A DNA stretch of 53,542 bases from Catenulispora pinistramenti. GTDB taxonomy: Bacteria > Actinomycetota > Actinomycetes > Streptomycetales > Catenulisporaceae. The notes under the pieces were generated by a model. That model was not told the DNA's origin. It did not search any database and worked only from the letters and a program-made list of their open reading frames with translations. The stretch spans positions 1 through 53,542 of the forward strand of contig NZ_JAAFYZ010000053.1 in assembly GCF_018274385.1 (NCBI RefSeq), given 5' to 3'. Positions within the stretch are counted from its first letter, which is position 1, and the number at the start of each line of letters is the position of its first letter. Position numbers and translations under genes: made by a program. This document shows, one piece after another, positions 1 to 53,542 of the stretch.

Positions 1-219
1 GCGCTAGTTTCCCTGAGGTTGCCGAGGCCCGCCGGAGGCCCCTGCCGTTGACTTCAGGCGCCCACCACACGCGACGATTGCCGCCAGCCCAACGCGTGCG
101 CAGTGACTCGGACCCGCGCGAAACCACCACCACCACAACCGCCGCCCGCCAACAGGGCCTTACGGGGGAAATCCGCATCAATCAGGCATCTCCCCGGTGC
201 CTCCGGGAATCGGCTGGAG

Positions 220-900
220 ATGATGCCAGGACTATCCCGTAGAGCCCGAACCCGAACCCGAACCCGAGCCCGAGCCCTCCTCGCCGCCACCCTCCTCGCC
301 CTGTTCGGCGCCGGCCTGTCGGCGACGCCGGCCGCTGCGGCGGGCAAGGTCGTCTACATCACCTTCGACGACGGGCCCAGCGTCTACACGCCGCAGGTCC
401 TCAAAGTCCTGTCGCAGTACCGGGTTCACGCCACGTTCTTCGAGGTGGGCCAGAACGTGGCCTCGCACCCGGCGCTGACCTCGCAGGTGTACCGCCGGGG
501 CAACAGCGTGCAGAATCACACCTGGTCCCACCCCGATCTGCGGACGCTCTCGGCGGCGCAGTTCGCGTACCAGGTGACGGCCACCGATCGGCAGATCCGG
601 TCGCACACCGGGTACCGTCCCTGTTGTCTGCGCCCGCCGTACGGCGCGCTGAACGGCACCGTGCGGGCGCGGGCGGCGGCGCTCGGGAAGAAGATCGCCC
701 TGTGGACGGTCGACCCGCGGGACTGGTCTCGTCCTGGGGCTGCCGCGATCCGGGCCCGGGTGCTCGACCACGTCCGGCCGGGGTCGGTGGTGCTGCTTCA
801 CGACGGCGGCGGTGACCGCAGCCAGACCGTCGCGGCGCTCAGCGGGATCCTCAAGGCCCTGAAGGCGCGGGGATACACGTTCGCGACCTGGGCTCGGTGA
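220..900 (+). CDS. Secreted polysaccharide deacetylase (NodB domain)
   Basis: Predicted carbohydrate esterase family 4 enzyme that removes N- or O-acetyl groups from peptidoglycan or chitin-like polymers outside the cell. An Arg-rich start (residues 5-17) and a hydrophobic stretch ending in ATPAAAA form a signal peptide. The NodB core follows: TFDDGPS (metal-binding Asp), HTWSHP (metal-binding His pair), RPPYGALN and LLHDGGG near the end. The 226-aa length suits a single-domain secreted deacetylase. I chose the ATG at 220 because it puts the signal peptide at the N terminus. The frame stays open to a GTG at 103, but that extension is a Pro/Arg-rich stretch without signal-like character. The Arg-Thr run is encoded by a short CCCGAA/CCCGAG hexamer repeat at about 246-275. 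Confidence 0.88.
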   Translation: MMPGLSRRARTRTRTRARALLAATLLALFGAGLSATPAAAAGKVVYITFDDGPSVYTPQVLKVLSQYRVHATFFEVGQNVASHPALTSQVYRRGNSVQNHTWSHPDLRTLSAAQFAYQVTATDRQIRSHTGYRPCCLRPPYGALNGTVRARAAALGKKIALWTVDPRDWSRPGAAAIRARVLDHVRPGSVVLLHDGGGDRSQTVAALSGILKALKARGYTFATWAR

Positions 901-941
901 CCGTCGGCGATGACGTCGGAGGGTCCGCCTAGGCTGGGCCT

Positions 942-1295
942 ATGACGCCCAACGAGCTCAAGAAGGCCTGCCTGGCCCTCCACAGAGCCGTCGAGGACTT
1001 CCCCTTCGGCTCCGAGGCCTCAGTGTTCAAAGTCGCCGGGAAGGTCTTCGCGATCACCAGGCTGGCCGCCGAACCGCTCGCTGTGAGCCTGAAGAGCGAT
1101 CCGGAGCTCGCGCTGAGTCTGCGGGCCGCACACGCCGCGATCCGCCCGGGGTACCACTTGAACAAGCGGCACTGGAACACGGTGACGATCGACGGTTCGC
1201 TGAGCCGGCGGATGGTGGTCGAGATGATCGAGGACTCCTACGACCTGGTGGTGAAGTCGCTGACCCGGGCGCAGCGCGCTGCGCTGGAGGGTTAG
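942..1295 (+). CDS. MmcQ/YjbR family protein
   Basis: A 117-aa protein of the MmcQ/YjbR family, a small double-wing fold often annotated as DNA-binding, with no established enzymatic role. Diagnostic features are the N-terminal LxxxC helix with FPFG, the core FKVAGKVFA, and the late motif PGYHLNKRHWNTVTIDG typical of this family. The ATG at 942 is the family-typical start. The gene converges on the truncated hydrolase, and their stop codons overlap (TAG at 1293-1295 against TAA read from 1294-1292). Confidence 0.85.
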   Translation: MTPNELKKACLALHRAVEDFPFGSEASVFKVAGKVFAITRLAAEPLAVSLKSDPELALSLRAAHAAIRPGYHLNKRHWNTVTIDGSLSRRMVVEMIEDSYDLVVKSLTRAQRAALEG

Positions 1296-1954
1296 CGAAC
1301 CCTGATGAGCTCAAGGCAGGAGGCGTGGATCGCCGCCGGATCGGAGAGGCAACGCACGTACTCGGCCATGGCCGTGGGATGGAACGGCGTGCCGCCGTGG
1401 TGCCGGGCCTGCATCCGGGTCCGGACCCAGAACCCGGGATCGGCGCCGATCAGGTGCTCGGGGATCCCGTTGCCGGCGGCCAGGAAGAACCAGTGGTAGT
1501 AGCCCAGCGCGAAGTGCGTGTCCGCGGTGGCGAAGGTGTGCCGGATCGGCACGATGTCCAGCACGGCCAGCGCCGCGACCGCGTCCGGGTGGTCCAGCGC
1601 CGGGCGGTGCCCGACCCGGGCCCCGCGGTCGTGGCCGACCACGGCGAAACGCTCGAAGCCCAGCTCGCGCATCACCAGATACTGATCGGCGGCCATGGCG
1701 CGTTTGCTGTAGGCGGCATGGTTCGGCGCGGCCGACGCCGGCTTGTCGCTGTCGCCGTAGCCGCGCAGGTCGGTGAGCACCACGGTGTACCGCGTGGCCA
1801 GTAGCGGCGCGACCCGGTGCCAGATCACGTGGGTCTGCGGGTAGCCGTGCAACAGCAGCAGCGGCGGTCCGTCGCCGGCCACCCGCGCGTGCACCCCGAC
1901 GCCGTCGGCGTCCACGCGCCGAGTGGTGAAACCCGGTAGTAGCTCGTCGTTCAT
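1292..1954 (-). pseudogene. Alpha/beta hydrolase (haloacetate dehalogenase-like), C-terminally truncated
   Basis: The N-terminal two thirds match alpha/beta hydrolases of the fluoroacetate dehalogenase/epoxide hydrolase group: oxyanion motif LLLLHGYPQT, DLRGYGDSDKP, nucleophile elbow GHDRGAR (Asp nucleophile) and the cap region up to AIHASC. Relatives then continue through EDYRA and about 70 more residues carrying the catalytic His. Here the reading ends within a few codons at ELIRVR, inside the convergent stop of the YjbR gene. At 220 aa against about 290 for the family, the catalytic His is missing. I chose the ATG at 1954; an upstream extension to 2038 has no family features. It is divergent from the LysR gene and shares a promoter region carrying CTGATAGG. 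Most likely a non-functional remnant. Confidence 0.72.
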
Positions 1955-2009
1955 GCCCTGATCACAGCAACCGGCCGGTCGGCCTGTCCAAGACACGTCG
2001 GTGATGTCT

Positions 2010-2017
2010 CTGATAGG
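2010..2017 (+). promoter_or_regulatory. CTGATAGG element in the hydrolase/LysR divergent promoter
   Basis: The octamer CTGATAGG lies 47 bp upstream of the LysR start, between the divergent hydrolase and LysR genes. The same octamer occurs twice, with related copies and one inverted copy, in front of the next gene (2958-3014). I infer an autoregulatory LysR binding half-site. Confidence 0.5.
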
Positions 2018-2064
2018 AACGTCCTGTCTGCGGTTCAAGATCGCGACGTGGAGGACGGTGTGAG

Positions 2065-2940
2065 ATGGACGTCCGGCAGCTGGAGTACTTCCTGGCGATC
2101 GTGGATTCCGGCGGCTTCAACCGGGCCGCCGCCGCCCTCTACGTGTCGCAGCCGTCCCTGTCCCAGGCCATGCAGGCCCTGGAGCGTGACCTGGGCAGCG
2201 ACCTGTTCCACCGGATCGGCCGGCGCGCGGTCCTCACCGAGGCCGGCACCGCGCTGATCGAGCCGGCCCGGGCCGCGGTGCGCAGCCTGGAACTGGCGCG
2301 GGCCAGCGTCGGCACGGTAAGCACGCTACAGGGCGGCGCCTTGGACATCGCGGCGATGCCCTCGCAGGCCGTGCAACCGCTCAGCGGCCTGATCCAGCGG
2401 TTCGCCGCCCGGTATCCGGACGTGGTGGTGCGGATCCGGGCCGCGTTCACCCCGCGGGACGTGGTGGAGCTGGTCCGCACCGGAGCCTGCGAGCTGGGGG
2501 TGGTGGCCACGCCCGGGGCGCTGGCCGAGCGCGGGGTGGTCACCCACCGCACCTGGGAGCAGCGGTTCGTGCTGGTCACGCCGCCGGACGGGCCGTTCCC
2601 GGCGGGCGTGCCGGTGAACTGCGCGGCGCTGAGCGGACACCGGCTGATCGTCGGACAGCGCGGCACCGGGATGCGGATGTTCGTGGACGGGCTGCGCCAC
2701 CAGGGGATCGAGTTCGGCATCGCGGTCGAGAGCGAGCACCGGGTCTCCATCCTGCCGCTGGTACTGGACGGGGTCGGGTTCGCCGTGGTCACCGAGGCCT
2801 GGCGGGAGCTCGCCGAGCGGGCCGGGGCCTGGGTGCTCGACCTGGAGCCGCGGGCCGCGCTGCACGTCGCGCTGGTCAGCCGCACCGCCGAGCTGACGCC
2901 GGCGGCGCGCGCCTGCCTGGAGGTGGCGGCCACGCTCTAA
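2065..2940 (+). CDS. LysR family transcriptional regulator
   Basis: A 291-aa LysR-type regulator. Residues 1-60 form the winged HTH (MDVRQLEYFLAIVDSGGFNR, SQPSLSQAMQALERDLG, LFHRIGRRAVLTEAG), followed by a linker helix and a periplasmic-binding-protein-like effector domain. The ATG at 2065 gives the canonical LysR N terminus. It is divergent from the hydrolase remnant and followed at 129 bp by a tartrate/D-malate dehydrogenase. In other bacteria LysR proteins (DmlR type) control such dehydrogenases, and the shared CTGATAGG repeats on both sides support local control here. The effector is probably a hydroxy-diacid, by inference only. Confidence 0.88.
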   Translation: MDVRQLEYFLAIVDSGGFNRAAAALYVSQPSLSQAMQALERDLGSDLFHRIGRRAVLTEAGTALIEPARAAVRSLELARASVGTVSTLQGGALDIAAMPSQAVQPLSGLIQRFAARYPDVVVRIRAAFTPRDVVELVRTGACELGVVATPGALAERGVVTHRTWEQRFVLVTPPDGPFPAGVPVNCAALSGHRLIVGQRGTGMRMFVDGLRHQGIEFGIAVESEHRVSILPLVLDGVGFAVVTEAWRELAERAGAWVLDLEPRAALHVALVSRTAELTPAARACLEVAATL

Positions 2941-2957
2941 CCGTCCGGGGCCGGCAA

Positions 2958-3014
2958 CTGACAGGCCCGCTGATAGGCCTACTGATAGGCCTACTAATAG
3001 GCCCGACCTATCAG
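2958..3014 (+). repeat. Four 12-bp tandem repeats plus inverted half-site, probable LysR operator
   Basis: Four head-to-tail 12-bp units start at 2958, 2970, 2982 and 2994: CTGACAGGCCCG, CTGATAGGCCTA twice, and CTAATAGGCCCG. An inverted copy CCTATCAG follows at 3007-3014. The array ends about 55 bp before the dehydrogenase start. The direct-plus-inverted layout and the copy at 2010 suggest cooperative regulator binding. Confidence 0.6.
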
Positions 3015-3069
3015 CGGCATCGCCGATCGGTCTTGGACGCTCCCTCGGCGGCGTTGATGCAATCAGCCC

Positions 3070-4140
3070 ATGACGAAACACCGCATCGCGCTGATCCCCG
3101 GTGACGGCATCGGCACCGAGGTCGTGCCCGCCGCGCGCCGGGTCCTGGAGGCCGTCGGCGCCCGCCACGGCCTGCGCTGGGAGTTCACCGAGTTCGACTG
3201 GTCCTGCCGCCGCTACCTGAGTCAGGGTGCGATGATGCCGGAGGACGGACTGGAGCGGCTGCGCGAGCACGACGCGATCCTGCTGGGCGCGGTCGGCTAC
3301 CCCGGCGTGCCGGACCACGTCTCGCTGTGGGGGCTGCTGATCCCGATCCGGCGCGCGTTCCGGCAGTACGTGAACCTGCGGCCGATCCGGGTCTTCCACG
3401 GTGTCCCGTCCCCGGTGCGCGGCGCGGCGCCGGGTGAAGTGGACTTCGTGGTGGTGCGGGAGAACGTCGAGGGCGAATACAGCGAGATCGGCGGCCGGAT
3501 GAACCGCGGCTTCCCGGACGAGATGGCAGTCCAGGAAGCGGTCTTCACCCGCGCCGGGGTGACCCGCGTCGTGGACTACGCCTTCGAGCTGGCCACCCGC
3601 CGCCGCGGCCGGCTGACCTCGGCGACCAAGTCCAACGGGATCGTGCACACGATGCCGTTCTGGGACGAAGTCGTCGCCGAGCGCGCGGCCCGCTACCCGA
3701 CCGTGAGCTGGGACCAGGAGCACATCGACGCCCTGGCCGCCAAGTTCGTGCTGAATCCGGCCCGCTTCGACGTGGTGGTCGGCAGCAACCTGTTCGGCGA
3801 CATCCTCAGCGACCTGGCGGCGGCCGTGGCCGGGAGCATCGGCATCGCCCCCTCGGCGAACCTGAACCCCGAGCGCACCCACCCCTCCATGTTCGAACCC
3901 GTCCACGGCTCGGCCCCCGACATCGCCGGCCGCGGCATCGCGAACCCCGTCGGCGCCATCTGGTCCGCCGCCATGATGCTGGACCACCTGGGCCACACCC
4001 GCGCCGCCGAGGACGTCACCGACGCCCTGACCGCCGCGCTGGCCGATGGGGCAGCGCTCACACCGGACTTGGGCGGCTCGGCCGGGACGAAGGAAGCCAC
4101 CGATCACGTGCTGGAGCTGATGGCGGCTGCGGCGCGGTAA
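3070..4140 (+). CDS. Tartrate dehydrogenase/decarboxylase or D-malate dehydrogenase
   Basis: A 356-aa member of the isocitrate/isopropylmalate dehydrogenase family, closest in pattern to TtuC/DmlA, which oxidatively decarboxylate D-malate or tartrate with NAD+ and a divalent metal. Visible features: IPGDGIGTEV at the N terminus, LRPIRVF, DFVVVRENVEGEYSEIGGR (substrate-binding Arg and Glu), TSATKSNGI (catalytic Lys), DVVVGSNLFGDILSDLAAA (metal-binding Asp residues) and EPVHGSAPDIAGRGIANP (NAD loop). The ATG at 3070 fits the family start. It stands downstream of a LysR gene and directly behind the 12-bp operator-like array. LeuB is less likely given the ENVEGEYSEIGGR sequence and the absence of leu neighbours. 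Confidence 0.87.
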   Translation: MTKHRIALIPGDGIGTEVVPAARRVLEAVGARHGLRWEFTEFDWSCRRYLSQGAMMPEDGLERLREHDAILLGAVGYPGVPDHVSLWGLLIPIRRAFRQYVNLRPIRVFHGVPSPVRGAAPGEVDFVVVRENVEGEYSEIGGRMNRGFPDEMAVQEAVFTRAGVTRVVDYAFELATRRRGRLTSATKSNGIVHTMPFWDEVVAERAARYPTVSWDQEHIDALAAKFVLNPARFDVVVGSNLFGDILSDLAAAVAGSIGIAPSANLNPERTHPSMFEPVHGSAPDIAGRGIANPVGAIWSAAMMLDHLGHTRAAEDVTDALTAALADGAALTPDLGGSAGTKEATDHVLELMAAAAR

Positions 4141-4268
4141 CCGGCGCGGTAGCCGCTGGGGTCGGCAAAAACGGGCTGGAAGGCTAAGCCGTTACGCCAG
4201 AATAGATTCCAGCGACCGTCAAGGACTTCGGCCTCCCCCGGTCCGGCACCAGAATCGCGAGGAGACCC

Positions 4269-4862
4269 ATGACGACCCCCGAGGCGGCGGAACGGCGCCC
4301 GATGCGCGCGGACGCGCGGCGCAACTACGAACGGCTGCTCACCGCGGCCCGGGAGGCGTTCGCCGAGCACGGGGCCGAGTTCACACTGGAGGACATCGCA
4401 CGCCGGGCCGGGGTGGGGATCGGGACGCTGTACCGGCACTTCCCGACACGGGACGCGCTGGCCGACGCGGTGTTCTCCGAGGAGTACGAGAAGCTGACGG
4501 CGCTCGCCCGACACCTGGCCACGGTCGAGCCGCCCGGCGAGGCGCTGATGACCTGGCTGCACACGTTCATGGTCCACAACGCCTCGACCCCGGGGATATT
4601 CAAGGCTCTGATGCACGCGCTGAAGGCCGACGAGACCACCCGGCTGCACAGCCGCCTGGTGGAGTTGCGCGAGGCCGGACGAGCGCTGACCGAACGGGCC
4701 GTCGCAGCCGGCGAGGTGCGGGCGGACGCCGACTACTCGGACGTGACGATGATCGTCTGCAGCATGGCCCGCTCCGCCCAGGACGCCGGGTGGCCCGCCG
4801 AGCGCCGGGACCAGATGTTCGCCGTCATCCGGGACGGGCTGCGGCCTGTCGCGGCGCGATAG
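4269..4862 (+). CDS. TetR family transcriptional regulator
   Basis: A 197-aa TetR-type repressor. The N-terminal HTH spans about residues 14-62 (RRNYERLLTAAREAFAEHG, LEDIARRAGVGIGTLYRHFPTR), followed by an all-helical ligand-binding/dimer domain typical of the SbtR-like C terminus. The ATG at 4269 is preceded by GAGGAG with good spacing. It is not adjacent to an obvious target on its own strand and ends 115 bp from the stop of a second, similar TetR gene, so the two converge. Their HTH segments resemble each other (both have MRADARRNY), which suggests an old duplication. Confidence 0.85.
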   Translation: MTTPEAAERRPMRADARRNYERLLTAAREAFAEHGAEFTLEDIARRAGVGIGTLYRHFPTRDALADAVFSEEYEKLTALARHLATVEPPGEALMTWLHTFMVHNASTPGIFKALMHALKADETTRLHSRLVELREAGRALTERAVAAGEVRADADYSDVTMIVCSMARSAQDAGWPAERRDQMFAVIRDGLRPVAAR

Positions 4863-4977
4863 GGGTCCTGGGCCGGCCACGATTTCGCCGCAGACCGCCC
4901 CCACGAAGCTGCGCCCGGCGGCCACGTCCTGAAACGACGCGCCGTCGGCCCGGTCCCAGCGCGCCGGGAGCAAACCC

Positions 4978-5595
4978 TCAGCGCGCCCGCAACCCGTCCA
5001 CGACCAGTGACATCAGGTGCTCAGCCGTCTCGGCGCCGCCGGTCTCGGCCGCGATGCTGATCGCGTTGACCAGCCGCAGCAACGACAGGGTGTCCAGGTC
5101 CGGACGCACGGCGCCGGCGGTTTGGGCCCAGGTCAGCAGGAAGCCGGCAGCCGAGGTGATCGACTCCCGGCACCAGGAGCCCAGGGCCTCGCCCTCGTCC
5201 CGCAGCACCATCGCCAGCAGGCTCTTCAGGCCGTTCTGGGCGCCACCGCGCTCGATCGCGGCGCGCAGCCAGTCGGTCAGGCCGGCCACCGCCTCCTCGG
5301 CGGTGGCGTCCGCCGGTTGGGCCGAGGCGTAGGCCAGGTCGCACAGGCCGGAGATGTCCTCGCGGTAGACGGCTTCCAGCAGGGCCTCGCGCGTCGGGAA
5401 GTGCCGGTAGAGGGTTGCGTTGCCCACCCCGGCGCGCTTGGCGATCTCGTCCAGGGAGGCGTCCGCGCCGAACTCCGCGAACGCCTTTGCCGCCTCGGCC
5501 AGCAGTTTTGAGTAGTTCCGGCGGGCATCGGCACGCATCGGGCGGGCGGACGAGGAGGCGGAGGAGGACTCAGCGGCTTCCTTGGTGGCCGTCAT
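4978..5595 (-). CDS. TetR family transcriptional regulator of the adjacent MFS exporter
   Basis: A 205-aa TetR repressor with HTH residues about 15-65 (MRADARRNYSKLLAEAAKAF, LDEIAKRAGVGNATLYRHFP) and a helical effector domain. The ATG at 5595 has an upstream GGAAGGA ribosome-binding site; the longer frame to 5664 lacks one. It lies 114 bp downstream of the MFS gene on the same strand and is probably co-transcribed. I infer that it binds the palindrome at 7298-7314, which sits between -35 and -10 of the MFS promoter. That would make an autoregulated, drug-inducible efflux unit. Confidence 0.86.
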   Translation of the reverse strand: MTATKEAAESSSASSSARPMRADARRNYSKLLAEAAKAFAEFGADASLDEIAKRAGVGNATLYRHFPTREALLEAVYREDISGLCDLAYASAQPADATAEEAVAGLTDWLRAAIERGGAQNGLKSLLAMVLRDEGEALGSWCRESITSAAGFLLTWAQTAGAVRPDLDTLSLLRLVNAISIAAETGGAETAEHLMSLVVDGLRAR

Positions 5596-5709
5596 GTGGG
5601 TCCTTCCCGCGTCGGTCGGGCTTCGCTTCCGCCCTCCGATCCATGATAGGCGAGCCCGTCTCACGTGCCTGGACGCCGAGCCGCTGGCAACCGGTCCCGC
5701 GCCGGTCGC

Positions 5710-7248
5710 TCATCCCGTTTTCTGCGGCTGCGCTCCGGCAGCCCCGCCGACGCCGGCAGCGCGGGCCATCGCCGCCGCGACAGCCTTCTTGGACTTGAAC
5801 ACGAGCAGCGCGACCACCAGCGCCAGCCCCACGAACACCACGGCGACGCTGAACGCCGACTGCAGCGCGTGGGTGAAGGCATGCTGCGCCTGGACCACCG
5901 GCGAGGCGCCGGCCGGCCGGCCCGCGGCGTTCTTCTGCGCGGTACCGAAGACGGTGACCAGCACCGCCAGGCCCAGGCTGCCGCCGAGCTGCATCGAGGT
6001 CTGCACCAGACCCGAGGCCGACCCGGAGTCCTCGCGCGGCACCCCGGCCAAGATGGTGACGTTCAGCGGCATGAAGCTCAGTCCCATTCCGACGCCGAAG
6101 ATCAGCAACGGGCCGAAGACCGAGGACCAGTAGCCGCTGGAGCTGGACAGCTGGGTGAGCCAGAGCATCGCGCCGGTCATCAGCGCCGAGCCGATGACCA
6201 TCAGCGGCTTGCCGCCGTACTTCGGCAGCAGCTTCGGAACCTGCGACACCGTGGCGAACATCCCGACGGTCATCGGCAGGAACGCCAGGCCCGCGTTGGC
6301 CGGGCTGAGCTTCAGCGAGTCCTGAACGAACTGGCTCAGGAAGAAGAACAGGCTCAGCATCGCCGCGGTCAACAACAGGATGTTGGCATACCCGCCGGAG
6401 CGCGACCGGTTCTTGAACAGCCGCAGCGGCACGATGGGCTGGCGCACCCGGGTCTCGATCGCCACGAACGCGATGAGCAGGACGGCGGCGGCCACGAAGC
6501 AGGCGATCGTCAGCCCGTTGCTCCAGCCGTCGGTGGGGACCCGGATGAACGCATAAACCAGGGAGACCATCCCGGCGGTCACGGTGACCGTGCCGGCATA
6601 GTCGATGCGGGCCTGGTGCCGCTCGGGCTCCTTGATGAAGCGCGGCGCGCCGAGCGCGACGAACAGCCCCAGCGGCACGTTGACGAACATCACCGCGCGC
6701 CAGCTCACCCAGTCGGTGAGCACGCCGCCGAGGATCAGGCCGACCGACGAACCGGCGCCGGCCGTGGCCGAGTACACCGCCAGCGCCTTGTTGCGCGGCG
6801 CACCCTCGGCGAAGTTGCCGGCGATCAGGGCCAGGGTGTTGGGCGCCAGCAGCGCCGCGCCGACACCCTGGCCGATGCGCGCGCCGAGCAGCATGCCCGG
6901 GGAGTTGGAGAACCCGCCGATGAAGGACGCGAGGGTGAACAGCACGGTCCCGCTGACCAGGACCCGGCGCCGGCCCAGCACGTCGCCGAGCCGGCCGCCG
7001 AGCAGCAGCAGGCCGCCGAAGGCCAGCGTGTAGGAGTTGATGATCCACGACAGGCCGACGGGCGTGAAGCCCAGCGCGGCCTGGATCTTGGGCAGCGCGA
7101 TGTTCACCACCGTGGCGTCCAGGCCGATCATCAGGTACGCGGTGGCGATGATCGCCAGGACGATCCCATCGAGGCTGCCAGGGCGCGCCTCCACGGTCGG
7201 CGGCGGCTCCGCGACGGCGGTCAGCGGCTGGTCGGGCTTCTCACTCAT
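5710..7248 (-). CDS. MFS drug efflux transporter (DHA2, EmrB/QacA-like)
   Basis: A 512-aa proton-coupled exporter with about 14 predicted membrane segments. Motifs include LDATVVNIALP in TM1 (DHA2 motif D1), GRLGDVLGRRRVL (motif A), LIGGFSNSPGMLLGARIGQGVG and GSSVGLILGGVLTDWVSWR (motif C region). Substrates of this group are lipophilic drugs or endogenous antibiotics. The ATG at 7248 has a GAGGAG site. Upstream is a near-consensus promoter with a perfect 17-bp palindrome, and downstream is the tetR gene, forming a two-gene operon. Confidence 0.9.
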   Translation of the reverse strand: MSEKPDQPLTAVAEPPPTVEARPGSLDGIVLAIIATAYLMIGLDATVVNIALPKIQAALGFTPVGLSWIINSYTLAFGGLLLLGGRLGDVLGRRRVLVSGTVLFTLASFIGGFSNSPGMLLGARIGQGVGAALLAPNTLALIAGNFAEGAPRNKALAVYSATAGAGSSVGLILGGVLTDWVSWRAVMFVNVPLGLFVALGAPRFIKEPERHQARIDYAGTVTVTAGMVSLVYAFIRVPTDGWSNGLTIACFVAAAVLLIAFVAIETRVRQPIVPLRLFKNRSRSGGYANILLLTAAMLSLFFFLSQFVQDSLKLSPANAGLAFLPMTVGMFATVSQVPKLLPKYGGKPLMVIGSALMTGAMLWLTQLSSSSGYWSSVFGPLLIFGVGMGLSFMPLNVTILAGVPREDSGSASGLVQTSMQLGGSLGLAVLVTVFGTAQKNAAGRPAGASPVVQAQHAFTHALQSAFSVAVVFVGLALVVALLVFKSKKAVAAAMARAAGVGGAAGAQPQKTG

Positions 7249-7292
7249 GACGCTCCTCAGGGGTCACGGGATTACCGTCGGTGACGCCGCTC

Positions 7293-7322
7293 ACTATACG
7301 GGGACAGTCCCCGTTTATTCAA
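7293..7322 (-). promoter_or_regulatory. MFS promoter with embedded TetR-type operator
   Basis: On the minus strand a -35 hexamer TTGAAT (7322-7317) and a -10 hexamer TATAGT (7298-7293) are 18 bp apart. Between them lies a perfect palindrome, ACGGGGACAGTCCCCGT (7298-7314, 8-bp arms, 1-bp centre). Its position would block RNA polymerase. Dimeric TetR proteins bind sites of this form. Confidence 0.75.
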
Positions 7323-7450
7323 CGACGACCGCCGCAGCCCTCCGGACAGCGCTTCTCAGGACCCGTATTAGGGCCCCGCAACATGGTGTGATCTCGTCAG
7401 CACGCTGAAGAACGGCGACGAGACCGGAACGCCCGAACCTCCGAAACGAC

Positions 7451-8221
7451 CTACGGCCGCTCGCGCCGCTCGCGCCGCACCAAGTAGGTGTCCATGATCC
7501 AGCCGTGCCGCTCCCGCAATTCGCGCTTGGTCGCGGCGATCTCGTCGGCCACCTCGGGCAGTGGGCCGGAGCGCAGGACCTCGTTCGGGGTGCCGAGGTA
7601 GGCGCCCCAGTAGACGTGGAGGTCGGGGTCGTTCAGGTCGGCGGCGGCGAATCCGGCGTCCAGCATGACCACGGCGCTGTCGAGGTCTTCGGGCAGGCCC
7701 GCGGCCAGGCGGCGGCCGGTGGTGATGTGGACCGGCTCGCCGATGCGGTTCAGTGGCAGGCGGTGTCGGGCGGCGAGGGCCTGGACGGCCGTGATGCCGG
7801 GGATGACGCGGTAGTCGAAGTCCACCGCGCCGCGGGCCAGAATGTGGTCGATGATTCGCAGGGTGCTGTCGTATAGGGCCGGATCGCCCCAGACCAGGAA
7901 CGCGCCGCAGCCGTCTTCGGGCAGGTGGTGCAGGATCGCGGCCTCGAAGAGCTCCGCGCGCCGCTCGTGCCAGTCGTCGACCGCGCCGACGTAGGCGGCG
8001 GCGCGGCGGTCGCGGGGCGGCTCCGGGATGGTGACCAGCCGGTAGCCGTCGTCGCGGATGTAGCGGTCGCAGATCTGCTCGCGCAGCTCCAGCAGGCTGC
8101 TCTTGTCCTCGCCCTTGTCCACCACGAAGAACACCTCGGCGGCGTTGAGCGCGTCGACGGCCTGCATCGTGACGTAGTCGGGGTCGCCCGCGCCGAGCCC
8201 GATCACGAGGATCTGTCGCAT
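7451..8221 (-). CDS. cobF: Precorrin-6A synthase (deacetylating)
   Basis: A 256-aa SAM-dependent methyltransferase of the aerobic cobalamin route: it methylates C1 of precorrin-5 and releases acetate. The tetrapyrrole-methylase fold shows as LVIGLGAGDPDYVTMQAVDA at the N terminus, FLVWGDPALYDST, and YRVIPGITAVQALAARH with HITTGRRL later. GDP-Y motifs and the FFVVDKG segment are typical of CobF. It is divergent from cobK, the next enzyme in the pathway, with an 89-bp shared promoter region. No cobalamin riboswitch fits that short gap. Confidence 0.9.
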   Translation of the reverse strand: MRQILVIGLGAGDPDYVTMQAVDALNAAEVFFVVDKGEDKSSLLELREQICDRYIRDDGYRLVTIPEPPRDRRAAAYVGAVDDWHERRAELFEAAILHHLPEDGCGAFLVWGDPALYDSTLRIIDHILARGAVDFDYRVIPGITAVQALAARHRLPLNRIGEPVHITTGRRLAAGLPEDLDSAVVMLDAGFAAADLNDPDLHVYWGAYLGTPNEVLRSGPLPEVADEIAATKRELRERHGWIMDTYLVRRERRERP

Positions 8222-8310
8222 GTCTTTTCGTCCTCGCCTGTCTCATCTGTGCGTTCTCGCCTGCCGCGCGGGGGTGCGGGGCCGGCGTTCGTGATCGGTA
8301 GGGTCGGTTC

Positions 8311-9078
8311 GTGCGGATACTCATCCTGGGCGGCACGGCGCAAGCCCGCGAGCTGGCCACCGGCCTGCGTTCCCGGGACGAGTACCGGATCATCTTCTCG
8401 CTGGCGGGCCGGACGCACGAACCCGCCCTCCCGGATCTCCCCCGCGAACAGCTGCGCGTCGGCGGTTTCGGCGGGGTCGAGGGCCTCAGCGGATACCTGC
8501 GCGCCGAGTCGATCGACGTGCTGATCGACGCGACCCACCCGTTCGCCCGCGTGATGTCCGCCCACGCCGTCGACGCGGCGCGAACCGCCGGCGTCCGGTT
8601 GCTGGCGCTGCGCCGTCCCGCCTGGACGGCACAGCCCGGCGACCGCTGGACCCACGTGCCGGACGTACAGACAGCCGCCGAACACGTTGCCGCGCTGGCC
8701 GATGACCGCTGCGTGTTCGTCACGACCGGCCGGATGGAGCTGGCGGCATACGCGGGTGACGAACGACACCCCTACCTGATCCGCGCCGTCACCGCACCGG
8801 ACGGCCCGCTGCCCCCACGCCACACCGTCGTGCTGGACCGCGGCCCCTACTCGATCGAGGCCGAGTCGGACCTGATGGCCCGCCACGACGTCGGCGCTCT
8901 GGTCACCAAGAACGGCGGCGGCTCCGCGACCGCGGCCAAGCTCACCGCCGCCCGCCGACGAGGGATTCCGGTGACGATGGTGGACCCGCCGGCCCCCGCG
9001 CCCGGTGTGGAAACCGCTGCGACGATGGCGGACGTCCTGCGGCTGCTGGAGCTCGGCAGCGAAACATCCCGACGGTGA
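8311..9078 (+). CDS. cobK: Precorrin-6A reductase
   Basis: A 255-aa NADPH-dependent reductase acting on precorrin-6A in aerobic cobalamin synthesis. The start (ILILGGTAQARELATGL), the mid-protein DATHPFARVMSAHAV, and TTGRMELAAY and TKNGGGSATAAKLTAAR near the end are CobK/CbiJ hallmarks. The start is a GTG at 8311. It is divergent from cobF, whose product it uses, and the remaining cob genes are not in this window. It ends 18 bp from the convergent aldolase stop. Confidence 0.9.
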   Translation: MRILILGGTAQARELATGLRSRDEYRIIFSLAGRTHEPALPDLPREQLRVGGFGGVEGLSGYLRAESIDVLIDATHPFARVMSAHAVDAARTAGVRLLALRRPAWTAQPGDRWTHVPDVQTAAEHVAALADDRCVFVTTGRMELAAYAGDERHPYLIRAVTAPDGPLPPRHTVVLDRGPYSIEAESDLMARHDVGALVTKNGGGSATAAKLTAARRRGIPVTMVDPPAPAPGVETAATMADVLRLLELGSETSRR

Positions 9079-9096
9079 AGACGGCGCAGACGACTC

Positions 9097-10005
9097 TCAG
9101 GCCGTGGACTTGGTGACCGAAGCGGCATAAATCTCGTTGATCGAGGCCTCTAGCCGGGCATTGAACTGCTCATCACTCTGGTCCTCGCGCAGCCCTTCCA
9201 ACAGCGCGCGGGAAAAGCTAGCGATCATGCTCGGCTCCCGGGCAAGCCGCTCGCACGCCTCGGCACGCGAGTAGCCGCCGGACAAAGCCAGCACTCGCAG
9301 CACGCGGGGATCGGCAGCCAGTTCCGCGTAGAGCCCCGGCCGGGTGGGGATGGTCAGCTTGACCATGACCACCGCGTCCGGCGACAGCGCGCTGACCTGA
9401 CGCCGCAACTCTGCGCGCAGCAGCTCCTCAGCCTCGGCCTTGTGCGGGCTGGTGATACTCACCTCGGGCTCGATGATAGGGACGAGGCCGGCGGCGGCGA
9501 TCCGTGCCGCGATGTCAAACTGCTGATCCACGAGAGCCCGGATCCCGGCCGGGTCCGCGTCGGCGATGACCGAGCGCATCTTTGTCCCGAACATCCGGTG
9601 CTCGTTCGCCTGCGCGAGGAGGTCATCGAGAGTGTCGATCGGCTTCATCAGGCGCACGCCGTGCTCCTCGTCCGCCAGCCCCTTGTCGACCTTCAGGAAC
9701 GGCACGACGTGCTTGGTCTCCCACAGATAGTGGCCCGTCGGCAGACCCTCGACGGATCGGTTCATCGTCTGCTCGAAGAGGATGGCGGCCAGGACCCGCT
9801 CCCCGTTGAAGGCGGGACTGGTGACCACCCGCGTTCGCATGGCGTGGACCAGGTCGAACATCTCGGCATCGGTCGAGTAGCGGTCGGCGTCCACGCCGTA
9901 CTCGGCCAACGCCTTCGGCGTGCTGCCGCCGCTTTGGTCCAGAGCCGCGAAGAATCCGGGCGCCGAACGGATCGCGGCGAGTCGGGCAGTGTCCATGACA
10001 GCCAT
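9097..10005 (-). CDS. fda: Fructose-bisphosphate aldolase class I
   Basis: A 302-aa Schiff-base aldolase of the bacterial class I group found in staphylococci and some actinobacteria; it cleaves fructose 1,6-bisphosphate to GAP and DHAP. Visible features: FFAALDQSGGSTPKALAEYG, ILFEQTMNR, VPFLKVDKGL, PIIEPEVSI and VMVKLTIPT (Schiff-base Lys region), then ALSGGYSRAEACERL. The start is either the ATG at 10005 or that at 9996; GAGG sits 2 nt before the first and 11 nt before the second, so the shorter form is also possible. The reading frame extends to 10185, but that segment lacks aldolase homology. Confidence 0.87.
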   Translation of the reverse strand: MAVMDTARLAAIRSAPGFFAALDQSGGSTPKALAEYGVDADRYSTDAEMFDLVHAMRTRVVTSPAFNGERVLAAILFEQTMNRSVEGLPTGHYLWETKHVVPFLKVDKGLADEEHGVRLMKPIDTLDDLLAQANEHRMFGTKMRSVIADADPAGIRALVDQQFDIAARIAAAGLVPIIEPEVSITSPHKAEAEELLRAELRRQVSALSPDAVVMVKLTIPTRPGLYAELAADPRVLRVLALSGGYSRAEACERLAREPSMIASFSRALLEGLREDQSDEQFNARLEASINEIYAASVTKSTA

Positions 10006-10124
10006 CACCTCAGCGGGTCGGGAACTGACGATGGAGCCTGCTCCGCCGCCGGGCCGGTCTTCGAGCTTACTCAACCGGTCGCACCCGAGCGTTCGATGCC
10101 CGGCCGTTCGGGCTACGGACGCCG

Positions 10125-11087
10125 TTATACCCGGCCCGGGTCGTTGTGGTGCGTCCGCAGCGCGGTGACCTTGACGTCCATCCACGGCCGCAACGGCAGG
10201 GTACCGAGCACGTTGGCGTGCAGGTCAGCCTCGTCCGCAGCGCGCCACACGCCGATACTGCGCCGCTGACCCGCCGGCCACTCACCGGCCTGCCACCAGA
10301 GCCGGGTCAGGTGTCCGGCCGCGGTGAGCTCCCTGACTCGCAGGTTCTCGGCGGCCCGGCGGGCGTCCACTTCGGACTGTTCGGTGCCCTCGGGGACGGT
10401 GGTGATGAGCTCGACGACGAATTCCCGCATCGCCGCTTCCTCCGGGTCGCTCCGGCGTGACAGGCCGGCCCAGCTGTAGGCGTCGTCGTACAACGCGGTG
10501 AGCTCGGCGTCCCGGTCGACGCCGTGGCGATCGTCCGGGACGGTGAACCCGCGATCAGTCATCCACAGGGTCAACATGCGATAGGACGATCGCGTGCCGC
10601 GAAGGTCGTCCGGCTTCAGCATCGGCACGGACGTGGGGATCGCCGGGGTCATCGTGTCGTGGTCGAAGACCGCGACGGACACCGAGAAACGCCAGGCGCC
10701 GTCGGTCTTCTCGGCGCGATGCAGCATGCGCATGTGCGAGGCCACATCGACCTCGACGCCGCGGAAGACACCGCGGAACTCGATGGTCGTCGGCACCTCG
10801 ACGATCGCGCGGGCGCCGCTGACGTCGATGACGGGCAGTCCGAGCCGATGGCTGGACGGGGTCTGGTGGAACATCCGCTTGGACAGCTCGACGTACTCCG
10901 CCGCGGTGCCGTCGAACCAACTCGTCTGGATCGTCGCGGCCGGCGTGTAGCACCGCTCGAGGGCGGACCACCAGCCCCGGTCCCGGGCTTGCCGCTCGTG
11001 GGTGACCAGTGCCAGCAAGGCCACCAGGTCGGAGCCGTTGCCGGAGTCGTCGCCGGAGTAGCTGTCGCTGTCGGAGATGGGCTGCAT
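10125..11087 (-). CDS. Fusion of SnoaL-like domain and muconolactone delta-isomerase domain
   Basis: A 320-aa two-domain protein. Residues about 20-185 form a SnoaL/NTF2-like cone (RGWWSALERCYTPAATIQTS, AWRFSVSVAVFDHDT). Residues about 220-318 match muconolactone isomerase, which isomerises muconolactone in the beta-ketoadipate pathway: REFVVELITTVPEG, RVRELTAAGHLTRLWW, IGVWRAADEADLHANVL, LPLRPWMDVKVTALRTHHND. The ATG at 11087 has an AAGGGAG site 6 nt upstream. No other catechol-catabolism gene is nearby, so the substrate is uncertain. The SnoaL half may cyclise or hydrate a related aromatic breakdown product. Confidence 0.78.
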   Translation of the reverse strand: MQPISDSDSYSGDDSGNGSDLVALLALVTHERQARDRGWWSALERCYTPAATIQTSWFDGTAAEYVELSKRMFHQTPSSHRLGLPVIDVSGARAIVEVPTTIEFRGVFRGVEVDVASHMRMLHRAEKTDGAWRFSVSVAVFDHDTMTPAIPTSVPMLKPDDLRGTRSSYRMLTLWMTDRGFTVPDDRHGVDRDAELTALYDDAYSWAGLSRRSDPEEAAMREFVVELITTVPEGTEQSEVDARRAAENLRVRELTAAGHLTRLWWQAGEWPAGQRRSIGVWRAADEADLHANVLGTLPLRPWMDVKVTALRTHHNDPGRV

Positions 11088-11140
11088 CACGCACTCCCTT
11101 GGCCGGACCGCGATGTCGGCGTGCCGGCGTGACAGCCCCA

Positions 11141-11249
11141 CCGCAGTATCTAAGTTTTAGTATATACCATCACGTAGATAGGAGCCCTTACTTCCTGGCT
11201 GGAGTCAACCCGGGAGCCGGGCTGCGGCGTTCTATACGCAGGGGGGTGG
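11141..11249. promoter_or_regulatory. AT-rich divergent promoter region
   Basis: This gap between the isomerase fusion and the sigma remnant is conspicuously AT-rich for the window. It holds GTATATAC (11160-11167), a perfect 8-bp palindrome, and an inverted TATCTA/TAGATA pair (11147-11152 and 11175-11180). A TTGACT hexamer faces the fusion gene (11208-11203), but I cannot place a matching -10 at normal spacing. Confidence 0.35.
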
Positions 11250-11798
11250 ATGACTGTGGAGGAGCCAGCAGGCTTCGATGAATTCGTAGCGGCACGAAGG
11301 CCTGTGCTCTTTCGGGCGGCAGTGCTGCTCACCGGCGATGTGCATCTCGCCGAGGACGTGCTTCAGGCCACGTTCATGCGGGTCTGGCTCCGCTGGCGGT
11401 CGGTCTCGGTCATGGAGAACGCCGACGCTTACGTGCATCGCGTTCTGGTCTCCGTCTTCCTCGAAGCGCCAGGCGCACCGGGCTCTCGGCAATCTGGACC
11501 GGACTTCACCACCATCCTCAGCCTGATGCGCAAGAAGCTGGCATTCGGACTGGTCAGCTGCGCGTCGAGTCTGACTGGCGAGCACCTGATATTGGTGTTC
11601 CGTTACGCATCCGGCCCTGATGTGACAGTCGCTTTGAACCTCCACGGATGCCCGGGGGTGAGCAATGGCGCCGTGAGCGGCATGTTCGCTCCGGCCGGCC
11701 AGATCCCGCCGGCGTTGGCGGCGTTGGGCGTCGACCCAGCAGCCACGGGCTCGCCGAGCAGCGGGCCGACCCCTGGATCGACTCCACTCACTTCATGA
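11250..11798 (+). pseudogene. Chimeric ECF sigma factor remnant
   Basis: Residues about 8-70 are sigma-70 region 2 of a SigE-type ECF factor (FDEFVAARRPVLFRAAVLLT, HLAEDVLQATFMRVWLRW, ENADAYVHRVLV). Region 4, needed for -35 recognition, is absent. After residue about 75 the sequence changes to an unrelated C terminus (LTGEHLILVFRYASGPDVTV, LHGCPGVSNGAV) that looks like the tail of a secreted protein of the kind often encoded beside ECF genes. The likely cause is a deletion joining two neighbouring genes. A GGGGGG run precedes the ATG at 11250. It probably cannot direct transcription initiation on its own. Confidence 0.65.
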
Positions 11799-12098
11799 TG
11801 GTGGGTCTTCACCGTTTCGAGGACCAAGACGTAGGGCCAGAAGCCGAGTGGAGATCCTGCCGAGTGCCAAGGCAAGACCCGTCAGCGCGCTGAGGATAGC
11901 CGCACGCACGGTGGGATCAGTATCCCGAAGCGAGAGCCAGGCGATCCAGTCCACCGAGCCCAACACCACCAGGGCAGTGCCGACAAGTAGGACCAGAGTC
12001 GCACGCGCGGGCTCGGCTGATTGACCGTGTTGTGGGGGCTCTGTACGCGGCATTCGTGACTCCAAGTGCGAACGACGTCGGTCGGCTTGCTCTTCCAT
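11793..12098 (-). CDS. Small two-TM membrane protein, divergent from the TIR gene
   Basis: A 101-aa protein with a charged, Pro-rich N terminus (about 30 residues), a hydrophobic segment at 33-57 and a second at about 63-82, ending in an Arg-rich then acidic tail. I recognise no named family. I chose the ATG at 12098 because the upstream extension to 12386 runs back through the neighbour's promoter and has no membrane or domain features. The ribosome-binding site is weak. It is divergent from the HTH-SLOG-TIR gene across 133 bp. By analogy with defence systems that pair a nucleotide signal sensor with a membrane effector, it could be the effector or inhibitor, but that is inference. Confidence 0.55.
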   Translation of the reverse strand: MEEQADRRRSHLESRMPRTEPPQHGQSAEPARATLVLLVGTALVVLGSVDWIAWLSLRDTDPTVRAAILSALTGLALALGRISTRLLALRLGPRNGEDPPS

Positions 12099-12181
12099 CT
12101 CAGGCTGCCGCGTCGCCGATGCGGAAAGTCGATTGTTGACATACCACGTCAGAAGTTGACGAGTATGGCCGCTTTGGTCGG

Positions 12182-12200
12182 AGTACCATCCGCTGGTACT
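12182..12200. promoter_or_regulatory. Inverted repeat in the two-TM/TIR divergent promoter
   Basis: AGTACCA (12182-12188) and TGGTACT (12194-12200) are perfect 7-bp arms with a 5-bp centre, 31 bp before the TIR-protein start. A TTGACA hexamer lies upstream at 12136-12141. The position suits an operator; the HTH domain of the neighbouring protein could be the binder. Confidence 0.45.
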
Positions 12201-12231
12201 TGACGTTTTTTGACACAAGGCGGTCAGCACG

Positions 12232-13656
12232 ATGAGCGGCTTGCACCTTCCGGGTCTGGGGAATCTGCCTGCCGGTGCGCTACGTGACCTGACCGAGGCT
12301 CTGCACGAGTTGTACCGTGACGCGGGGACTCCCGGTCTGCGGAAGATCGCGACTGCGGTGAACGAAGACGACAGGTTCCGCGACACCGTCAGCCATCAGA
12401 AGGTCTCTGCGATGCTGCACGGAGACGGAGCACCGAAGTGGTCGAAGTTGGAGCCGGTGGTTCTTCTCCTGGCCCAGTGGAGTACGCCTCGACGAGACCC
12501 CCGCGAAGAGGCGAAGCGTTTCAAGCACCTGTGGGATACCGTTTCCGCCGATGAGGCGGGTGAGGCTGCCGACAAGCCCCCGGATCGGCGCGTCAGCGGC
12601 AGGTTGCGGTCAGCTTTCATCCTCGGCGGAGTCACCGGCGAGACGACCTTCCCCGACTTCGAACCGGCCGAGCTGGACCACTTCTGCCAGCGGTTGGGCG
12701 CGACAGTGGCACGGGCCGGAGCAGACCTGATCATCTGCAGCCCGTTCCCTGACTCCGCCGACTTTCACGCGTTGCGGGGTTATGTGGAGTCGGGCACAGG
12801 ACACACGATCCACATGCACCGCCCGCAACATCAGACTGTTGATAACCAGTACGCCCAGCTGCGCGAGGTGATCGGCCCCGAAGCGACGGCGCGTATCAAG
12901 AACTGGTACTACCCGGCGCCCGAGAAGGACGATCGCGAGTCCATGCTCCAGGCCTGGGTGCTGTGTCAGCTGATGGCCATGGAGCACGCGGACGTGATCC
13001 TCGCAGTCGGCGGAAAGCCAGGTGGCACAGCCGCCACGATTCTCCACTTGGCCGAAGCGCGTGCGCAGCTCGTCGTACCATTCGCGTTTCTCGGCGGAGC
13101 AGCCGGACGGGCGTATGCCAGACGCGACTGGGAAGCGATCTACCCCCGGCTGGATGCGCGGCTCTTGAACAAGAAGAGCGGAGCCGAAGACGCCATGGTG
13201 ATCGCCGAGCAGATGGCGATGTCCCGCGTGCGCCTGTGGCATGGCCTGCAAGGCCGACCACGGACCGCGTTCATCAGTAGGGCACGGCCCGATTCGGCGT
13301 ATGCGCGGGCGCTGGACAGCTATCTGTCTGGCGTCGGTATGTCAGTAGTCTTCGGCGAGCGGGACCTTCCAACGGACCGGACCGTGGAGTCGGCCATCGA
13401 CGACGCAGTCTTGCAGTCGGATCTGTTCATCGCGCTGTGGAGTCGGTCGTATGCTGCGAGCCGGTACTGCTACGACGAACTTCATTTGGCTCTGCACCGC
13501 CATCGAGCCGGCGCGCTCCGCCTGTGGATTATCAATCTCGACGGGTCGGACATCGTGCCCCTCGAGGCCCGGAAGATGCCTCAACTAGTGGCACGAACGC
13601 CTGAGGACATCGTTTCGGTGGTGCGCGATCTCCTCATGGATGAGTTCGATGTGTGA
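12232..13656 (+). CDS. Predicted HTH-SLOG-TIR protein, candidate NAD-directed defence protein
   Basis: A 474-aa three-part protein. Residues about 12-105 resemble the XRE-like helical domain common at the N terminus of actinobacterial signalling proteins (RKIATAVNEDD, HQKVSAMLHG, WSKLEPVVLLL). Residues about 126-300 look like a Rossmann-type SLOG nucleotide-sensing domain: FILGGVTGE at the start and ILAVGGKPGGTAATI with the GG-GT signature. Residues about 344-474 read as a TIR domain: TAFISRARPDS, VVFGERDLPTD, SDLFIALWSRSY and RYCYDELHLAL, where E416 aligns with the NADase glutamate. TIR and SLOG are the two functional halves of Thoeris (ThsB, ThsA), here in one chain. Domain calls are by eye. 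The ATG at 12232 has only a weak AAGGCGG upstream. Confidence 0.68.
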   Translation: MSGLHLPGLGNLPAGALRDLTEALHELYRDAGTPGLRKIATAVNEDDRFRDTVSHQKVSAMLHGDGAPKWSKLEPVVLLLAQWSTPRRDPREEAKRFKHLWDTVSADEAGEAADKPPDRRVSGRLRSAFILGGVTGETTFPDFEPAELDHFCQRLGATVARAGADLIICSPFPDSADFHALRGYVESGTGHTIHMHRPQHQTVDNQYAQLREVIGPEATARIKNWYYPAPEKDDRESMLQAWVLCQLMAMEHADVILAVGGKPGGTAATILHLAEARAQLVVPFAFLGGAAGRAYARRDWEAIYPRLDARLLNKKSGAEDAMVIAEQMAMSRVRLWHGLQGRPRTAFISRARPDSAYARALDSYLSGVGMSVVFGERDLPTDRTVESAIDDAVLQSDLFIALWSRSYAASRYCYDELHLALHRHRAGALRLWIINLDGSDIVPLEARKMPQLVARTPEDIVSVVRDLLMDEFDV

Positions 13657-13762
13657 GCGTCTGGCCTGCTGGGAGCGCCACGACGGGCAGGCCTCGCCGA
13701 TGCTCACCAAACCTTCCACCGCCACCGCCGCGAGCGCTCGGTTCACAGCCACGAACGCTCAG

Positions 13763-14467
13763 TCAGCGACGAGGTTCCCAGCGGAAGCAGGCTCGCGCGG
13801 CAAGGACGCCCGCGATGGCCCACCCCAGGCTCGCCGCGAGCAGCACCGGCACGGCCCCGAGGCCCCCTCCGTTCCACGCGGTCGAGACCAGCTCCGCCAC
13901 CGCGCCACCCGGCAGGGCCCGCTTGACGGCGATGGGCCCGCCGAGCGACGTCACCTGGAACCAGACCGCTGCGGCTAGAGTTACCAGGAAGACCGGCGCC
14001 GTCGTGTACTGCGCGTGTTCGGGTGAGTTTGTGAAGCCTGCGGTGGCCAGCGCCAGCCCCGTGAACATGGCCTCGGCGAGAATCACTGCCACCGCCAGGA
14101 GCAGCGGGTCGGCGGGTGCGTCCGTGGCGGCGAGGATCGCGAACACCACGCCGATCTGCACGATGTTCACCGCGACGACCGGGAGCAGGAGCCCTGTGAT
14201 GATCTCCTTGTCGGAGACCGCCGCACCGCGCATTCGTTTCAGGAAGAGGGTCTGGCGGCGGGCGGCGAGGGTCGTCGTCGCCGTCACGTAGGTGCCCATG
14301 GCGATCATCAGCACGGTTTGCACGCCGGCGATGGCGCCTCCGGGTTTGTGCGTATCCCGGCTCGCGTAGAGGAGCAGCCCGAAGGCGAGTGGGAGCAGGA
14401 TGGCGCAGCCGCTGACCAGTCGGTTCCTCAGGAGCATCCTCGACTCGGCGATGGCGATGGCGTTCAC
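13763..14467 (-). CDS. ABC-2 type transporter permease
   Basis: A 234-aa integral membrane protein with about six hydrophobic segments, typical of ABC-2 drug or lipid exporters (MNAIAIAESRMLLRNRLVS start, LFLKRMRGAAVSDKEII coupling-helix region). Its start overlaps the stop of the ATPase gene by 4 bp (14464-14467), so they are translationally coupled. With the ATPase it forms a DrrAB-like half-size exporter. The two-component genes just beyond the ATPase probably control it. Confidence 0.87.
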   Translation of the reverse strand: MNAIAIAESRMLLRNRLVSGCAILLPLAFGLLLYASRDTHKPGGAIAGVQTVLMIAMGTYVTATTTLAARRQTLFLKRMRGAAVSDKEIITGLLLPVVAVNIVQIGVVFAILAATDAPADPLLLAVAVILAEAMFTGLALATAGFTNSPEHAQYTTAPVFLVTLAAAVWFQVTSLGGPIAVKRALPGGAVAELVSTAWNGGGLGAVPVLLAASLGWAIAGVLAARACFRWEPRR

Positions 14468-15453
14468 AGGCCCGTCCCCTCGTGTGCTGCTGCTTCGTTT
14501 CTGGGCACTTCGCGTCCTGGTGCCTCATGCCCGGGTGCTTCGTGCCCCAGTGCGCGGAAAATGTCATCGAGCCCTGACTCCTGGACGGTGAGCCGACGCA
14601 GCGGGTAGCCCTGGCCGGCGGCCCACTCCAGCAGGGCGGCCAGGTCCCGTTGGGCGTCCGTCGTCTCGATCACCGCCAGCCCGTTCTGGGTCCTGGCCAG
14701 TGGGATCGGGATGTCGTCAAGCGCTCCCGGCGGCACGAAGCGGATCGTGCTCAGGCCGCCCTCGGTCAGGTCCGCCAGCGTGCCCTGGCGTCGGATCGAG
14801 CCCGCGTGCATCAGGCCCACCCGGTCGGCGTGCTTCTCGGCCTCCTCCAGGTAATGCGTCGTGAGCAGGAAGGTGACGCCGTCGGCTTTGAGCTCGGCGA
14901 CGACCGTCCACAGGGCATCGCGCGCGGCCGGGTCCAGACCGGTGGTCGGCTCGTCGAGGAACACCAGCTCCGGACTGCCCCAGACCGCCATCGCGAAGTC
15001 GACACGCCGCTTCTCCCCGCCGGACAGTTGCGCGACGCGCGTGCGGCTCCGGTGGCTGATGCCGACGCGGTCCAGCAGCTTGTCGACGTCGTCGCCACGC
15101 CCCGAGATCGCACCGGCCAGGGCCACGCTCTCGCGCACGCTGAGCTCGGCGGCGAGCCCGGAGTCCTGGAGCATGATGCCCATGCGCGGCCGGATGCGCC
15201 GGCGGTCGGACGGGTCGCCGCCCAGGACCGTGATCGTCCCCGATGTCGCGGCCCGGTGTCCTTCGAGCACCTCCAGCGTCGTGGTCTTGCCCGCGCCGTT
15301 CGTCCCCAGCAGCGCGTAGATCTCGCCGCGCCGGACGGCGAGATCGACGTTCCGGACGGCGACGTGCGGGGTCTTCGCGGATCCGGATCTCGCCCGGTAG
15401 GCGAAGCTCACGCCGCGAGCCTCGATGACGGGGTCCTGTGTGGATGGCCTCAT
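14464..15453 (-). CDS. ABC transporter ATP-binding protein (DrrA-like)
   Basis: A 329-aa ATPase driving the adjacent permease. Walker A is LLGTNGAGKTTT, the signature is QLSGGEKRRVDFAMAVW, Walker B is LVFLDEPTTGLD, and the switch His is in LLTTHYLEEAE. The DrrA-type C-terminal extension ends in a short GHEAPG tandem repeat and a charged tail. I prefer the ATG at 15453; the frame is open to ATG codons at 15504 and 15519, and no Shine-Dalgarno clearly decides. It is divergent from a histidine kinase, an arrangement typical of stress-induced export. Confidence 0.86.
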   Translation of the reverse strand: MRPSTQDPVIEARGVSFAYRARSGSAKTPHVAVRNVDLAVRRGEIYALLGTNGAGKTTTLEVLEGHRAATSGTITVLGGDPSDRRRIRPRMGIMLQDSGLAAELSVRESVALAGAISGRGDDVDKLLDRVGISHRSRTRVAQLSGGEKRRVDFAMAVWGSPELVFLDEPTTGLDPAARDALWTVVAELKADGVTFLLTTHYLEEAEKHADRVGLMHAGSIRRQGTLADLTEGGLSTIRFVPPGALDDIPIPLARTQNGLAVIETTDAQRDLAALLEWAAGQGYPLRRLTVQESGLDDIFRALGHEAPGHEAPGREVPRNEAAAHEGTGL

Positions 15454-15583
15454 GGCCTCAACGATCGCTTCGGTCCCGGCCGCCGCGTAGTGCCGTGGGC
15501 TCATCGTCCGGCGTGACATCTATCAGGTCAGGCGGTGACATTGCGAGGGACCGCGATCAGCGCCGGCGCCATAGAGTGGCCTG

Positions 15584-16708
15584 GTGACGCCGGAGATCCA
15601 GGGAGAATGGTCGGACAACGACGCCGACGTGCCCGCCCTGGCCAGGATGCGCACCTACACGACGTGGACCATGATCTTCGTCGTCGCCGGCTACGTGTTC
15701 CTCGTCGCCGGGGGAAGCCATTCGCCGTGGATTCTGGCAGCCACGCTCGGAGTCGGGGCGTTGGTCTGCTGGCAGTGCCGGTACTGGGAGCACGGAGCGC
15801 CCAGAGCTCTCACCGCGGTGGCGGTCGTCGCCTCCTACGCCCTGTTCTGCGTCGTCGTCGGCGCACATATCAGTCCGATCTGCGGAGTCGCGTTCGCCTT
15901 GTCGATCGGACTCGTGGTGACCACACCGCCCTTCACGCAGTGGCCCTGGACCCTGCTCGCCGTCGCCCTCGCGGTCCTTCCCGCGCTCGGCTTCGGAGCC
16001 GACCGCGGCTACGTCGCCGGCGTGGTCGCGATGATGGCGGGCTCGGTGGCCCTGTTCCGCGGCAACCGCTTCGGATTCGGCCTCTTCCTGGAGGTCAACC
16101 AGGCGCGGCAGGCCACGGCCGAGCTCGCCGTCATCCGCGAGCGCTACCGCTTCGCCGCCGACCTGCACGACATCCAGGGCCAGGCGCTGCATGTCAGCCG
16201 CTTGAAACTCCGGCTGGCCGACAAGCTGCTCGACGACGACCCCGCGCAGGCCCGGACCCAGGTACGGGAGGCCGAACAACTCATCGCGGACGCGATCGCC
16301 GAGACCCGGCGTCTGGCCTACGGGCAGCGGACCCTCACCTTCGCCGGGGAGCTGGCGAACTCGGAGTCGCTCATCCGGGCCGCCGGGATCACTGTGACCA
16401 TCGACGGGACGGTCCCCCTCGGCCATCGGCTGGACGAGCTGTTCGGCCTCGTCGTGCGCGAGGCGACCACCAACCTGCTGCGGCACGCGCACGCCGAGCA
16501 CGTCGCCGTGGCTGTCGGGGCCGACTCGGTCCAGATCGTCAACGACGGCGTGACCGAGGGCACTCGGGCATTGAGCGGACTGGCGCGGCTCGGCGAGCGG
16601 TTCGCGGCGGCCGGCGGCACGCTGACCACGTCGCGCGACGGGCAGACGTTCACGACCTCAGCCCGGGGCACGGCCGAAGTGCCCGCGGCTTCGCAGGCCC
16701 GAACGTGA
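15584..16708 (+). CDS. Sensor histidine kinase (DesK-like, HisKA_3)
   Basis: A 374-aa kinase. An N-terminal module of about five membrane segments (residues 25-150) senses an unknown signal. The dimerisation/phosphoacceptor helix contains RFAADLHDIQGQALHVSRLK with the phosphorylated His, and the HATPase N box is VVREATTNLLRHAHAEHVAV. The start is a GTG at 15584, with a poor ribosome-binding site. Its stop overlaps the response regulator start (GTGA at 16705-16708). It faces away from a DrrAB-like exporter, which it probably regulates. Confidence 0.87.
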   Translation: MTPEIQGEWSDNDADVPALARMRTYTTWTMIFVVAGYVFLVAGGSHSPWILAATLGVGALVCWQCRYWEHGAPRALTAVAVVASYALFCVVVGAHISPICGVAFALSIGLVVTTPPFTQWPWTLLAVALAVLPALGFGADRGYVAGVVAMMAGSVALFRGNRFGFGLFLEVNQARQATAELAVIRERYRFAADLHDIQGQALHVSRLKLRLADKLLDDDPAQARTQVREAEQLIADAIAETRRLAYGQRTLTFAGELANSESLIRAAGITVTIDGTVPLGHRLDELFGLVVREATTNLLRHAHAEHVAVAVGADSVQIVNDGVTEGTRALSGLARLGERFAAAGGTLTTSRDGQTFTTSARGTAEVPAASQART

Positions 16709-17307
16709 TCCGCGTCCTGCTCGCCGACGACGAGACCCTCCTGCGCACCGCACTGGTCAGCCTGCTGGGCCTGTCGGGCCGGATCGAGGTCGTGGCGCAG
16801 GCCGCCGACGGCCTGGAGGCCGTGGCCCTGGCGGGCATCCGCACCCCGGACGTCGTCGTGCTCGACCTGGAGATGCCCGGCATCGACGGCATCGAGGCCG
16901 CCCGGCGCGTCATCGCGGCCCGGCCGGGACAGGCCGTCGTCCTGCTCACCCGGCACGGGCGCGCCGGGGTACTACGCCAGGCCCTGGCCGCCGGGGTGCG
17001 CGGATTCCTTCTGAAGTCAGTCGATCCCGCCGAACTGGAGCGCGTCATCATCCACGTCCACGGCGGCAGACGCTGGATCGACGCCGAGGTGTCGGCCGCC
17101 GCGATGACCGACGACTGCCCGCTCACCGATCGCGAACTCGACGCACTGCGGCTCACCACGGAGGGCCTCACGGTCCGCGAGATCAGCGCACGGCTGCACC
17201 TCGCGACCGGCACCGTCCGCAACTACCTGTCCTCGGCGATGCAGAAGACAGGCGGCTCGTCACGCCACGTCGCAGCCCGCAAGGCGAAAGAACGCGGGTG
17301 GATTTAG
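16705..17307 (+). CDS. NarL/FixJ family response regulator
   Basis: A 200-aa response regulator: the receiver has acidic residues in LLADDETLLR, phosphoacceptor Asp in PDVVVLDLEMPGIDG and Lys in GFLLKSVDP. The C-terminal LuxR-type HTH reads LTDRELDALRLTTEGLTVRE and ISARLHLATGTVRNYLSSAM. The start GTG at 16705 overlaps the kinase stop, so both proteins are made together. The probable target is the divergent ABC operon at 13763-15453. Confidence 0.9.
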   Translation: MIRVLLADDETLLRTALVSLLGLSGRIEVVAQAADGLEAVALAGIRTPDVVVLDLEMPGIDGIEAARRVIAARPGQAVVLLTRHGRAGVLRQALAAGVRGFLLKSVDPAELERVIIHVHGGRRWIDAEVSAAAMTDDCPLTDRELDALRLTTEGLTVREISARLHLATGTVRNYLSSAMQKTGGSSRHVAARKAKERGWI

Positions 17308-17324
17308 ATCCCACCAGGAACTAC

Positions 17325-18236
17325 TCAACCAAGCTGTGAAACAACGCCATTTCCAAGCTGCCACATTTCATAGTTCCCGCATTCCGCCGTGACCTCGGCT
17401 GTCGCCTGAGCCGCGCTGAAGAAGTCGTCGACCACCGGCGAGGTGCGCGATGCCCCCACCGCGAGGCACACCTGCTCGGGCGCCAGATCCGGGACGGGCA
17501 CAAAGCTGACCTCCGGATGTGAATAGAACACGGTCGCCGAACGGGCCAGGAACGAGATCCCCCGGCCGGCCGCGACGTGCTCGAGCGTCTCGTCCACCCC
17601 GCGCACCAGGTACCCGGCGTTGGGGTGCGGGCGCCTGGTGGGCTGGGTGCTCGGGTCCGCGTGCCAGACCAACGGCTCGCCGTCCAGGTCCGCCTCGGTG
17701 ATCTGCTCGCGGCCGGCGAACCGGTGGCCGGCGGGCAGCACCGCCACCCGCGGCTCGGCGTACAGCGGGGTGACGCGCAGGCCGGCCTCATCGATCGGCA
17801 GCCGCACAAAGCCGACGTCGATGCGGCCGTCGAGCAGCATCGCGGCCTGGTCGTCCCATTCGATCCGCCGCACGTCCACCAGAACGTCCGGGTGCCGGTC
17901 GGCGAACTGCCGTACCGCCGCGGTGACCGCGATGCCGGCCCGGAAGCCGACCATGAGCCGCTGGCTCCCCCGCGCGGCCACGGTCACCCGGCGGCGGACC
18001 GCGTGCGCGGAGGCCAGCAGCGGGCCGGCGTCGGTCAGCAGCTGCCGGCCGGCGTCGGTCAGCGCCACGCCGTGGCTGTCCCTGGTCAGCAGCGCGGCGC
18101 CGAGATCCTGTTCCAGCGCGCGGATCTGCCGGCTGAGCACCGGCTGCGCGATGTGCAGCTCGTCGGCGGCGCGGCCGAAGTGCAGCTTTTCGGCGACGGC
18201 GACGAAGTAGCGCAACTTGCGCAGGTCCAGATCCAT
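17325..18236 (-). CDS. LysR family transcriptional regulator
   Basis: A 303-aa LysR protein: winged HTH at residues 1-65 (MDLDLRKLRYFVAVAEKLHF, HIAQPVLSRQIRALEQDLGA, LLTRDSHGVALTDAG) and an effector domain. The ATG at 18236 has GGGAGG at good spacing; the longer frame to 18302 does not. It is divergent from a reductase gene with a 244-bp gap holding five 13-bp tandem repeats, probably its binding region. It ends 17 bp from the response regulator stop, convergent. Confidence 0.88.
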   Translation of the reverse strand: MDLDLRKLRYFVAVAEKLHFGRAADELHIAQPVLSRQIRALEQDLGAALLTRDSHGVALTDAGRQLLTDAGPLLASAHAVRRRVTVAARGSQRLMVGFRAGIAVTAAVRQFADRHPDVLVDVRRIEWDDQAAMLLDGRIDVGFVRLPIDEAGLRVTPLYAEPRVAVLPAGHRFAGREQITEADLDGEPLVWHADPSTQPTRRPHPNAGYLVRGVDETLEHVAAGRGISFLARSATVFYSHPEVSFVPVPDLAPEQVCLAVGASRTSPVVDDFFSAAQATAEVTAECGNYEMWQLGNGVVSQLG

Positions 18237-18346
18237 GGAGCCTCCCGGTCCGGCGATGCCTCCAGGGTATCGCCACGGCTGAAAGAGGTCTTGGACACCC
18301 ACTCAGGCCAAGGGCATCCTTAAAAGGCACCTAATGCGGCCGGACA

Positions 18347-18411
18347 GAATTCGGCATAAGAATTCGACACAAGAATTCGCCATAGGGGTTCGACATAAGG
18401 GCTCTTCACAA
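18347..18411 (+). repeat. Five 13-bp tandem repeats in the LysR/reductase promoter
   Basis: Contiguous units start at 18347, 18360, 18373, 18386 and 18399: GAATTCGGCATAA, GAATTCGACACAA, GAATTCGCCATAG, GGGTTCGACATAA and GGGCTCTTCACAA. Similarity decays towards the reductase gene. The AT content stands out from its surroundings. I infer an iteron-like operator for the divergent LysR, but it could also be a decaying satellite. Confidence 0.65.
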
Positions 18412-18480
18412 GGTCTCGGTATCGGGACTTGATGTGGCTGTGCCCAGAATCAGAATGAGCTCCAGAAAGCAGGCACACCA

Positions 18481-19113
18481 ATGAGCAGCGTCAGCATCAT
18501 CGGCCTGGGGAACATGGCCAGCGCCCTGGCCGGCCGGGCTCTCGCCGGCGGCAACACCGTCGAGATCATCGGCCGCGACCGGGCCAAGGCCGAGGAATTG
18601 GCCGCCGCACTCGGCGGCGCCACCGTCGGGACGTACGGCGTCACTCCGGCCGGGGAGATCGTCATCCTCGCCGTGCCGTACGCCAGCGCCGCGGCGGTGG
18701 TCAGCGAGTACGGGGACGTGTTGCGCGGCAAGGTCATCATCGACATCACCAACCCCGCCTCCCCCGATTTCACGAGCCTTGTCACCCCCGACGGCAGTTC
18801 CGGCGCGCAGGAGATCGCCAAGGCCGCCCCCGCCGGTGCGCACATCGTCAAGGCGTTCAACACCCTGTTCTCCAACGTTCTGGCAGCCGGCCCGGCCGAG
18901 GGTCGCCAAATGGACGTGTTCATCGCCGGCGACGATGCGCAGGCGAAGGCGCGCGTATCAGCGTTCATCGAAAGCCTGGGACTGCGCCCGCTGGACACCG
19001 GGCAGCTGCCGATGGCGCGAGCACTGGAGAACGCCGCCCTGCTGGAGATGGGCCTCGTCGCCCACTCCGTCAAGCACACCAACTTCTTCCTCGGCGTCAG
19101 CATTCTCAGCTGA
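18481..19113 (+). CDS. NADP oxidoreductase, coenzyme F420-dependent reductase family (NpdG-like)
   Basis: A 210-aa Rossmann protein with VSIIGLGNMASALAGRALAG (dinucleotide loop), IGRDRAKAEELA, EIVILAVPYASAAAVV, GKVIIDITNP and HIVKAFNTLFSNVL. This fits the F420-dependent NADP reductase/YrrO-like family that moves hydride between F420H2 and NADP+. The ATG at 18481 follows AGAAAG. A frameshifted epimerase gene follows at 75 bp, probably in the same transcript. Control by the divergent LysR is likely. Confidence 0.82.
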   Translation: MSSVSIIGLGNMASALAGRALAGGNTVEIIGRDRAKAEELAAALGGATVGTYGVTPAGEIVILAVPYASAAAVVSEYGDVLRGKVIIDITNPASPDFTSLVTPDGSSGAQEIAKAAPAGAHIVKAFNTLFSNVLAAGPAEGRQMDVFIAGDDAQAKARVSAFIESLGLRPLDTGQLPMARALENAALLEMGLVAHSVKHTNFFLGVSILS

Positions 19114-19187
19114 GCCGAGCCCACCCGCAGCACCACCACCACTTCTTGCGTTCTTACGCCACATCGCTCAAAGGGGCAGGCATCAGC

Positions 19188-20128
19188 ATGCGCGTTTTCG
19201 TCACTGGCGGGACCGGCCATTCCGGTTCGCACATCATCCCCGAGCTCATCGCCGCCGGGCACGAGGTCACCAGCCTGGCCCGCTCGGACCCGTCCGCGGC
19301 GGCACTGTCCGCACTCGGCGCGAAGGTGCGTCGCGGCGACCTCGAGGATCTCGACGGACTCAAGGAAGCAGCCGCGGACTCCGACGGTGTCATCCACGTC
19401 GGGTTCAGGCGCGACCTGCTTCCGTCCGGCGGGATCGACGCCGTGACCGCCGCGGAGCTCTCGGTCGTGCTCGCGTTCGGCGAGGCCCTCGCGGGAACCG
19501 GAAAGCCGCTCGTCGCGGCGGGAAGCATCGGCTCGCCGGGGTGGGAGAACCTGGGCCGACCGGCCACCGAACAGGACCCGGCCCTTCCCGGCGGGGACGA
19601 GTACAGCGGTACCCTGCGGGTTCGCAACGTCGTGGAAACCACCGTCGTCGGCCTCGCCGAGCAGGGAGTGCGGTCTTCGATCGTGCGGCTTGCCACCATC
19701 GCCCACAGCACGACCGACAGCGCCGGATTCCTCCCCCTGCTGATCGCGCTCGCGAAAGCCAAGGGCGTCGTCGGCTACCCCGGAGACGGCGCGAACCTGT
19801 GGCAGGCCGTGCACATCCGCGATGCCGCCTCCCTGTTCCGCCTGGCACTGGAGAAGGGCCCGGCTGGCAAATACTGGCACGCGATCGAGGACGAGGGCAT
19901 CCCGTTCCGCGTGATCGCCGAGGCCTCGCCAGCCGTCTGGGCCTGCCCGCCGTGAGCATTCCCGCGGACGTACTGATGCTGCCAGGACACTTCGGGTTCC
20001 TCGCGAATCTGGTCGCGCTGGACCTCCCGGCATCCAACCTCATCACCCGCCAGACCCTCGGCTGGGCACCCACTCAGCCCGGGCTGCTCGCCGACTTGGA
20101 CAACGGCCACTACTTCTCCGCCGGCTGA
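19188..20128 (+). pseudogene. NAD-dependent epimerase/SDR oxidoreductase with a -1 frameshift
   Basis: An extended SDR: MRVFVTGGTGHSGSHIIPEL (nucleotide-binding GxxGxxG), a catalytic region with EQDPALPGGDEYSGT, then VHIRDAASLFRLALEKGP. The first frame stops at 19955, but homology resumes in another frame (SRLGLPAVSIPADVLMLPGH, ending NGHYFSAG at 20128). The break is near 19925: GAGGCC is followed by TCGCCAGCC, and one extra base would restore Ala-Ile-Ala-Ser-Arg. So either a one-base deletion inactivated the last 60 residues or this is an assembly error. The ATG at 19188 has an upstream GGGG site. Confidence 0.75.
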
Positions 20129-20142
20129 CAGCAGGAACCCGA

Positions 20143-20253
20143 TCACACCGTGAGCAGCACGTTGATCGCGACCCCGACCACGATCACCACCAGCAGGACG
20201 TACGGCCACATCGGGCGCTCGGAGGGCGGCTTCCAGTTGCTTGATTCGTTCAT
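20143..20253 (-). CDS. Single-TM small membrane protein (36 aa)
   Basis: A 36-aa ORF: a hydrophilic N terminus (MNESSNWKPPSERPMWP) followed by a single hydrophobic helix to the C terminus. The ATG at 20253 has GAGG upstream with 9-nt spacing. A perfect 11-bp inverted repeat lies 55 bp upstream (20308-20333), and its core recurs in the promoter between the histidine kinase and the ABC exporter. I infer that this peptide belongs to the same regulon, perhaps as an envelope-stress effector or transporter modulator. No family recognised. Confidence 0.55.
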   Translation of the reverse strand: MNESSNWKPPSERPMWPYVLLVVIVVGVAINVLLTV

Positions 20254-20307
20254 GGGAATCATCCTCGGCCGGTGCGCGCTGCCGCACATCGGGGCTGACC
20301 ACCGTTT

Positions 20308-20333
20308 CCGGGGTGCAGTTTTCTGCACCCCGG
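20308..20333. promoter_or_regulatory. Perfect inverted repeat, probable response-regulator site
   Basis: The arms CCGGGGTGCAG (20308-20318) and CTGCACCCCGG (20323-20333) flank TTTT. The 15-mer GCAGTTTTCTGCACC (20315-20329) recurs exactly at 22337-22351. It lies between the response-regulator stop and the start of the 36-aa gene. It could also serve as a terminator of the regulator gene, but the duplicated core favours protein binding. Confidence 0.6.
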
Positions 20334-20336
20334 GGG

Positions 20337-20981
20337 TCAAGCCCGCAGGTAGGCCAACACCGCGAGCACCCGTCGGTGGCCGCTGTCCGGCGTCGGCATC
20401 CCGAGCTTGGCGAAGATGCTCCCGATGTGCTTGTTCACTGAGCTCTCGGCGATGACCAGCAGCTCGGCGATGGTGGAGTTGTTCCGGCCCTGGGCCATCA
20501 GTGCCAGCACCTCCCGCTCCCGCTGGGTCAGCGTGGCCAGCGGGTCTTGCTCGGCGCGGCGCACCATCAGCTGCGAGATGACTTCGGGATCCATCGCGGT
20601 GCCGCCCCCGGCCACCCGCTCCAGGGCCTCCAGGAACTCCTCCGCGCGGCCGACACGGTCCTTCAGCAGATAGCCGACCCCGGCTGCGCTTTGCGCGAGC
20701 AGTTCTGTGGCGTAGGTGCGCTCGACGTACTGCGAGAGCACCAGGATCGGCAGCGCCGGGATCTGCCGGCGCGCCTCGATCACGGCCCGCAGTCCTTCGT
20801 CGCGGAAGCCCGGCGGCAGGCGCACGTCCACCACCGAGACGTCGGGGCGGTGCTCCAGCAGCGCGGGCAGCAGCCGGTCGCCGTGGTCGACTGTCGCGCA
20901 CACCTGGTGCCCCTCGCTGGTGAGCAGTGCCGACAACCCCTCCCGGAGCAGCGCGTTGTCCTCGGCGATCAGGATCCGCAT
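20337..20981 (-). CDS. NarL/FixJ family response regulator
   Basis: A 214-aa regulator: receiver with ILIAEDNALLREGL (acidic pocket), VSVVDVRLPP (phosphoacceptor Asp) and GYLLKDRVG (Lys). The LuxR-type HTH reads LTQREREVLALMAQGRNNST and IAELLVIAESSVNKHIGSIF. The start overlaps the kinase stop by 13 bp. Together they likely regulate the divergent MacB-like ABC exporter and the 36-aa membrane peptide through the GTGCAG-TTTT-CTGCAC element. Confidence 0.9.
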   Translation of the reverse strand: MRILIAEDNALLREGLSALLTSEGHQVCATVDHGDRLLPALLEHRPDVSVVDVRLPPGFRDEGLRAVIEARRQIPALPILVLSQYVERTYATELLAQSAAGVGYLLKDRVGRAEEFLEALERVAGGGTAMDPEVISQLMVRRAEQDPLATLTQREREVLALMAQGRNNSTIAELLVIAESSVNKHIGSIFAKLGMPTPDSGHRRVLAVLAYLRA

Positions 20982-22297
20982 GGAATCTCCACCTTCAGTA
21001 CGGTCGGGCCCCCGGGCGGGCTGGACAGTTCGGTACTGCCGTCGAACGCGGCCACCCGGCGCCGCAGACCCACGAGCCCGCTCGCGCCCACGGCACCCAC
21101 GACGCTCTCAACGCCCACGGCGCTCTCGGCGGCGCCGCCCCGGCCGTCGTCCTCGACCCGGATCGAGATCCGGTCGGCCGTGATCCGCAGCCGCACCAAG
21201 GCGTTCCGGGCCCCGCTGTGCTTGGCGACGTTGGTCAGTGCCTCGGAGACCACGAAGTACGCCGCCGCCTCGGCCGCCGCCGGCGCGCGCGGTGGCGGAG
21301 CCGCCCCGGCTGCCCCGGCCGCCCCGGCCGGTTCGAAGTCGGTCCGGGTCGGCACCGCGCACAGCGCGGCCAGGGCCCGCACCGCCTCGACCAGCCCCCG
21401 GTCGGCGAGCACCGGCGGATAGATGCCGCGGACCAGCTGCCGCAAGGCGTCCAAGGCCTTCTCAGCCTGCTGCTGGGCGACGTCCAGCAGTTCGGGGACC
21501 TGCTCGGGACGGCGGTCCAGGGCCCGGCGGATCATGCCCAGCCGCAGCGAGACCGCGACGATGTCGGCCTGCGCGCCGTCGTGCAGGTCCCGCTCGATGC
21601 GGCGCAGCTCGGCGTCATGCGCGTCCAGAGCCTCGGCGCGGCTGACGGTCAGGGCCCGGACGCGCTCGGCCAGGCCGGTTCGGGCCCGCGCGGTCAGCAG
21701 CCGCCGGGAGACGTGCGCGTGCAGCAGCGCCAGCGGCCGCGTCAGCGCCATCGCCACGAGCGCGTAGCCGACGCCGACGACCACCGCGGCCAGCGCCTTC
21801 CACCATGAGTCGACCGTCAGCAAGATGATGCGGTCGCGCTGCGCGGGCAGCAGCAGCCACCACAGCGGCGCGGTGAGCCAGTTCACCGCGTGGCCGCACA
21901 CGACCAGCGCCAGCACGCACAAGGCCGTGCCGGGGACGCTGTGGCACAGCAGCCAGAGCAGATCCTTGCGGACCGCCGGGTCACGCAGCGACGGCTTCGG
22001 CGCGATCGCGGAACCGGGACCGGGACCTGAACCGTCCGGCACCCCCTGGTACGCGGTGCGCACCTGGACACCGAGCAACCTACCCACCCGGCGGCGGTGG
22101 AACTGCGCGTACCGGGTCACGACCCGCAATGTCGCGGGCAGTACCAGGAAGCCGGTCCCCACCAGGCAGAGCGCGCAGACCGCGGCAGTCAGCGCGAGCA
22201 GCACCAACCCCGCCAGCCCGGTGCCCAGGCACACCAGCACGTAGCCGGCCGCCGGCGGGAAACGGACCGCGGTCTGGCGGACCCACTGCTCAAGCAT
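20969..22297 (-). CDS. Sensor histidine kinase (HisKA_3)
   Basis: A 442-aa membrane kinase. Four or more hydrophobic segments lie in residues 10-240. The phosphoacceptor helix is RRIERDLHDGAQADIVAVSL, and the HATPase N box is VVSEALTNVAKHSGARNALV with VEDDGRGGA later. An Ala/Pro-rich insert (GAAGAAPPPRAPAAAEAAA) sits before the N box. The ATG at 22297 gives a normal N terminus; the frame extends to 22369 through the promoter. It is divergent from the ABC exporter operon, as in many antimicrobial-peptide sensing modules. Confidence 0.87.
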   Translation of the reverse strand: MLEQWVRQTAVRFPPAAGYVLVCLGTGLAGLVLLALTAAVCALCLVGTGFLVLPATLRVVTRYAQFHRRRVGRLLGVQVRTAYQGVPDGSGPGPGSAIAPKPSLRDPAVRKDLLWLLCHSVPGTALCVLALVVCGHAVNWLTAPLWWLLLPAQRDRIILLTVDSWWKALAAVVVGVGYALVAMALTRPLALLHAHVSRRLLTARARTGLAERVRALTVSRAEALDAHDAELRRIERDLHDGAQADIVAVSLRLGMIRRALDRRPEQVPELLDVAQQQAEKALDALRQLVRGIYPPVLADRGLVEAVRALAALCAVPTRTDFEPAGAAGAAGAAPPPRAPAAAEAAAYFVVSEALTNVAKHSGARNALVRLRITADRISIRVEDDGRGGAAESAVGVESVVGAVGASGLVGLRRRVAAFDGSTELSSPPGGPTVLKVEIPCGS

Positions 22298-22336
22298 CTT
22301 GATCAGCCTACCCACACCGCAGGTCGGGGGCAGGTA

Positions 22337-22351
22337 GCAGTTTTCTGCACC
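22337..22351. promoter_or_regulatory. Second copy of the GCAGTTTTCTGCACC element
   Basis: An exact 15-bp match to 20315-20329, placed between the histidine kinase start (22297) and the ABC ATPase start (22405). The left arm is imperfect (GTAGCAG instead of GTGCAG). It is positioned to control both divergent transcripts. Confidence 0.6.
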
Positions 22352-22392
22352 AGGAAGTCTCCAGTCCACACCCTGGTTCGGCGCGCCGCCGC

Positions 22393-22404
22393 GAACGTAC
22401 GTTC
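22393..22404. promoter_or_regulatory. 12-bp palindrome abutting the ABC ATPase start
   Basis: GAACGTACGTTC is a perfect palindrome ending immediately before the ATG at 22405. No Shine-Dalgarno precedes that ATG, so the mRNA may be leaderless or may use the GTG at 22411. The palindrome may be a second operator or a short initiation-region hairpin. Confidence 0.4.
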
Positions 22405-23154
22405 ATGATCGTGACCAGTACAGAAGAGGATCCGGTGGTGCGCCTGGACGGCGTCCACAAGACCTACGGCAAAGGGGCCGGCGCGGTCCCGGCGCTGCGC
22501 GGCCTGACGCTCGATTTCGCCCCGGGGACGTTCACCGCCGTGATGGGCCCGTCCGGGGCCGGCAAGAGCACGTTCCTGCACTGCGCGGCCGGACTCGACC
22601 GGCCCGATGCCGGTTCGGTGGTCCTCGGCGGCACCGATCTGGCCTCGCTCAGCGAAGTGGAGCTGACCCTGCTGCGCCGCGAGCGCGTCGGGTTCGTGTT
22701 CCAGGCCTACAACCTGATGACGGCGCTGTCGGTCGCCGACAACATCACCCTGCCGCTGATGCTCGCCGACCGCCGCCCTGACCGGTCCTGGCTGCACGAG
22801 GTGGCCGAGCGGGTCGGGCTCGCCGACCGGATGCGCCACAAGCCCGCCGAGCTCTCCGGCGGCCAGCAGCAGCGGGTCGCCATCGCGCGGGCGCTGGCGG
22901 CCCGGCCGGAGGTGGTGTTCGCCGACGAGCCGACCGGTGCCCTGGACACCCGCACCGCGCGGCAGGTGCTGCAACTGCTTCGGGACGTCGTCGACGACCT
23001 CGGCCAGACCGTGGTCATGGTGACACACGACCCGGTCGCCGCCTCCTACGCACACCGCGTGGTGTTCCTCGCCGACGGCCGTTACGCGCAGGAGCTCGCC
23101 CGGCCCACCGCGGACAGCGTCGCCGAACGGATGACATCGCTGGGGCAGTGGTAG
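22405..23154 (+). CDS. ABC transporter ATP-binding protein (MacB/LolD-like)
   Basis: A 249-aa ATPase: Walker [14 protein letters not shown], signature [20 protein letters not shown], Walker [13 protein letters not shown] and [16 protein letters not shown]. This is the subclass that works with FtsX/MacB permeases to move lipoproteins or antimicrobial peptides by mechanotransmission. The start ATG follows a 12-bp palindrome rather than a ribosome-binding site. The end overlaps the permease start by 7 bp. The divergent two-component system suggests induction by an envelope-active compound. Confidence 0.92.
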
Positions 23155-25781
23155 CCGTGTTCCGACTCGTCCTGCAGACCGTCCGGGAACGCAAGGCAGG
23201 TTTCGTCGGCGCCTTCATCGCGCTGCTCGGGGCCTCGACGCTGATCACCGCCTTCGGGATCATCCTGCAGTCCGGCATCGGCGACGGCGTCCCGGTGCAG
23301 CGCTACGCCGACGCCTCGGTCGTGATCAGCGGCAAGCAGTCCGTCACCGTGCACGAGGGGAAGAAGAGCAAGACCAAGCCGCTGACCGACCCGGTCGCGG
23401 TCCCGGCCGACCTGGTCGGCACGGTCGCGCACACCGACGGCGTGGCGCGCGCCGTCGCCGTCGTCAGCTTCCCGGCGCAGGTCGTCGGCGCCGACGGCCG
23501 ACTGGTCACCGGCGCCGACGACCGGCGCTCCATCGGCGCGAACTGGAGCAGCGCCGCGCTCGGGCCGTTCACGCTCAGCGGCCGGGGACCACGGCGCGCC
23601 GAGGAGATCGTGCTCGAACAATCCGTCGCCGAGCGGGCGAAGGCGAAGCTCGGGGACACCGTCCGCATCGCTTCGACGCGAGCAGCGAGCCCTTACACAG
23701 TCGTGGGTATCGTGAAATACACCGGCGCCGGCGGAGCCCTGCGAACCCCGCCGGTCTTCTTCACCGACGACACGGCCACCACCCTGTTCGGCCGCGCCGA
23801 CCAGATCTCGGCGATCGGCGTGCTCGCGACGCCGGGCACCGGCGCCGGCCAGCTCGACGACCGCATCGACGCCGCGCTCAAAGGCGCCGGCGTCAGCTCC
23901 CACATCGGCGCCGGACGCAGCAGCGCCGAGAACCCCGACGTCGCCTCGGCCCGCGGCACCCTGAAGGTGCTGGCCGGCTCGCTCGGCGGCACCGTCGTCC
24001 TGATCACCATGCTGGTGGTCGGCAGCACCCTGGCGCTGGGCGTCCACCAGCGGCGCCGCGAACTGGCGTTGCTGCGGGCGATCGGTGCCACCCCGAAACA
24101 GATCCACAAGATGATCGCCGGCGAGGTGCTGGTGGTGGCGCTGGCCGGCTCGCTGCTCGGCTGCCTGCCCGGCGTGCTGGCGGCCGAGGCGCTGCGCGGG
24201 GCGCTGTCGGTGATCGGCGTCCTCCCGCAGGACTTCGTGTTCTCCTACGGCCCGATCCCCATGGCCGTGGCGGTCGCCATCGGGGTGATCACCGCGCAGG
24301 CCGCGGGGTTCGCGGTCGCCCGCCGCGTCGTCGCGATCCGGCCGGTGGAGGCGCTGAGCCAGGCCGCCACCGAACAGCCGGGCCTGGGCCGGGCCCGCGT
24401 CGTGTTCGGGACCGTGCTGCTGGTCCTCGGCGCCGCCGCCTCGCTGCTGCCGCTGTTCTTCGGCAGCGTCTTCGCCGTGGCCGGAGCCGGCAGCGGCGGC
24501 CTGATCATGGTGATCGCGTTCCTCATGCTGGCGCCGCCGCTCGTGGCACACGCGACCCGGCTGCTGGCCGCGCCGTTCCGGCGTCGCTTCGGCAACCTCG
24601 GCTACCTGGCCGTCGCCAACACCCGCGCCAACGCCCGCCGACTGGCCGCCGGGATCGGCCCCCTGATCCTGGCGATCGGTTTCGCCTCGCTCCAGCTGTT
24701 CATCCCGACCACCACCGCGGCGGCCGCCAACGATCAAGCCCGCGCCGGGGTCCTGGCCGACTACACGCTGACCGGCGACGCCGGCGGCCTGCCGACCGAC
24801 GCCGTCGCCGATGCCCGAGCGCTGCCGGGCGTCGCCGCCGTCGCCGGGGTGGTCCGTGTCGACCTGTACTCGTCGGTGAAGATGCTCGGCGATCCAGAGG
24901 TCTTCGACTACCAGGCCGAGGGGCTGACGACCGATGGGCAGACGACCGACGGACAGACGACTGACAGGCTGACGACCGACAGGCTCGGCCAAGTCCTCGG
25001 CCAGGTCCTCAATCTGGATGTCACCGGCGGCGACCTGAGCCGGCTGTCCGAGACCACCGCGGCGATCAGCGACGGCGCGGCCGCGACGCTCGGCACCCGG
25101 GTCGGCGGCACCGTGCGGATCCACCTGCCCGACGGACAGACGATCCAGCCGCAGGTGGTCGCGACCTACCGGCGCGGCCTGGGATTCGGCGACATCACCT
25201 TGTCCGCGCAGACCTTGATGCGGCACAGCTCGCACCGCTTGTACGACTCGATACTGGTCCGGCTCCAGCCCGGCGCCGACCACAAGACCGCCCTCGCCGA
25301 ACTCAAGGCCCTGAGCACCCGCTACCCGGGCCTGCACGTCCAGGACAAGGGCGGCCTGTCCGCGGCCCAACAGCGCACCGCGATGGTCGGCCTGATCGGC
25401 AGCGCCATCCCGCTGCTGCTGATCTTCGGCTACATCGCGATCGCCGTCGCCAACACCCTGGTGATGACCACCTTGTCCCGGGCCCGGGAGTTCGCGCTGC
25501 TGCGGCTGGTCGGCGCCACCCCGGCCCAGGTGCTGCGGATGATGAGGACCGAGACCCTGATGGTGGTCCTCATCGCGGTGGCCGTCGGCACACTGGTGCC
25601 GATGCTGCCGCTGACAATGGTCAGCCTCGGCCTGACCGGATCGCCGGTTCCCTCTATACCGCCGCTCCTCTACCTGGCGATCGTCGCCGCGACATCGGCC
25701 CTGGCGGCCGCCGCGGTTCTGATCCCCACCCGGCTGGCACTGCGGGCCCGGCCGATCGAAGCCATCGGGCTGCGGGAGTAG
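23148..25781 (+). CDS. FtsX-like ABC transporter permease
   Basis: An 877-aa permease of the MacB/FtsX group with the usual duplicated plan: an N-terminal TM and large extracellular domain, three TM helices (about residues 275-400), more TM segments, a second extracellular domain, then the last three TM helices (about 750-870). FtsX motifs are LALGVHQRRRELALLRAIGA and VMTTLSRAREFALLRLVGAT. Start is the GTG at 23148, overlapping the ATPase stop, or the GTG at 23157 just after it. The second extracellular domain carries an in-frame 15-bp tandem repeat at residues 593-612. Confidence 0.9.
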   Translation: MVAVFRLVLQTVRERKAGFVGAFIALLGASTLITAFGIILQSGIGDGVPVQRYADASVVISGKQSVTVHEGKKSKTKPLTDPVAVPADLVGTVAHTDGVARAVAVVSFPAQVVGADGRLVTGADDRRSIGANWSSAALGPFTLSGRGPRRAEEIVLEQSVAERAKAKLGDTVRIASTRAASPYTVVGIVKYTGAGGALRTPPVFFTDDTATTLFGRADQISAIGVLATPGTGAGQLDDRIDAALKGAGVSSHIGAGRSSAENPDVASARGTLKVLAGSLGGTVVLITMLVVGSTLALGVHQRRRELALLRAIGATPKQIHKMIAGEVLVVALAGSLLGCLPGVLAAEALRGALSVIGVLPQDFVFSYGPIPMAVAVAIGVITAQAAGFAVARRVVAIRPVEALSQAATEQPGLGRARVVFGTVLLVLGAAASLLPLFFGSVFAVAGAGSGGLIMVIAFLMLAPPLVAHATRLLAAPFRRRFGNLGYLAVANTRANARRLAAGIGPLILAIGFASLQLFIPTTTAAAANDQARAGVLADYTLTGDAGGLPTDAVADARALPGVAAVAGVVRVDLYSSVKMLGDPEVFDYQAEGLTTDGQTTDGQTTDRLTTDRLGQVLGQVLNLDVTGGDLSRLSETTAAISDGAAATLGTRVGGTVRIHLPDGQTIQPQVVATYRRGLGFGDITLSAQTLMRHSSHRLYDSILVRLQPGADHKTALAELKALSTRYPGLHVQDKGGLSAAQQRTAMVGLIGSAIPLLLIFGYIAIAVANTLVMTTLSRAREFALLRLVGATPAQVLRMMRTETLMVVLIAVAVGTLVPMLPLTMVSLGLTGSPVPSIPPLLYLAIVAATSALAAAAVLIPTRLALRARPIEAIGLRE
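24924..24983 (+). repeat. In-frame 15-bp minisatellite in the FtsX permease
   Basis: Four 15-bp units (starts 24924, 24939, 24954, 24969) encode TTDGQ, TTDGQ, TTDRL and TTDRL-type pentapeptides. They are followed by two 12-bp units encoding GQVL-GQVL (24984-25007). All units keep frame, so copy number changes would only lengthen a loop of the extracellular domain. Confidence 0.75.
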
Positions 25782-25782
25782 G

Positions 25783-26390
25783 GCCGGGTGACGTACAGCG
25801 CCGAACGGTCCGCCATGCCGATGAGCACGGTCACACCCTCCTCGATCGGCGCCAGGAAGACGCTCTGGCCGATCAGCGACATCTGCTTGTTGCGGAACGA
25901 CCCCGCGTGCAGCTGGAGCGTCGGCGAGGCCGCGTTGCCGGTCTGCACCAGGCGCGCGTAACGGCGGGCGGCCTCGATCGCGGCGTTCACCACGTCTCCC
26001 CAGACCAGGTCGACGATCAGGTCGTAGCCCTCGGGCGTGGCGGCGACGAACGCCTCCTCCGTCGCCGCCGGGTCCAGCCCGGTCACGTCGGTCGCGGCGT
26101 CGGCGCCCTGCTCCAGTGCCAGGTCCAGCGCCTCCTTGCGCACGTCGGCGATGATCACGCGCTTGGCGCCCAGCACCTTGGCGGCCTGAACGGCGATCTG
26201 GCCGACAGTGCCGGCGCCGAGCACCAGAACGTTCTCGCCGGCCCGCAGGGTGCCGCGGAGTCCAGCGACAACCAGGCGGCCAGACCCGCGACGCCGAGCG
26301 CGGCGGCCAGCAGCGGGTCGAGCGCCGCCTGCACCTTCTGCGCCGGCAGGTAGGTGAAGATGTTGCCCTCGGTGTGGTTCTGGCAATCGT
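25783..26390 (-). pseudogene. Zinc-type alcohol dehydrogenase/quinone reductase remnant
   Basis: Medium-chain dehydrogenase homology runs across two frames. The first part (FTYLPAQKVQAALDPLLAAA, LGVAGLAAWLSLD) shifts frame near 26262. The second part has the Rossmann core NVLVLGAGTVGQIAVQAAKV, GAKRVIIADVRKEAL and YDLIVDLVWGDVV. The N-terminal catalytic domain start and the last 60 or so residues are missing; the homology stops where the FtsX permease gene ends. Truncated at both ends and frameshifted, it is not expected to encode an enzyme. Confidence 0.72.
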
Positions 26391-26723
26391 CTAGTACTCC
26401 ACTGTCGCCGGACTCTGCCGCGGCCGGCGGCGTGGGGCCGGAAGCGCCGGGCCGCCGAAGGTCATCAAGCACCTTGACATGCGTTGCGCCGCCGACTTGC
26501 CGCCGGATAGAGTCCCGTCCCGAGTAGCTGGAAGTGCGCGAAGGCGCGCCGAGTGTGACGGCGCCGGTCTTCGTCCACCTCCGACGGGGAGGGAACGGGG
26601 ATCCAGACGCATCGCCGGCACGGCCCTGCACGGCGGGGCCGTGATAGCAGCTGCTGCTCACACCGCGGTGCTTATAGCAGGTTACTGAAGAGCTCGATCG
26701 AGGAAGTCAGGGGAGAACTTTCC
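26391..26723. other. Intergenic region upstream of the CWB2 surface protein
   Basis: 333 bp with no convincing gene. Near the right end are AT-rich TAGCAG repeats (about 26643-26680, including CTTATAGCAGG) that may mark a promoter, and a GGGGAG ribosome-binding site sits 9 nt before the CWB2 start. The left part is high-GC sequence between the dehydrogenase remnant and that promoter; I see no terminator. Confidence 0.4.
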
Positions 26724-28115
26724 ATGTCCACCACAGCATTCACCCGGCGTCGGTACGCCACGGCCGCGGCGCTCGCGACGGCCCTGGCCGGTGCGGCGTC
26801 CGTCGTCGCTGAGGCGCCGGCGCACGCGTCCGCGTCCTCATCCCTGACCCCGGCGCTGACCGGCCACTGCCCCAACGACACGTCCGGGACCGTATTGAAG
26901 GCCTCGCCCGGCGTCGGCCCGGCGCCGCTGACGTTCACCGTCGATCTCACCGGCAACACCATCGACCCGGCGCACGGCTGCACCTTGGTCGTCCACTGGG
27001 CCGACGGAACCCCGGACACCTCCGCGGTGTCCGAGACCACCCCGCTCAAGCACACCTTCACCAAGCCGGGTACGTACTCGGTCACCTGGCAAGAGACCGT
27101 CGTCAGCGGGTCGGGGACCGACACCTCCAACGGCATGTTCCAGGTCATCGTCCAGGCGCCCGGGAGCACCGGAGGCGGCGGGGGCACCACGCCGGTCAAG
27201 CGCATCGGCGGCACCGACCGGTACGCCACCGGGCGTCAGGTGTCCCAGGCGCAGTGGCAGGCCGGGCAGGCCAATGCCGTCGTGCTGGCGCGCGGCGATC
27301 AGGCCCCTGACGCGCTGGCCGGGGTGCCGCTGGCCGCGCATGTCCACGGCCCGCTGCTGCTGACCTCCCCGACCGCGCTGGACGCCGCCACGCGCGCGGA
27401 GATCGACCGGGCGACCGGCGGTCCGCAGACCCACAAGCCGATCTACATCCTCGGCGGCGCCTCGGCCGTCTCCCCCACCATCGAGAACGCTCTGCGCGCC
27501 GCCGGATACACCGTGACCCGCTACGGCGGCACCAGCCGTTTCGACACCGCGTTGAAGATCGCCGCCGCGTTCGGCACCACCCAGCACGTCATCGTGGCCA
27601 CCGGACGGGACTTCCCGGACGCCTTGGCCGCCGGGCCCCTCGGCGCGGCGGAGGGCGCCCCGATCGTGCTGTCCGACAACACCTCCCTGGACCCGGCCAC
27701 GAAGGCCTTCATCACGCAGCACGCGTTCATCGACCCGGTCGGCGGGCAGGCCCTGCGGGCGGTGCTCAACGCCGGCGGCAAGAACATCAACGACAGCTTG
27801 GCCGGCCCGGACCGGTACGCCACCGGCGCCGCCGTCGCCCAGGCTGTCGCCGGCGTGACCGGACACGTCCCCACCACGGTCGGCATCGCCTCCGGGTCGG
27901 CCTTCCCGGACGCCTTGACCGGCGGCGCCTACGCGGCCAACGCCGCCGAACCGCTGCTGCTCACCGCGCCGGGCACCCTGTCGGCGCCCACGGCCTCGCT
28001 GCTGTCCGGCTGGGCGTCGCAGTTCACTGCCGTCACCGTCTTCGGCGGGCAAGCCGCGATCAGCGGCCCGACGTTCACGGCGATCGTCAAGGCCGTCCAC
28101 GGCACGGCCGGCTGA
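26724..28115 (+). CDS. Secreted cell-wall-binding repeat 2 (CWB2) protein with a PKD-like domain
   Basis: A 463-aa surface protein. A signal peptide spans residues 1-36 (RRRYATAAALATALAGAA, cut near AHASA). Residues about 45-150 form an Ig/PKD-like fold (PLTFTVDLTGN, TFTKPGTYSVTWQETV). A Gly-rich linker leads to three CWB2 repeats starting KRIGGTDRYATG, RYGGTSRFDTAL and SLAGPDRYATGAAV, which attach to cell-wall polymers non-covalently. The function of the N-terminal module is unknown. It has its own promoter region and ends at a strong bidirectional hairpin. Confidence 0.88.
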   Translation: MSTTAFTRRRYATAAALATALAGAASVVAEAPAHASASSSLTPALTGHCPNDTSGTVLKASPGVGPAPLTFTVDLTGNTIDPAHGCTLVVHWADGTPDTSAVSETTPLKHTFTKPGTYSVTWQETVVSGSGTDTSNGMFQVIVQAPGSTGGGGGTTPVKRIGGTDRYATGRQVSQAQWQAGQANAVVLARGDQAPDALAGVPLAAHVHGPLLLTSPTALDAATRAEIDRATGGPQTHKPIYILGGASAVSPTIENALRAAGYTVTRYGGTSRFDTALKIAAAFGTTQHVIVATGRDFPDALAAGPLGAAEGAPIVLSDNTSLDPATKAFITQHAFIDPVGGQALRAVLNAGGKNINDSLAGPDRYATGAAVAQAVAGVTGHVPTTVGIASGSAFPDALTGGAYAANAAEPLLLTAPGTLSAPTASLLSGWASQFTAVTVFGGQAAISGPTFTAIVKAVHGTAG

Positions 28116-28157
28116 CCACCGGCAGCCGGCAACCCACATAGCCCGCAACCAACTGCG

Positions 28158-28190
28158 GCCGCCCGTCACACTCGTCCTGTGACGGGCGGC
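28158..28190. terminator. Bidirectional hairpin terminator
   Basis: Perfect 13-bp stem GCCGCCCGTCACA (28158-28170) and TGTGACGGGCGGC (28178-28190) with a 7-nt loop, in the gap between the convergent CWB2 and beta-helix genes. There is no T-run, as is usual in actinobacteria. Confidence 0.75.
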
Positions 28191-28226
28191 TGCTGCCTAC
28201 TCCTCCACGACCGCCAAGGCCAGAGA

Positions 28227-31200
28227 TCAGTTGACGATGCCGAAGCCGTCGAGTGTGGCGTACGTTCCGGACAGTTTGGTGATCACGACGGTGTGCGTTC
28301 CCGCGCTCAACGTCGCGCTACTGAACACGAGCACGTTGGCGTGGCGTTGGCCGTCGGTGGGCACCGTGTCGACGCTCTGCTGCGCCCCGCCGTCGATACT
28401 CACGCCGATGTTCCCCTGGTCGGTGTACTGCTCGCCGAACACCTGGATGCCGGTGCCCGTGAACTGGTAGCTCGCGGTCGATCCGTTGGCCGTGGCGTAG
28501 TGGACGTCGTCGTCATAGTCGCCGTAGCCGCGGTTCGCCGAGTAGGAGAACCCGCTGTACGAAATCGACGGATCAGTGTCGTTGGCACGGACCGGATTGA
28601 GGGCCGCGAAGCCGTCGAGCGTGCTGTAGGTCCCGGACAGTTTGGTCACCGTGACGGTGTGCGTGCCGGAGGACAGTCCGGTGGCGGTGAAGACGGCCAC
28701 GTTGGCGTGGCGTTGGCCGTCGGCGGGCACCGTGTTGACGCTCTGCTGCGCCCCGCCGTCGATACTCACGCCGATGTTCCCCTGGTCGGTGTACTGCTCG
28801 CCGAACACCTGAATGCCGGTGCCCGTGAACTGGTAGCTCGCGGTCGATCCGTTCGCCGTGGCGTAGTGGACATCGTCGTCAAAGTCGCCGTAGCCGCGAT
28901 TCGCCAAGTAGGAGAATCCGCTGTACGAAATCGACGGATCGGTGTCGTTGACGCGGGTAGCGCCGGGCTGTGATCCGTCGAGGCTGATGTCAGCGGCCTG
29001 TGCTCCGCCCGACAGCGGGACGAGCAGGAAGCCGCCGGACAGGTAGGTCACGCCGCTGGCCAGGCTGCCCTTGACGTAGACGGGCATGCCGTTGGTGAAG
29101 CCCTCGCCGCCCACCAGCGCCTGCGTCGCGGCGCTGTTCTGTCCTCGGTAGTAGATCCGCGGCGTGCGGACCGCGGCCGGCCAATCACCCGTCGTGGTCG
29201 ATCCGGCCGTGCTGAGCAGGTTGTCGGGTATGACGCCGGGTCCGGGGGCGTTCGGGATGGTGGTGTTGCCGCTGGCATTGGAGTCCGTTACCGACGGGTT
29301 GCACCCGTTGTAAGCCTGGGTGGCACCGGCGAAGTAGTCGCCGGTGATCCAGAAGTGGCCGGTCGGGTTGCAGCCGCCCTGCGAGGAAATCCCGCCGGTG
29401 GCGAACGCGACGTCGCCCTGCCAGTTGATCCACTCCGAGCCGGCGTCGTCGTAGTAGGTGTTGCTGCTCGTGGCGCCGTTGTAGGCGACGTTGCCGGTGG
29501 CTTGCAGGCCGGTGGCGAGGGTGGCTGAGGAATTGAGCGTGCCGTCGGAGTTGTGGACGTACTGGGCCTGGTGGCCTTCGACGTAGATGGCGCCGCCGTC
29601 TTGGCGCTGGGTCAGGTAGTCGTGGATCAGGTTGTCGCTCACGGTGTTGTACTCGTTGATGTTCGTCGAGTTCTGCGACGACGGCGGCTCGGGGTTGCCC
29701 GGATTGTTGGGATCCTGGCTGTACTGGTCGACGTGGCCCTGGATGACGCCGGCGGTGATCCCGGTGTAGGGCAGGTCGTACAAGTCGTTGTGAGAGATCG
29801 TGGTGTGCTGTGAGAACAGCAGGGTGATGCCGCACGCCGACGAGTAGTCGGTGCCGATGCGATGGATGACGTTGTTCGACACGGTGGTGCCGGTCAGGAT
29901 CTCGTTGGCACCGACCGAATCGCCGCCGACCGCGGAGGGGTTGGTCGTGCAATGCGCCTTGATACCCGCGGCCTGCGACGGGTCCAGGGGGTTCGGATCG
30001 TAGGTGCAGCCCAGCAGAATCGCGGTGGAGGCGATGTCAGTGAACTCATTGCCGTCGATGACTGTGTTGGTCGAGCCATACATCACGCTCAGCCCGGCCC
30101 CGCCGAGTTCGCTGAACCGGTTGCCGCGCAAGGCGATGTTGGCGGCGCCGCTGAAAGCGACGTTCGCCAACGGCTGACTCAGCGCACCCCAGGGACAGGA
30201 CCCCGCGGGGTTGGAGAAGGTGCACATGCCCTGGTTGGTCGCACCGGTCATCCGCAGGTTGCTCTGCACGTCGGCAAAGCCCACACTCGTAGACGGATCA
30301 TTCCAGGTGGCGTAGGAGAACTGCAGGCCGCTGAAGGTGAGGTCGTGGACCGGCACGGCTAGCGTTCCCGAGCCGGTCAACAACGACTCCAGGTGCGGAA
30401 GCTCCACATCCAGACCCGTCATCGACCCCGACGGCGGGGCGTAATACAGCGTGTTCGGCGTAGACGCCGAGTCCAGGAACCACTGGCCCGGATGCAGCAG
30501 CGCCTGGGCATTCTCAATCAGTGAAGGCATCCGGCTGGTGGACATCGACGGCAGTCCCCCGCTGCCCTGGCTGAACGACGCGCGGTCGGTCACATCACTC
30601 CAGCACGGCTGGTCCATGGTCAGCGTGCCGGCGCTCGCGGAGAAGCCGGCGACGCGGCAGCGCGACTCGGCCCAGGCACCGTTGCCGCCGGGATAGTCGA
30701 ACTCCACCGCCGACACCTGCGCGGGAGTCAGGCCCTTGAACCACGCCATCGCCCCCGCATCACCGCCGATCGTGTATCCGCTCGCCGATCCGCCCCAGTT
30801 GCCGGACCACCCAAGACTGCTCGGTGTCGCCTGCGCGACCGGGGCTTCCTGGCCGTTGACATACAGCTGACGGCTGTTGCTTCCAGCCGGAACGGTTGCC
30901 GACCACACCGCGCTGGTCCCGACCTGTGCCCACCCGCCGATCTGGGAGGCACCGGAAATCACCGGGTGCGCGCCAGGTGCGGCCTGCCACACCACCGGAT
31001 GCCCGGCACTTCCGGAGTCGGCGGCGGTAAACGCCCACGTGCTCGACAACCGGTACGTGCCGTCCTGAAGCAGGACCCTGACATCATCGGCGCCCCGATT
31101 GGCTTTCAGGAAGCTGCGCACCGCCGCCTGCGCACCCGGCAAGGTGCACGGGGCGGCCTGCGTGCATGCAGCTCCGGAGCTGGCCGACGGCGAAGCGTAG

Positions 31201-31340
31201 AACGTCGTCGCGCCTGTCGTGCCTGCCGCGTGCGCCGCGGGCGCGCCCATCAGCGGCAGTGCCAGGACGGCAAGCGGCAGCGCGCTCGTCGCGGCGATCA
31301 CGCGGCACAGCCTGCGCATGATCGATCGATGATGCGACAT
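28227..31340 (-). CDS. Large secreted right-handed beta-helix protein (GH141/pectate-lyase-like) with two C-terminal modules
   Basis: A 1037-aa exported protein. Signal peptide: MSHHRSIMRRL plus a hydrophobic core ending GAPAAHAAG. The body (about 40-780) is a parallel beta-helix with repeated short Asn-rich rungs (NVAFSGAANIALRGNRFSEL, NTVIDGNEFTDIASTAILLG, TTISHNDLYDLPYTGITAG) and an N-terminal TFYASPSASSGAACTQAAPC segment, as in GH141-like polysaccharidases. Two near-identical modules of about 122 aa follow (NDTDPSISYSGFSY, NRGYGD, TGTGIQVFGEQYTDQGNIGV), beta-sandwich-like and possibly carbohydrate-binding. GGGAGG precedes the ATG at 31340. The substrate cannot be told. Confidence 0.85.
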   Translation of the reverse strand: MSHHRSIMRRLCRVIAATSALPLAVLALPLMGAPAAHAAGTTGATTFYASPSASSGAACTQAAPCTLPGAQAAVRSFLKANRGADDVRVLLQDGTYRLSSTWAFTAADSGSAGHPVVWQAAPGAHPVISGASQIGGWAQVGTSAVWSATVPAGSNSRQLYVNGQEAPVAQATPSSLGWSGNWGGSASGYTIGGDAGAMAWFKGLTPAQVSAVEFDYPGGNGAWAESRCRVAGFSASAGTLTMDQPCWSDVTDRASFSQGSGGLPSMSTSRMPSLIENAQALLHPGQWFLDSASTPNTLYYAPPSGSMTGLDVELPHLESLLTGSGTLAVPVHDLTFSGLQFSYATWNDPSTSVGFADVQSNLRMTGATNQGMCTFSNPAGSCPWGALSQPLANVAFSGAANIALRGNRFSELGGAGLSVMYGSTNTVIDGNEFTDIASTAILLGCTYDPNPLDPSQAAGIKAHCTTNPSAVGGDSVGANEILTGTTVSNNVIHRIGTDYSSACGITLLFSQHTTISHNDLYDLPYTGITAGVIQGHVDQYSQDPNNPGNPEPPSSQNSTNINEYNTVSDNLIHDYLTQRQDGGAIYVEGHQAQYVHNSDGTLNSSATLATGLQATGNVAYNGATSSNTYYDDAGSEWINWQGDVAFATGGISSQGGCNPTGHFWITGDYFAGATQAYNGCNPSVTDSNASGNTTIPNAPGPGVIPDNLLSTAGSTTTGDWPAAVRTPRIYYRGQNSAATQALVGGEGFTNGMPVYVKGSLASGVTYLSGGFLLVPLSGGAQAADISLDGSQPGATRVNDTDPSISYSGFSYLANRGYGDFDDDVHYATANGSTASYQFTGTGIQVFGEQYTDQGNIGVSIDGGAQQSVNTVPADGQRHANVAVFTATGLSSGTHTVTVTKLSGTYSTLDGFAALNPVRANDTDPSISYSGFSYSANRGYGDYDDDVHYATANGSTASYQFTGTGIQVFGEQYTDQGNIGVSIDGGAQQSVDTVPTDGQRHANVLVFSSATLSAGTHTVVITKLSGTYATLDGFGIVN
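28240..28950 (-). repeat. Near-identical 366-bp duplication in the beta-helix gene
   Basis: The two C-terminal modules repeat with a 366-bp period (for example GTTGGCGTGGCGTTGGCC at 28335 and 28701). Nucleotide identity stays very high over roughly 280 bp, including silent sites, so the duplication is recent or kept uniform by gene conversion. Confidence 0.8.
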
Positions 31341-31701
31341 GGAACGGGTCCTCCCTGTCAGACAGTTGCGCCGGCCGCCAGCCGGCTTGGGCGGTGACGT
31401 GGTGACATGGGTCCCGTTGACCGATCACCCACAGCTGGGAGGCGCCGAATTCGTGCTCGCCTGGGCCGCGTCGCCGGTGGCGACTTCGACTCAGTGGGCT
31501 GTCACGCTCGCCGGGATTGATCCGATGATTCGTCGGATTGCCGTAGTTTTACTCCTCATGTGTCCAGCATGTAAAGAGTGGAAAACAGAAAAGATCAGAT
31601 GACTCTGGAGTACGGCGATCCACTCGACAGCAGGCGCCCGACGACTTACGCGCATCTGATCACCGGGAATCGCGGGTACCCTGCGTTCGGGAAGGTGAGA
31701 G
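31341..31701. other. Intergenic region between the beta-helix and DUF4240-like genes
   Basis: 361 bp between divergent genes. The centre (about 31530-31615) is less GC-rich and probably holds promoters. On the minus strand TTTACA and TAAAAC lie about 18 bp apart at roughly 31572-31545, but that would imply a leader near 200 nt. An 87-codon plus-strand frame (31339-31602) lacks a ribosome-binding site or recognisable sequence, and I do not call it. Confidence 0.35.
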
Positions 31702-32259
31702 GTGGCCGCGGTGAGCAAGACTCCTGAGTGGCTGGAAGACGGTGAGATCCCAGAGGCGTTCTGGGATCGCGTCGAATCCAACGGCCCCGGCGATGAGGGC
31801 CCGACGGCCTGGCTGAGTGTTGCGACAGCGTCCGAGATAGTCGAGTACCAACTGGCGTTCGAGCTCGCCGCGGAGGAACTCGCCGACTATTCCGACGGGC
31901 CGTGCATCGACGCGCTCGTCTTCTCGGAGGACGACACTGAAGACTTGTGCCTCTGGATCGTTGCGCAGGGCCGTCAAGCGTGGCAGTCCGTACGAGCCGG
32001 CCGGGAGAGTCTGGCGCAAGCGGCCCGCTGGTACCTCGCCAGGCGCCTCGACACCGAATCGGAGATGTGGACGGCGGCTGGGACGTCGGCGTACTCCGTC
32101 TTCCACGACCGCTTCGGCGAGAGCCTCTCCGACCGGATGCGGGAAGTCTTAGAGCACTTCGGTGCCGCTCACGCTGGAACCGTCGCGCACGTCCAGGCGC
32201 CAGTCTGCGGGCGTGGTCAGGAGGAGGCGTCGTCCGAGTCGATCCAGAACGCCTTGTAG
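31702..32259 (+). CDS. DUF4240-like hypothetical protein with a TTA codon
   Basis: A 185-aa protein resembling DUF4240: FWDRVESN near the N terminus, SEIVEYQLAFELAAEELADY, an acidic centre (DDTEDLCLWIVAQGRQAWQS) and RESLAQAARWYLA. Its biochemical role is unknown. The start is the GTG at 31702 or the GTG at 31711, which has GAGAGG at better spacing. Leu150 is encoded by TTA (32149-32151), the rare codon read by the bldA tRNA, so its production may be tied to development. The last 43 bp overlap the convergent methyltransferase gene. Confidence 0.6.
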   Translation: MAAVSKTPEWLEDGEIPEAFWDRVESNGPGDEGPTAWLSVATASEIVEYQLAFELAAEELADYSDGPCIDALVFSEDDTEDLCLWIVAQGRQAWQSVRAGRESLAQAARWYLARRLDTESEMWTAAGTSAYSVFHDRFGESLSDRMREVLEHFGAAHAGTVAHVQAPVCGRGQEEASSESIQNAL

Positions 32260-32921
32260 CTCAAGGCCGGGTGCGGATGCACCGCACGGGTCCGCCCGGC
32301 GATCCGGTAGCCGAGTGCTGAGACCTGTTGCTCCAGGATTTCTTGGTCGCTCTCCTCATTGAACACGCCGACCACCAGCCTGCCGCCGGGAGCCAGGATG
32401 TTCGCCAGCAGGTGTGCCAGGTAGTCGGGCCTGCGCGGCGCCGGTACGTAGTCCAGGCCGGTGCGCACGATGTCGAAGCGGCGTGGCGGCGACCAGGCGG
32501 CGGCGTTCGCGGTCCAGATCCGGTCGGCCCAGGCGGGGTGCTGGTCTCGGGCCAGCTGGGCCAACTTGGCGGAGATGTCGATGCCGAACGGTTCGATGGC
32601 GATTCCGGCGTCGGCGGCCCAGCCGGTGAGGGTGTCCATCAGGTGGCCGTTGGCGCAGCCGACGTCCAGGAACGTGCCGCCGCCTACGGGAAGGGCATCG
32701 ACGAGCAGGGCGCGGGCCCGGCGCCAGCGCGCGGCGTCGCCGGAGTGCCCGGACTGGGCGCGCGGGTTGTCGCCGCCCAGGTAGGCCGGTTCGATCAAGG
32801 CCAGGACGGCGTCGTGCCAGCCGGCCTGATCGATCCGGCCGGCGGCGTAGTCCTCGTTGATCCGGGAGATCTCACGCCATCCGCGCTCTTTGGCGCGCGC
32901 CAGTTCCGCGGCGTCGTCCAC
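32217..32921 (-). CDS. Class I SAM-dependent methyltransferase
   Basis: A 234-aa methyltransferase with motif I FLDVGCANGHLMDTL, motif II IEPFGIDISAKLAQLA, motif III near FDIVRTGLDYVPAPRRPDY and post-motif APGGRLVVGVFNEES. The GTG at 32921 is preceded by AAAGGTGG, better than the far-upstream ATG at 33023. It is the last of four genes on the minus strand (47-aa ORF, MFS, secreted protein, this gene), separated from the third by 88 bp, so it may or may not share their transcript. The substrate is unknown. Confidence 0.8.
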   Translation of the reverse strand: MDDAAELARAKERGWREISRINEDYAAGRIDQAGWHDAVLALIEPAYLGGDNPRAQSGHSGDAARWRRARALLVDALPVGGGTFLDVGCANGHLMDTLTGWAADAGIAIEPFGIDISAKLAQLARDQHPAWADRIWTANAAAWSPPRRFDIVRTGLDYVPAPRRPDYLAHLLANILAPGGRLVVGVFNEESDQEILEQQVSALGYRIAGRTRAVHPHPALSYKAFWIDSDDASS

Positions 32922-33009
32922 ACCGACCCACCTTTCGTGATTCGCAGGGTCCTTCGGTCCCGATCTGGTGCCGGCCGTCGCGCTGAACTCAGGGAACTGA
33001 TGACGGATA

Positions 33010-33618
33010 TCAGTGCAGATCATCCGCGAGGCGTTCCATGACCGCCTTCGTGACGGCCGTGTCCACCTGGGTGGTCAGGTTGTGACGGTTGCCGAGGTTC
33101 GCCAGCAGGGTACGCAGGTCGAGATCGTTGATGGTACGACGCAGGACGTCATCGGTCGTAAGGGTTTTGTCGATGAGCGCGTCGGGGATCGCGCGGATCG
33201 CCGCCTTGCGCAGACCGCTGAGGTTCGAGGCGTCGACTGCCTCGCGGGCGAGTTGCGATGCCCGCGGGAGCTTGCCGGCGGCCTTCAGGCTGTCGACGGC
33301 GGTGAGCAGCCCGGTTCGCAGCGCGTTGATCTGCGCGTCGGTGCGGACGCCGGGCTGGGCGAGCTGGAGGGCGAAGGCCTCACGGGAGACGCCGATCTGG
33401 CAGGCGGCGGCGGCCAGACCGGTCACGACGAGCTCCTCGGTCAGGCCGTCGATCCCCGTCGACACCGAGCTGGCCGGTGCTGCGACACATGAGTCGGCTG
33501 GGCGAAGCGGGCTGTAGTGGCCGCCGCCGTTGGCGAGCTGGACGGCCAGCACTCCACTCACCAGCACGGCGGCCAGAGCCGGGAGCGCCCCCGCGCGCAG
33601 GCGGGCCGCGCCGGTCAT
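33010..33618 (-). CDS. Secreted or membrane-anchored protein of unknown function
   Basis: A 202-aa protein with an N-terminal hydrophobic segment (ALPALAAVLVSGVLAVQLA) acting as signal or anchor, then a Cys (DSCVAAP) and a second Cys (AAACQIG) that could pair, followed by mostly helical sequence (SREAFALQLAQPGVRTDAQI, TDDVLRRTINDLDLRTLLAN). No family recognised. The start overlaps the MFS stop by 4 bp, so it is translationally coupled to the exporter and probably works with it outside the membrane. Confidence 0.65.
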   Translation of the reverse strand: MTGAARLRAGALPALAAVLVSGVLAVQLANGGGHYSPLRPADSCVAAPASSVSTGIDGLTEELVVTGLAAAACQIGVSREAFALQLAQPGVRTDAQINALRTGLLTAVDSLKAAGKLPRASQLAREAVDASNLSGLRKAAIRAIPDALIDKTLTTDDVLRRTINDLDLRTLLANLGNRHNLTTQVDTAVTKAVMERLADDLH

Positions 33619-35030
33619 CGCGTGCCCCGGCGACGCAGCGGGATCAGGGACAGCAGCGCCACGAGGGCGAGTGCCGCACCGATCAGGAAGGCGTTGCGGA
33701 ACGCGTGGGTGGCGGCCCGTTGGAGCTGAAGGTTGAGGCTCCGTTCAAGCTGCGCCACAGCGGGCTTCTCCGCCGCGGGCACGCTCAGTTGCTCGAAGGC
33801 GGGGTCCAGGTCGGGCACCCGGCCGCGATCCTGCTTCAGCTGATCGGCCAGTCCGCGAGCGATCGCGATTTTGTCCTGGGGCGCCAGCGGAGCGTTGAGC
33901 ACCAGCGCGGTGATGGCGTCTTCCGCGGGTGGCTGGGCACTGCGAAGGTCCGCGGTGAAGACAGGCGTGAGAATCGCGAGTCCCAGGACCACCCCCGCGT
34001 GCCGGGCCGCGATGGTCCAGCCGCCGTGCAGGAAATGCGGTCTGCGGCCGTCCATCGCCTGCAGGGTCAGGGGATCCAGCGTCAGACCGAGCCCGAGTCC
34101 GACGAGCGCCTGCGGTGCGATCGTCCACGCGAGATCGGCCGACGGCAGCAGCGCCAACCCGGTCAGGCCGCCGGCGATGAGCAGGCATCCCGACATCGTC
34201 TGTGCCATCGGCCCCGACCGCAGCATCCGGGCTAGCGGCCGGGCCAGGAGCGCCGCGAGCGGTATCACCGACACCGTGACGGCTGCGACCGCCGGTGATC
34301 GACGCCAGCCGTCGACCAGGAGCAGCACGAACAGGAACAGCGCCGCGGTCAGCGCCGCCGAGAGCAGCGCCAGGGCGATGTTCGGCCGGATCCGCACACG
34401 GTGTTTCTGTGCGTGGGGTTCCTGTGTGTGGGGTTCCTGTGCGTCGTGTTCCTGTGCGTCGTGCTCCTGTGCGTCGTCGGCGAGGCCCTGCCCGTTCCTG
34501 CGGCGCTTGGCGAGAGCGGCAGGAACGGCCAGTACCGCGATCGGCACCTGGACGATGAAGATCGAGCGCCAGGAGAACGCATCGGTCAACAACCCACCGG
34601 CCACCGGGCCGACAGCGGTTCCGAACACGCCGGCGGCGATCCACCATGCCGTCCCGCGACGCTCACTCAGCTCGTCGACCAGGAGCTGAAGGCTGCCGAT
34701 CACCGCGAACGCGCCGCCCACCGCCTGCACCGACCGGGCGGCGACCAGAACATCCAGGGAACCGGCCACCGCGCACAACGCCGAGGCCCCGGCGAACACC
34801 GCGATGCCGGCCGCACACAAAACAGCCGGATCCCGTGTCCTGTAGAACCACGCGGCGGGCCGGGCGACGACGGCCAGAACGAGGTTGAACGCGATCAGCA
34901 CCCACGCGACCTGCCCCACCGTGGTGTGGAGGCGCTGCAAGATCTCCGGCAGGGCGAGGGTGACCACCGCCGAGTCGGCCAGCACGCACCCCACGGTCAA
35001 CGCGAGGAGGGCCGCTGCCGCCCGGCGCAC
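33615..35030 (-). CDS. MFS transporter with a His-rich cytoplasmic loop
   Basis: A 471-aa major facilitator of the drug:H+ antiporter type (DHA2-like), with the start LADSAVVTLALPEILQRL (TM1 motif), VAARSVQAVGGAFAVIG and GTAVGPVAGGLLTDAFSWRS (motif C). The central loop carries a tandem pentapeptide run, residues 185-209 (DAQEHDAQEHDAQEPHTQEP), rich in His, Glu and Gln. Start is the GTG at 35030, one base after the stop of a 47-aa ORF, and the stop overlaps the next gene by 4 bp. Tight coupling on both sides suggests dedicated export of something made by this cassette. Confidence 0.87.
   Translation of the reverse strand: MRRAAAALLALTVGCVLADSAVVTLALPEILQRLHTTVGQVAWVLIAFNLVLAVVARPAAWFYRTRDPAVLCAAGIAVFAGASALCAVAGSLDVLVAARSVQAVGGAFAVIGSLQLLVDELSERRGTAWWIAAGVFGTAVGPVAGGLLTDAFSWRSIFIVQVPIAVLAVPAALAKRRRNGQGLADDAQEHDAQEHDAQEPHTQEPHAQKHRVRIRPNIALALLSAALTAALFLFVLLLVDGWRRSPAVAAVTVSVIPLAALLARPLARMLRSGPMAQTMSGCLLIAGGLTGLALLPSADLAWTIAPQALVGLGLGLTLDPLTLQAMDGRRPHFLHGGWTIAARHAGVVLGLAILTPVFTADLRSAQPPAEDAITALVLNAPLAPQDKIAIARGLADQLKQDRGRVPDLDPAFEQLSVPAAEKPAVAQLERSLNLQLQRAATHAFRNAFLIGAALALVALLSLIPLRRRGTR
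34404..34478 (-). repeat. Five 15-bp tandem repeats in the MFS gene
   Basis: Units start at 34404, 34419, 34434, 34449 and 34464 with plus-strand consensus TTCCTGTGCGTCGTG. Read on the minus strand they encode AQEHD and variants TQEPH and AQKHR. All keep frame. The two central units are identical, suggesting recent slippage. Confidence 0.8.
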
Positions 35031-35031
35031 C

Positions 35032-35175
35032 CTAGAACGCCGGCTTCGTGTCGGCGAGCCGCGCTGCGACGAGCCACTCAGCTGGCCGCATCCCCATCAG
35101 CACGTCGGCCGGCCTCGACCGGACAACGTCGGTGCTGACGAACCGCTTTCCGGTCTGATCAGAAATGGTGTGCAC
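35032..35175 (-). CDS. 47-aa ORF coupled to the MFS gene; candidate peptide
   Basis: A GTG at 35175 has GGAGGAG five bases upstream, the strongest ribosome-binding site in this stretch, and its TAG stop ends one base before the MFS start. The 47-residue product (HTISDQTGKRFVSTDVVRSR, then PADVLMGMRPAEWLVAARLA, ending DTKPAF) is soluble and not signal-like. I recognise no family. A short peptide ahead of an exporter, a secreted protein and a methyltransferase is the layout of some RiPP loci, but no leader motif or lanthionine-type residues support that; it could equally be a regulatory leader peptide. Confidence 0.5.
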   Translation of the reverse strand: MHTISDQTGKRFVSTDVVRSRPADVLMGMRPAEWLVAARLADTKPAF

Positions 35176-35223
35176 GCACGCTCCTCCTGGGTGGCAACAG
35201 CACTCTACGTCGGACACAGTAGG

Positions 35224-35297
35224 GAAGGCGCTGTGGGTAGAGAAGGCGCTGTGGATGGGTACGGGGATCAGGCACACATTCTGTGAAGGCGCTTCGG
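35224..35297 (+). repeat. Direct repeats upstream of the 47-aa ORF
   Basis: GAAGGCGCTGTGG occurs at 35224-35236 and 35242-35254 (18-bp period), with a third related copy GAAGGCGCTTCGG at 35285-35297. They lie in the promoter region of the 47-aa/MFS operon and may be binding sites. Confidence 0.4.
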
Positions 35298-35339
35298 ATG
35301 TGCCGCAGCTTCGAGGCAACAGCGATCTCGGCGAGCGAT

Positions 35340-35726
35340 TCACCGGGTCGGCATGCCTCCGCGAGGGCTGCTGACCACCAGCGACATGGACCCCTCGGCC
35401 AGGTAGGCATGATCGGGGAAGTAGTCGATGTGCAGATGGTAGCCGTCCTCTACGGCGGCCAGGTCGTGGAGGTTCTCAGCGAGGATCTTCCTGGACGCCT
35501 GATCTCCACTGATGACGAGCACCTTCCGCCGGATATCGAGGTCAAGACGAACCCCGGGGCCCGAGGACTGCACCACCTGGATTCCCACCAACCCGCCGCT
35601 GTCCCGGGCAGGTGTGGAAACGACGTACCCAGTGCCCTGTGCCACGGCGCCGGCTAGGGCGATCAGTTCCTCTGCCGAGGCCTTGAGATCAACCTCGCCG
35701 AAGGCCGCGTCCACCGTCAGTATCAC
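35340..35726 (-). CDS. Hypothetical protein, possible Imm32-like immunity protein
   Basis: A 128-aa protein: ILTVDAAFGEVDLKASAEEL, RLDLDIRRKVLVISGD, and YHLHIDYFPDHAYLAEGSMS near the end. The last segment and the overall layout resemble Imm32-type immunity proteins of polymorphic toxin systems, but no toxin gene is beside it; I hold this at low confidence. The start is a GTG at 35726, three bases after the stop of a frameshifted hypothetical gene, so they were probably co-transcribed. Confidence 0.5.
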   Translation of the reverse strand: MILTVDAAFGEVDLKASAEELIALAGAVAQGTGYVVSTPARDSGGLVGIQVVQSSGPGVRLDLDIRRKVLVISGDQASRKILAENLHDLAAVEDGYHLHIDYFPDHAYLAEGSMSLVVSSPRGGMPTR

Positions 35727-35729
35727 CGT

Positions 35730-36259
35730 TCAGGCTCCCGGCTGGTTGTCGTCGCCGACGCCTCGGACCTCGATCTCCAGCACGTTCATGGGCCGGATGG
35801 TCCCGGCATCGCCGCGAGCGACACGAACCGCATCTTCACCGGCGCTGCCCGTCCACATCCCGAGCAAAATCTGCCAACTGCCGCGCCTTGATCGGCCAGG
35901 TCTGGGCGCGCGCCGTGGGCTTGGCGATGCGATTGGACTTCTTGACCTGGACCAAGTCGCCGAACGTGAGCGACAGCCGGCCGGGCATGACGGCCGGCAC
36001 GACCAATCCCAAGTCGGCTTGCGTCGGCGTACGACAGGAACCACTGGACCACAGGCGGCGATCGCCGCTCAGCCAGGAAGGCGCCGGCCGTCTCACGCAG
36101 CAGGACCTTCTCGATCCCTGGCGGATCATGCCGGAGCAGTTCGGCCTGAAGGTCATGCTTCTCGTCATCGTTCAGGTAGTAGCGAAACGACTCCCTGGCC
36201 TCTTCGCACACCGAGCAGTCCGTCGCATGATCGTGGGGTGTGATGAGGTCGACACGCAT
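35730..36259 (-). pseudogene. Hypothetical protein gene with two frameshifts
   Basis: One protein seems spread over three frames. Frame 1 from the GTG or ATG region at 36259 reads MRVDLITPHDHATDCSVCEE and continues to QWFLSYADA. Frame 2 takes over near 36025 (QADLGLVVPAVMPGRLSLTF, then KARQLADFARDVDG). Frame 3 takes over near 35860 (SAGEDAVRVARGDAGTIRPM, NVLEIEVRGVGDDNQPGA). The full product would be about 175 aa, with a CSVC Cys pair. No family recognised. Two shifts in 530 bp suggest real decay, or a low-quality stretch in the assembly. Confidence 0.55.
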
Positions 36260-36414
36260 CCTTCGAGCCTAGCGACCTTCCGGGCAATAACTGCCGCACC
36301 AAACCGCTGCCGGCGTTGACCCGGATCGTCCCGCCCCCGGATGCCGCCTGGACCGCCGAGTTCACGACCTGGCGGACCGCCGGGTGGGGCGGACGCTTCT
36401 TGCTGCGCAAACGT

Positions 36415-36432
36415 GGTTAGGCTAGCCTAACC
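36415..36432. promoter_or_regulatory. IdeR/DmdR iron box
   Basis: GGTTAGGCTAGCCTAACC is a perfect 18-bp palindrome close to the DtxR/IdeR consensus TTAGGTTAGGCTAACCTAA. It lies 31 bp before the first FecCD permease start, so the operon should be repressed by iron-loaded IdeR. Confidence 0.85.
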
Positions 36433-36463
36433 TCACTTTTGATCAACCCTTCGGAAGGAAGCC

Positions 36464-37528
36464 ATGGATCAGGCCGGGGACGTCCGCGCCATCGCTGTCC
36501 CCGTCCCGCTCCTTCCGGTCGTCGGCGGCAGCAGGCGGGCGCGGTTGTTCCTCGGGCTGGCGGGTTGCGCCGTCCTGCTCGCGGCGGCGGCCTTCGCCAG
36601 CTTGGCGTTGGGGACCAAGCCGATAGCGCTGGGGACGGTGCTGCACGCGCTCTTCCATCACGACAACAGCGACGATGCGCTGATCGTCAGGGATCTGCGG
36701 CTGCCCCGGACGGTGATCGGCCTCGCCGTCGGGGCCGCCCTCGGGCTGGCCGGGACGTTGATGCAGGCCGTGACCCGCAACCCGCTGGCCGATCCCGGGC
36801 TGCTCGGCGTCAACATGGGGGCCTCGGCCGCCGTGGTGGTCGGTATCGCCGTCCTGCATCTGGACCCGCAGACGGCTCAGGTGTGGCCGGCCCTGCTCGG
36901 CGCCGGGATAGCCGCGCTGCTGGTACACACTCTCGGCGGGCGGGGGCCGCGCGGGACCGCGCCGATCCGGTTGGCGCTGGCCGGTGCGACCGTCAGCGCG
37001 GTCCTCGGTGCGCTGGTCAGTGCTCTGACTTTGTCGGACCGGGCGGCGTTCCAGGACTTCCGGTTCTGGTCGGTCGGTTCGCTGGCCGGACGCTCGTCGG
37101 CGGTCCTGGGGCAGACCGGGGGCTTCATGGCCGTCGGCGCGCTGATCGCGCTGCCGCTGGCGGGCTCGCTCAACGCCTTGGCCCTGGGCGAGGACACCGG
37201 TCGCGCGCTCGGCGTGCACCCGGGCCGGGTCGGCGCGCTGGCGTTGGTCTCGGTGACGCTGCTGTGCGGCGGCGCGGTGGCCGCCGCCGGCCCCATCGGG
37301 TTCGTGGGGCTGGCCGTGCCGCACGCCGCGCGCCAGATCACCGGCCCCGACCACCGCTGGCTGCTGCCCTACACGATGCTTCTGGCACCGACCCTGCTAC
37401 TGGCCGCCGACGTGGTCGGCCGGCTCATCGCGCCGCCGGGCGAGGTGGACGTCGGGATCGTCACCGCGCTCGTCGGGGCTCCGGTGTTCATCCTGCTGGC
37501 CCGTCGGCGCCGGGTGAGGCAGGTATGA
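36464..37528 (+). CDS. Iron-siderophore ABC transporter permease (FecCD)
   Basis: A 354-aa permease with about ten membrane segments. FecCD motifs: LRLPRTVIGLAVGAALGLAG, GTLMQAVTRNPLADPGLLGV, VGLAVPHAARQITGPDHRWL. It moves ferric-siderophore across the membrane together with the second permease and ATPase. The ATG at 36464 has GGAAGGA. The stop overlaps the next start (ATGA). An iron box upstream indicates iron repression of the operon 36464-44326. Confidence 0.93.
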   Translation: MDQAGDVRAIAVPVPLLPVVGGSRRARLFLGLAGCAVLLAAAAFASLALGTKPIALGTVLHALFHHDNSDDALIVRDLRLPRTVIGLAVGAALGLAGTLMQAVTRNPLADPGLLGVNMGASAAVVVGIAVLHLDPQTAQVWPALLGAGIAALLVHTLGGRGPRGTAPIRLALAGATVSAVLGALVSALTLSDRAAFQDFRFWSVGSLAGRSSAVLGQTGGFMAVGALIALPLAGSLNALALGEDTGRALGVHPGRVGALALVSVTLLCGGAVAAAGPIGFVGLAVPHAARQITGPDHRWLLPYTMLLAPTLLLAADVVGRLIAPPGEVDVGIVTALVGAPVFILLARRRRVRQV

Positions 37529-38628
37529 GGGCCCGGATATCCACGGCGCCGGCCGGCTCCGGCCGGGCCGCGCGCCTGCGCCCGGTCACGGTCCGGATCG
37601 GCGCCAAGCGCGGCCGACCGGGTCGCTCGGCCATCTCCTTCCGTCTCAGTCCGCGGGCCTGCCTGGTGATCGCGGCCCTGGTCGCGGCCGGGCTGGTGAT
37701 CAGTGCCCTGACGTTGAGCACCGGGAGCTATCACGTCCCGCTGTCGGACGTGGTGCGCACGGTTCTCGGCAACGGCAGCACCCTGGACCGGTTCATCATC
37801 ACCCGGCTGCGGGAGCCGCGGCTGCTGACCGCGCTGGCGGTCGGTGCGGCGTTGGGTGCCGGTGGGGCGCTGTTCCAGAGCGTCTCGCGCAATCCGCTGG
37901 GCAGCCCCGACATCATCGGATTCGACACCGGGGCGGCGACCGGCGCGTTGGTCGTCATCACCCTGATCCACGGCACGGCCGCCCAGACCGCCGCCGGAGC
38001 GGTTCTCGGCGGCCTGGCCACGGCAGCGGCCGTCTACTTCCTGGCCATGCGGCACGGTGTGCACGGCTACCGGCTGATCCTGGTGGGCATCGGGGTCGGG
38101 GCGCTGCTGTCGGCGGTGAACGGGTACCTGCTCATCCGCGCCAGCGAGAACGACGCGCAGTCCGCCGCCTTGTGGCTGATCGGGAGCCTGAACGGCCGCG
38201 GCTGGGACTACGTCGGGCCGGAGGCCCTGGCGCTGGCGGTCCTGTTGCCCGCCGCGTGGTGGATCTCGCGGGCGCTGGGCGTGCTGGAACTCGGCGACGA
38301 CCTCAGCCGCGGGCTGGGTCTGCGCGTCGAGTGGCTGCGCGGCACCGCGTTGCTGGTCGGCGTGGCGCTGGCGGCGAGCGCGACCGCCGCGGCCGGACCG
38401 GTCGGCTTCGTGGCGCTGTCCGCCCCGCAGATCGCCCGCCGGCTCACCGCGACCGCCGGTCCCAACACGCTGACTTCGGCGCTGGCCGGGGCGGTCCTGC
38501 TGGCCGGCAGCGACTTGGCGGCCCAGCGGTTCCCGTCCGGCCTGCCGGTCGGGGTGGTCACCGCCGTCCTCGGCGGCCTGTATCTGGCCTGGCTGTTGAG
38601 CCGGGAATGGCGGAAGGGACGCCCATGA
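37525..38628 (+). CDS. Iron-siderophore ABC transporter permease (FecCD), second subunit
   Basis: A 367-aa permease with about ten TM segments after a basic 55-residue N-terminal extension. Motifs: ITRLREPRLLTALAVGAALG, GALFQSVSRNPLGSPDIIGF, GPVGFVALSAPQIARRLTAT. It forms a heterodimer with the preceding FecCD. The start overlaps the previous stop and its own stop overlaps the ATPase start, a tightly coupled trio. Confidence 0.92.
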   Translation: MRARISTAPAGSGRAARLRPVTVRIGAKRGRPGRSAISFRLSPRACLVIAALVAAGLVISALTLSTGSYHVPLSDVVRTVLGNGSTLDRFIITRLREPRLLTALAVGAALGAGGALFQSVSRNPLGSPDIIGFDTGAATGALVVITLIHGTAAQTAAGAVLGGLATAAAVYFLAMRHGVHGYRLILVGIGVGALLSAVNGYLLIRASENDAQSAALWLIGSLNGRGWDYVGPEALALAVLLPAAWWISRALGVLELGDDLSRGLGLRVEWLRGTALLVGVALAASATAAAGPVGFVALSAPQIARRLTATAGPNTLTSALAGAVLLAGSDLAAQRFPSGLPVGVVTAVLGGLYLAWLLSREWRKGRP

Positions 38629-39527
38629 GCCCCGACACGAATACCGGCACGGGCACGGACACGGGCACACGCGCCGGTACCGGCACAGTGGAGCCGGAGG
38701 TCGCCGTCGACGCCGCCGGCCGACACCGGTTGTCAGCCCGGAAGCTGACCGTCGGCTACCAGGGCAAGCCAGTGATCGAGGAGCTGGACGTACACATCCC
38801 CGACGGTTCCTTCACGGTGATCGTCGGCGCCAACGGCTGCGGCAAGTCGACTCTGCTGCGCACCTTGGCCCGAGTGCTGTCGCCGATACGGGGTCAGGTC
38901 TTCCTGGACGGCGAACCGATCCACGCACTGTCTCCCAAACAGGTCGCGCGACGCCTGGGCCTGCTGCCGCAGGGCCCTGTCGCACCGGACGGCATCACCG
39001 TGCTCGACCTGGTCGCCCGCGGCCGGCACCCGCACCAGAACCTGCTGAGCCGGTGGTCGGAGGCCGACGAGCGCGCGGTCCGCGACGCGATGGCCGCCAC
39101 CGACACCGCCGAGCTCGCCGACGCTTACGTGGACGAGCTCTCCGGCGGTCAGCGGCAGCGGGTCTGGCTCGCGATGGCCCTGGCCCAGGAGACCGGCATC
39201 CTGCTGCTGGACGAGCCGACCACCTTCCTCGATCTGGCCCACCAGGTCGAAGTGCTGAACCTGTGCGCCCGGCTGCACGCCGCCGGACGCACCCTGGTCG
39301 CGGTCCTGCACGACCTCAATCTGGCCTGCCGCTACGCCGACCACCTGATCGCCATGCGGGACGGCGCGATCGCCGCCGTCGGCCGCCCCGGCGAGGTCGT
39401 CACCCCCGAGCTGATCGAGGACGTCTTCGGTCTGCCCTGCCGGGTCATCGACGATCCCGAGACCGGTACTCCGCTGGTCATCCCGCTGGCACCGAACCCG
39501 CTGCAGCAAGAAGCGAGTTCGTCTTGA
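38625..39527 (+). CDS. Iron-siderophore ABC transporter ATP-binding protein (FepC-like)
   Basis: A 300-aa ATPase: Walker A VIVGANGCGKSTLLRTLARV, Q loop LLPQGPVAPDGITVLDLVAR, signature ELSGGQRQRVWLAMALAQET, Walker B ILLLDEPTTFLD and switch VLHDLNLACRYADH. Residues 1-40 are a Thr/Gly-rich low-complexity lead (TNTGTGTDTGTRAGTGT) encoded by GC-rich short repeats. The ATG at 38625 overlaps the previous stop. It energises the two FecCD permeases. Confidence 0.92.
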   Translation: MSPDTNTGTGTDTGTRAGTGTVEPEVAVDAAGRHRLSARKLTVGYQGKPVIEELDVHIPDGSFTVIVGANGCGKSTLLRTLARVLSPIRGQVFLDGEPIHALSPKQVARRLGLLPQGPVAPDGITVLDLVARGRHPHQNLLSRWSEADERAVRDAMAATDTAELADAYVDELSGGQRQRVWLAMALAQETGILLLDEPTTFLDLAHQVEVLNLCARLHAAGRTLVAVLHDLNLACRYADHLIAMRDGAIAAVGRPGEVVTPELIEDVFGLPCRVIDDPETGTPLVIPLAPNPLQQEASSS

Positions 39528-39614
39528 GAGCCCTGCGTGCCCTGCGTGCCCTGCTGCCCGTCGCCACCACACAACCGCCTCCCGCCCCCTGACCACCCGA
39601 AGGAACCGCGCACC

Positions 39615-40673
39615 ATGTCGCCGACACCCATCGCCCCTCCCCGCAGCACCGGTCACCGAGCTTCCGGCGCCTCCGTTCCGTTCGTCCCGTCCCGGCGCCG
39701 CCTGCTCGGCGCCTCGATAGCCGGGGCGGGCCTTTCCGGCCTGCTCGCCGCCTGCGGCTCGGACAAGACCCCCGCCGCCCAGGCGGCCGGGTCGGGATCC
39801 TGGTCCTTCACCGACGACCGGGGCACCACCGTGAGGCTGCCGACCCAGCCCCGGCGCGTGGCCCTGCTCACCGACACCGTGACCTCGGCACTGTGGCCCG
39901 CCGGGCTGCGTCCCGTCGCCGCGTTCGCCAGCGACCCGGCCACCACCGAATCCGTCCAGCTGAACCTGGCCAAGGAAGGCATCGTCCAGATCGGCGGCAA
40001 GGACGCGCAGCTGGACCTGGAGGCACTGGCCGGGGCCAAGCCCGATCTGCTCATCGACGTGGTCCAGGCCGACGGCACCCTGCAGACCGTCGGCAAGACC
40101 GCGGCCGCCGCGCAGATCGCACCGGTCGTCGGCATCAGCATGTACCAGCCGATCGAGCACATCGTCACCACCGCGGAGAACATCACCGCGGCCGTGGGCG
40201 CACGGCTGGCCGACACCGAGGCGAAGACCGGCTATCAGAGCGCCGCGGAGAAGGTGCGCAGCGCGGTGAAGAGCAACCCCGGCGTGCGCGTCGGATTCGT
40301 GTTCGACATCGGTGCCACCGAACTGGCCGTGATGAACAGCGGCACCTGGCCGATCCTGAAAACGGTCGCCGGGCTCGGCGTCGAGCTGGTCGCCATCGCC
40401 CAGAGCGAGAAGAACACCTACAGCCAGCCGATCAGCTGGGAACGGGCGCCGCAGATCCCGGCCGACCTGCTCGTGTGGGCCGTCACCGACCCGCTGCCGA
40501 CGAACCCGCTGTGGGCGAAGATCCCGGCGGTCGCGGCCGGCCAGTTCTGGCGGCCCGACCTCGCCTCCTGGTACACCTACAGCTACGCCAACTTCACCGG
40601 GCTGCTCACGGGACTGGCCGATCACCTCGCCGCCGCGAAGCCCGGCATCGGGCCGACCTCCCCGCTGTCGTAG
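39615..40673 (+). CDS. Iron-siderophore substrate-binding lipoprotein
   Basis: A 352-aa binding protein. The N terminus has an Arg-rich SRRRLLGAS segment and lipobox LSGLLAACGSD, so it is a lipoprotein. The mature part has the two-lobed TroA/FepB fold (VALLTDTVTSALWPAGLRPV, DLEALAGAKPDLLIDVVQAD, and ELAVMNSGTWPILKTVAGLG late). AAGGAAC lies upstream of the ATG at 39615. It captures ferric-siderophore at the outer face and feeds the permeases encoded just before it. Confidence 0.9.
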   Translation: MSPTPIAPPRSTGHRASGASVPFVPSRRRLLGASIAGAGLSGLLAACGSDKTPAAQAAGSGSWSFTDDRGTTVRLPTQPRRVALLTDTVTSALWPAGLRPVAAFASDPATTESVQLNLAKEGIVQIGGKDAQLDLEALAGAKPDLLIDVVQADGTLQTVGKTAAAAQIAPVVGISMYQPIEHIVTTAENITAAVGARLADTEAKTGYQSAAEKVRSAVKSNPGVRVGFVFDIGATELAVMNSGTWPILKTVAGLGVELVAIAQSEKNTYSQPISWERAPQIPADLLVWAVTDPLPTNPLWAKIPAVAAGQFWRPDLASWYTYSYANFTGLLTGLADHLAAAKPGIGPTSPLS

Positions 40674-40688
40674 AGGTCTGCCACCCCC

Positions 40689-42395
40689 GTGGATACCGAG
40701 ACCCTGCCCGCGTCCGCGCCGTCACTGATCCGCGCCGCACTGCTGTCCCGACGGCGCGACCTGGCGATGGCGTGCCTGCTCTACAGCACCCACCAACTCG
40801 GCGAATCACTGGTGCCGGTGGTGGTCGGCGCGGCGATCGCGGCGGCGGCCGACGGCGGGCTGTCGACGACCGCCCCCTGGCTGGCCGTGCTCGCCGCCGA
40901 CTTCGCACTGCTGTCGCTGTCGTACCGGTTCGGGGCCCGGGCCAGCCAGCGGGCCAAGCAGTACGCCGCTCACGAGGTGCGCATGCTGGTCGTGGACCGG
41001 GCCGTCCGGGCCGGCGGCGGGGTCGAACCCCCGCCGGGGGCGTTGCTCACCCTGGCCGGCAGTGACGCGGCCCGCATCGGTGCCTTCGCCGGCATCTGCG
41101 CCTCCGGGCTGGCCGCCGTGGTGGCGTTGGTCGTCGCCACCGCGCTGCTCATGGGGTTCTCCCCGGTGCTCGGCGCGGTGGTCCTGGTCTGCGTGACCGT
41201 GCTGCTGCTCGCCATCGGCAAGGCTTCGGACCGGCTGCGTGCCGGCTACCGCAGTGAACAGCAGGGCTCTGCGAACGCGGCCACCCTCGCCGAGGACATC
41301 GTGCGCGGGCTGCGGGTCCTGCGTGGAATCGGTGCCGAGCGCGCGGCCGCCGACGCCTATACCGCCGCCAGCCGATCGGCACTCAACGCGGCGGCACGCA
41401 CCGCGCGCATGGAATCCTCGCTCACCGGACTCAGGACCCTGGCAACCGGCGCCTACCTGATGGCGGTCGCCGGGGTCGGCGGCTGGCTCGCCCTGGGCGG
41501 CCGGCTCAGCCTCGGACACCTCGTCTCGGCGCTGGGTCTGGCGCAGTTCCTCACCGGTTCGCTCCAGACGCTGTTCGGTCTGGGTCCGGCGCGCGCCAGG
41601 GCGATCGCGTCGGCCGAACGCATCTTGGATCTGGTCCGGACACCGGTCGGCGTCAGCGAGCCACCGGAGCCGGTACTCGACGCTCCCGACGCGTCCAACG
41701 CCGATCTGCAGTTCCGGGCCGCCGTCGGACGTTCCGGCACCGCGCTGGACTTCACCGTCCAGCCCGGCCGGATCACCGGGCTGGTCGTGGACGACACCCG
41801 CGCGGCGGCCGATGTCCCCGCGCTGCTGGCCCGCGAGTACGACCCGGTTCGGGGCGAGGTACGCCTCGGCGGCAGGCCGCTGCGGGACTACGATCTCGAC
41901 ACCCTGCGGTCGACGGTGCTCGTCGCGCTGCACGATGCCGCTCTGTTTCCGGGGACGGTCCGCGGCAACCTCGGGGCACCCGGGCCTGGACCTGGCCCCG
42001 GGGCCGCTGAGGCGGCGCGGACGGCTACCGCGGACCAGGTCATCAGCACCCTGCCAGAGGGGTGGGACACGGTGCTGGGCGAAGGGACCCGATCGGTGTC
42101 CGGCGGGCAGCGCCAGCGGCTCGCGCTGGCCCGGGCGCTCGCGGCGCGGCCTGCCGTCCTGGTGCTGCACGACCCCACGACCGCCGTCGACAGCGCGACG
42201 GAGGCCGTCATCGCCGACAACCTGCGCCGCTATCGGGAGAATCAGACCACGTTGATCGTGACGACGAGCCCGGCTCTGCTCTCGCGCTGCGATCGGGTGG
42301 TGTTCTGCGGGAGTAAGGGCACGACGGCGGCGGACAGCACTCATGACGAGCTCGTCGCGTCGCTGGACGCTTACCGTGCCGTGGTGGTCCGGTGA
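40689..42395 (+). CDS. ABC transporter half (TM-NBD) with degenerate ATPase site
   Basis: A 568-aa exporter-type protein: about six TM helices (residues 15-315) and a C-terminal NBD. The NBD lacks Walker A: where a GxxGxGKS loop is expected (about residues 359-375) it reads GRITGLVVDDTRAAADVPAL. Walker B reads VLVLHDPTTAVDS, with His494 for the Walker B Asp and Asp495 for the catalytic Glu. The signature [20 protein letters not shown] is intact. This fits the non-catalytic partner of a heterodimer whose other half is encoded next. IrtAB-like siderophore transporters of mycobacteria and relatives are the nearest analogue. The start is the GTG at 40689. Confidence 0.85.
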   Translation: MDTETLPASAPSLIRAALLSRRRDLAMACLLYSTHQLGESLVPVVVGAAIAAAADGGLSTTAPWLAVLAADFALLSLSYRFGARASQRAKQYAAHEVRMLVVDRAVRAGGGVEPPPGALLTLAGSDAARIGAFAGICASGLAAVVALVVATALLMGFSPVLGAVVLVCVTVLLLAIGKASDRLRAGYRSEQQGSANAATLAEDIVRGLRVLRGIGAERAAADAYTAASRSALNAAARTARMESSLTGLRTLATGAYLMAVAGVGGWLALGGRLSLGHLVSALGLAQFLTGSLQTLFGLGPARARAIASAERILDLVRTPVGVSEPPEPVLDAPDASNADLQFRAAVGRSGTALDFTVQPGRITGLVVDDTRAAADVPALLAREYDPVRGEVRLGGRPLRDYDLDTLRSTVLVALHDAALFPGTVRGNLGAPGPGPGPGAAEAARTATADQVISTLPEGWDTVLGEGTRSVSGGQRQRLALARALAARPAVLVLHDPTTAVDSATEAVIADNLRRYRENQTTLIVTTSPALLSRCDRVVFCGSKGTTAADSTHDELVASLDAYRAVVVR

Positions 42396-44326
42396 GCACC
42401 GCGCCTGGGCAGACGGCATCGGTGCGGGGCTCGCAGGAGGCGGCGGCTTCGCCGGCCGACGTGAGCGAGATCGGGAGCGGCGCGAGCGCGGGCGCGACCT
42501 ACCCGGGCGCAATTGCCAGCGACGCTGCCACCGCACGTCTGCTGCCGGTCGCCGACAACCGCCGCTGCCTGGCCTGGGCCACCGGCTACGCGCGGCGTCG
42601 GCCGGGGCTGCTGGCCGCGGCCCTCGGCGCGATGGTGGTGACCGCCGCGATGGGCCTGGCCGCGCCGCTGGCCACCGGTGAGATCGTGCAGGCGCTGGTA
42701 GAGCGGCGCGGGCGTGGGGCGGCGATCGGTCCCGTCATCCGCCTTGCGCTGGCCGTACTCGTGGGCGCGCTGGCGGCCCGGGCGGCGGGTCGGCTCTCGG
42801 CCCGGCTGGTCCTGCCGGCCGTCGCCGAACTGCGGGAGGACGTCCTGGCCGCCGCTGTCGCCCTGCCGGTGGACGTGGCCGAGGCCGGGGGCTCCGGAGA
42901 CCTGATCTCCCGGGTCTGCAACGACGTCGATCAGATCACTGACGCCGCGCAGGAGTCCCTCGCGGACTTCACCTCCGCCGCGCTGGCCATCTGCGCGGCC
43001 TTCATCGGTCTGGCCGCGCTGGACTGGCGCTTCCTGCTCGCCGCGTTGCCGGCCGTGCCGATCCAGCTGTGGACGCTGCGCTGGTATCTGCGGTCGTCGC
43101 GGCCGGTCTACGCCGCCGGCCGGATCGCGGAGGGGCGGCGCACCGAATCGCTGCTCGGGACCTTCGCCGCGCTGCCGACTGTTCGGGCCCTGCGACTCGG
43201 GCCGGCCCGCCGCGCCGCCGCCGCGCAATCGTCGCTGGACGCGGTGTCGTATGAGATCCAGGCGACCCGCCTGGCCACCAGGTTCTATGGACGCCTGAAC
43301 GGGGCCGAGCTCATCGGCCTCGGCACCATCCTGGCCACCGCCGCGGTCCTGATCCACGACGGCGGTACCACTGTCGGCGCCGCGACGAGCGCCGCGTTGT
43401 TCTTCGTCGGCCTGTTCAACCCGATCAACACTGTGCTCGGCGTGTTCGACGATCTTCAGCAGGCCGGTGCCGGAATCGCGCGGCTGCTGGGGGTTCGCGA
43501 CCATGCGGCCGTCGTCGTCCCGGCGTCCGGCCGCGGCGCTGCCGCAGATACAGACACCGCCACCGCCACCGCCGACACCGACGCCGACGCCGACGCTTCG
43601 CTGGTCATCGACGAGGTCAGCTTCCGCTACGGTCCGCCGGGCGGGCCGGGTAGGCCCGGCACACCGGAGGCCGTGTCCGGGATCAGCATCGACATCGCAC
43701 CCGACCGGCACGTCGCGGTCGTCGGAGTCAGCGGCTCCGGCAAGTCCACCCTCGCTGGACTGGCAGCCGGTCTGTACACGCCGGGCTCGGGCAGCGTCAC
43801 CATCGGCGGTACGCCGGTCGCCGGACGGGTCGCCTTGATCGCCCAGCAGCCGCACCTGTTCGCCGGAACCGTCGCGGACAACCTGCGCTTGGCCGCGCCG
43901 AAGGCCGACGACGCACAGATCAGCGCCGCACTGACCGCCACCGGCGCCTTGCCTTGGGTATCAGCCCTGCCGCAGGGCACGGACACCCTCATCGGCGCCG
44001 GCGGCCACCCGCTGACCGGCGGCCAAGCCCAGCACCTGGCCCTGGCCCGGCTCCTCCTGCTGGACCCGCCCTTCGTCATCCTGGACGAGGCGACCGCCGA
44101 GGGCGGCAGCGACGCGGCCAGGTCTTTGGACGCGGCGGCGCGAGCGGCCATCCGGGATCGCGGGGCGCTGATCATCGCCCACCGGCTCTCGCAGGTGGTG
44201 GCCGCCGCGCAGATCGTCGTGCTGGCCGACGGCCGCGCCGTCGAGCGTGGCACCCACGACGAACTGCTGGCGGCCGACGGGCACTATGCCCACCTCTGGC
44301 AGGCGTGGTCCCGGCACCGGACCTGA
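42392..44326 (+). CDS. ABC transporter half (TM-NBD), catalytically complete partner
   Basis: A 644-aa TM-NBD protein with TM helices between residues about 70 and 350 and a full NBD: Walker A VVGVSGSGKSTLAGLAAGLY, signature LTGGQAQHLALARLLLLDPP, Walker B FVILDEATAEGGS, switch IIAHRLSQVVAA. The TM domain is preceded by an Ala-rich tail, and a TATATADTDADADA low-complexity linker precedes the NBD. The start GTG overlaps the previous stop (GTGA at 42392-42395), so both halves are made in equal amounts. Likely role: inner-membrane handling of siderophore or ferric complex with the FecCD system. Confidence 0.87.
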   Translation: MSTAPGQTASVRGSQEAAASPADVSEIGSGASAGATYPGAIASDAATARLLPVADNRRCLAWATGYARRRPGLLAAALGAMVVTAAMGLAAPLATGEIVQALVERRGRGAAIGPVIRLALAVLVGALAARAAGRLSARLVLPAVAELREDVLAAAVALPVDVAEAGGSGDLISRVCNDVDQITDAAQESLADFTSAALAICAAFIGLAALDWRFLLAALPAVPIQLWTLRWYLRSSRPVYAAGRIAEGRRTESLLGTFAALPTVRALRLGPARRAAAAQSSLDAVSYEIQATRLATRFYGRLNGAELIGLGTILATAAVLIHDGGTTVGAATSAALFFVGLFNPINTVLGVFDDLQQAGAGIARLLGVRDHAAVVVPASGRGAAADTDTATATADTDADADASLVIDEVSFRYGPPGGPGRPGTPEAVSGISIDIAPDRHVAVVGVSGSGKSTLAGLAAGLYTPGSGSVTIGGTPVAGRVALIAQQPHLFAGTVADNLRLAAPKADDAQISAALTATGALPWVSALPQGTDTLIGAGGHPLTGGQAQHLALARLLLLDPPFVILDEATAEGGSDAARSLDAAARAAIRDRGALIIAHRLSQVVAAAQIVVLADGRAVERGTHDELLAADGHYAHLWQAWSRHRT

Positions 44327-44330
44327 CCGA

Positions 44331-44407
44331 CTCCGGATCTTGGGCGACTCCAGATCTTGCCGGCTCCAGATCTTGCCGGCTCCAGATCTTGGCAGCTCCA
44401 GATCTTG
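44331..44407 (+). repeat. Five CTCCRGATCTTG repeats between the ABC pair and the binding-protein gene
   Basis: CTCC(A/G)GATCTTG starts at 44331, 44348, 44364, 44380 and 44396 (spacing 17, 16, 16, 16 bp). The array begins right after the ABC gene stop and ends 10 bp before the iron box. It may be a binding array, a mild transcription barrier or a decaying satellite. Copies are too short and unspaced for CRISPR. Confidence 0.6.
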
Positions 44408-44416
44408 GCACGCCAC

Positions 44417-44435
44417 TTAGGTAAGGCTAACCTTA
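44417..44435. promoter_or_regulatory. Second IdeR/DmdR iron box
   Basis: TTAGGTAAGGCTAACCTTA matches the IdeR consensus TTAGGTTAGGCTAACCTAA at 17 of 19 positions. It lies 40 bp before the binding-protein start, so this gene has its own iron-repressed promoter. Confidence 0.85.
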
Positions 44436-44474
44436 TTTCATTCCATGACCGACCCAAGCCCCGGAGAATCGCTG

Positions 44475-45512
44475 ATGAGCGCCACCCTGACCACCCCGCC
44501 CGATCTGAAGGTGGACGAAGAGTTCGCCCGCATCGTCAACGAGCTGACCCGGCGCGGACTGCTGGCCGGCGGGCTCGCCGGGTTGGCCGGCCTCGGACTG
44601 GCCGCATGCGGCGGGAGCGACGGCAAGAAGCGTGCTCCCTCGGGCTCGGGCCCGACCCGCACGGTGAGCAGTGTCAACGGCGCCATCGCGGTGCCCGCGA
44701 ACCCGACGCGGGTGGTCACGCTCGACGGCTTCACCATGGCCGCCATGTTCGACCTGGGCGCCGCCCCGGTCGGCGTCTACAGCGCCGGGGAGCAGTACGT
44801 CGAGCCGCAGTTCGTGGAACGCTGGCGGCGGATTCCGAAGATCTCCGACGGCACCGTCGGCGGCGCGGTGGACCTGGAGAAGGTGGTGGCGCTGCGGCCC
44901 GACCTGATCCTCGGCATCGACGGGCAGAAGCCGCCGTACGAACAGCTCAAAGCGATCGCGCCGACCGTGATCCTGCCGTTCAACGCCAGCAACGCCCCGT
45001 GGCGCGACATGGCCCAGGACACCGCCACCGCGCTCGGGCAGGCCGATGCCCTCGCCGCGCTGCGCAAGCGCTACACCGAGCGCGCCGCCGGCATCAAGAC
45101 CACGTACGCGGACCAGCTCGGGAAACTGCGCTGGAACCTGCTTCAAGGCGGCTTCGACAACGGCCAGTTCTGGCTCTACGGAGCAGCCTCCCCGGTCGGC
45201 GGCATCCTCGCCGACGCCGGAGTGAAGTTCGCCGACGCCTCGCAGGCCGTGGGGACCACCGGCCAGCAGAGCATGTCCTACGAGACGATCGGCAAGCTCC
45301 AGAACGCCGACGCGATCTTCTACTACGCGACCAACACCGGGGCGCCCGCGAACCTCGGTCCGCAGCTGTTCGCGCAACCGCTGTGGAAGACGCTGTCCGC
45401 GGTGACGGCTGATCACCTTTACGGAACCATCTACTTCCTGCCGTCCGGCTACAGCGATGCGCTCGGCGTGCTGGACGCGTTGGAGGCCGCGCTCAAGAAG
45501 CTCGCTGCATAG
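44475..45512 (+). CDS. Iron-siderophore substrate-binding lipoprotein, second paralogue
   Basis: A 345-aa binding lipoprotein. After a charged leader (KVDEEFARIVNELTRRGLLA) comes the lipobox LGLAACGGSD. The mature protein has the FepB/FhuD fold (TVSSVNGAIAVPANPTRVVT, LEKVVALRPDLILGIDGQKP, SYETIGKLQNADAIFYYATN). I start it at the ATG at 44475, which has GGAGA 7 nt upstream; the ATG at 44445 lacks one. It has an individual iron box. Two paralogous binding proteins suggest uptake of two siderophores or ferric forms through one permease. Confidence 0.88.
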   Translation: MSATLTTPPDLKVDEEFARIVNELTRRGLLAGGLAGLAGLGLAACGGSDGKKRAPSGSGPTRTVSSVNGAIAVPANPTRVVTLDGFTMAAMFDLGAAPVGVYSAGEQYVEPQFVERWRRIPKISDGTVGGAVDLEKVVALRPDLILGIDGQKPPYEQLKAIAPTVILPFNASNAPWRDMAQDTATALGQADALAALRKRYTERAAGIKTTYADQLGKLRWNLLQGGFDNGQFWLYGAASPVGGILADAGVKFADASQAVGTTGQQSMSYETIGKLQNADAIFYYATNTGAPANLGPQLFAQPLWKTLSAVTADHLYGTIYFLPSGYSDALGVLDALEAALKKLAA

Positions 45513-45588
45513 AACTCGCTGCGTAGAACTCTGTCTTAGTCGCGGTGGCGACCGCAGCGCTGCCTCGGTCGCCACCGGGGCTCAGGAG

Positions 45589-46524
45589 TCAGCTGCCGAC
45601 GAGCATCTGCCAGGTCTCCGGTCCCACCTGGCCATCGACGCCCAGGGCGTGCGCGGACTGGAAACTCTGGGTCGCGGCAAGGGCGGACGGCCCGAAATCG
45701 CCGTCGGCGGTGATCGAGGCACCGTGGTATCGCAGCAGGTATTGCGCCGCCTGCACGCTGGGCCCGGACTGGCCGTCGGTGATGTTCGGCCAGGACGGCA
45801 GGATGACGCCGCCGCCCCCGCCGCCCGTGCCGCCCCACTGCCCGAAGTCGGCGGCCATCGCCTGGTCGAGGTCCGCGTCGTGGCCGGCGATCGTGATGTC
45901 GTTCTGAACCTGCCGCAGCTGTGCGCGGCTGTCCCAGCTGCCGCCGGACCACGCGTACGTCTGCCAGCCCCAGGCGATCTTGCCGCTGTCGAACAGCTCC
46001 TGAACCACGTGGTAGCCGCCGTACGCACCGGTCCGAGACCGGCCGATCACCGAGGCGACGCCGTCGAAATAGGAGTTGAGCGCGGCATACATCGAGGGCT
46101 GCAGGTCGAAGTCGACGCTGAAGTAGATCGGCCGCGTCGCCGGCATCCCGTCGGCCAGCGCCTGCCGCTGCGCCTCAGTGGCGTGCCCGGCACCCTGGGA
46201 GCAGGGGTCGGAGGGAACGCCGTTCTGCCAGGACTGCAACCCGTCGGACTCCCAGTTCGAGACGATGCCCAGACCCGCGGCGGTGAGCGACGCGTCGGAG
46301 TAGTCGATCCCGTACCCGGTCGCCGCAGCCGCGGACGCCGCAGACGCCGCCGGAGCGACCTTGGCCCGCCACCACGCGGCGCTCCCCCGGCGCGGCAACG
46401 CCGCTGCCTGCGGTTCGGGCCGCGGGTCGAGCAACTGTCGAATGAGCACTTGAACGCGGAACGCTGAGTCGGCGGGTGATCCCGCGATCAAATCGCATCC
46501 ACCGCCGACGCCGACCGGCGCCAT
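45589..46524 (-). pseudogene. DUF1906 glycoside-hydrolase-like plus peptidoglycan-binding protein, internally deleted
   Basis: A 311-aa frame. Residues about 69-235 match the DUF1906 (Rv2525c-like, TIM-barrel) domain: GYGIDY, then directly LTAAGLGIVSNWESDG, RPIYFSVDFDL, SGKIAWGWQTYAWSGG, DADLDQAMAADFGQWGG. About 30-35 residues that normally lie between GIDY and the LTAAGL helix (including the VARYLS strand) are missing. A Gly linker leads to a C-terminal peptidoglycan-binding domain (SGPSVQAAQYLLRYHGASIT, GDFGPSALAATQSFQSAHAL). No proper signal peptide precedes it; residues 51-68 look like a damaged one. Reading frame is intact, so a shortened protein could still be made. Confidence 0.6.
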
Positions 46525-46921
46525 TGACTCCCGCTCTTAATCCAAGCGGATTCGGCGCATTTCCGCGCGTCACAGGTTCAGCACCACATATTACCCATAT
46601 CACCGCAGTCCGTGAGATTCTCGTGATACTGGAGCTTCGCCACTCGCGCCTGAACCTAGATCCGCAATACTCATTGAATCGACAACTTCCGCAATGTGAA
46701 GAGACGCCACAACGCACCGGCAGTACTGCACAGATCGAAGCCCACTAAACGAAAGGTTGAGCCATGGCTTCCGGAACCGCCTCGACGCATTCCAAGCGCT
46801 ACATACGTTTGCTGGATGGCGCCTCCGTGTTCGATCTGGGAGACTCGAGAAGGAACTGAGGCGATTTGATGGGGGGATGCGGGGAAGCCTTTGGCCTTTG
46901 ATCACCTTTGCGAGGGGAAGC
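46525..46921. other. Regulatory region upstream of the SARP gene
   Basis: 397 bp, lower in GC than the neighbouring coding sequence. TCCGCAAT is repeated at 46661-46668 and 46688-46695 (27-bp offset), a possible binding site for the SARP or LuxR regulator. A 31-codon ORF with its own ribosome-binding site lies at 46764-46859; otherwise nothing coding is seen. Confidence 0.4.
46764..46859 (+). CDS. 31-aa ORF upstream of the SARP gene
   Basis: GAAAGG lies 8 nt before the ATG at 46764, and the ORF ends at 46859, 62 bp before the SARP start. The product (MASGTASTHSKRYIRLLDGA, ending DLGDSRRN) is basic and of no recognised family. It may be a leader peptide influencing SARP translation. A longer overlapping frame continuous with the SARP gene (from 46757) has no such ribosome-binding site. 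Confidence 0.35.
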   Translation: MASGTASTHSKRYIRLLDGASVFDLGDSRRN

Positions 46922-47755
46922 ATGGAGATCAGCATTCTTGGTCCAGTGTCAATTGTGCACGATGGAATTCACCGTGAGATAAAAGCGAGCAAGGTGCGGG
47001 CTCTGCTCGCCACCCTCGCGCTGGAGCCCGGACGTGCCGTGGCACGTGTCGAGCTCGCTGAAGAGCTCTGGGCGGGGCAGCCGATGCGCAACACGCACAA
47101 TGCCCTCCAAGTGACGGCGACACGGGTGCGCAAGATCCTTGATACAGCGGGGGGAGCTTCCGTGGGGGCATTGCTTCGCGCCGTGCCCAAGGGCTACTTG
47201 CTGGATTTGCCGGCGGGGTGGATCGACAGCAACCGGTTTCTCGACACTGCTGCGCAGGGAACTGCTCAGCTGACGAAGAGCCCCTTACACGCCGCGGAGC
47301 TGCTGGAGTCGAGTCTGCGACTGTGGCGTGGGCCCGCCTTGCTCGACGCGGGCGATGGGATGCGCTGCCGTGGCGCCGCCGCGCTCCTGGACGAGCGCCG
47401 GCTTGTGGCGTGGGAAGACCTGATCACGGCGAGGATCGCCTTGGGCCAGGAGCGGGAGACGGTTCCTGAACTCCAGCAGTTGACGGCCCGCTATCCGCTG
47501 CGTGAGCGCTTCTGCGAACTGCTGATGCTGGCTCTGTACCGGACTGGCCGACAGAGCGAGGCACTCGAGGCCTACGCCATCACCCGTCGCCACCTTGACG
47601 AACAGCTGGGTGTGCGACCCGGCGACGGGCTCCTGCGCCGGCAGGCGCAGATCCTGGAACAGGCGCCGGATCTGCACGATCTTTCGGCAGTGTGGACCGA
47701 ACGGGAGCTCTCCGCTTCCCGCTCGGCCACGGTGGGATCACGTACGCATAGCTGA
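46922..47755 (+). CDS. SARP family pathway-specific activator with a TTA codon
   Basis: A 277-aa SARP: an OmpR-type winged HTH at residues 1-95 (MEISILGPVSIVHDGIHREI, KVRALLATLALEPGRAVARV, LRAVPKGYLLDLPAGWID) followed by a bacterial transcriptional activation domain (DERRLVAWEDLITARIALGQ, EALEAYAITRRHLDEQLGVR). It lacks the ATPase/TPR extension, like RedD or ActII-ORF4. AGGGGAAG precedes the ATG at 46922. Codon 122 (47285-47287) is TTA for Leu, so translation depends on the bldA tRNA. It converges with the LuxR regulator, overlapping by 18 bp, and probably activates the cluster at 48593-53528. Confidence 0.88.
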   Translation: MEISILGPVSIVHDGIHREIKASKVRALLATLALEPGRAVARVELAEELWAGQPMRNTHNALQVTATRVRKILDTAGGASVGALLRAVPKGYLLDLPAGWIDSNRFLDTAAQGTAQLTKSPLHAAELLESSLRLWRGPALLDAGDGMRCRGAAALLDERRLVAWEDLITARIALGQERETVPELQQLTARYPLRERFCELLMLALYRTGRQSEALEAYAITRRHLDEQLGVRPGDGLLRRQAQILEQAPDLHDLSAVWTERELSASRSATVGSRTHS

Positions 47756-48403
47756 GTCTTCGCCCAGCAAGGCGATGAGCCCGGTCTCGTAGGCGACCGC
47801 GACGGCCTGTGCGCGGGTTCGCACGCCGAGTCTGCCGAGGAGCTGGTGGACGTGGGAGCGCACTGTCGCGTCCGACACCGCCAGCTTCTCGGCGATCTGC
47901 AGGTTTGAACACCCCTGCGCGAGCAGGAGCATGGTCTCTGCTTGACGTGCGCTCAGCTTGGCAGCCAGGCGCTGGGATGTGTCGGAGTGCCAGGGCCGCG
48001 GTTCGTGTCGAAGCTCGATGGCGGCAGCCGCCGGCATGACCATCACGTCGCTGATCACGACCATCCGCAGAACCTGAAGCAGGTTTTCGGCAGAGCCGTC
48101 CTGCGACAAGATGGCATGGACACCTCGGCGCATCGCCTCGACGGCCCGGTGCGCGTTCTCCCCCTTGGCGGCCAGGACCACCTTGGTGACCTCGGCGAGG
48201 GCGCCGAGCTCGTGCACGTCGTTGATCGTCAAGGCCGGCGAGACGACGACTGTCACGTCGGGCCGCAGTTCTCGGGCCGCGTCCAGGATGACGTCACCCG
48301 CGCCCTCGCCGACCACGGTGAAGTCCTCCGCCTGCGTGAGAAGCAGCCGCAGACAACCGGACAGCATCGATCCATCGCAGCACAGAAGGACCCTGAGCTT
48401 CAT
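47738..48403 (-). CDS. Orphan LuxR-type response regulator, RedZ-like, with degenerate receiver
   Basis: A 221-aa protein with a receiver-like N domain and a LuxR HTH (LSARQAETMLLLAQGCSNLQ, IAEKLAVSDATVRSHVHQLL). The position of the phosphoacceptor reads PDVTVVVSPAL: the conserved Asp is Val54, so phosphorylation cannot occur there. The acidic pair near residue 10 is also reduced (CCDGS). There is no partner kinase. RedZ of Streptomyces coelicolor is a same-sized orphan regulator with a degenerate pocket that activates the redD SARP gene. This gene is convergent with a SARP and next to RedY/RedW/RedX-like genes, matching that model. Confidence 0.82.
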   Translation of the reverse strand: MKLRVLLCCDGSMLSGCLRLLLTQAEDFTVVGEGAGDVILDAARELRPDVTVVVSPALTINDVHELGALAEVTKVVLAAKGENAHRAVEAMRRGVHAILSQDGSAENLLQVLRMVVISDVMVMPAAAAIELRHEPRPWHSDTSQRLAAKLSARQAETMLLLAQGCSNLQIAEKLAVSDATVRSHVHQLLGRLGVRTRAQAVAVAYETGLIALLGEDSAMRT

Positions 48404-48592
48404 ATCTGTACTCCGATATGACGACGGCCCGTTCGGCCGGGTACATCAGCGCGATGCGGACCACGGGCCGGGACAGGCCCCTGCGACACACGACAAGATC
48501 TGGCGTTCATGAAATCCCCCATGTTTTTGTACCCGACTGGCCACACTATGCGGGCATCTTGCCCTTGAAACAGGATCAACAATCACCGGCGG

Positions 48593-50779
48593 TCAGGACC
48601 GCGCGGGGGTTTCGGCGTCCCGCACCGGGGTGGCGTCAGCGGCATCCTGCTTATGCCACAGCGCGCTGGGCCACCAGATACGACGGCCGATGTCGAGGTT
48701 CAGGGCGGTCACCATGACCGAACGGACGATGACGGTGTCGACGAGGACGCCGAAGGCGACCGCGAACCCGAGTTCGGCGAACTGGGTCAACGGCAGGGTG
48801 CCCAGGACGGCGAAGGTGCCGGCGAGGACGATGCCGGCAGAGGTGATGACACCACCGGTGGACGCCAGGCCGCGCAACGTGGCGGGACGTGTTCCCACGC
48901 TGTGGGCTTCTTCTCGGATCCGAGTCATCAAGAAGATGTTGTAGTCGATCCCCAATGCGATCAGGAAGACGAAGACGTAGAGCGGGAATGAGTTGTCCTC
49001 GGCCCCGAAGTGGAAGACGTGCCGGAACACCAACGCGCTCACGCCCAGGGTGGTGGCACAGGACAGCACGACCGTGCCGATCAGCAGCAGCGGGCTCACC
49101 AACGCGCGCAGCAGGAGGATCAGGATGGCGAGCACCACGGCCAGGACGATGGGCGCGATCAGCTCGCGGTCGTGCTCGCTGGCGCTTCTGGCGTCCAGGT
49201 TCATGGCGCTGTCCCCGCCCACCTTGGCGTCCGCGCCCGCGATGGCGTGCACCGCGGTGCGGGCGTTTCGCACGGTGACATAGGCCGCCGAACTGTCCGG
49301 CGCACCGGTGAGCGTCGCCTCCTGATACGCGTACCCGTCCTTCAGCACGGGCGCGGTGACGGTGCCCGAGGCGATGCCGGGCACCGTCTGCAGTGCCTGG
49401 TGCACCTGGTCCGCGCTCCCCGCACGTGCGGTGATCACCAGCGGGCTGGCGACCGCCGCGTCGAAGTGGCGGGCGACGGCGGCGTTGCCGACCACCGAGT
49501 CCTGGGTGGCCGTGAACTCCTGGGCTACCGACAGGCCGCCGGAGTGCAGTTGCCCGATGCCGATGGCCCCCACGGCGAGGACCAGCGCGGTGCCGATCCA
49601 GGCCAGGCGTGGCCGGCGGGCGATCCGGTCGCCGACGGCGGCCCAACGGCCCACGTTCGCGTGCTCGCCGCCGCCGACGCGGGGAACGGAGGGCCAGAAG
49701 ATCCACCGGCCGCAGACGACCATGAGCAGGGGGAACAAGGTGAGCATCACCAGGGCACCGACCACGATGCCGACCGCGAACACCGGCCCGAGGCCCCTGG
49801 TGGCGTTCATGTCGGCGAAACTGAGGCAGAGCATGCTGATCGCGACGGTGGCCGCACTGGCGATCACCGCGGGCCCGGAACGGCGCAGGGCGACCGACAT
49901 GGCCTCGGCGCGGCTGTCGTGGTTGCGCAACTCTTCGCGGTAGCGGGCGATCAGCAGGAGCGAGTAGTCGGTGGTGGCACCGAAGACGAGAATGGTGAGG
50001 ATGCCGGCGCCGTCGGAGCTGACCGTCAGTCCGGCATGGGCCGCGAGCAGGTAGATGATCCCCTGCGCCACTGTCAGCGCGATGCCCGCGCAGATGATGG
50101 GGAACAGCCACAGCACCGGGCTGCGGTAGGTCAGCAGCAGGATGGCGATGACGACGACGAGCGTGGAGTACAGCAGGGTGCTGTCGATGCCGCCGACCGC
50201 TTTGCTCAGGTCGGCCGAGTAGCCCGCGGGTCCCGCGACATGGATCGCGAGGCCGGCCGGCGCCTGGTTCGCGGCGACGCCGCGCAGCGCGGTCACCGCG
50301 CCTTTGGCCTTGGACAGGGAGTTCTGACCGAGGTTGAGCGGGACCACCGTCTCGGCAGCCTGGCCGTCGGTGGAGAACTGCGGACCGAAGACCTGCCCGC
50401 TGAGGTCGGTGCGAGTGCCGTACTGCTTGGCGTCGGCCGTGGCCTTGGCCCGGTCCTGCGCCGTCAGGCCGCTCGCGCGCTCGTAGACGATGACGGCCGG
50501 CACCGTGTCCGGATTCTGGAACAGCGACTGGATCTTGTAGACCTGGGTGGACTCCGCGCTGCTGGGCAGGGACTGCTCGACCGTGTTCTTCTCAGCGCCG
50601 GAGAGCTTGCCGGAGAAGCCGGCCGTGGTGCCGATGACGATCAGCCACAGCACCACCACCAGATAGATCACCCGGCGGCGCCGGAACGGGAGGAAGGTGC
50701 TGCGCGCCGACTGCGACGGCGCCGTTCCGACGGGCGCCGCGGCGGACGATTCTGACGAGGGAGGTCGTTGTGCCGTCAT
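48593..50779 (-). CDS. MMPL/RND-type exporter
   Basis: A 728-aa transporter with 12 predicted TM helices in the MmpL/SecDF plan: TM1 near residue 30 (VIYLVVVLWLIVIGTTAGFS), a large extracellular loop, TM 2-6 with FGATTDYSLLLIARYREELR, a second loop, then TM 7-12 with FLIALGIDYNIFLMTRIREE. The two Asp-Tyr motifs are the proton-relay signature of the family. Start is the ATG at 50779. It follows the RedY-like gene by 16 bp and probably exports the cluster's product. The S. coelicolor red cluster, as I recall it, has no MMPL at this position, so this is a difference. Confidence 0.88.
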   Translation of the reverse strand: MTAQRPPSSESSAAAPVGTAPSQSARSTFLPFRRRRVIYLVVVLWLIVIGTTAGFSGKLSGAEKNTVEQSLPSSAESTQVYKIQSLFQNPDTVPAVIVYERASGLTAQDRAKATADAKQYGTRTDLSGQVFGPQFSTDGQAAETVVPLNLGQNSLSKAKGAVTALRGVAANQAPAGLAIHVAGPAGYSADLSKAVGGIDSTLLYSTLVVVIAILLLTYRSPVLWLFPIICAGIALTVAQGIIYLLAAHAGLTVSSDGAGILTILVFGATTDYSLLLIARYREELRNHDSRAEAMSVALRRSGPAVIASAATVAISMLCLSFADMNATRGLGPVFAVGIVVGALVMLTLFPLLMVVCGRWIFWPSVPRVGGGEHANVGRWAAVGDRIARRPRLAWIGTALVLAVGAIGIGQLHSGGLSVAQEFTATQDSVVGNAAVARHFDAAVASPLVITARAGSADQVHQALQTVPGIASGTVTAPVLKDGYAYQEATLTGAPDSSAAYVTVRNARTAVHAIAGADAKVGGDSAMNLDARSASEHDRELIAPIVLAVVLAILILLLRALVSPLLLIGTVVLSCATTLGVSALVFRHVFHFGAEDNSFPLYVFVFLIALGIDYNIFLMTRIREEAHSVGTRPATLRGLASTGGVITSAGIVLAGTFAVLGTLPLTQFAELGFAVAFGVLVDTVIVRSVMVTALNLDIGRRIWWPSALWHKQDAADATPVRDAETPARS

Positions 50780-50795
50780 CGGATGGTCCGTCCTT

Positions 50796-51113
50796 TCAGG
50801 CGGCCAGGTAGCCCGGCTCGATGGGATCCCCGGAGATCTCGGACACGACCGAGGCCAGCGCGGAGAACTCGGCGCTGAGCGAACGGAACGCGCTGACCTG
50901 CATGTCCCGCTCGAAGGCCGCACGACTGCTGGCCCAGATGATCTCGAAGAAGTGGACCTTGGCATCCGGATCATCGGAGACCCGGTGCACGGTGAAGGCG
51001 TTCACGCTGGACAACTGAGGACAGGTCGCGTAGTCAGTTTCGCGGACCCAGGCCTCGAATCGGGCGGGGCTGACTCCTGGGCGAAGCCGGATGGGATGAA
51101 CGATCACGTGCAT
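50796..51113 (-). CDS. RedY-like protein (antibiotic-biosynthesis-monooxygenase fold)
   Basis: A 105-aa protein: MHVIVHPIRLRPGVSPARFE, AWVRETDYATCPQLSSVNAF, VHRVSDDPDAKVHFFEIIWA. The pattern (VIVHxIRLxPGxxPARFE, DYATCPxLxSV) is that of RedY of prodiginine clusters, a dimeric ferredoxin-like ABM fold whose exact role in prodiginine assembly is unresolved. It sits between an MMPL gene (16 bp) and the RedW-like gene (71 bp). Confidence 0.82.
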   Translation of the reverse strand: MHVIVHPIRLRPGVSPARFEAWVRETDYATCPQLSSVNAFTVHRVSDDPDAKVHFFEIIWASSRAAFERDMQVSAFRSLSAEFSALASVVSEISGDPIEPGYLAA

Positions 51114-51184
51114 GGCGACTCCATCGTCGATCGGAAACTCAGGGGTGGATGTGACACCGGACTGACGGGACTGACGCCGACCGG

Positions 51185-52348
51185 TCAGGCGCCGTGTGCG
51201 GGACGTTCAAGGCGATCGAGGCGCAAGACGCGGGCGACGTTGTTGCGCTGGATCTCGTTGCTGCCGGAGAAGATGCGGGAGGGCAGGCAGTCCCGAAGCA
51301 TCTGCTCGGCCTCGCCGTGCATGACGCCCTGCGCCCCGCGCAGCTGGATCGCGTCGAGACCGACCTGGACCGCCGCCTCGCTGACGGCGATCTTCGCCAG
51401 CGCGGCGGAGACACCGTCGACGGCACCCTGGTCGAGGTCGTGCGCGGCTTTGTAAAGGAGCAGGCGCGCTCCCTCGTATCGCAGGAGCATGTCTACGACT
51501 CGATGACTGACGGCTTGGAAGGCACCGATCGGCGTGCCGAACTGTTCGCGCTGTCGGACATAGGCGACCGTCGAGTCGATCACGCGCTTCATCGCCCCCA
51601 GGTAGACCGCGAACAAGCAGGTCCGCTCCCAGTGCATGGAAGCCGTGAAGACGCTCGCTCCCCCACCGGGTACGCCCAGGACGTGGTCCACGGGCACTGT
51701 GCAGCCGTCGAGGTGGATCTCGGCCATGGGAGATCCGTGCAGACCCACCTTGCTTTCCGGCCTGCCGATGCCCAGGCCCGGTGTTCCCGCCTCGACCAGG
51801 AACGTGGTCAGGCCGAACACGCCGCCGTCGGGTTCGGTCGCCGCCTGGACTATGAAGATGTCGGCGACCGGTGCGTTGGTGATGAAGGCCTTGACCCCGG
51901 TGATCAGGTAGTGGTCGCCGACTCGTTCGGCGCGTGTGCGCAGGTGCATCGCGTCGGACCCGGCCTCCGGCTCGGTCACCGCGTGGGCGGCTATCAACTC
52001 CCCCGAGCACAGCCCGGGCAGCCAGCGCCGCTTTTGCTCCTCGCTGCCGAAGTGCACCAGCGGGGTGACGCAGGCGAGCAAGTGCGCTGCGACGGAGAAC
52101 GCGAATCCGGTATCGCCGGTGCCTTCGCCGAGCGCCTCCAGCACGCCCGCGGTGTCCGCGGCCCCCATGCCGCTGCCGCCGTGTTCGACCGGCGCGCAGC
52201 AGCCGGTCAGTCCCAGGTCAGCGGCCGCGCGCCAGCGTGCGCGGAACTGCTCCGGATGAGGATCGGCGGCGCCGTTCAGCTTGCTGCGCGCGAAGTCGCG
52301 GACCAGGTCGCGCATCTGGTGCGTCTCGGGCTCCAGGTCGAGTTTCAT
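51185..52348 (-). CDS. Acyl-CoA dehydrogenase, RedW-like prolyl-carrier oxidase
   Basis: A 387-aa flavoprotein with the full acyl-CoA dehydrogenase plan: helical N domain, the [13 protein letters not shown] signature, [19 protein letters not shown], and the C-terminal [20 protein letters not shown] and [20 protein letters not shown]. In prodiginine, undecylprodigiosin and pyoluteorin pathways such an enzyme oxidises carrier-bound L-proline to pyrrole-2-carboxyl. The start ATG at 52348 overlaps the ketosynthase stop (ATGA). The neighbour order RedY-RedW-RedX supports the RedW assignment over a fatty-acid role. Confidence 0.83.
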
Positions 52349-53528
52349 GACACTCCGTCCGGGTGTTCTTCGATCAGGACGTGGTAATTGATGCCGCCGG
52401 TACCGAAAGAGCTCAGGGCCGCCCGCCGCGGCCGGGGCCCTCCGGCGGGCCACGGCGCGGGCCGGCGGTCGATGAAAGCGGGGATCGCGTCGAGGTCCAG
52501 TTCGGGGCTGATGGTGCCCAGGTTGGCGTTCGGCGGGAACGTGCGGGCCTGGAGGGCGAGAAGCACCCGCAGCAGGCCGGCGGCCCCGGCCGCGGCGAAG
52601 GTGTGGCCGAAGAACGACTTGGCCGAGCCCACCTGTAGGGGGCGCCGGCGCTCGCCCCCGCCGTAGACGTCGGTGACGGCCGACAGTTCGACCCGGTCGC
52701 CGACCCGGGTGCCGGTGCCGTGCGCCTCCAGGTAGTCGACCGTGTCGGGGCCGAAGCCCGCGTCGCCGAACGCCTGGCGCATGGCACGCGCCTGGCCGCC
52801 GCGGTCCGGCGCGATGAGGGAGTGGGCGTCGTTGGATCCCCCCACGCCGCGGATCACGCCGAGGATGCGGTCGCCGTCCGCCAGGGCGTCGCTGTGTCGC
52901 TTGAGCAGGAACAGCGCGCACCCGTCGCCGGGCGAGAAGCCGTCGGCTGCTTCGTCGAAGGGGGTGATCTTGCTGTGCGAGAGCAGGCCGAGCGATGAGC
53001 ACAGGATCAGATCCCGTACGTTGCAGGCCAGTTCCACACCGCCGGCGATCGCGTAGCGGGCGGTACCGCTGCGCAGGGCGCCCACCGCGAGGTCCAGCGC
53101 GGCCAGCGAGGACGCGCAGGCGGCTTCCACCGCGACCGGGACCGCGGCGAGGCGGAACTCGCCGGCGATCACGGCGGCGGTCCCGCTGGCCAGCCAGCCG
53201 TCCAGCGCGCCCGGCGCGCCCGGGTCCTCGGGGGCGCCGAACCGGCGGCGCGTCCGGGCCGCCAGCCGCCTGCGGTCTTCGCCGTCCAGGTGGGCGAGCG
53301 CGTCGAGGGCGGGGATCGCCCGGGCCGCCAGGTCCAGCTCGGCGGCGCTGTTGAGGGCTCGTTCGCGGCCCAGGCTCAGCGAGGAGCCGATGGCGATCAG
53401 GCCCGGACCGTGCAGGGACGCCGGTCGCGGTCCACCGCCGGCGAACAGCTGGGCCGCCACGGTCAGGGCCACTCGCTGCGCGGCGTCCATCGCCGTCCAC
53501 CGGCGCGGGGTGATCGGCAGTCCTGGGG
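52345..53528 (-). CDS. Beta-ketoacyl synthase, RedX-like (5' end cut at the contig edge)
   Basis: The 3' part of a ketosynthase. It shows [16 protein letters not shown] (active-site Cys), [11 protein letters not shown] (His), [20 protein letters not shown] (second His) and the C-terminal [14 protein letters not shown]. Reading backwards, the frame has no stop through [19 protein letters not shown] to base 53528, where an adapter begins, so the true start lies off the contig and the ATG at 53490 is internal. All three catalytic residues are present. In prodiginine synthesis RedX condenses pyrrolyl-carrier with malonyl-derived units. Its stop overlaps the RedW-like start. Confidence 0.82.
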
Positions 53529-53542
53529 CTGTCTCTTATACA
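53529..53542. other. Tn5/Nextera adapter sequence at the contig end (artefact)
   Basis: The last 14 bases, CTGTCTCTTATACA, are identical to the start of the Nextera transposase mosaic-end read-through. They are library sequence, not genomic. They interrupt the RedX-like gene and show that the window ends at an assembly break. Confidence 0.93.

Follow-up and report, generated by a model that had tools for sequence, protein, structure and literature searches.

The end of the window, by which we mean the whole stretch of 53,542 nucleotides analyzed from Catenulispora pinistramenti, looks like part of a seemingly complete prodiginine (red tripyrrole antibiotic) cluster. We consider it highly probable (about 0.95) that this is a red cluster of ∼33 kb split between two contigs, C445 and C478 (the window), with the window holding its regulatory and bipyrrole end; the genes present, their order, their families, and how well they are conserved were observed directly. 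A sequence-only reading had proposed a SARP, a RedZ-like regulator, an MMPL exporter, RedY, RedW, and RedX between positions 46922 and 53528, and all six genes are present there (Table 1), with domain E values low enough to exclude chance matches. This assigns a complete set of prodiginine genes to Catenulispora, a rare actinomycete genus for which no prodiginine was reported at the level of titles and abstract openings in the literature searched; subscription journals were thinly covered, so the cluster may already have been published.

Table 1. Features at the prodiginine end of the window
Feature	Position	Strand	Evidence
SARP activator, RedD-like, 277 aa	46922..47755	+	Pfam BTAD (E 1.3e-40) and Trans_reg_C
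RedZ-like orphan response regulator, LuxR-type, 221 aa	47738..48403	-	GerE, E 8e-14
MMPL-family (RND) transporter, 728 aa	48593..50779	-	PF03176 MMPL, E 2.8e-121
RedY, 105 aa	50796..51113	-	PF11639 REDY-like protein HapK, 127.8 bits (cut-off 25)
RedW, L-prolyl-[PCP] dehydrogenase, 387 aa	51185..52348	-	NF045652, 661.3 bits (cut-off 650)
RedX, 3' part	52345..53528	-	Ketosynthase Pfam domains; cut by contig end
Sequencing adapter remnant, non-genomic	53529..53542	.	Sequence, and end of homology at 53528

A simple gene caller missed the SARP and trimmed several starts, and the starts of the SARP, RedY, MMPL, and KAS III genes were set by hand, with that of KAS II uncertain. Three plus-strand ORFs opposite these genes (50697 to 51455, 49010 to 50755, and 51194 to 52387) had no Pfam match at an E value of 0.001 and were taken as shadow frames.

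The adenylation, carrier, and tailoring genes had been expected beyond the contig end, and this was borne out by C445, a contig of the same genome that carries homologues of RedM, RedO, RedN, RedL/K, RedI, RedH, and RedG within a run of redV-U-T-like and P-Q-R-O-N-M-L/K-J-I-H-G-like genes, followed by TetR genes and ending inside redX. The ketosynthase named by the sequence-only reading is indeed in the window, but only as the 3' part of its gene, encoding the catalytic second half of a protein that is 934 to 956 aa long in relatives; the remainder lies at G000:C445:53533-55193. By homology, C445 ends ∼2 bases from the window's end in redX, and redX stays in frame across the abutment, so that homology and reading frame together point to the two contigs being adjacent. 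An ATG at 53490 was rejected as the redX start, being internal to a gene that the contig end truncates and whose homology runs on to 53528. The match to Catenulispora pinisilvae stops at that same position, exactly where the feature had been drawn to end, and the last 14 bases of the window read on the minus strand as TGTATAAGAGACAG, which we take to be the terminal part of the Nextera/Tn5 mosaic end.

Judged by its genes, the cluster has the hallmarks of the prodiginine (red/pig) group: the prolyl-carrier pathway, a RedX/PigJ-type ketosynthase, RedN/PigH with its carrier domains and alpha-oxoamine synthase, the RedH/PigC ligase, and RedP/Q/R with RedL and RedK for the 2-alkylpyrrole. It also has the ring-closing oxygenase RedG, which some prodiginine clusters lack. 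For comparison we used the clusters of 15 of the 16 genomes with RedH above cut-off in a family (f2) that we infer to be Streptomycetaceae, its genus g4 being Streptomyces; G156 was left out, its RedH lying at a contig end. Twenty of 23 query proteins (counting RedL and its RedK part as separate entries and taking RedX from C. pinisilvae) had a counterpart in one or more of these 15 clusters at ≥38% identity, with ≥60% of the query covered. The MMPL and TetR queries, which fall outside the 20, were each matched in only 2 of the clusters, and for the small gene beside DUF6206 no counterpart was found in the 15 at those thresholds.

RedW-like enzymes also act in other proline-derived pyrrole pathways, and the window genes could in principle belong to some other pyrrole-polyketide pathway that has RedW-, RedX-, and RedY-like enzymes in common with red clusters and whose product is not a tripyrrole; another Catenulispora genome (G013) encodes more distant RedW-like acyl-CoA dehydrogenases (ACADs) and no RedH above cut-off. 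The content of C445 makes this explanation very improbable, as the RedH ligase and the RedL-RedK, RedN, RedI, and RedG homologues lie in a single gene run. The sequence-only reading had also recognized that its case would fail if the dehydrogenase and ketosynthase grouped with non-pyrrole enzymes, and trees placed both in RedW and RedX clades with proteins of other RedH-bearing clusters. RedW groups with 19 other RedW proteins at 100/99 support, separately from the 45 other ACADs. RedX groups with 18 other RedX proteins, also at 100/99 support, and the ketosynthases of RedR, RedL, and modular PKSs fall outside that clade.

RedW clears the NCBIfam prolyl-carrier dehydrogenase model narrowly, and the copy in the Catenulispora MAG Bin1.32 falls just below the same cut-off (643.6 bits). 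Its closest solved structures (5zw0, 6af6, and 4irn) are all prolyl-carrier dehydrogenases, and it is 62 to 66% identical to f2 RedW. A search of genome contigs found near relatives in Catenulispora only, with others at ≤39%, among the best 80 of 180; this search missed the f2 RedW proteins at 62 to 66% and is thus no evidence of absence outside Catenulispora. RedY matches the RedY-like protein of PDB 2jdj over residues 1 to 104 (E 1.4e-23). In RedX the catalytic cysteine and both histidine motifs lie in the window and are invariant in an alignment of relatives.

On C445, RedH exceeds its equivalog cut-off (NF052632, 1,610.9 versus 1,350 bits), and a motif search did not find the PEP-utilizer site in it. 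RedG, RedI, RedN, and RedM had no equivalog-level match. The best solved relative of RedM is 7thn, an L-proline--[PCP] ligase (E 2.6e-104), the carrier-like RedO (88 aa) is 51 to 62% identical to its f2 counterparts, and RedN (62 to 66% to f2 RedN) has a BioF/Kbl-type PLP domain and, toward its N terminus, weak matches to carrier domains. RedL carries AMP-ligase, KS, AT, and PLP domains with C-terminal epimerase/SDR domains and is fused to RedK in one reading frame. The alkylpyrrole arm includes KAS III and ACP by domains and KAS II by homology. RedG contains a Rieske domain (PF00355) with CxH...CxxH at residues 47 to 69 and is 46 to 55% identical to 13 f2 RedG proteins and 58% to that of G001.

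Based on the known functions of these protein families, we infer a pathway in which RedM would load proline onto the carrier RedO, RedW would oxidize the carrier-bound proline to a pyrrolyl-carrier, and RedX would extend it, with RedN, the methyltransferase RedI, and a RedV-like nitroreductase giving a methoxy-bipyrrole carbaldehyde. The alkyl-pyrrole would come from RedP/Q/R and the fused RedL-RedK, RedH would couple the two halves, and the Rieske enzyme RedG may close the alkyl chain into a ring. Regulation and export are likewise predicted from sequence: the SARP and RedZ would switch the cluster on, and the MMPL protein is probably a pigment exporter.

Seen alone, the window shows six genes with redX broken by the contig end, as might be expected of a decayed or incomplete cluster that is nonfunctional in this strain. 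We give this little credence, since the redX reading frame continues across the contig gap, conservation extends to KS, KAS III, and Rieske residues, and the proteins align almost full length with three other Catenulispora clusters at 70 to 98% identity. These are the clusters of C. pinisilvae (95% DNA identity over C445:35526-53506), Catenulispora rubra, and the MAG; RedH was above cut-off in 4 of the 10 Catenulispora genomes searched. Two of these carriers are named strains suited to a test, NH11 of C. pinisilvae and DSM 44948 of C. rubra.

The MMPL gene between the regulator and redY had been singled out as unfamiliar from red clusters, and the comparison agrees: it follows redY in 4/4 Catenulispora carriers and adjoins redY in 0/15 f2 clusters. 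Its closest solved relatives are MmpL5/MmpL4. The choice of the pigment as its substrate is a guess from gene position, and it may instead be an unrelated passenger, a less probable but serious alternative that would leave the identity of the cluster unaffected. Consistent with a passenger, f2 red clusters lack an MMPL gene here and its nearest noncluster relatives (51 to 54% identity in 15 genomes searched) lie elsewhere, e.g., at G001:C18 and G000:C168; against this, the protein is 89 to 95% conserved in the other three carriers, and its gene starts 16 bases after redY in C. pinistramenti, C. pinisilvae, and C. rubra (∼78 in Bin1.32). In two f2 genomes (G327 and G307), MMPL genes 39 to 40% identical to that of Catenulispora lie upstream of redD, at a distance of three genes. 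We rejected these as orthologues, which would have made the pump an old part of red clusters, because the non-red-cluster proteins above are closer. The MMPL protein is put forward as a candidate prodiginine exporter.

The RedZ-like regulator (40 to 52% identical to RedZ of 12 f2 clusters) resembles an orphan regulator in combining a LuxR-type HTH with a receiver that reads PDVTVVVSP, without Asp, at the usual phosphorylation place (positioned by eye); the other RedZ rows in the alignment likewise lack this Asp. The 3' end of redZ overlaps the convergent SARP gene by 18 bases. The SARP, 52 to 61% identical to the redX-adjoining SARP of 13 f2 clusters, has a single TTA at codon 122 (47285 to 47287), and TTA occurs in the redD-like SARP gene in 4/4 Catenulispora carriers and in redZ in 0/4, suggesting that bldA, the rare leucine tRNA, gates the cluster at the SARP. 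The cluster could thereby serve as a natural experiment on the bldA control point in the red regulatory chain. We regard as doubtful the broader proposal of a Catenulispora-specific rewired cluster with a dedicated, newly recruited MMPL pump, bldA gating at the redD-like SARP rather than redZ, and a cyclized prodiginine not known from Streptomyces.

Compared with known systems, the cluster appears to be related to the Streptomyces red cluster and well preserved, with its genes in a different order and one exporter gene more. The Serratia pig cluster shares the bipyrrole chemistry and condensation; its PigA, PigC, and PigJ models match RedW (418.3 bits, cut-off 500), RedH (956.3, cut-off 1,300), and RedX (264 for the window fragment and 347.7 for full-length C. 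pinisilvae RedX, far below the cut-off of 900), all below the Pig cut-offs, and in contrast to pig the monopyrrole arm belongs to the RedP/Q/R/L/K type. The pump belongs to the same MMPL family as the ActII-type transporters of actinomycete antibiotic clusters but falls below the subfamily cut-off (TIGR00833, 496.6 versus 874.7 bits). Thirteen of the 15 f2 clusters run D-X-W-Y, then Z-V-U-T and onward, then P-O-N-M-L-K-J-I-H-G, whereas in Catenulispora X-W-Y-Z-D form a block downstream of redG, with a TetR gene between redG and redX. TetR genes also occur near the clusters of G331 (43%) and G388 (38%), in another position. The Streptomyces coelicolor cluster, which makes undecylprodigiosin/streptorubin B and comprises redD, X, W, Y, Z, V, U, T, R, Q, P, O, N, M, L, K, J, I, H, and G, has the same gene set. 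Its layout and the TTA in its redZ are taken here as background, together with PMC8102152. Against that layout, Catenulispora has the X-W-Y block, redZ, and the SARP downstream of redG, P-Q-R all on the same strand, extra MMPL and TetR genes, and the TTA in the redD-like gene instead of redZ. The redL-redK fusion, found in 5 of the 13 f2 clusters with redL, is already published for Streptomyces sp. MBK6, whose prodigiosin cluster (MIBiG BGC0002090) has both genes as a single reading frame and is described as almost colinear with that of S. coelicolor (PMC8102152); MBK6 and Catenulispora share the fusion, and the gene order in Catenulispora is rearranged.

The genes for a SARP, a RedZ-like regulator, an MMPL transporter, RedY, RedW and RedX, which a sequence-only reading had grouped at the window edge as the border of a prodiginine (red) gene cluster, were all recovered by domain and profile searches, and that overall claim was correct, including its prediction of a missing half. 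C478, the contig that makes up the entire window, is one of 671 in this 11.46-Mb genome. With 661.3 bits, RedW exceeds the 650-bit cut-off of NCBIfam NF045652; on the PigA model it reaches 418.3 bits, under the 500 required there. It is 95% identical to its counterpart in C. pinisilvae NH11, 90% to that of C. rubra DSM 44948, and 89% to that of the Catenulispora MAG Bin1.32, which suggests that the host is a Catenulispora closely related to C. pinisilvae. RedY reaches 127.8 bits against Pfam PF11639 (REDY-like protein HapK), whose cut-off is 25, with the RedY-like protein of PDB 2jdj aligning to residues 1 to 104, and the top NCBIfam match of the ketosynthase (KS) fragment is the C-terminal part of PigJ, at 264 bits against a cut-off of 900.

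The other half of the cluster lies on a second contig, C445, of which positions 35526 to 53506 match the first 18 kb of the cluster-bearing C. pinisilvae contig at 95%. The C. pinisilvae redX region maps to C445 through its final base, 55193 (query positions 1 to 1819), and continues in the window, descending from 53528 (query positions 1822 to 3101), leaving a gap of 2 bases relative to C. pinisilvae across which the redX frame runs on; the two contigs would therefore abut within redX, judging by homology rather than by reads. The last 14 bases of the window (53529-53542; TGTATAAGAGACAG on the minus strand) resemble a Nextera/Tn5 adapter and, because homology to C. pinisilvae stops at 53528, are taken as a non-genomic remnant. 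No such remnant is present at the C445 end; others may occur at further contig ends of this assembly. Gene order past the SARP also follows C. pinisilvae, with six called window genes (37525-45512) having 90 to 98% counterparts in the same relative order (locus L120), but these six have no counterpart among the genes called over ∼14.7 kb past the SARP of C. rubra, and so the red cluster may occupy different chromosomal places within Catenulispora.

Genes of the red cluster on C445 and, from left to right, at the right edge of the window
Feature	Contig	Position	Strand
Nitroreductase-like	C445	29069-30331	-
Phosphopantetheinyl transferase-like (PPT)	C445	30344-31129	-
DUF6206	C445	31126-32016	-
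Small gene	C445	32029-32397	-
KAS III	C445	32621-33622	+
ACP	C445	33682-33933	+
KAS II	C445	33963-35165 (start uncertain)	+
Carrier protein	C445	35226-35492	+
RedN-like	C445	35492-37549	+
RedM-like	C445	37553-39217	+
RedL with C-terminal SDR/epimerase domain (RedK-like)	C445	39214-46941	+
Thioesterase-like	C445	46941-47759	+
Methyltransferase	C445	47747-48778	+
RedH	C445	48826-51480	+
Rieske RedG-like	C445	51587-52690	+
TetR	C445	52885-53463	+
RedX	C445	from 53533	+
SARP (leftmost of six)	window	46922-47755	+
RedZ-like regulator	window		-
MMPL transporter	window		-
redY	window		-
redW	window		-
redX, 3′ part	window		-

The adenylation, carrier and tailoring genes expected past the contig end are represented on C445 by RedM-, carrier-, RedN- and RedH-like genes. 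RedH scores 1610.9 bits on the undecylprodigiosin ligase model NF052632 (cut-off, 1350) and 956.3 bits on the PigC model, below its cut-off of 1300; it has a Pfam PEP-utilizers domain, and searching RedH for the PEP-utiliser site motif gave no match. No NCBIfam equivalog model is matched above cut-off by RedG, the methyltransferase, RedN or RedM, which are named from domains, place and 46 to 66% identity to the corresponding genes of other clusters with RedH. Among the best 25 of 104 matches, RedM exceeds the cut-off only on a general adenylation-domain model (353.2 versus 317.4), and its best solved relative is the L-proline--[PCP] ligase 7thn (E = 2.6e-104).

In phylogenies, RedW from 20 red clusters (4 from Catenulispora, 1 from G001, which belongs to a different genus in the family, and 15 from a family taken as Streptomycetaceae) clustered together, apart from 45 other ACADs (support, 100/99), with the Catenulispora sequences on one branch and the remainder on the other. 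The second KS of 19 RedX proteins likewise formed one group (100/99) against 19 RedR, 10 RedL KS and 13 KS rows taken from PKS loci of the present genome, several of these 13 being identical. Both enzymes thus group with red-cluster counterparts and not with non-pyrrole enzymes. Distant RedW-like dehydrogenases (319 to 391 bits on the RedW model, below cut-off) occur outside red clusters in Catenulispora genomes G013 (L014, L024, L037) and G007 (L023, L038), possibly in other pyrrole pathways.

The window RedX fragment contains AACAS, EAHGTGT and GHTF. The corresponding residues, Cys 700, His 832 and His 871, are invariant across an alignment of 19 RedX rows (18 distinct, as the C. pinisilvae protein appears twice); in the first half of RedX in this alignment, the Cys motif searched for found no match. 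RedG has the CxH...CxxH motif. By eye, RedZ and the other RedZ rows in its alignment lack Asp at the usual phosphorylation place, which fits a passage of PMC8102152 describing RedZ as an "orphan" regulator.

RedH above cut-off was found in 21 of 391 genomes of the order: the present genome, Catenulispora G006, G007 and G009 (hence 4 of 10 in the genus), G001 and 16 genomes of the family taken as Streptomycetaceae. Clusters from 15 of these 16 were compared, and redX-redW-redY are consecutive in every one, as in the S. coelicolor red cluster. Thirteen share the layout SARP-X-W-Y, then Z-nitroreductase-PPT-DUF6206 and others, then KAS III-carrier-N-M-L-K-J-I-H-G, a count in which redZ of G331 was found by tblastn alone and single genes (e.g., the G290 thioesterase) are uncalled. 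BLAST found no RedL or RedG in the X-W-Y-bearing clusters of G388 (C3; L193/L194/L217) and G043 (C102; L195/L196/L218), which possibly make a different monopyrrole arm. These RedH-bearing clusters hold redX-W-Y, KAS III/ACP/KAS II, redN, redM and redI, with unassigned genes of 530 to 545, 444 to 447 and 155 aa beside the SARP. G001 carries a further rearranged red cluster, with RedW-RedY-SARP-KAS III-ACP-KAS II-DUF6206-PPT-nitroreductase on C381 (30119-39255) and methyltransferase-RedH-RedG on a separate contig, C129 (loci L121, L122 and L199).

We conclude that this is a well-preserved prodiginine cluster, with undecylprodiginine and a cyclised congener as the expected products; our literature searches listed no report of a prodiginine from Catenulispora. 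Its novelty is modest and lies in the layout, in the exporter and in where the TTA codon falls. Fusion of redL and redK is shared with 5 of the 13 Streptomycetaceae clusters having redL, and one has been described for Streptomyces MBK6 in PMC8102152. Unlike in the Streptomycetaceae clusters compared, the X-W-Y block, redZ and SARP sit downstream of redG in all four Catenulispora carriers, with a TetR gene added between redG and redX and the MMPL gene after redY. The MMPL gene, which the sequence-only reading had noted as not known to it from red clusters, adjoins redY in none of the 15 Streptomycetaceae clusters, with MMPL genes lying near those of G327 and G307 (39 to 40%) and G388 (29%). It is 89 to 95% conserved among the Catenulispora carriers, its start following redY by 16 bases in the window and in both C. 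pinisilvae and C. rubra, and by ∼78 in Bin1.32, and its closest relatives outside Catenulispora red clusters (51 to 54%; 15 genomes searched) are located elsewhere. Its recruitment probably took place within the Catenulispora lineage, and from position and family we would guess that it exports prodiginine.

Each of the four Catenulispora carriers has a single TTA codon in its SARP gene (codon 122 in the window and C. pinisilvae, 93 in C. rubra and Bin1.32) and none in redZ. TTA is otherwise rare, being present once among the 15,147 codons that 45 called window genes contain (SARP not included), in the gene at 31702-32259, and absent from the 8,417 codons of cluster genes on C445. Among the 15 Streptomycetaceae clusters, TTA occurs in redZ in four (G151, G331, G139 and G096), in SARP in two (G290 and G116), such that its placement in SARP is not unique to Catenulispora, and in neither in nine (G388 and G043 being without a redZ match). 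In S. coelicolor the TTA codon is located in redZ; if bldA control of the Catenulispora cluster is real, its control point would lie one step lower than the S. coelicolor redZ.
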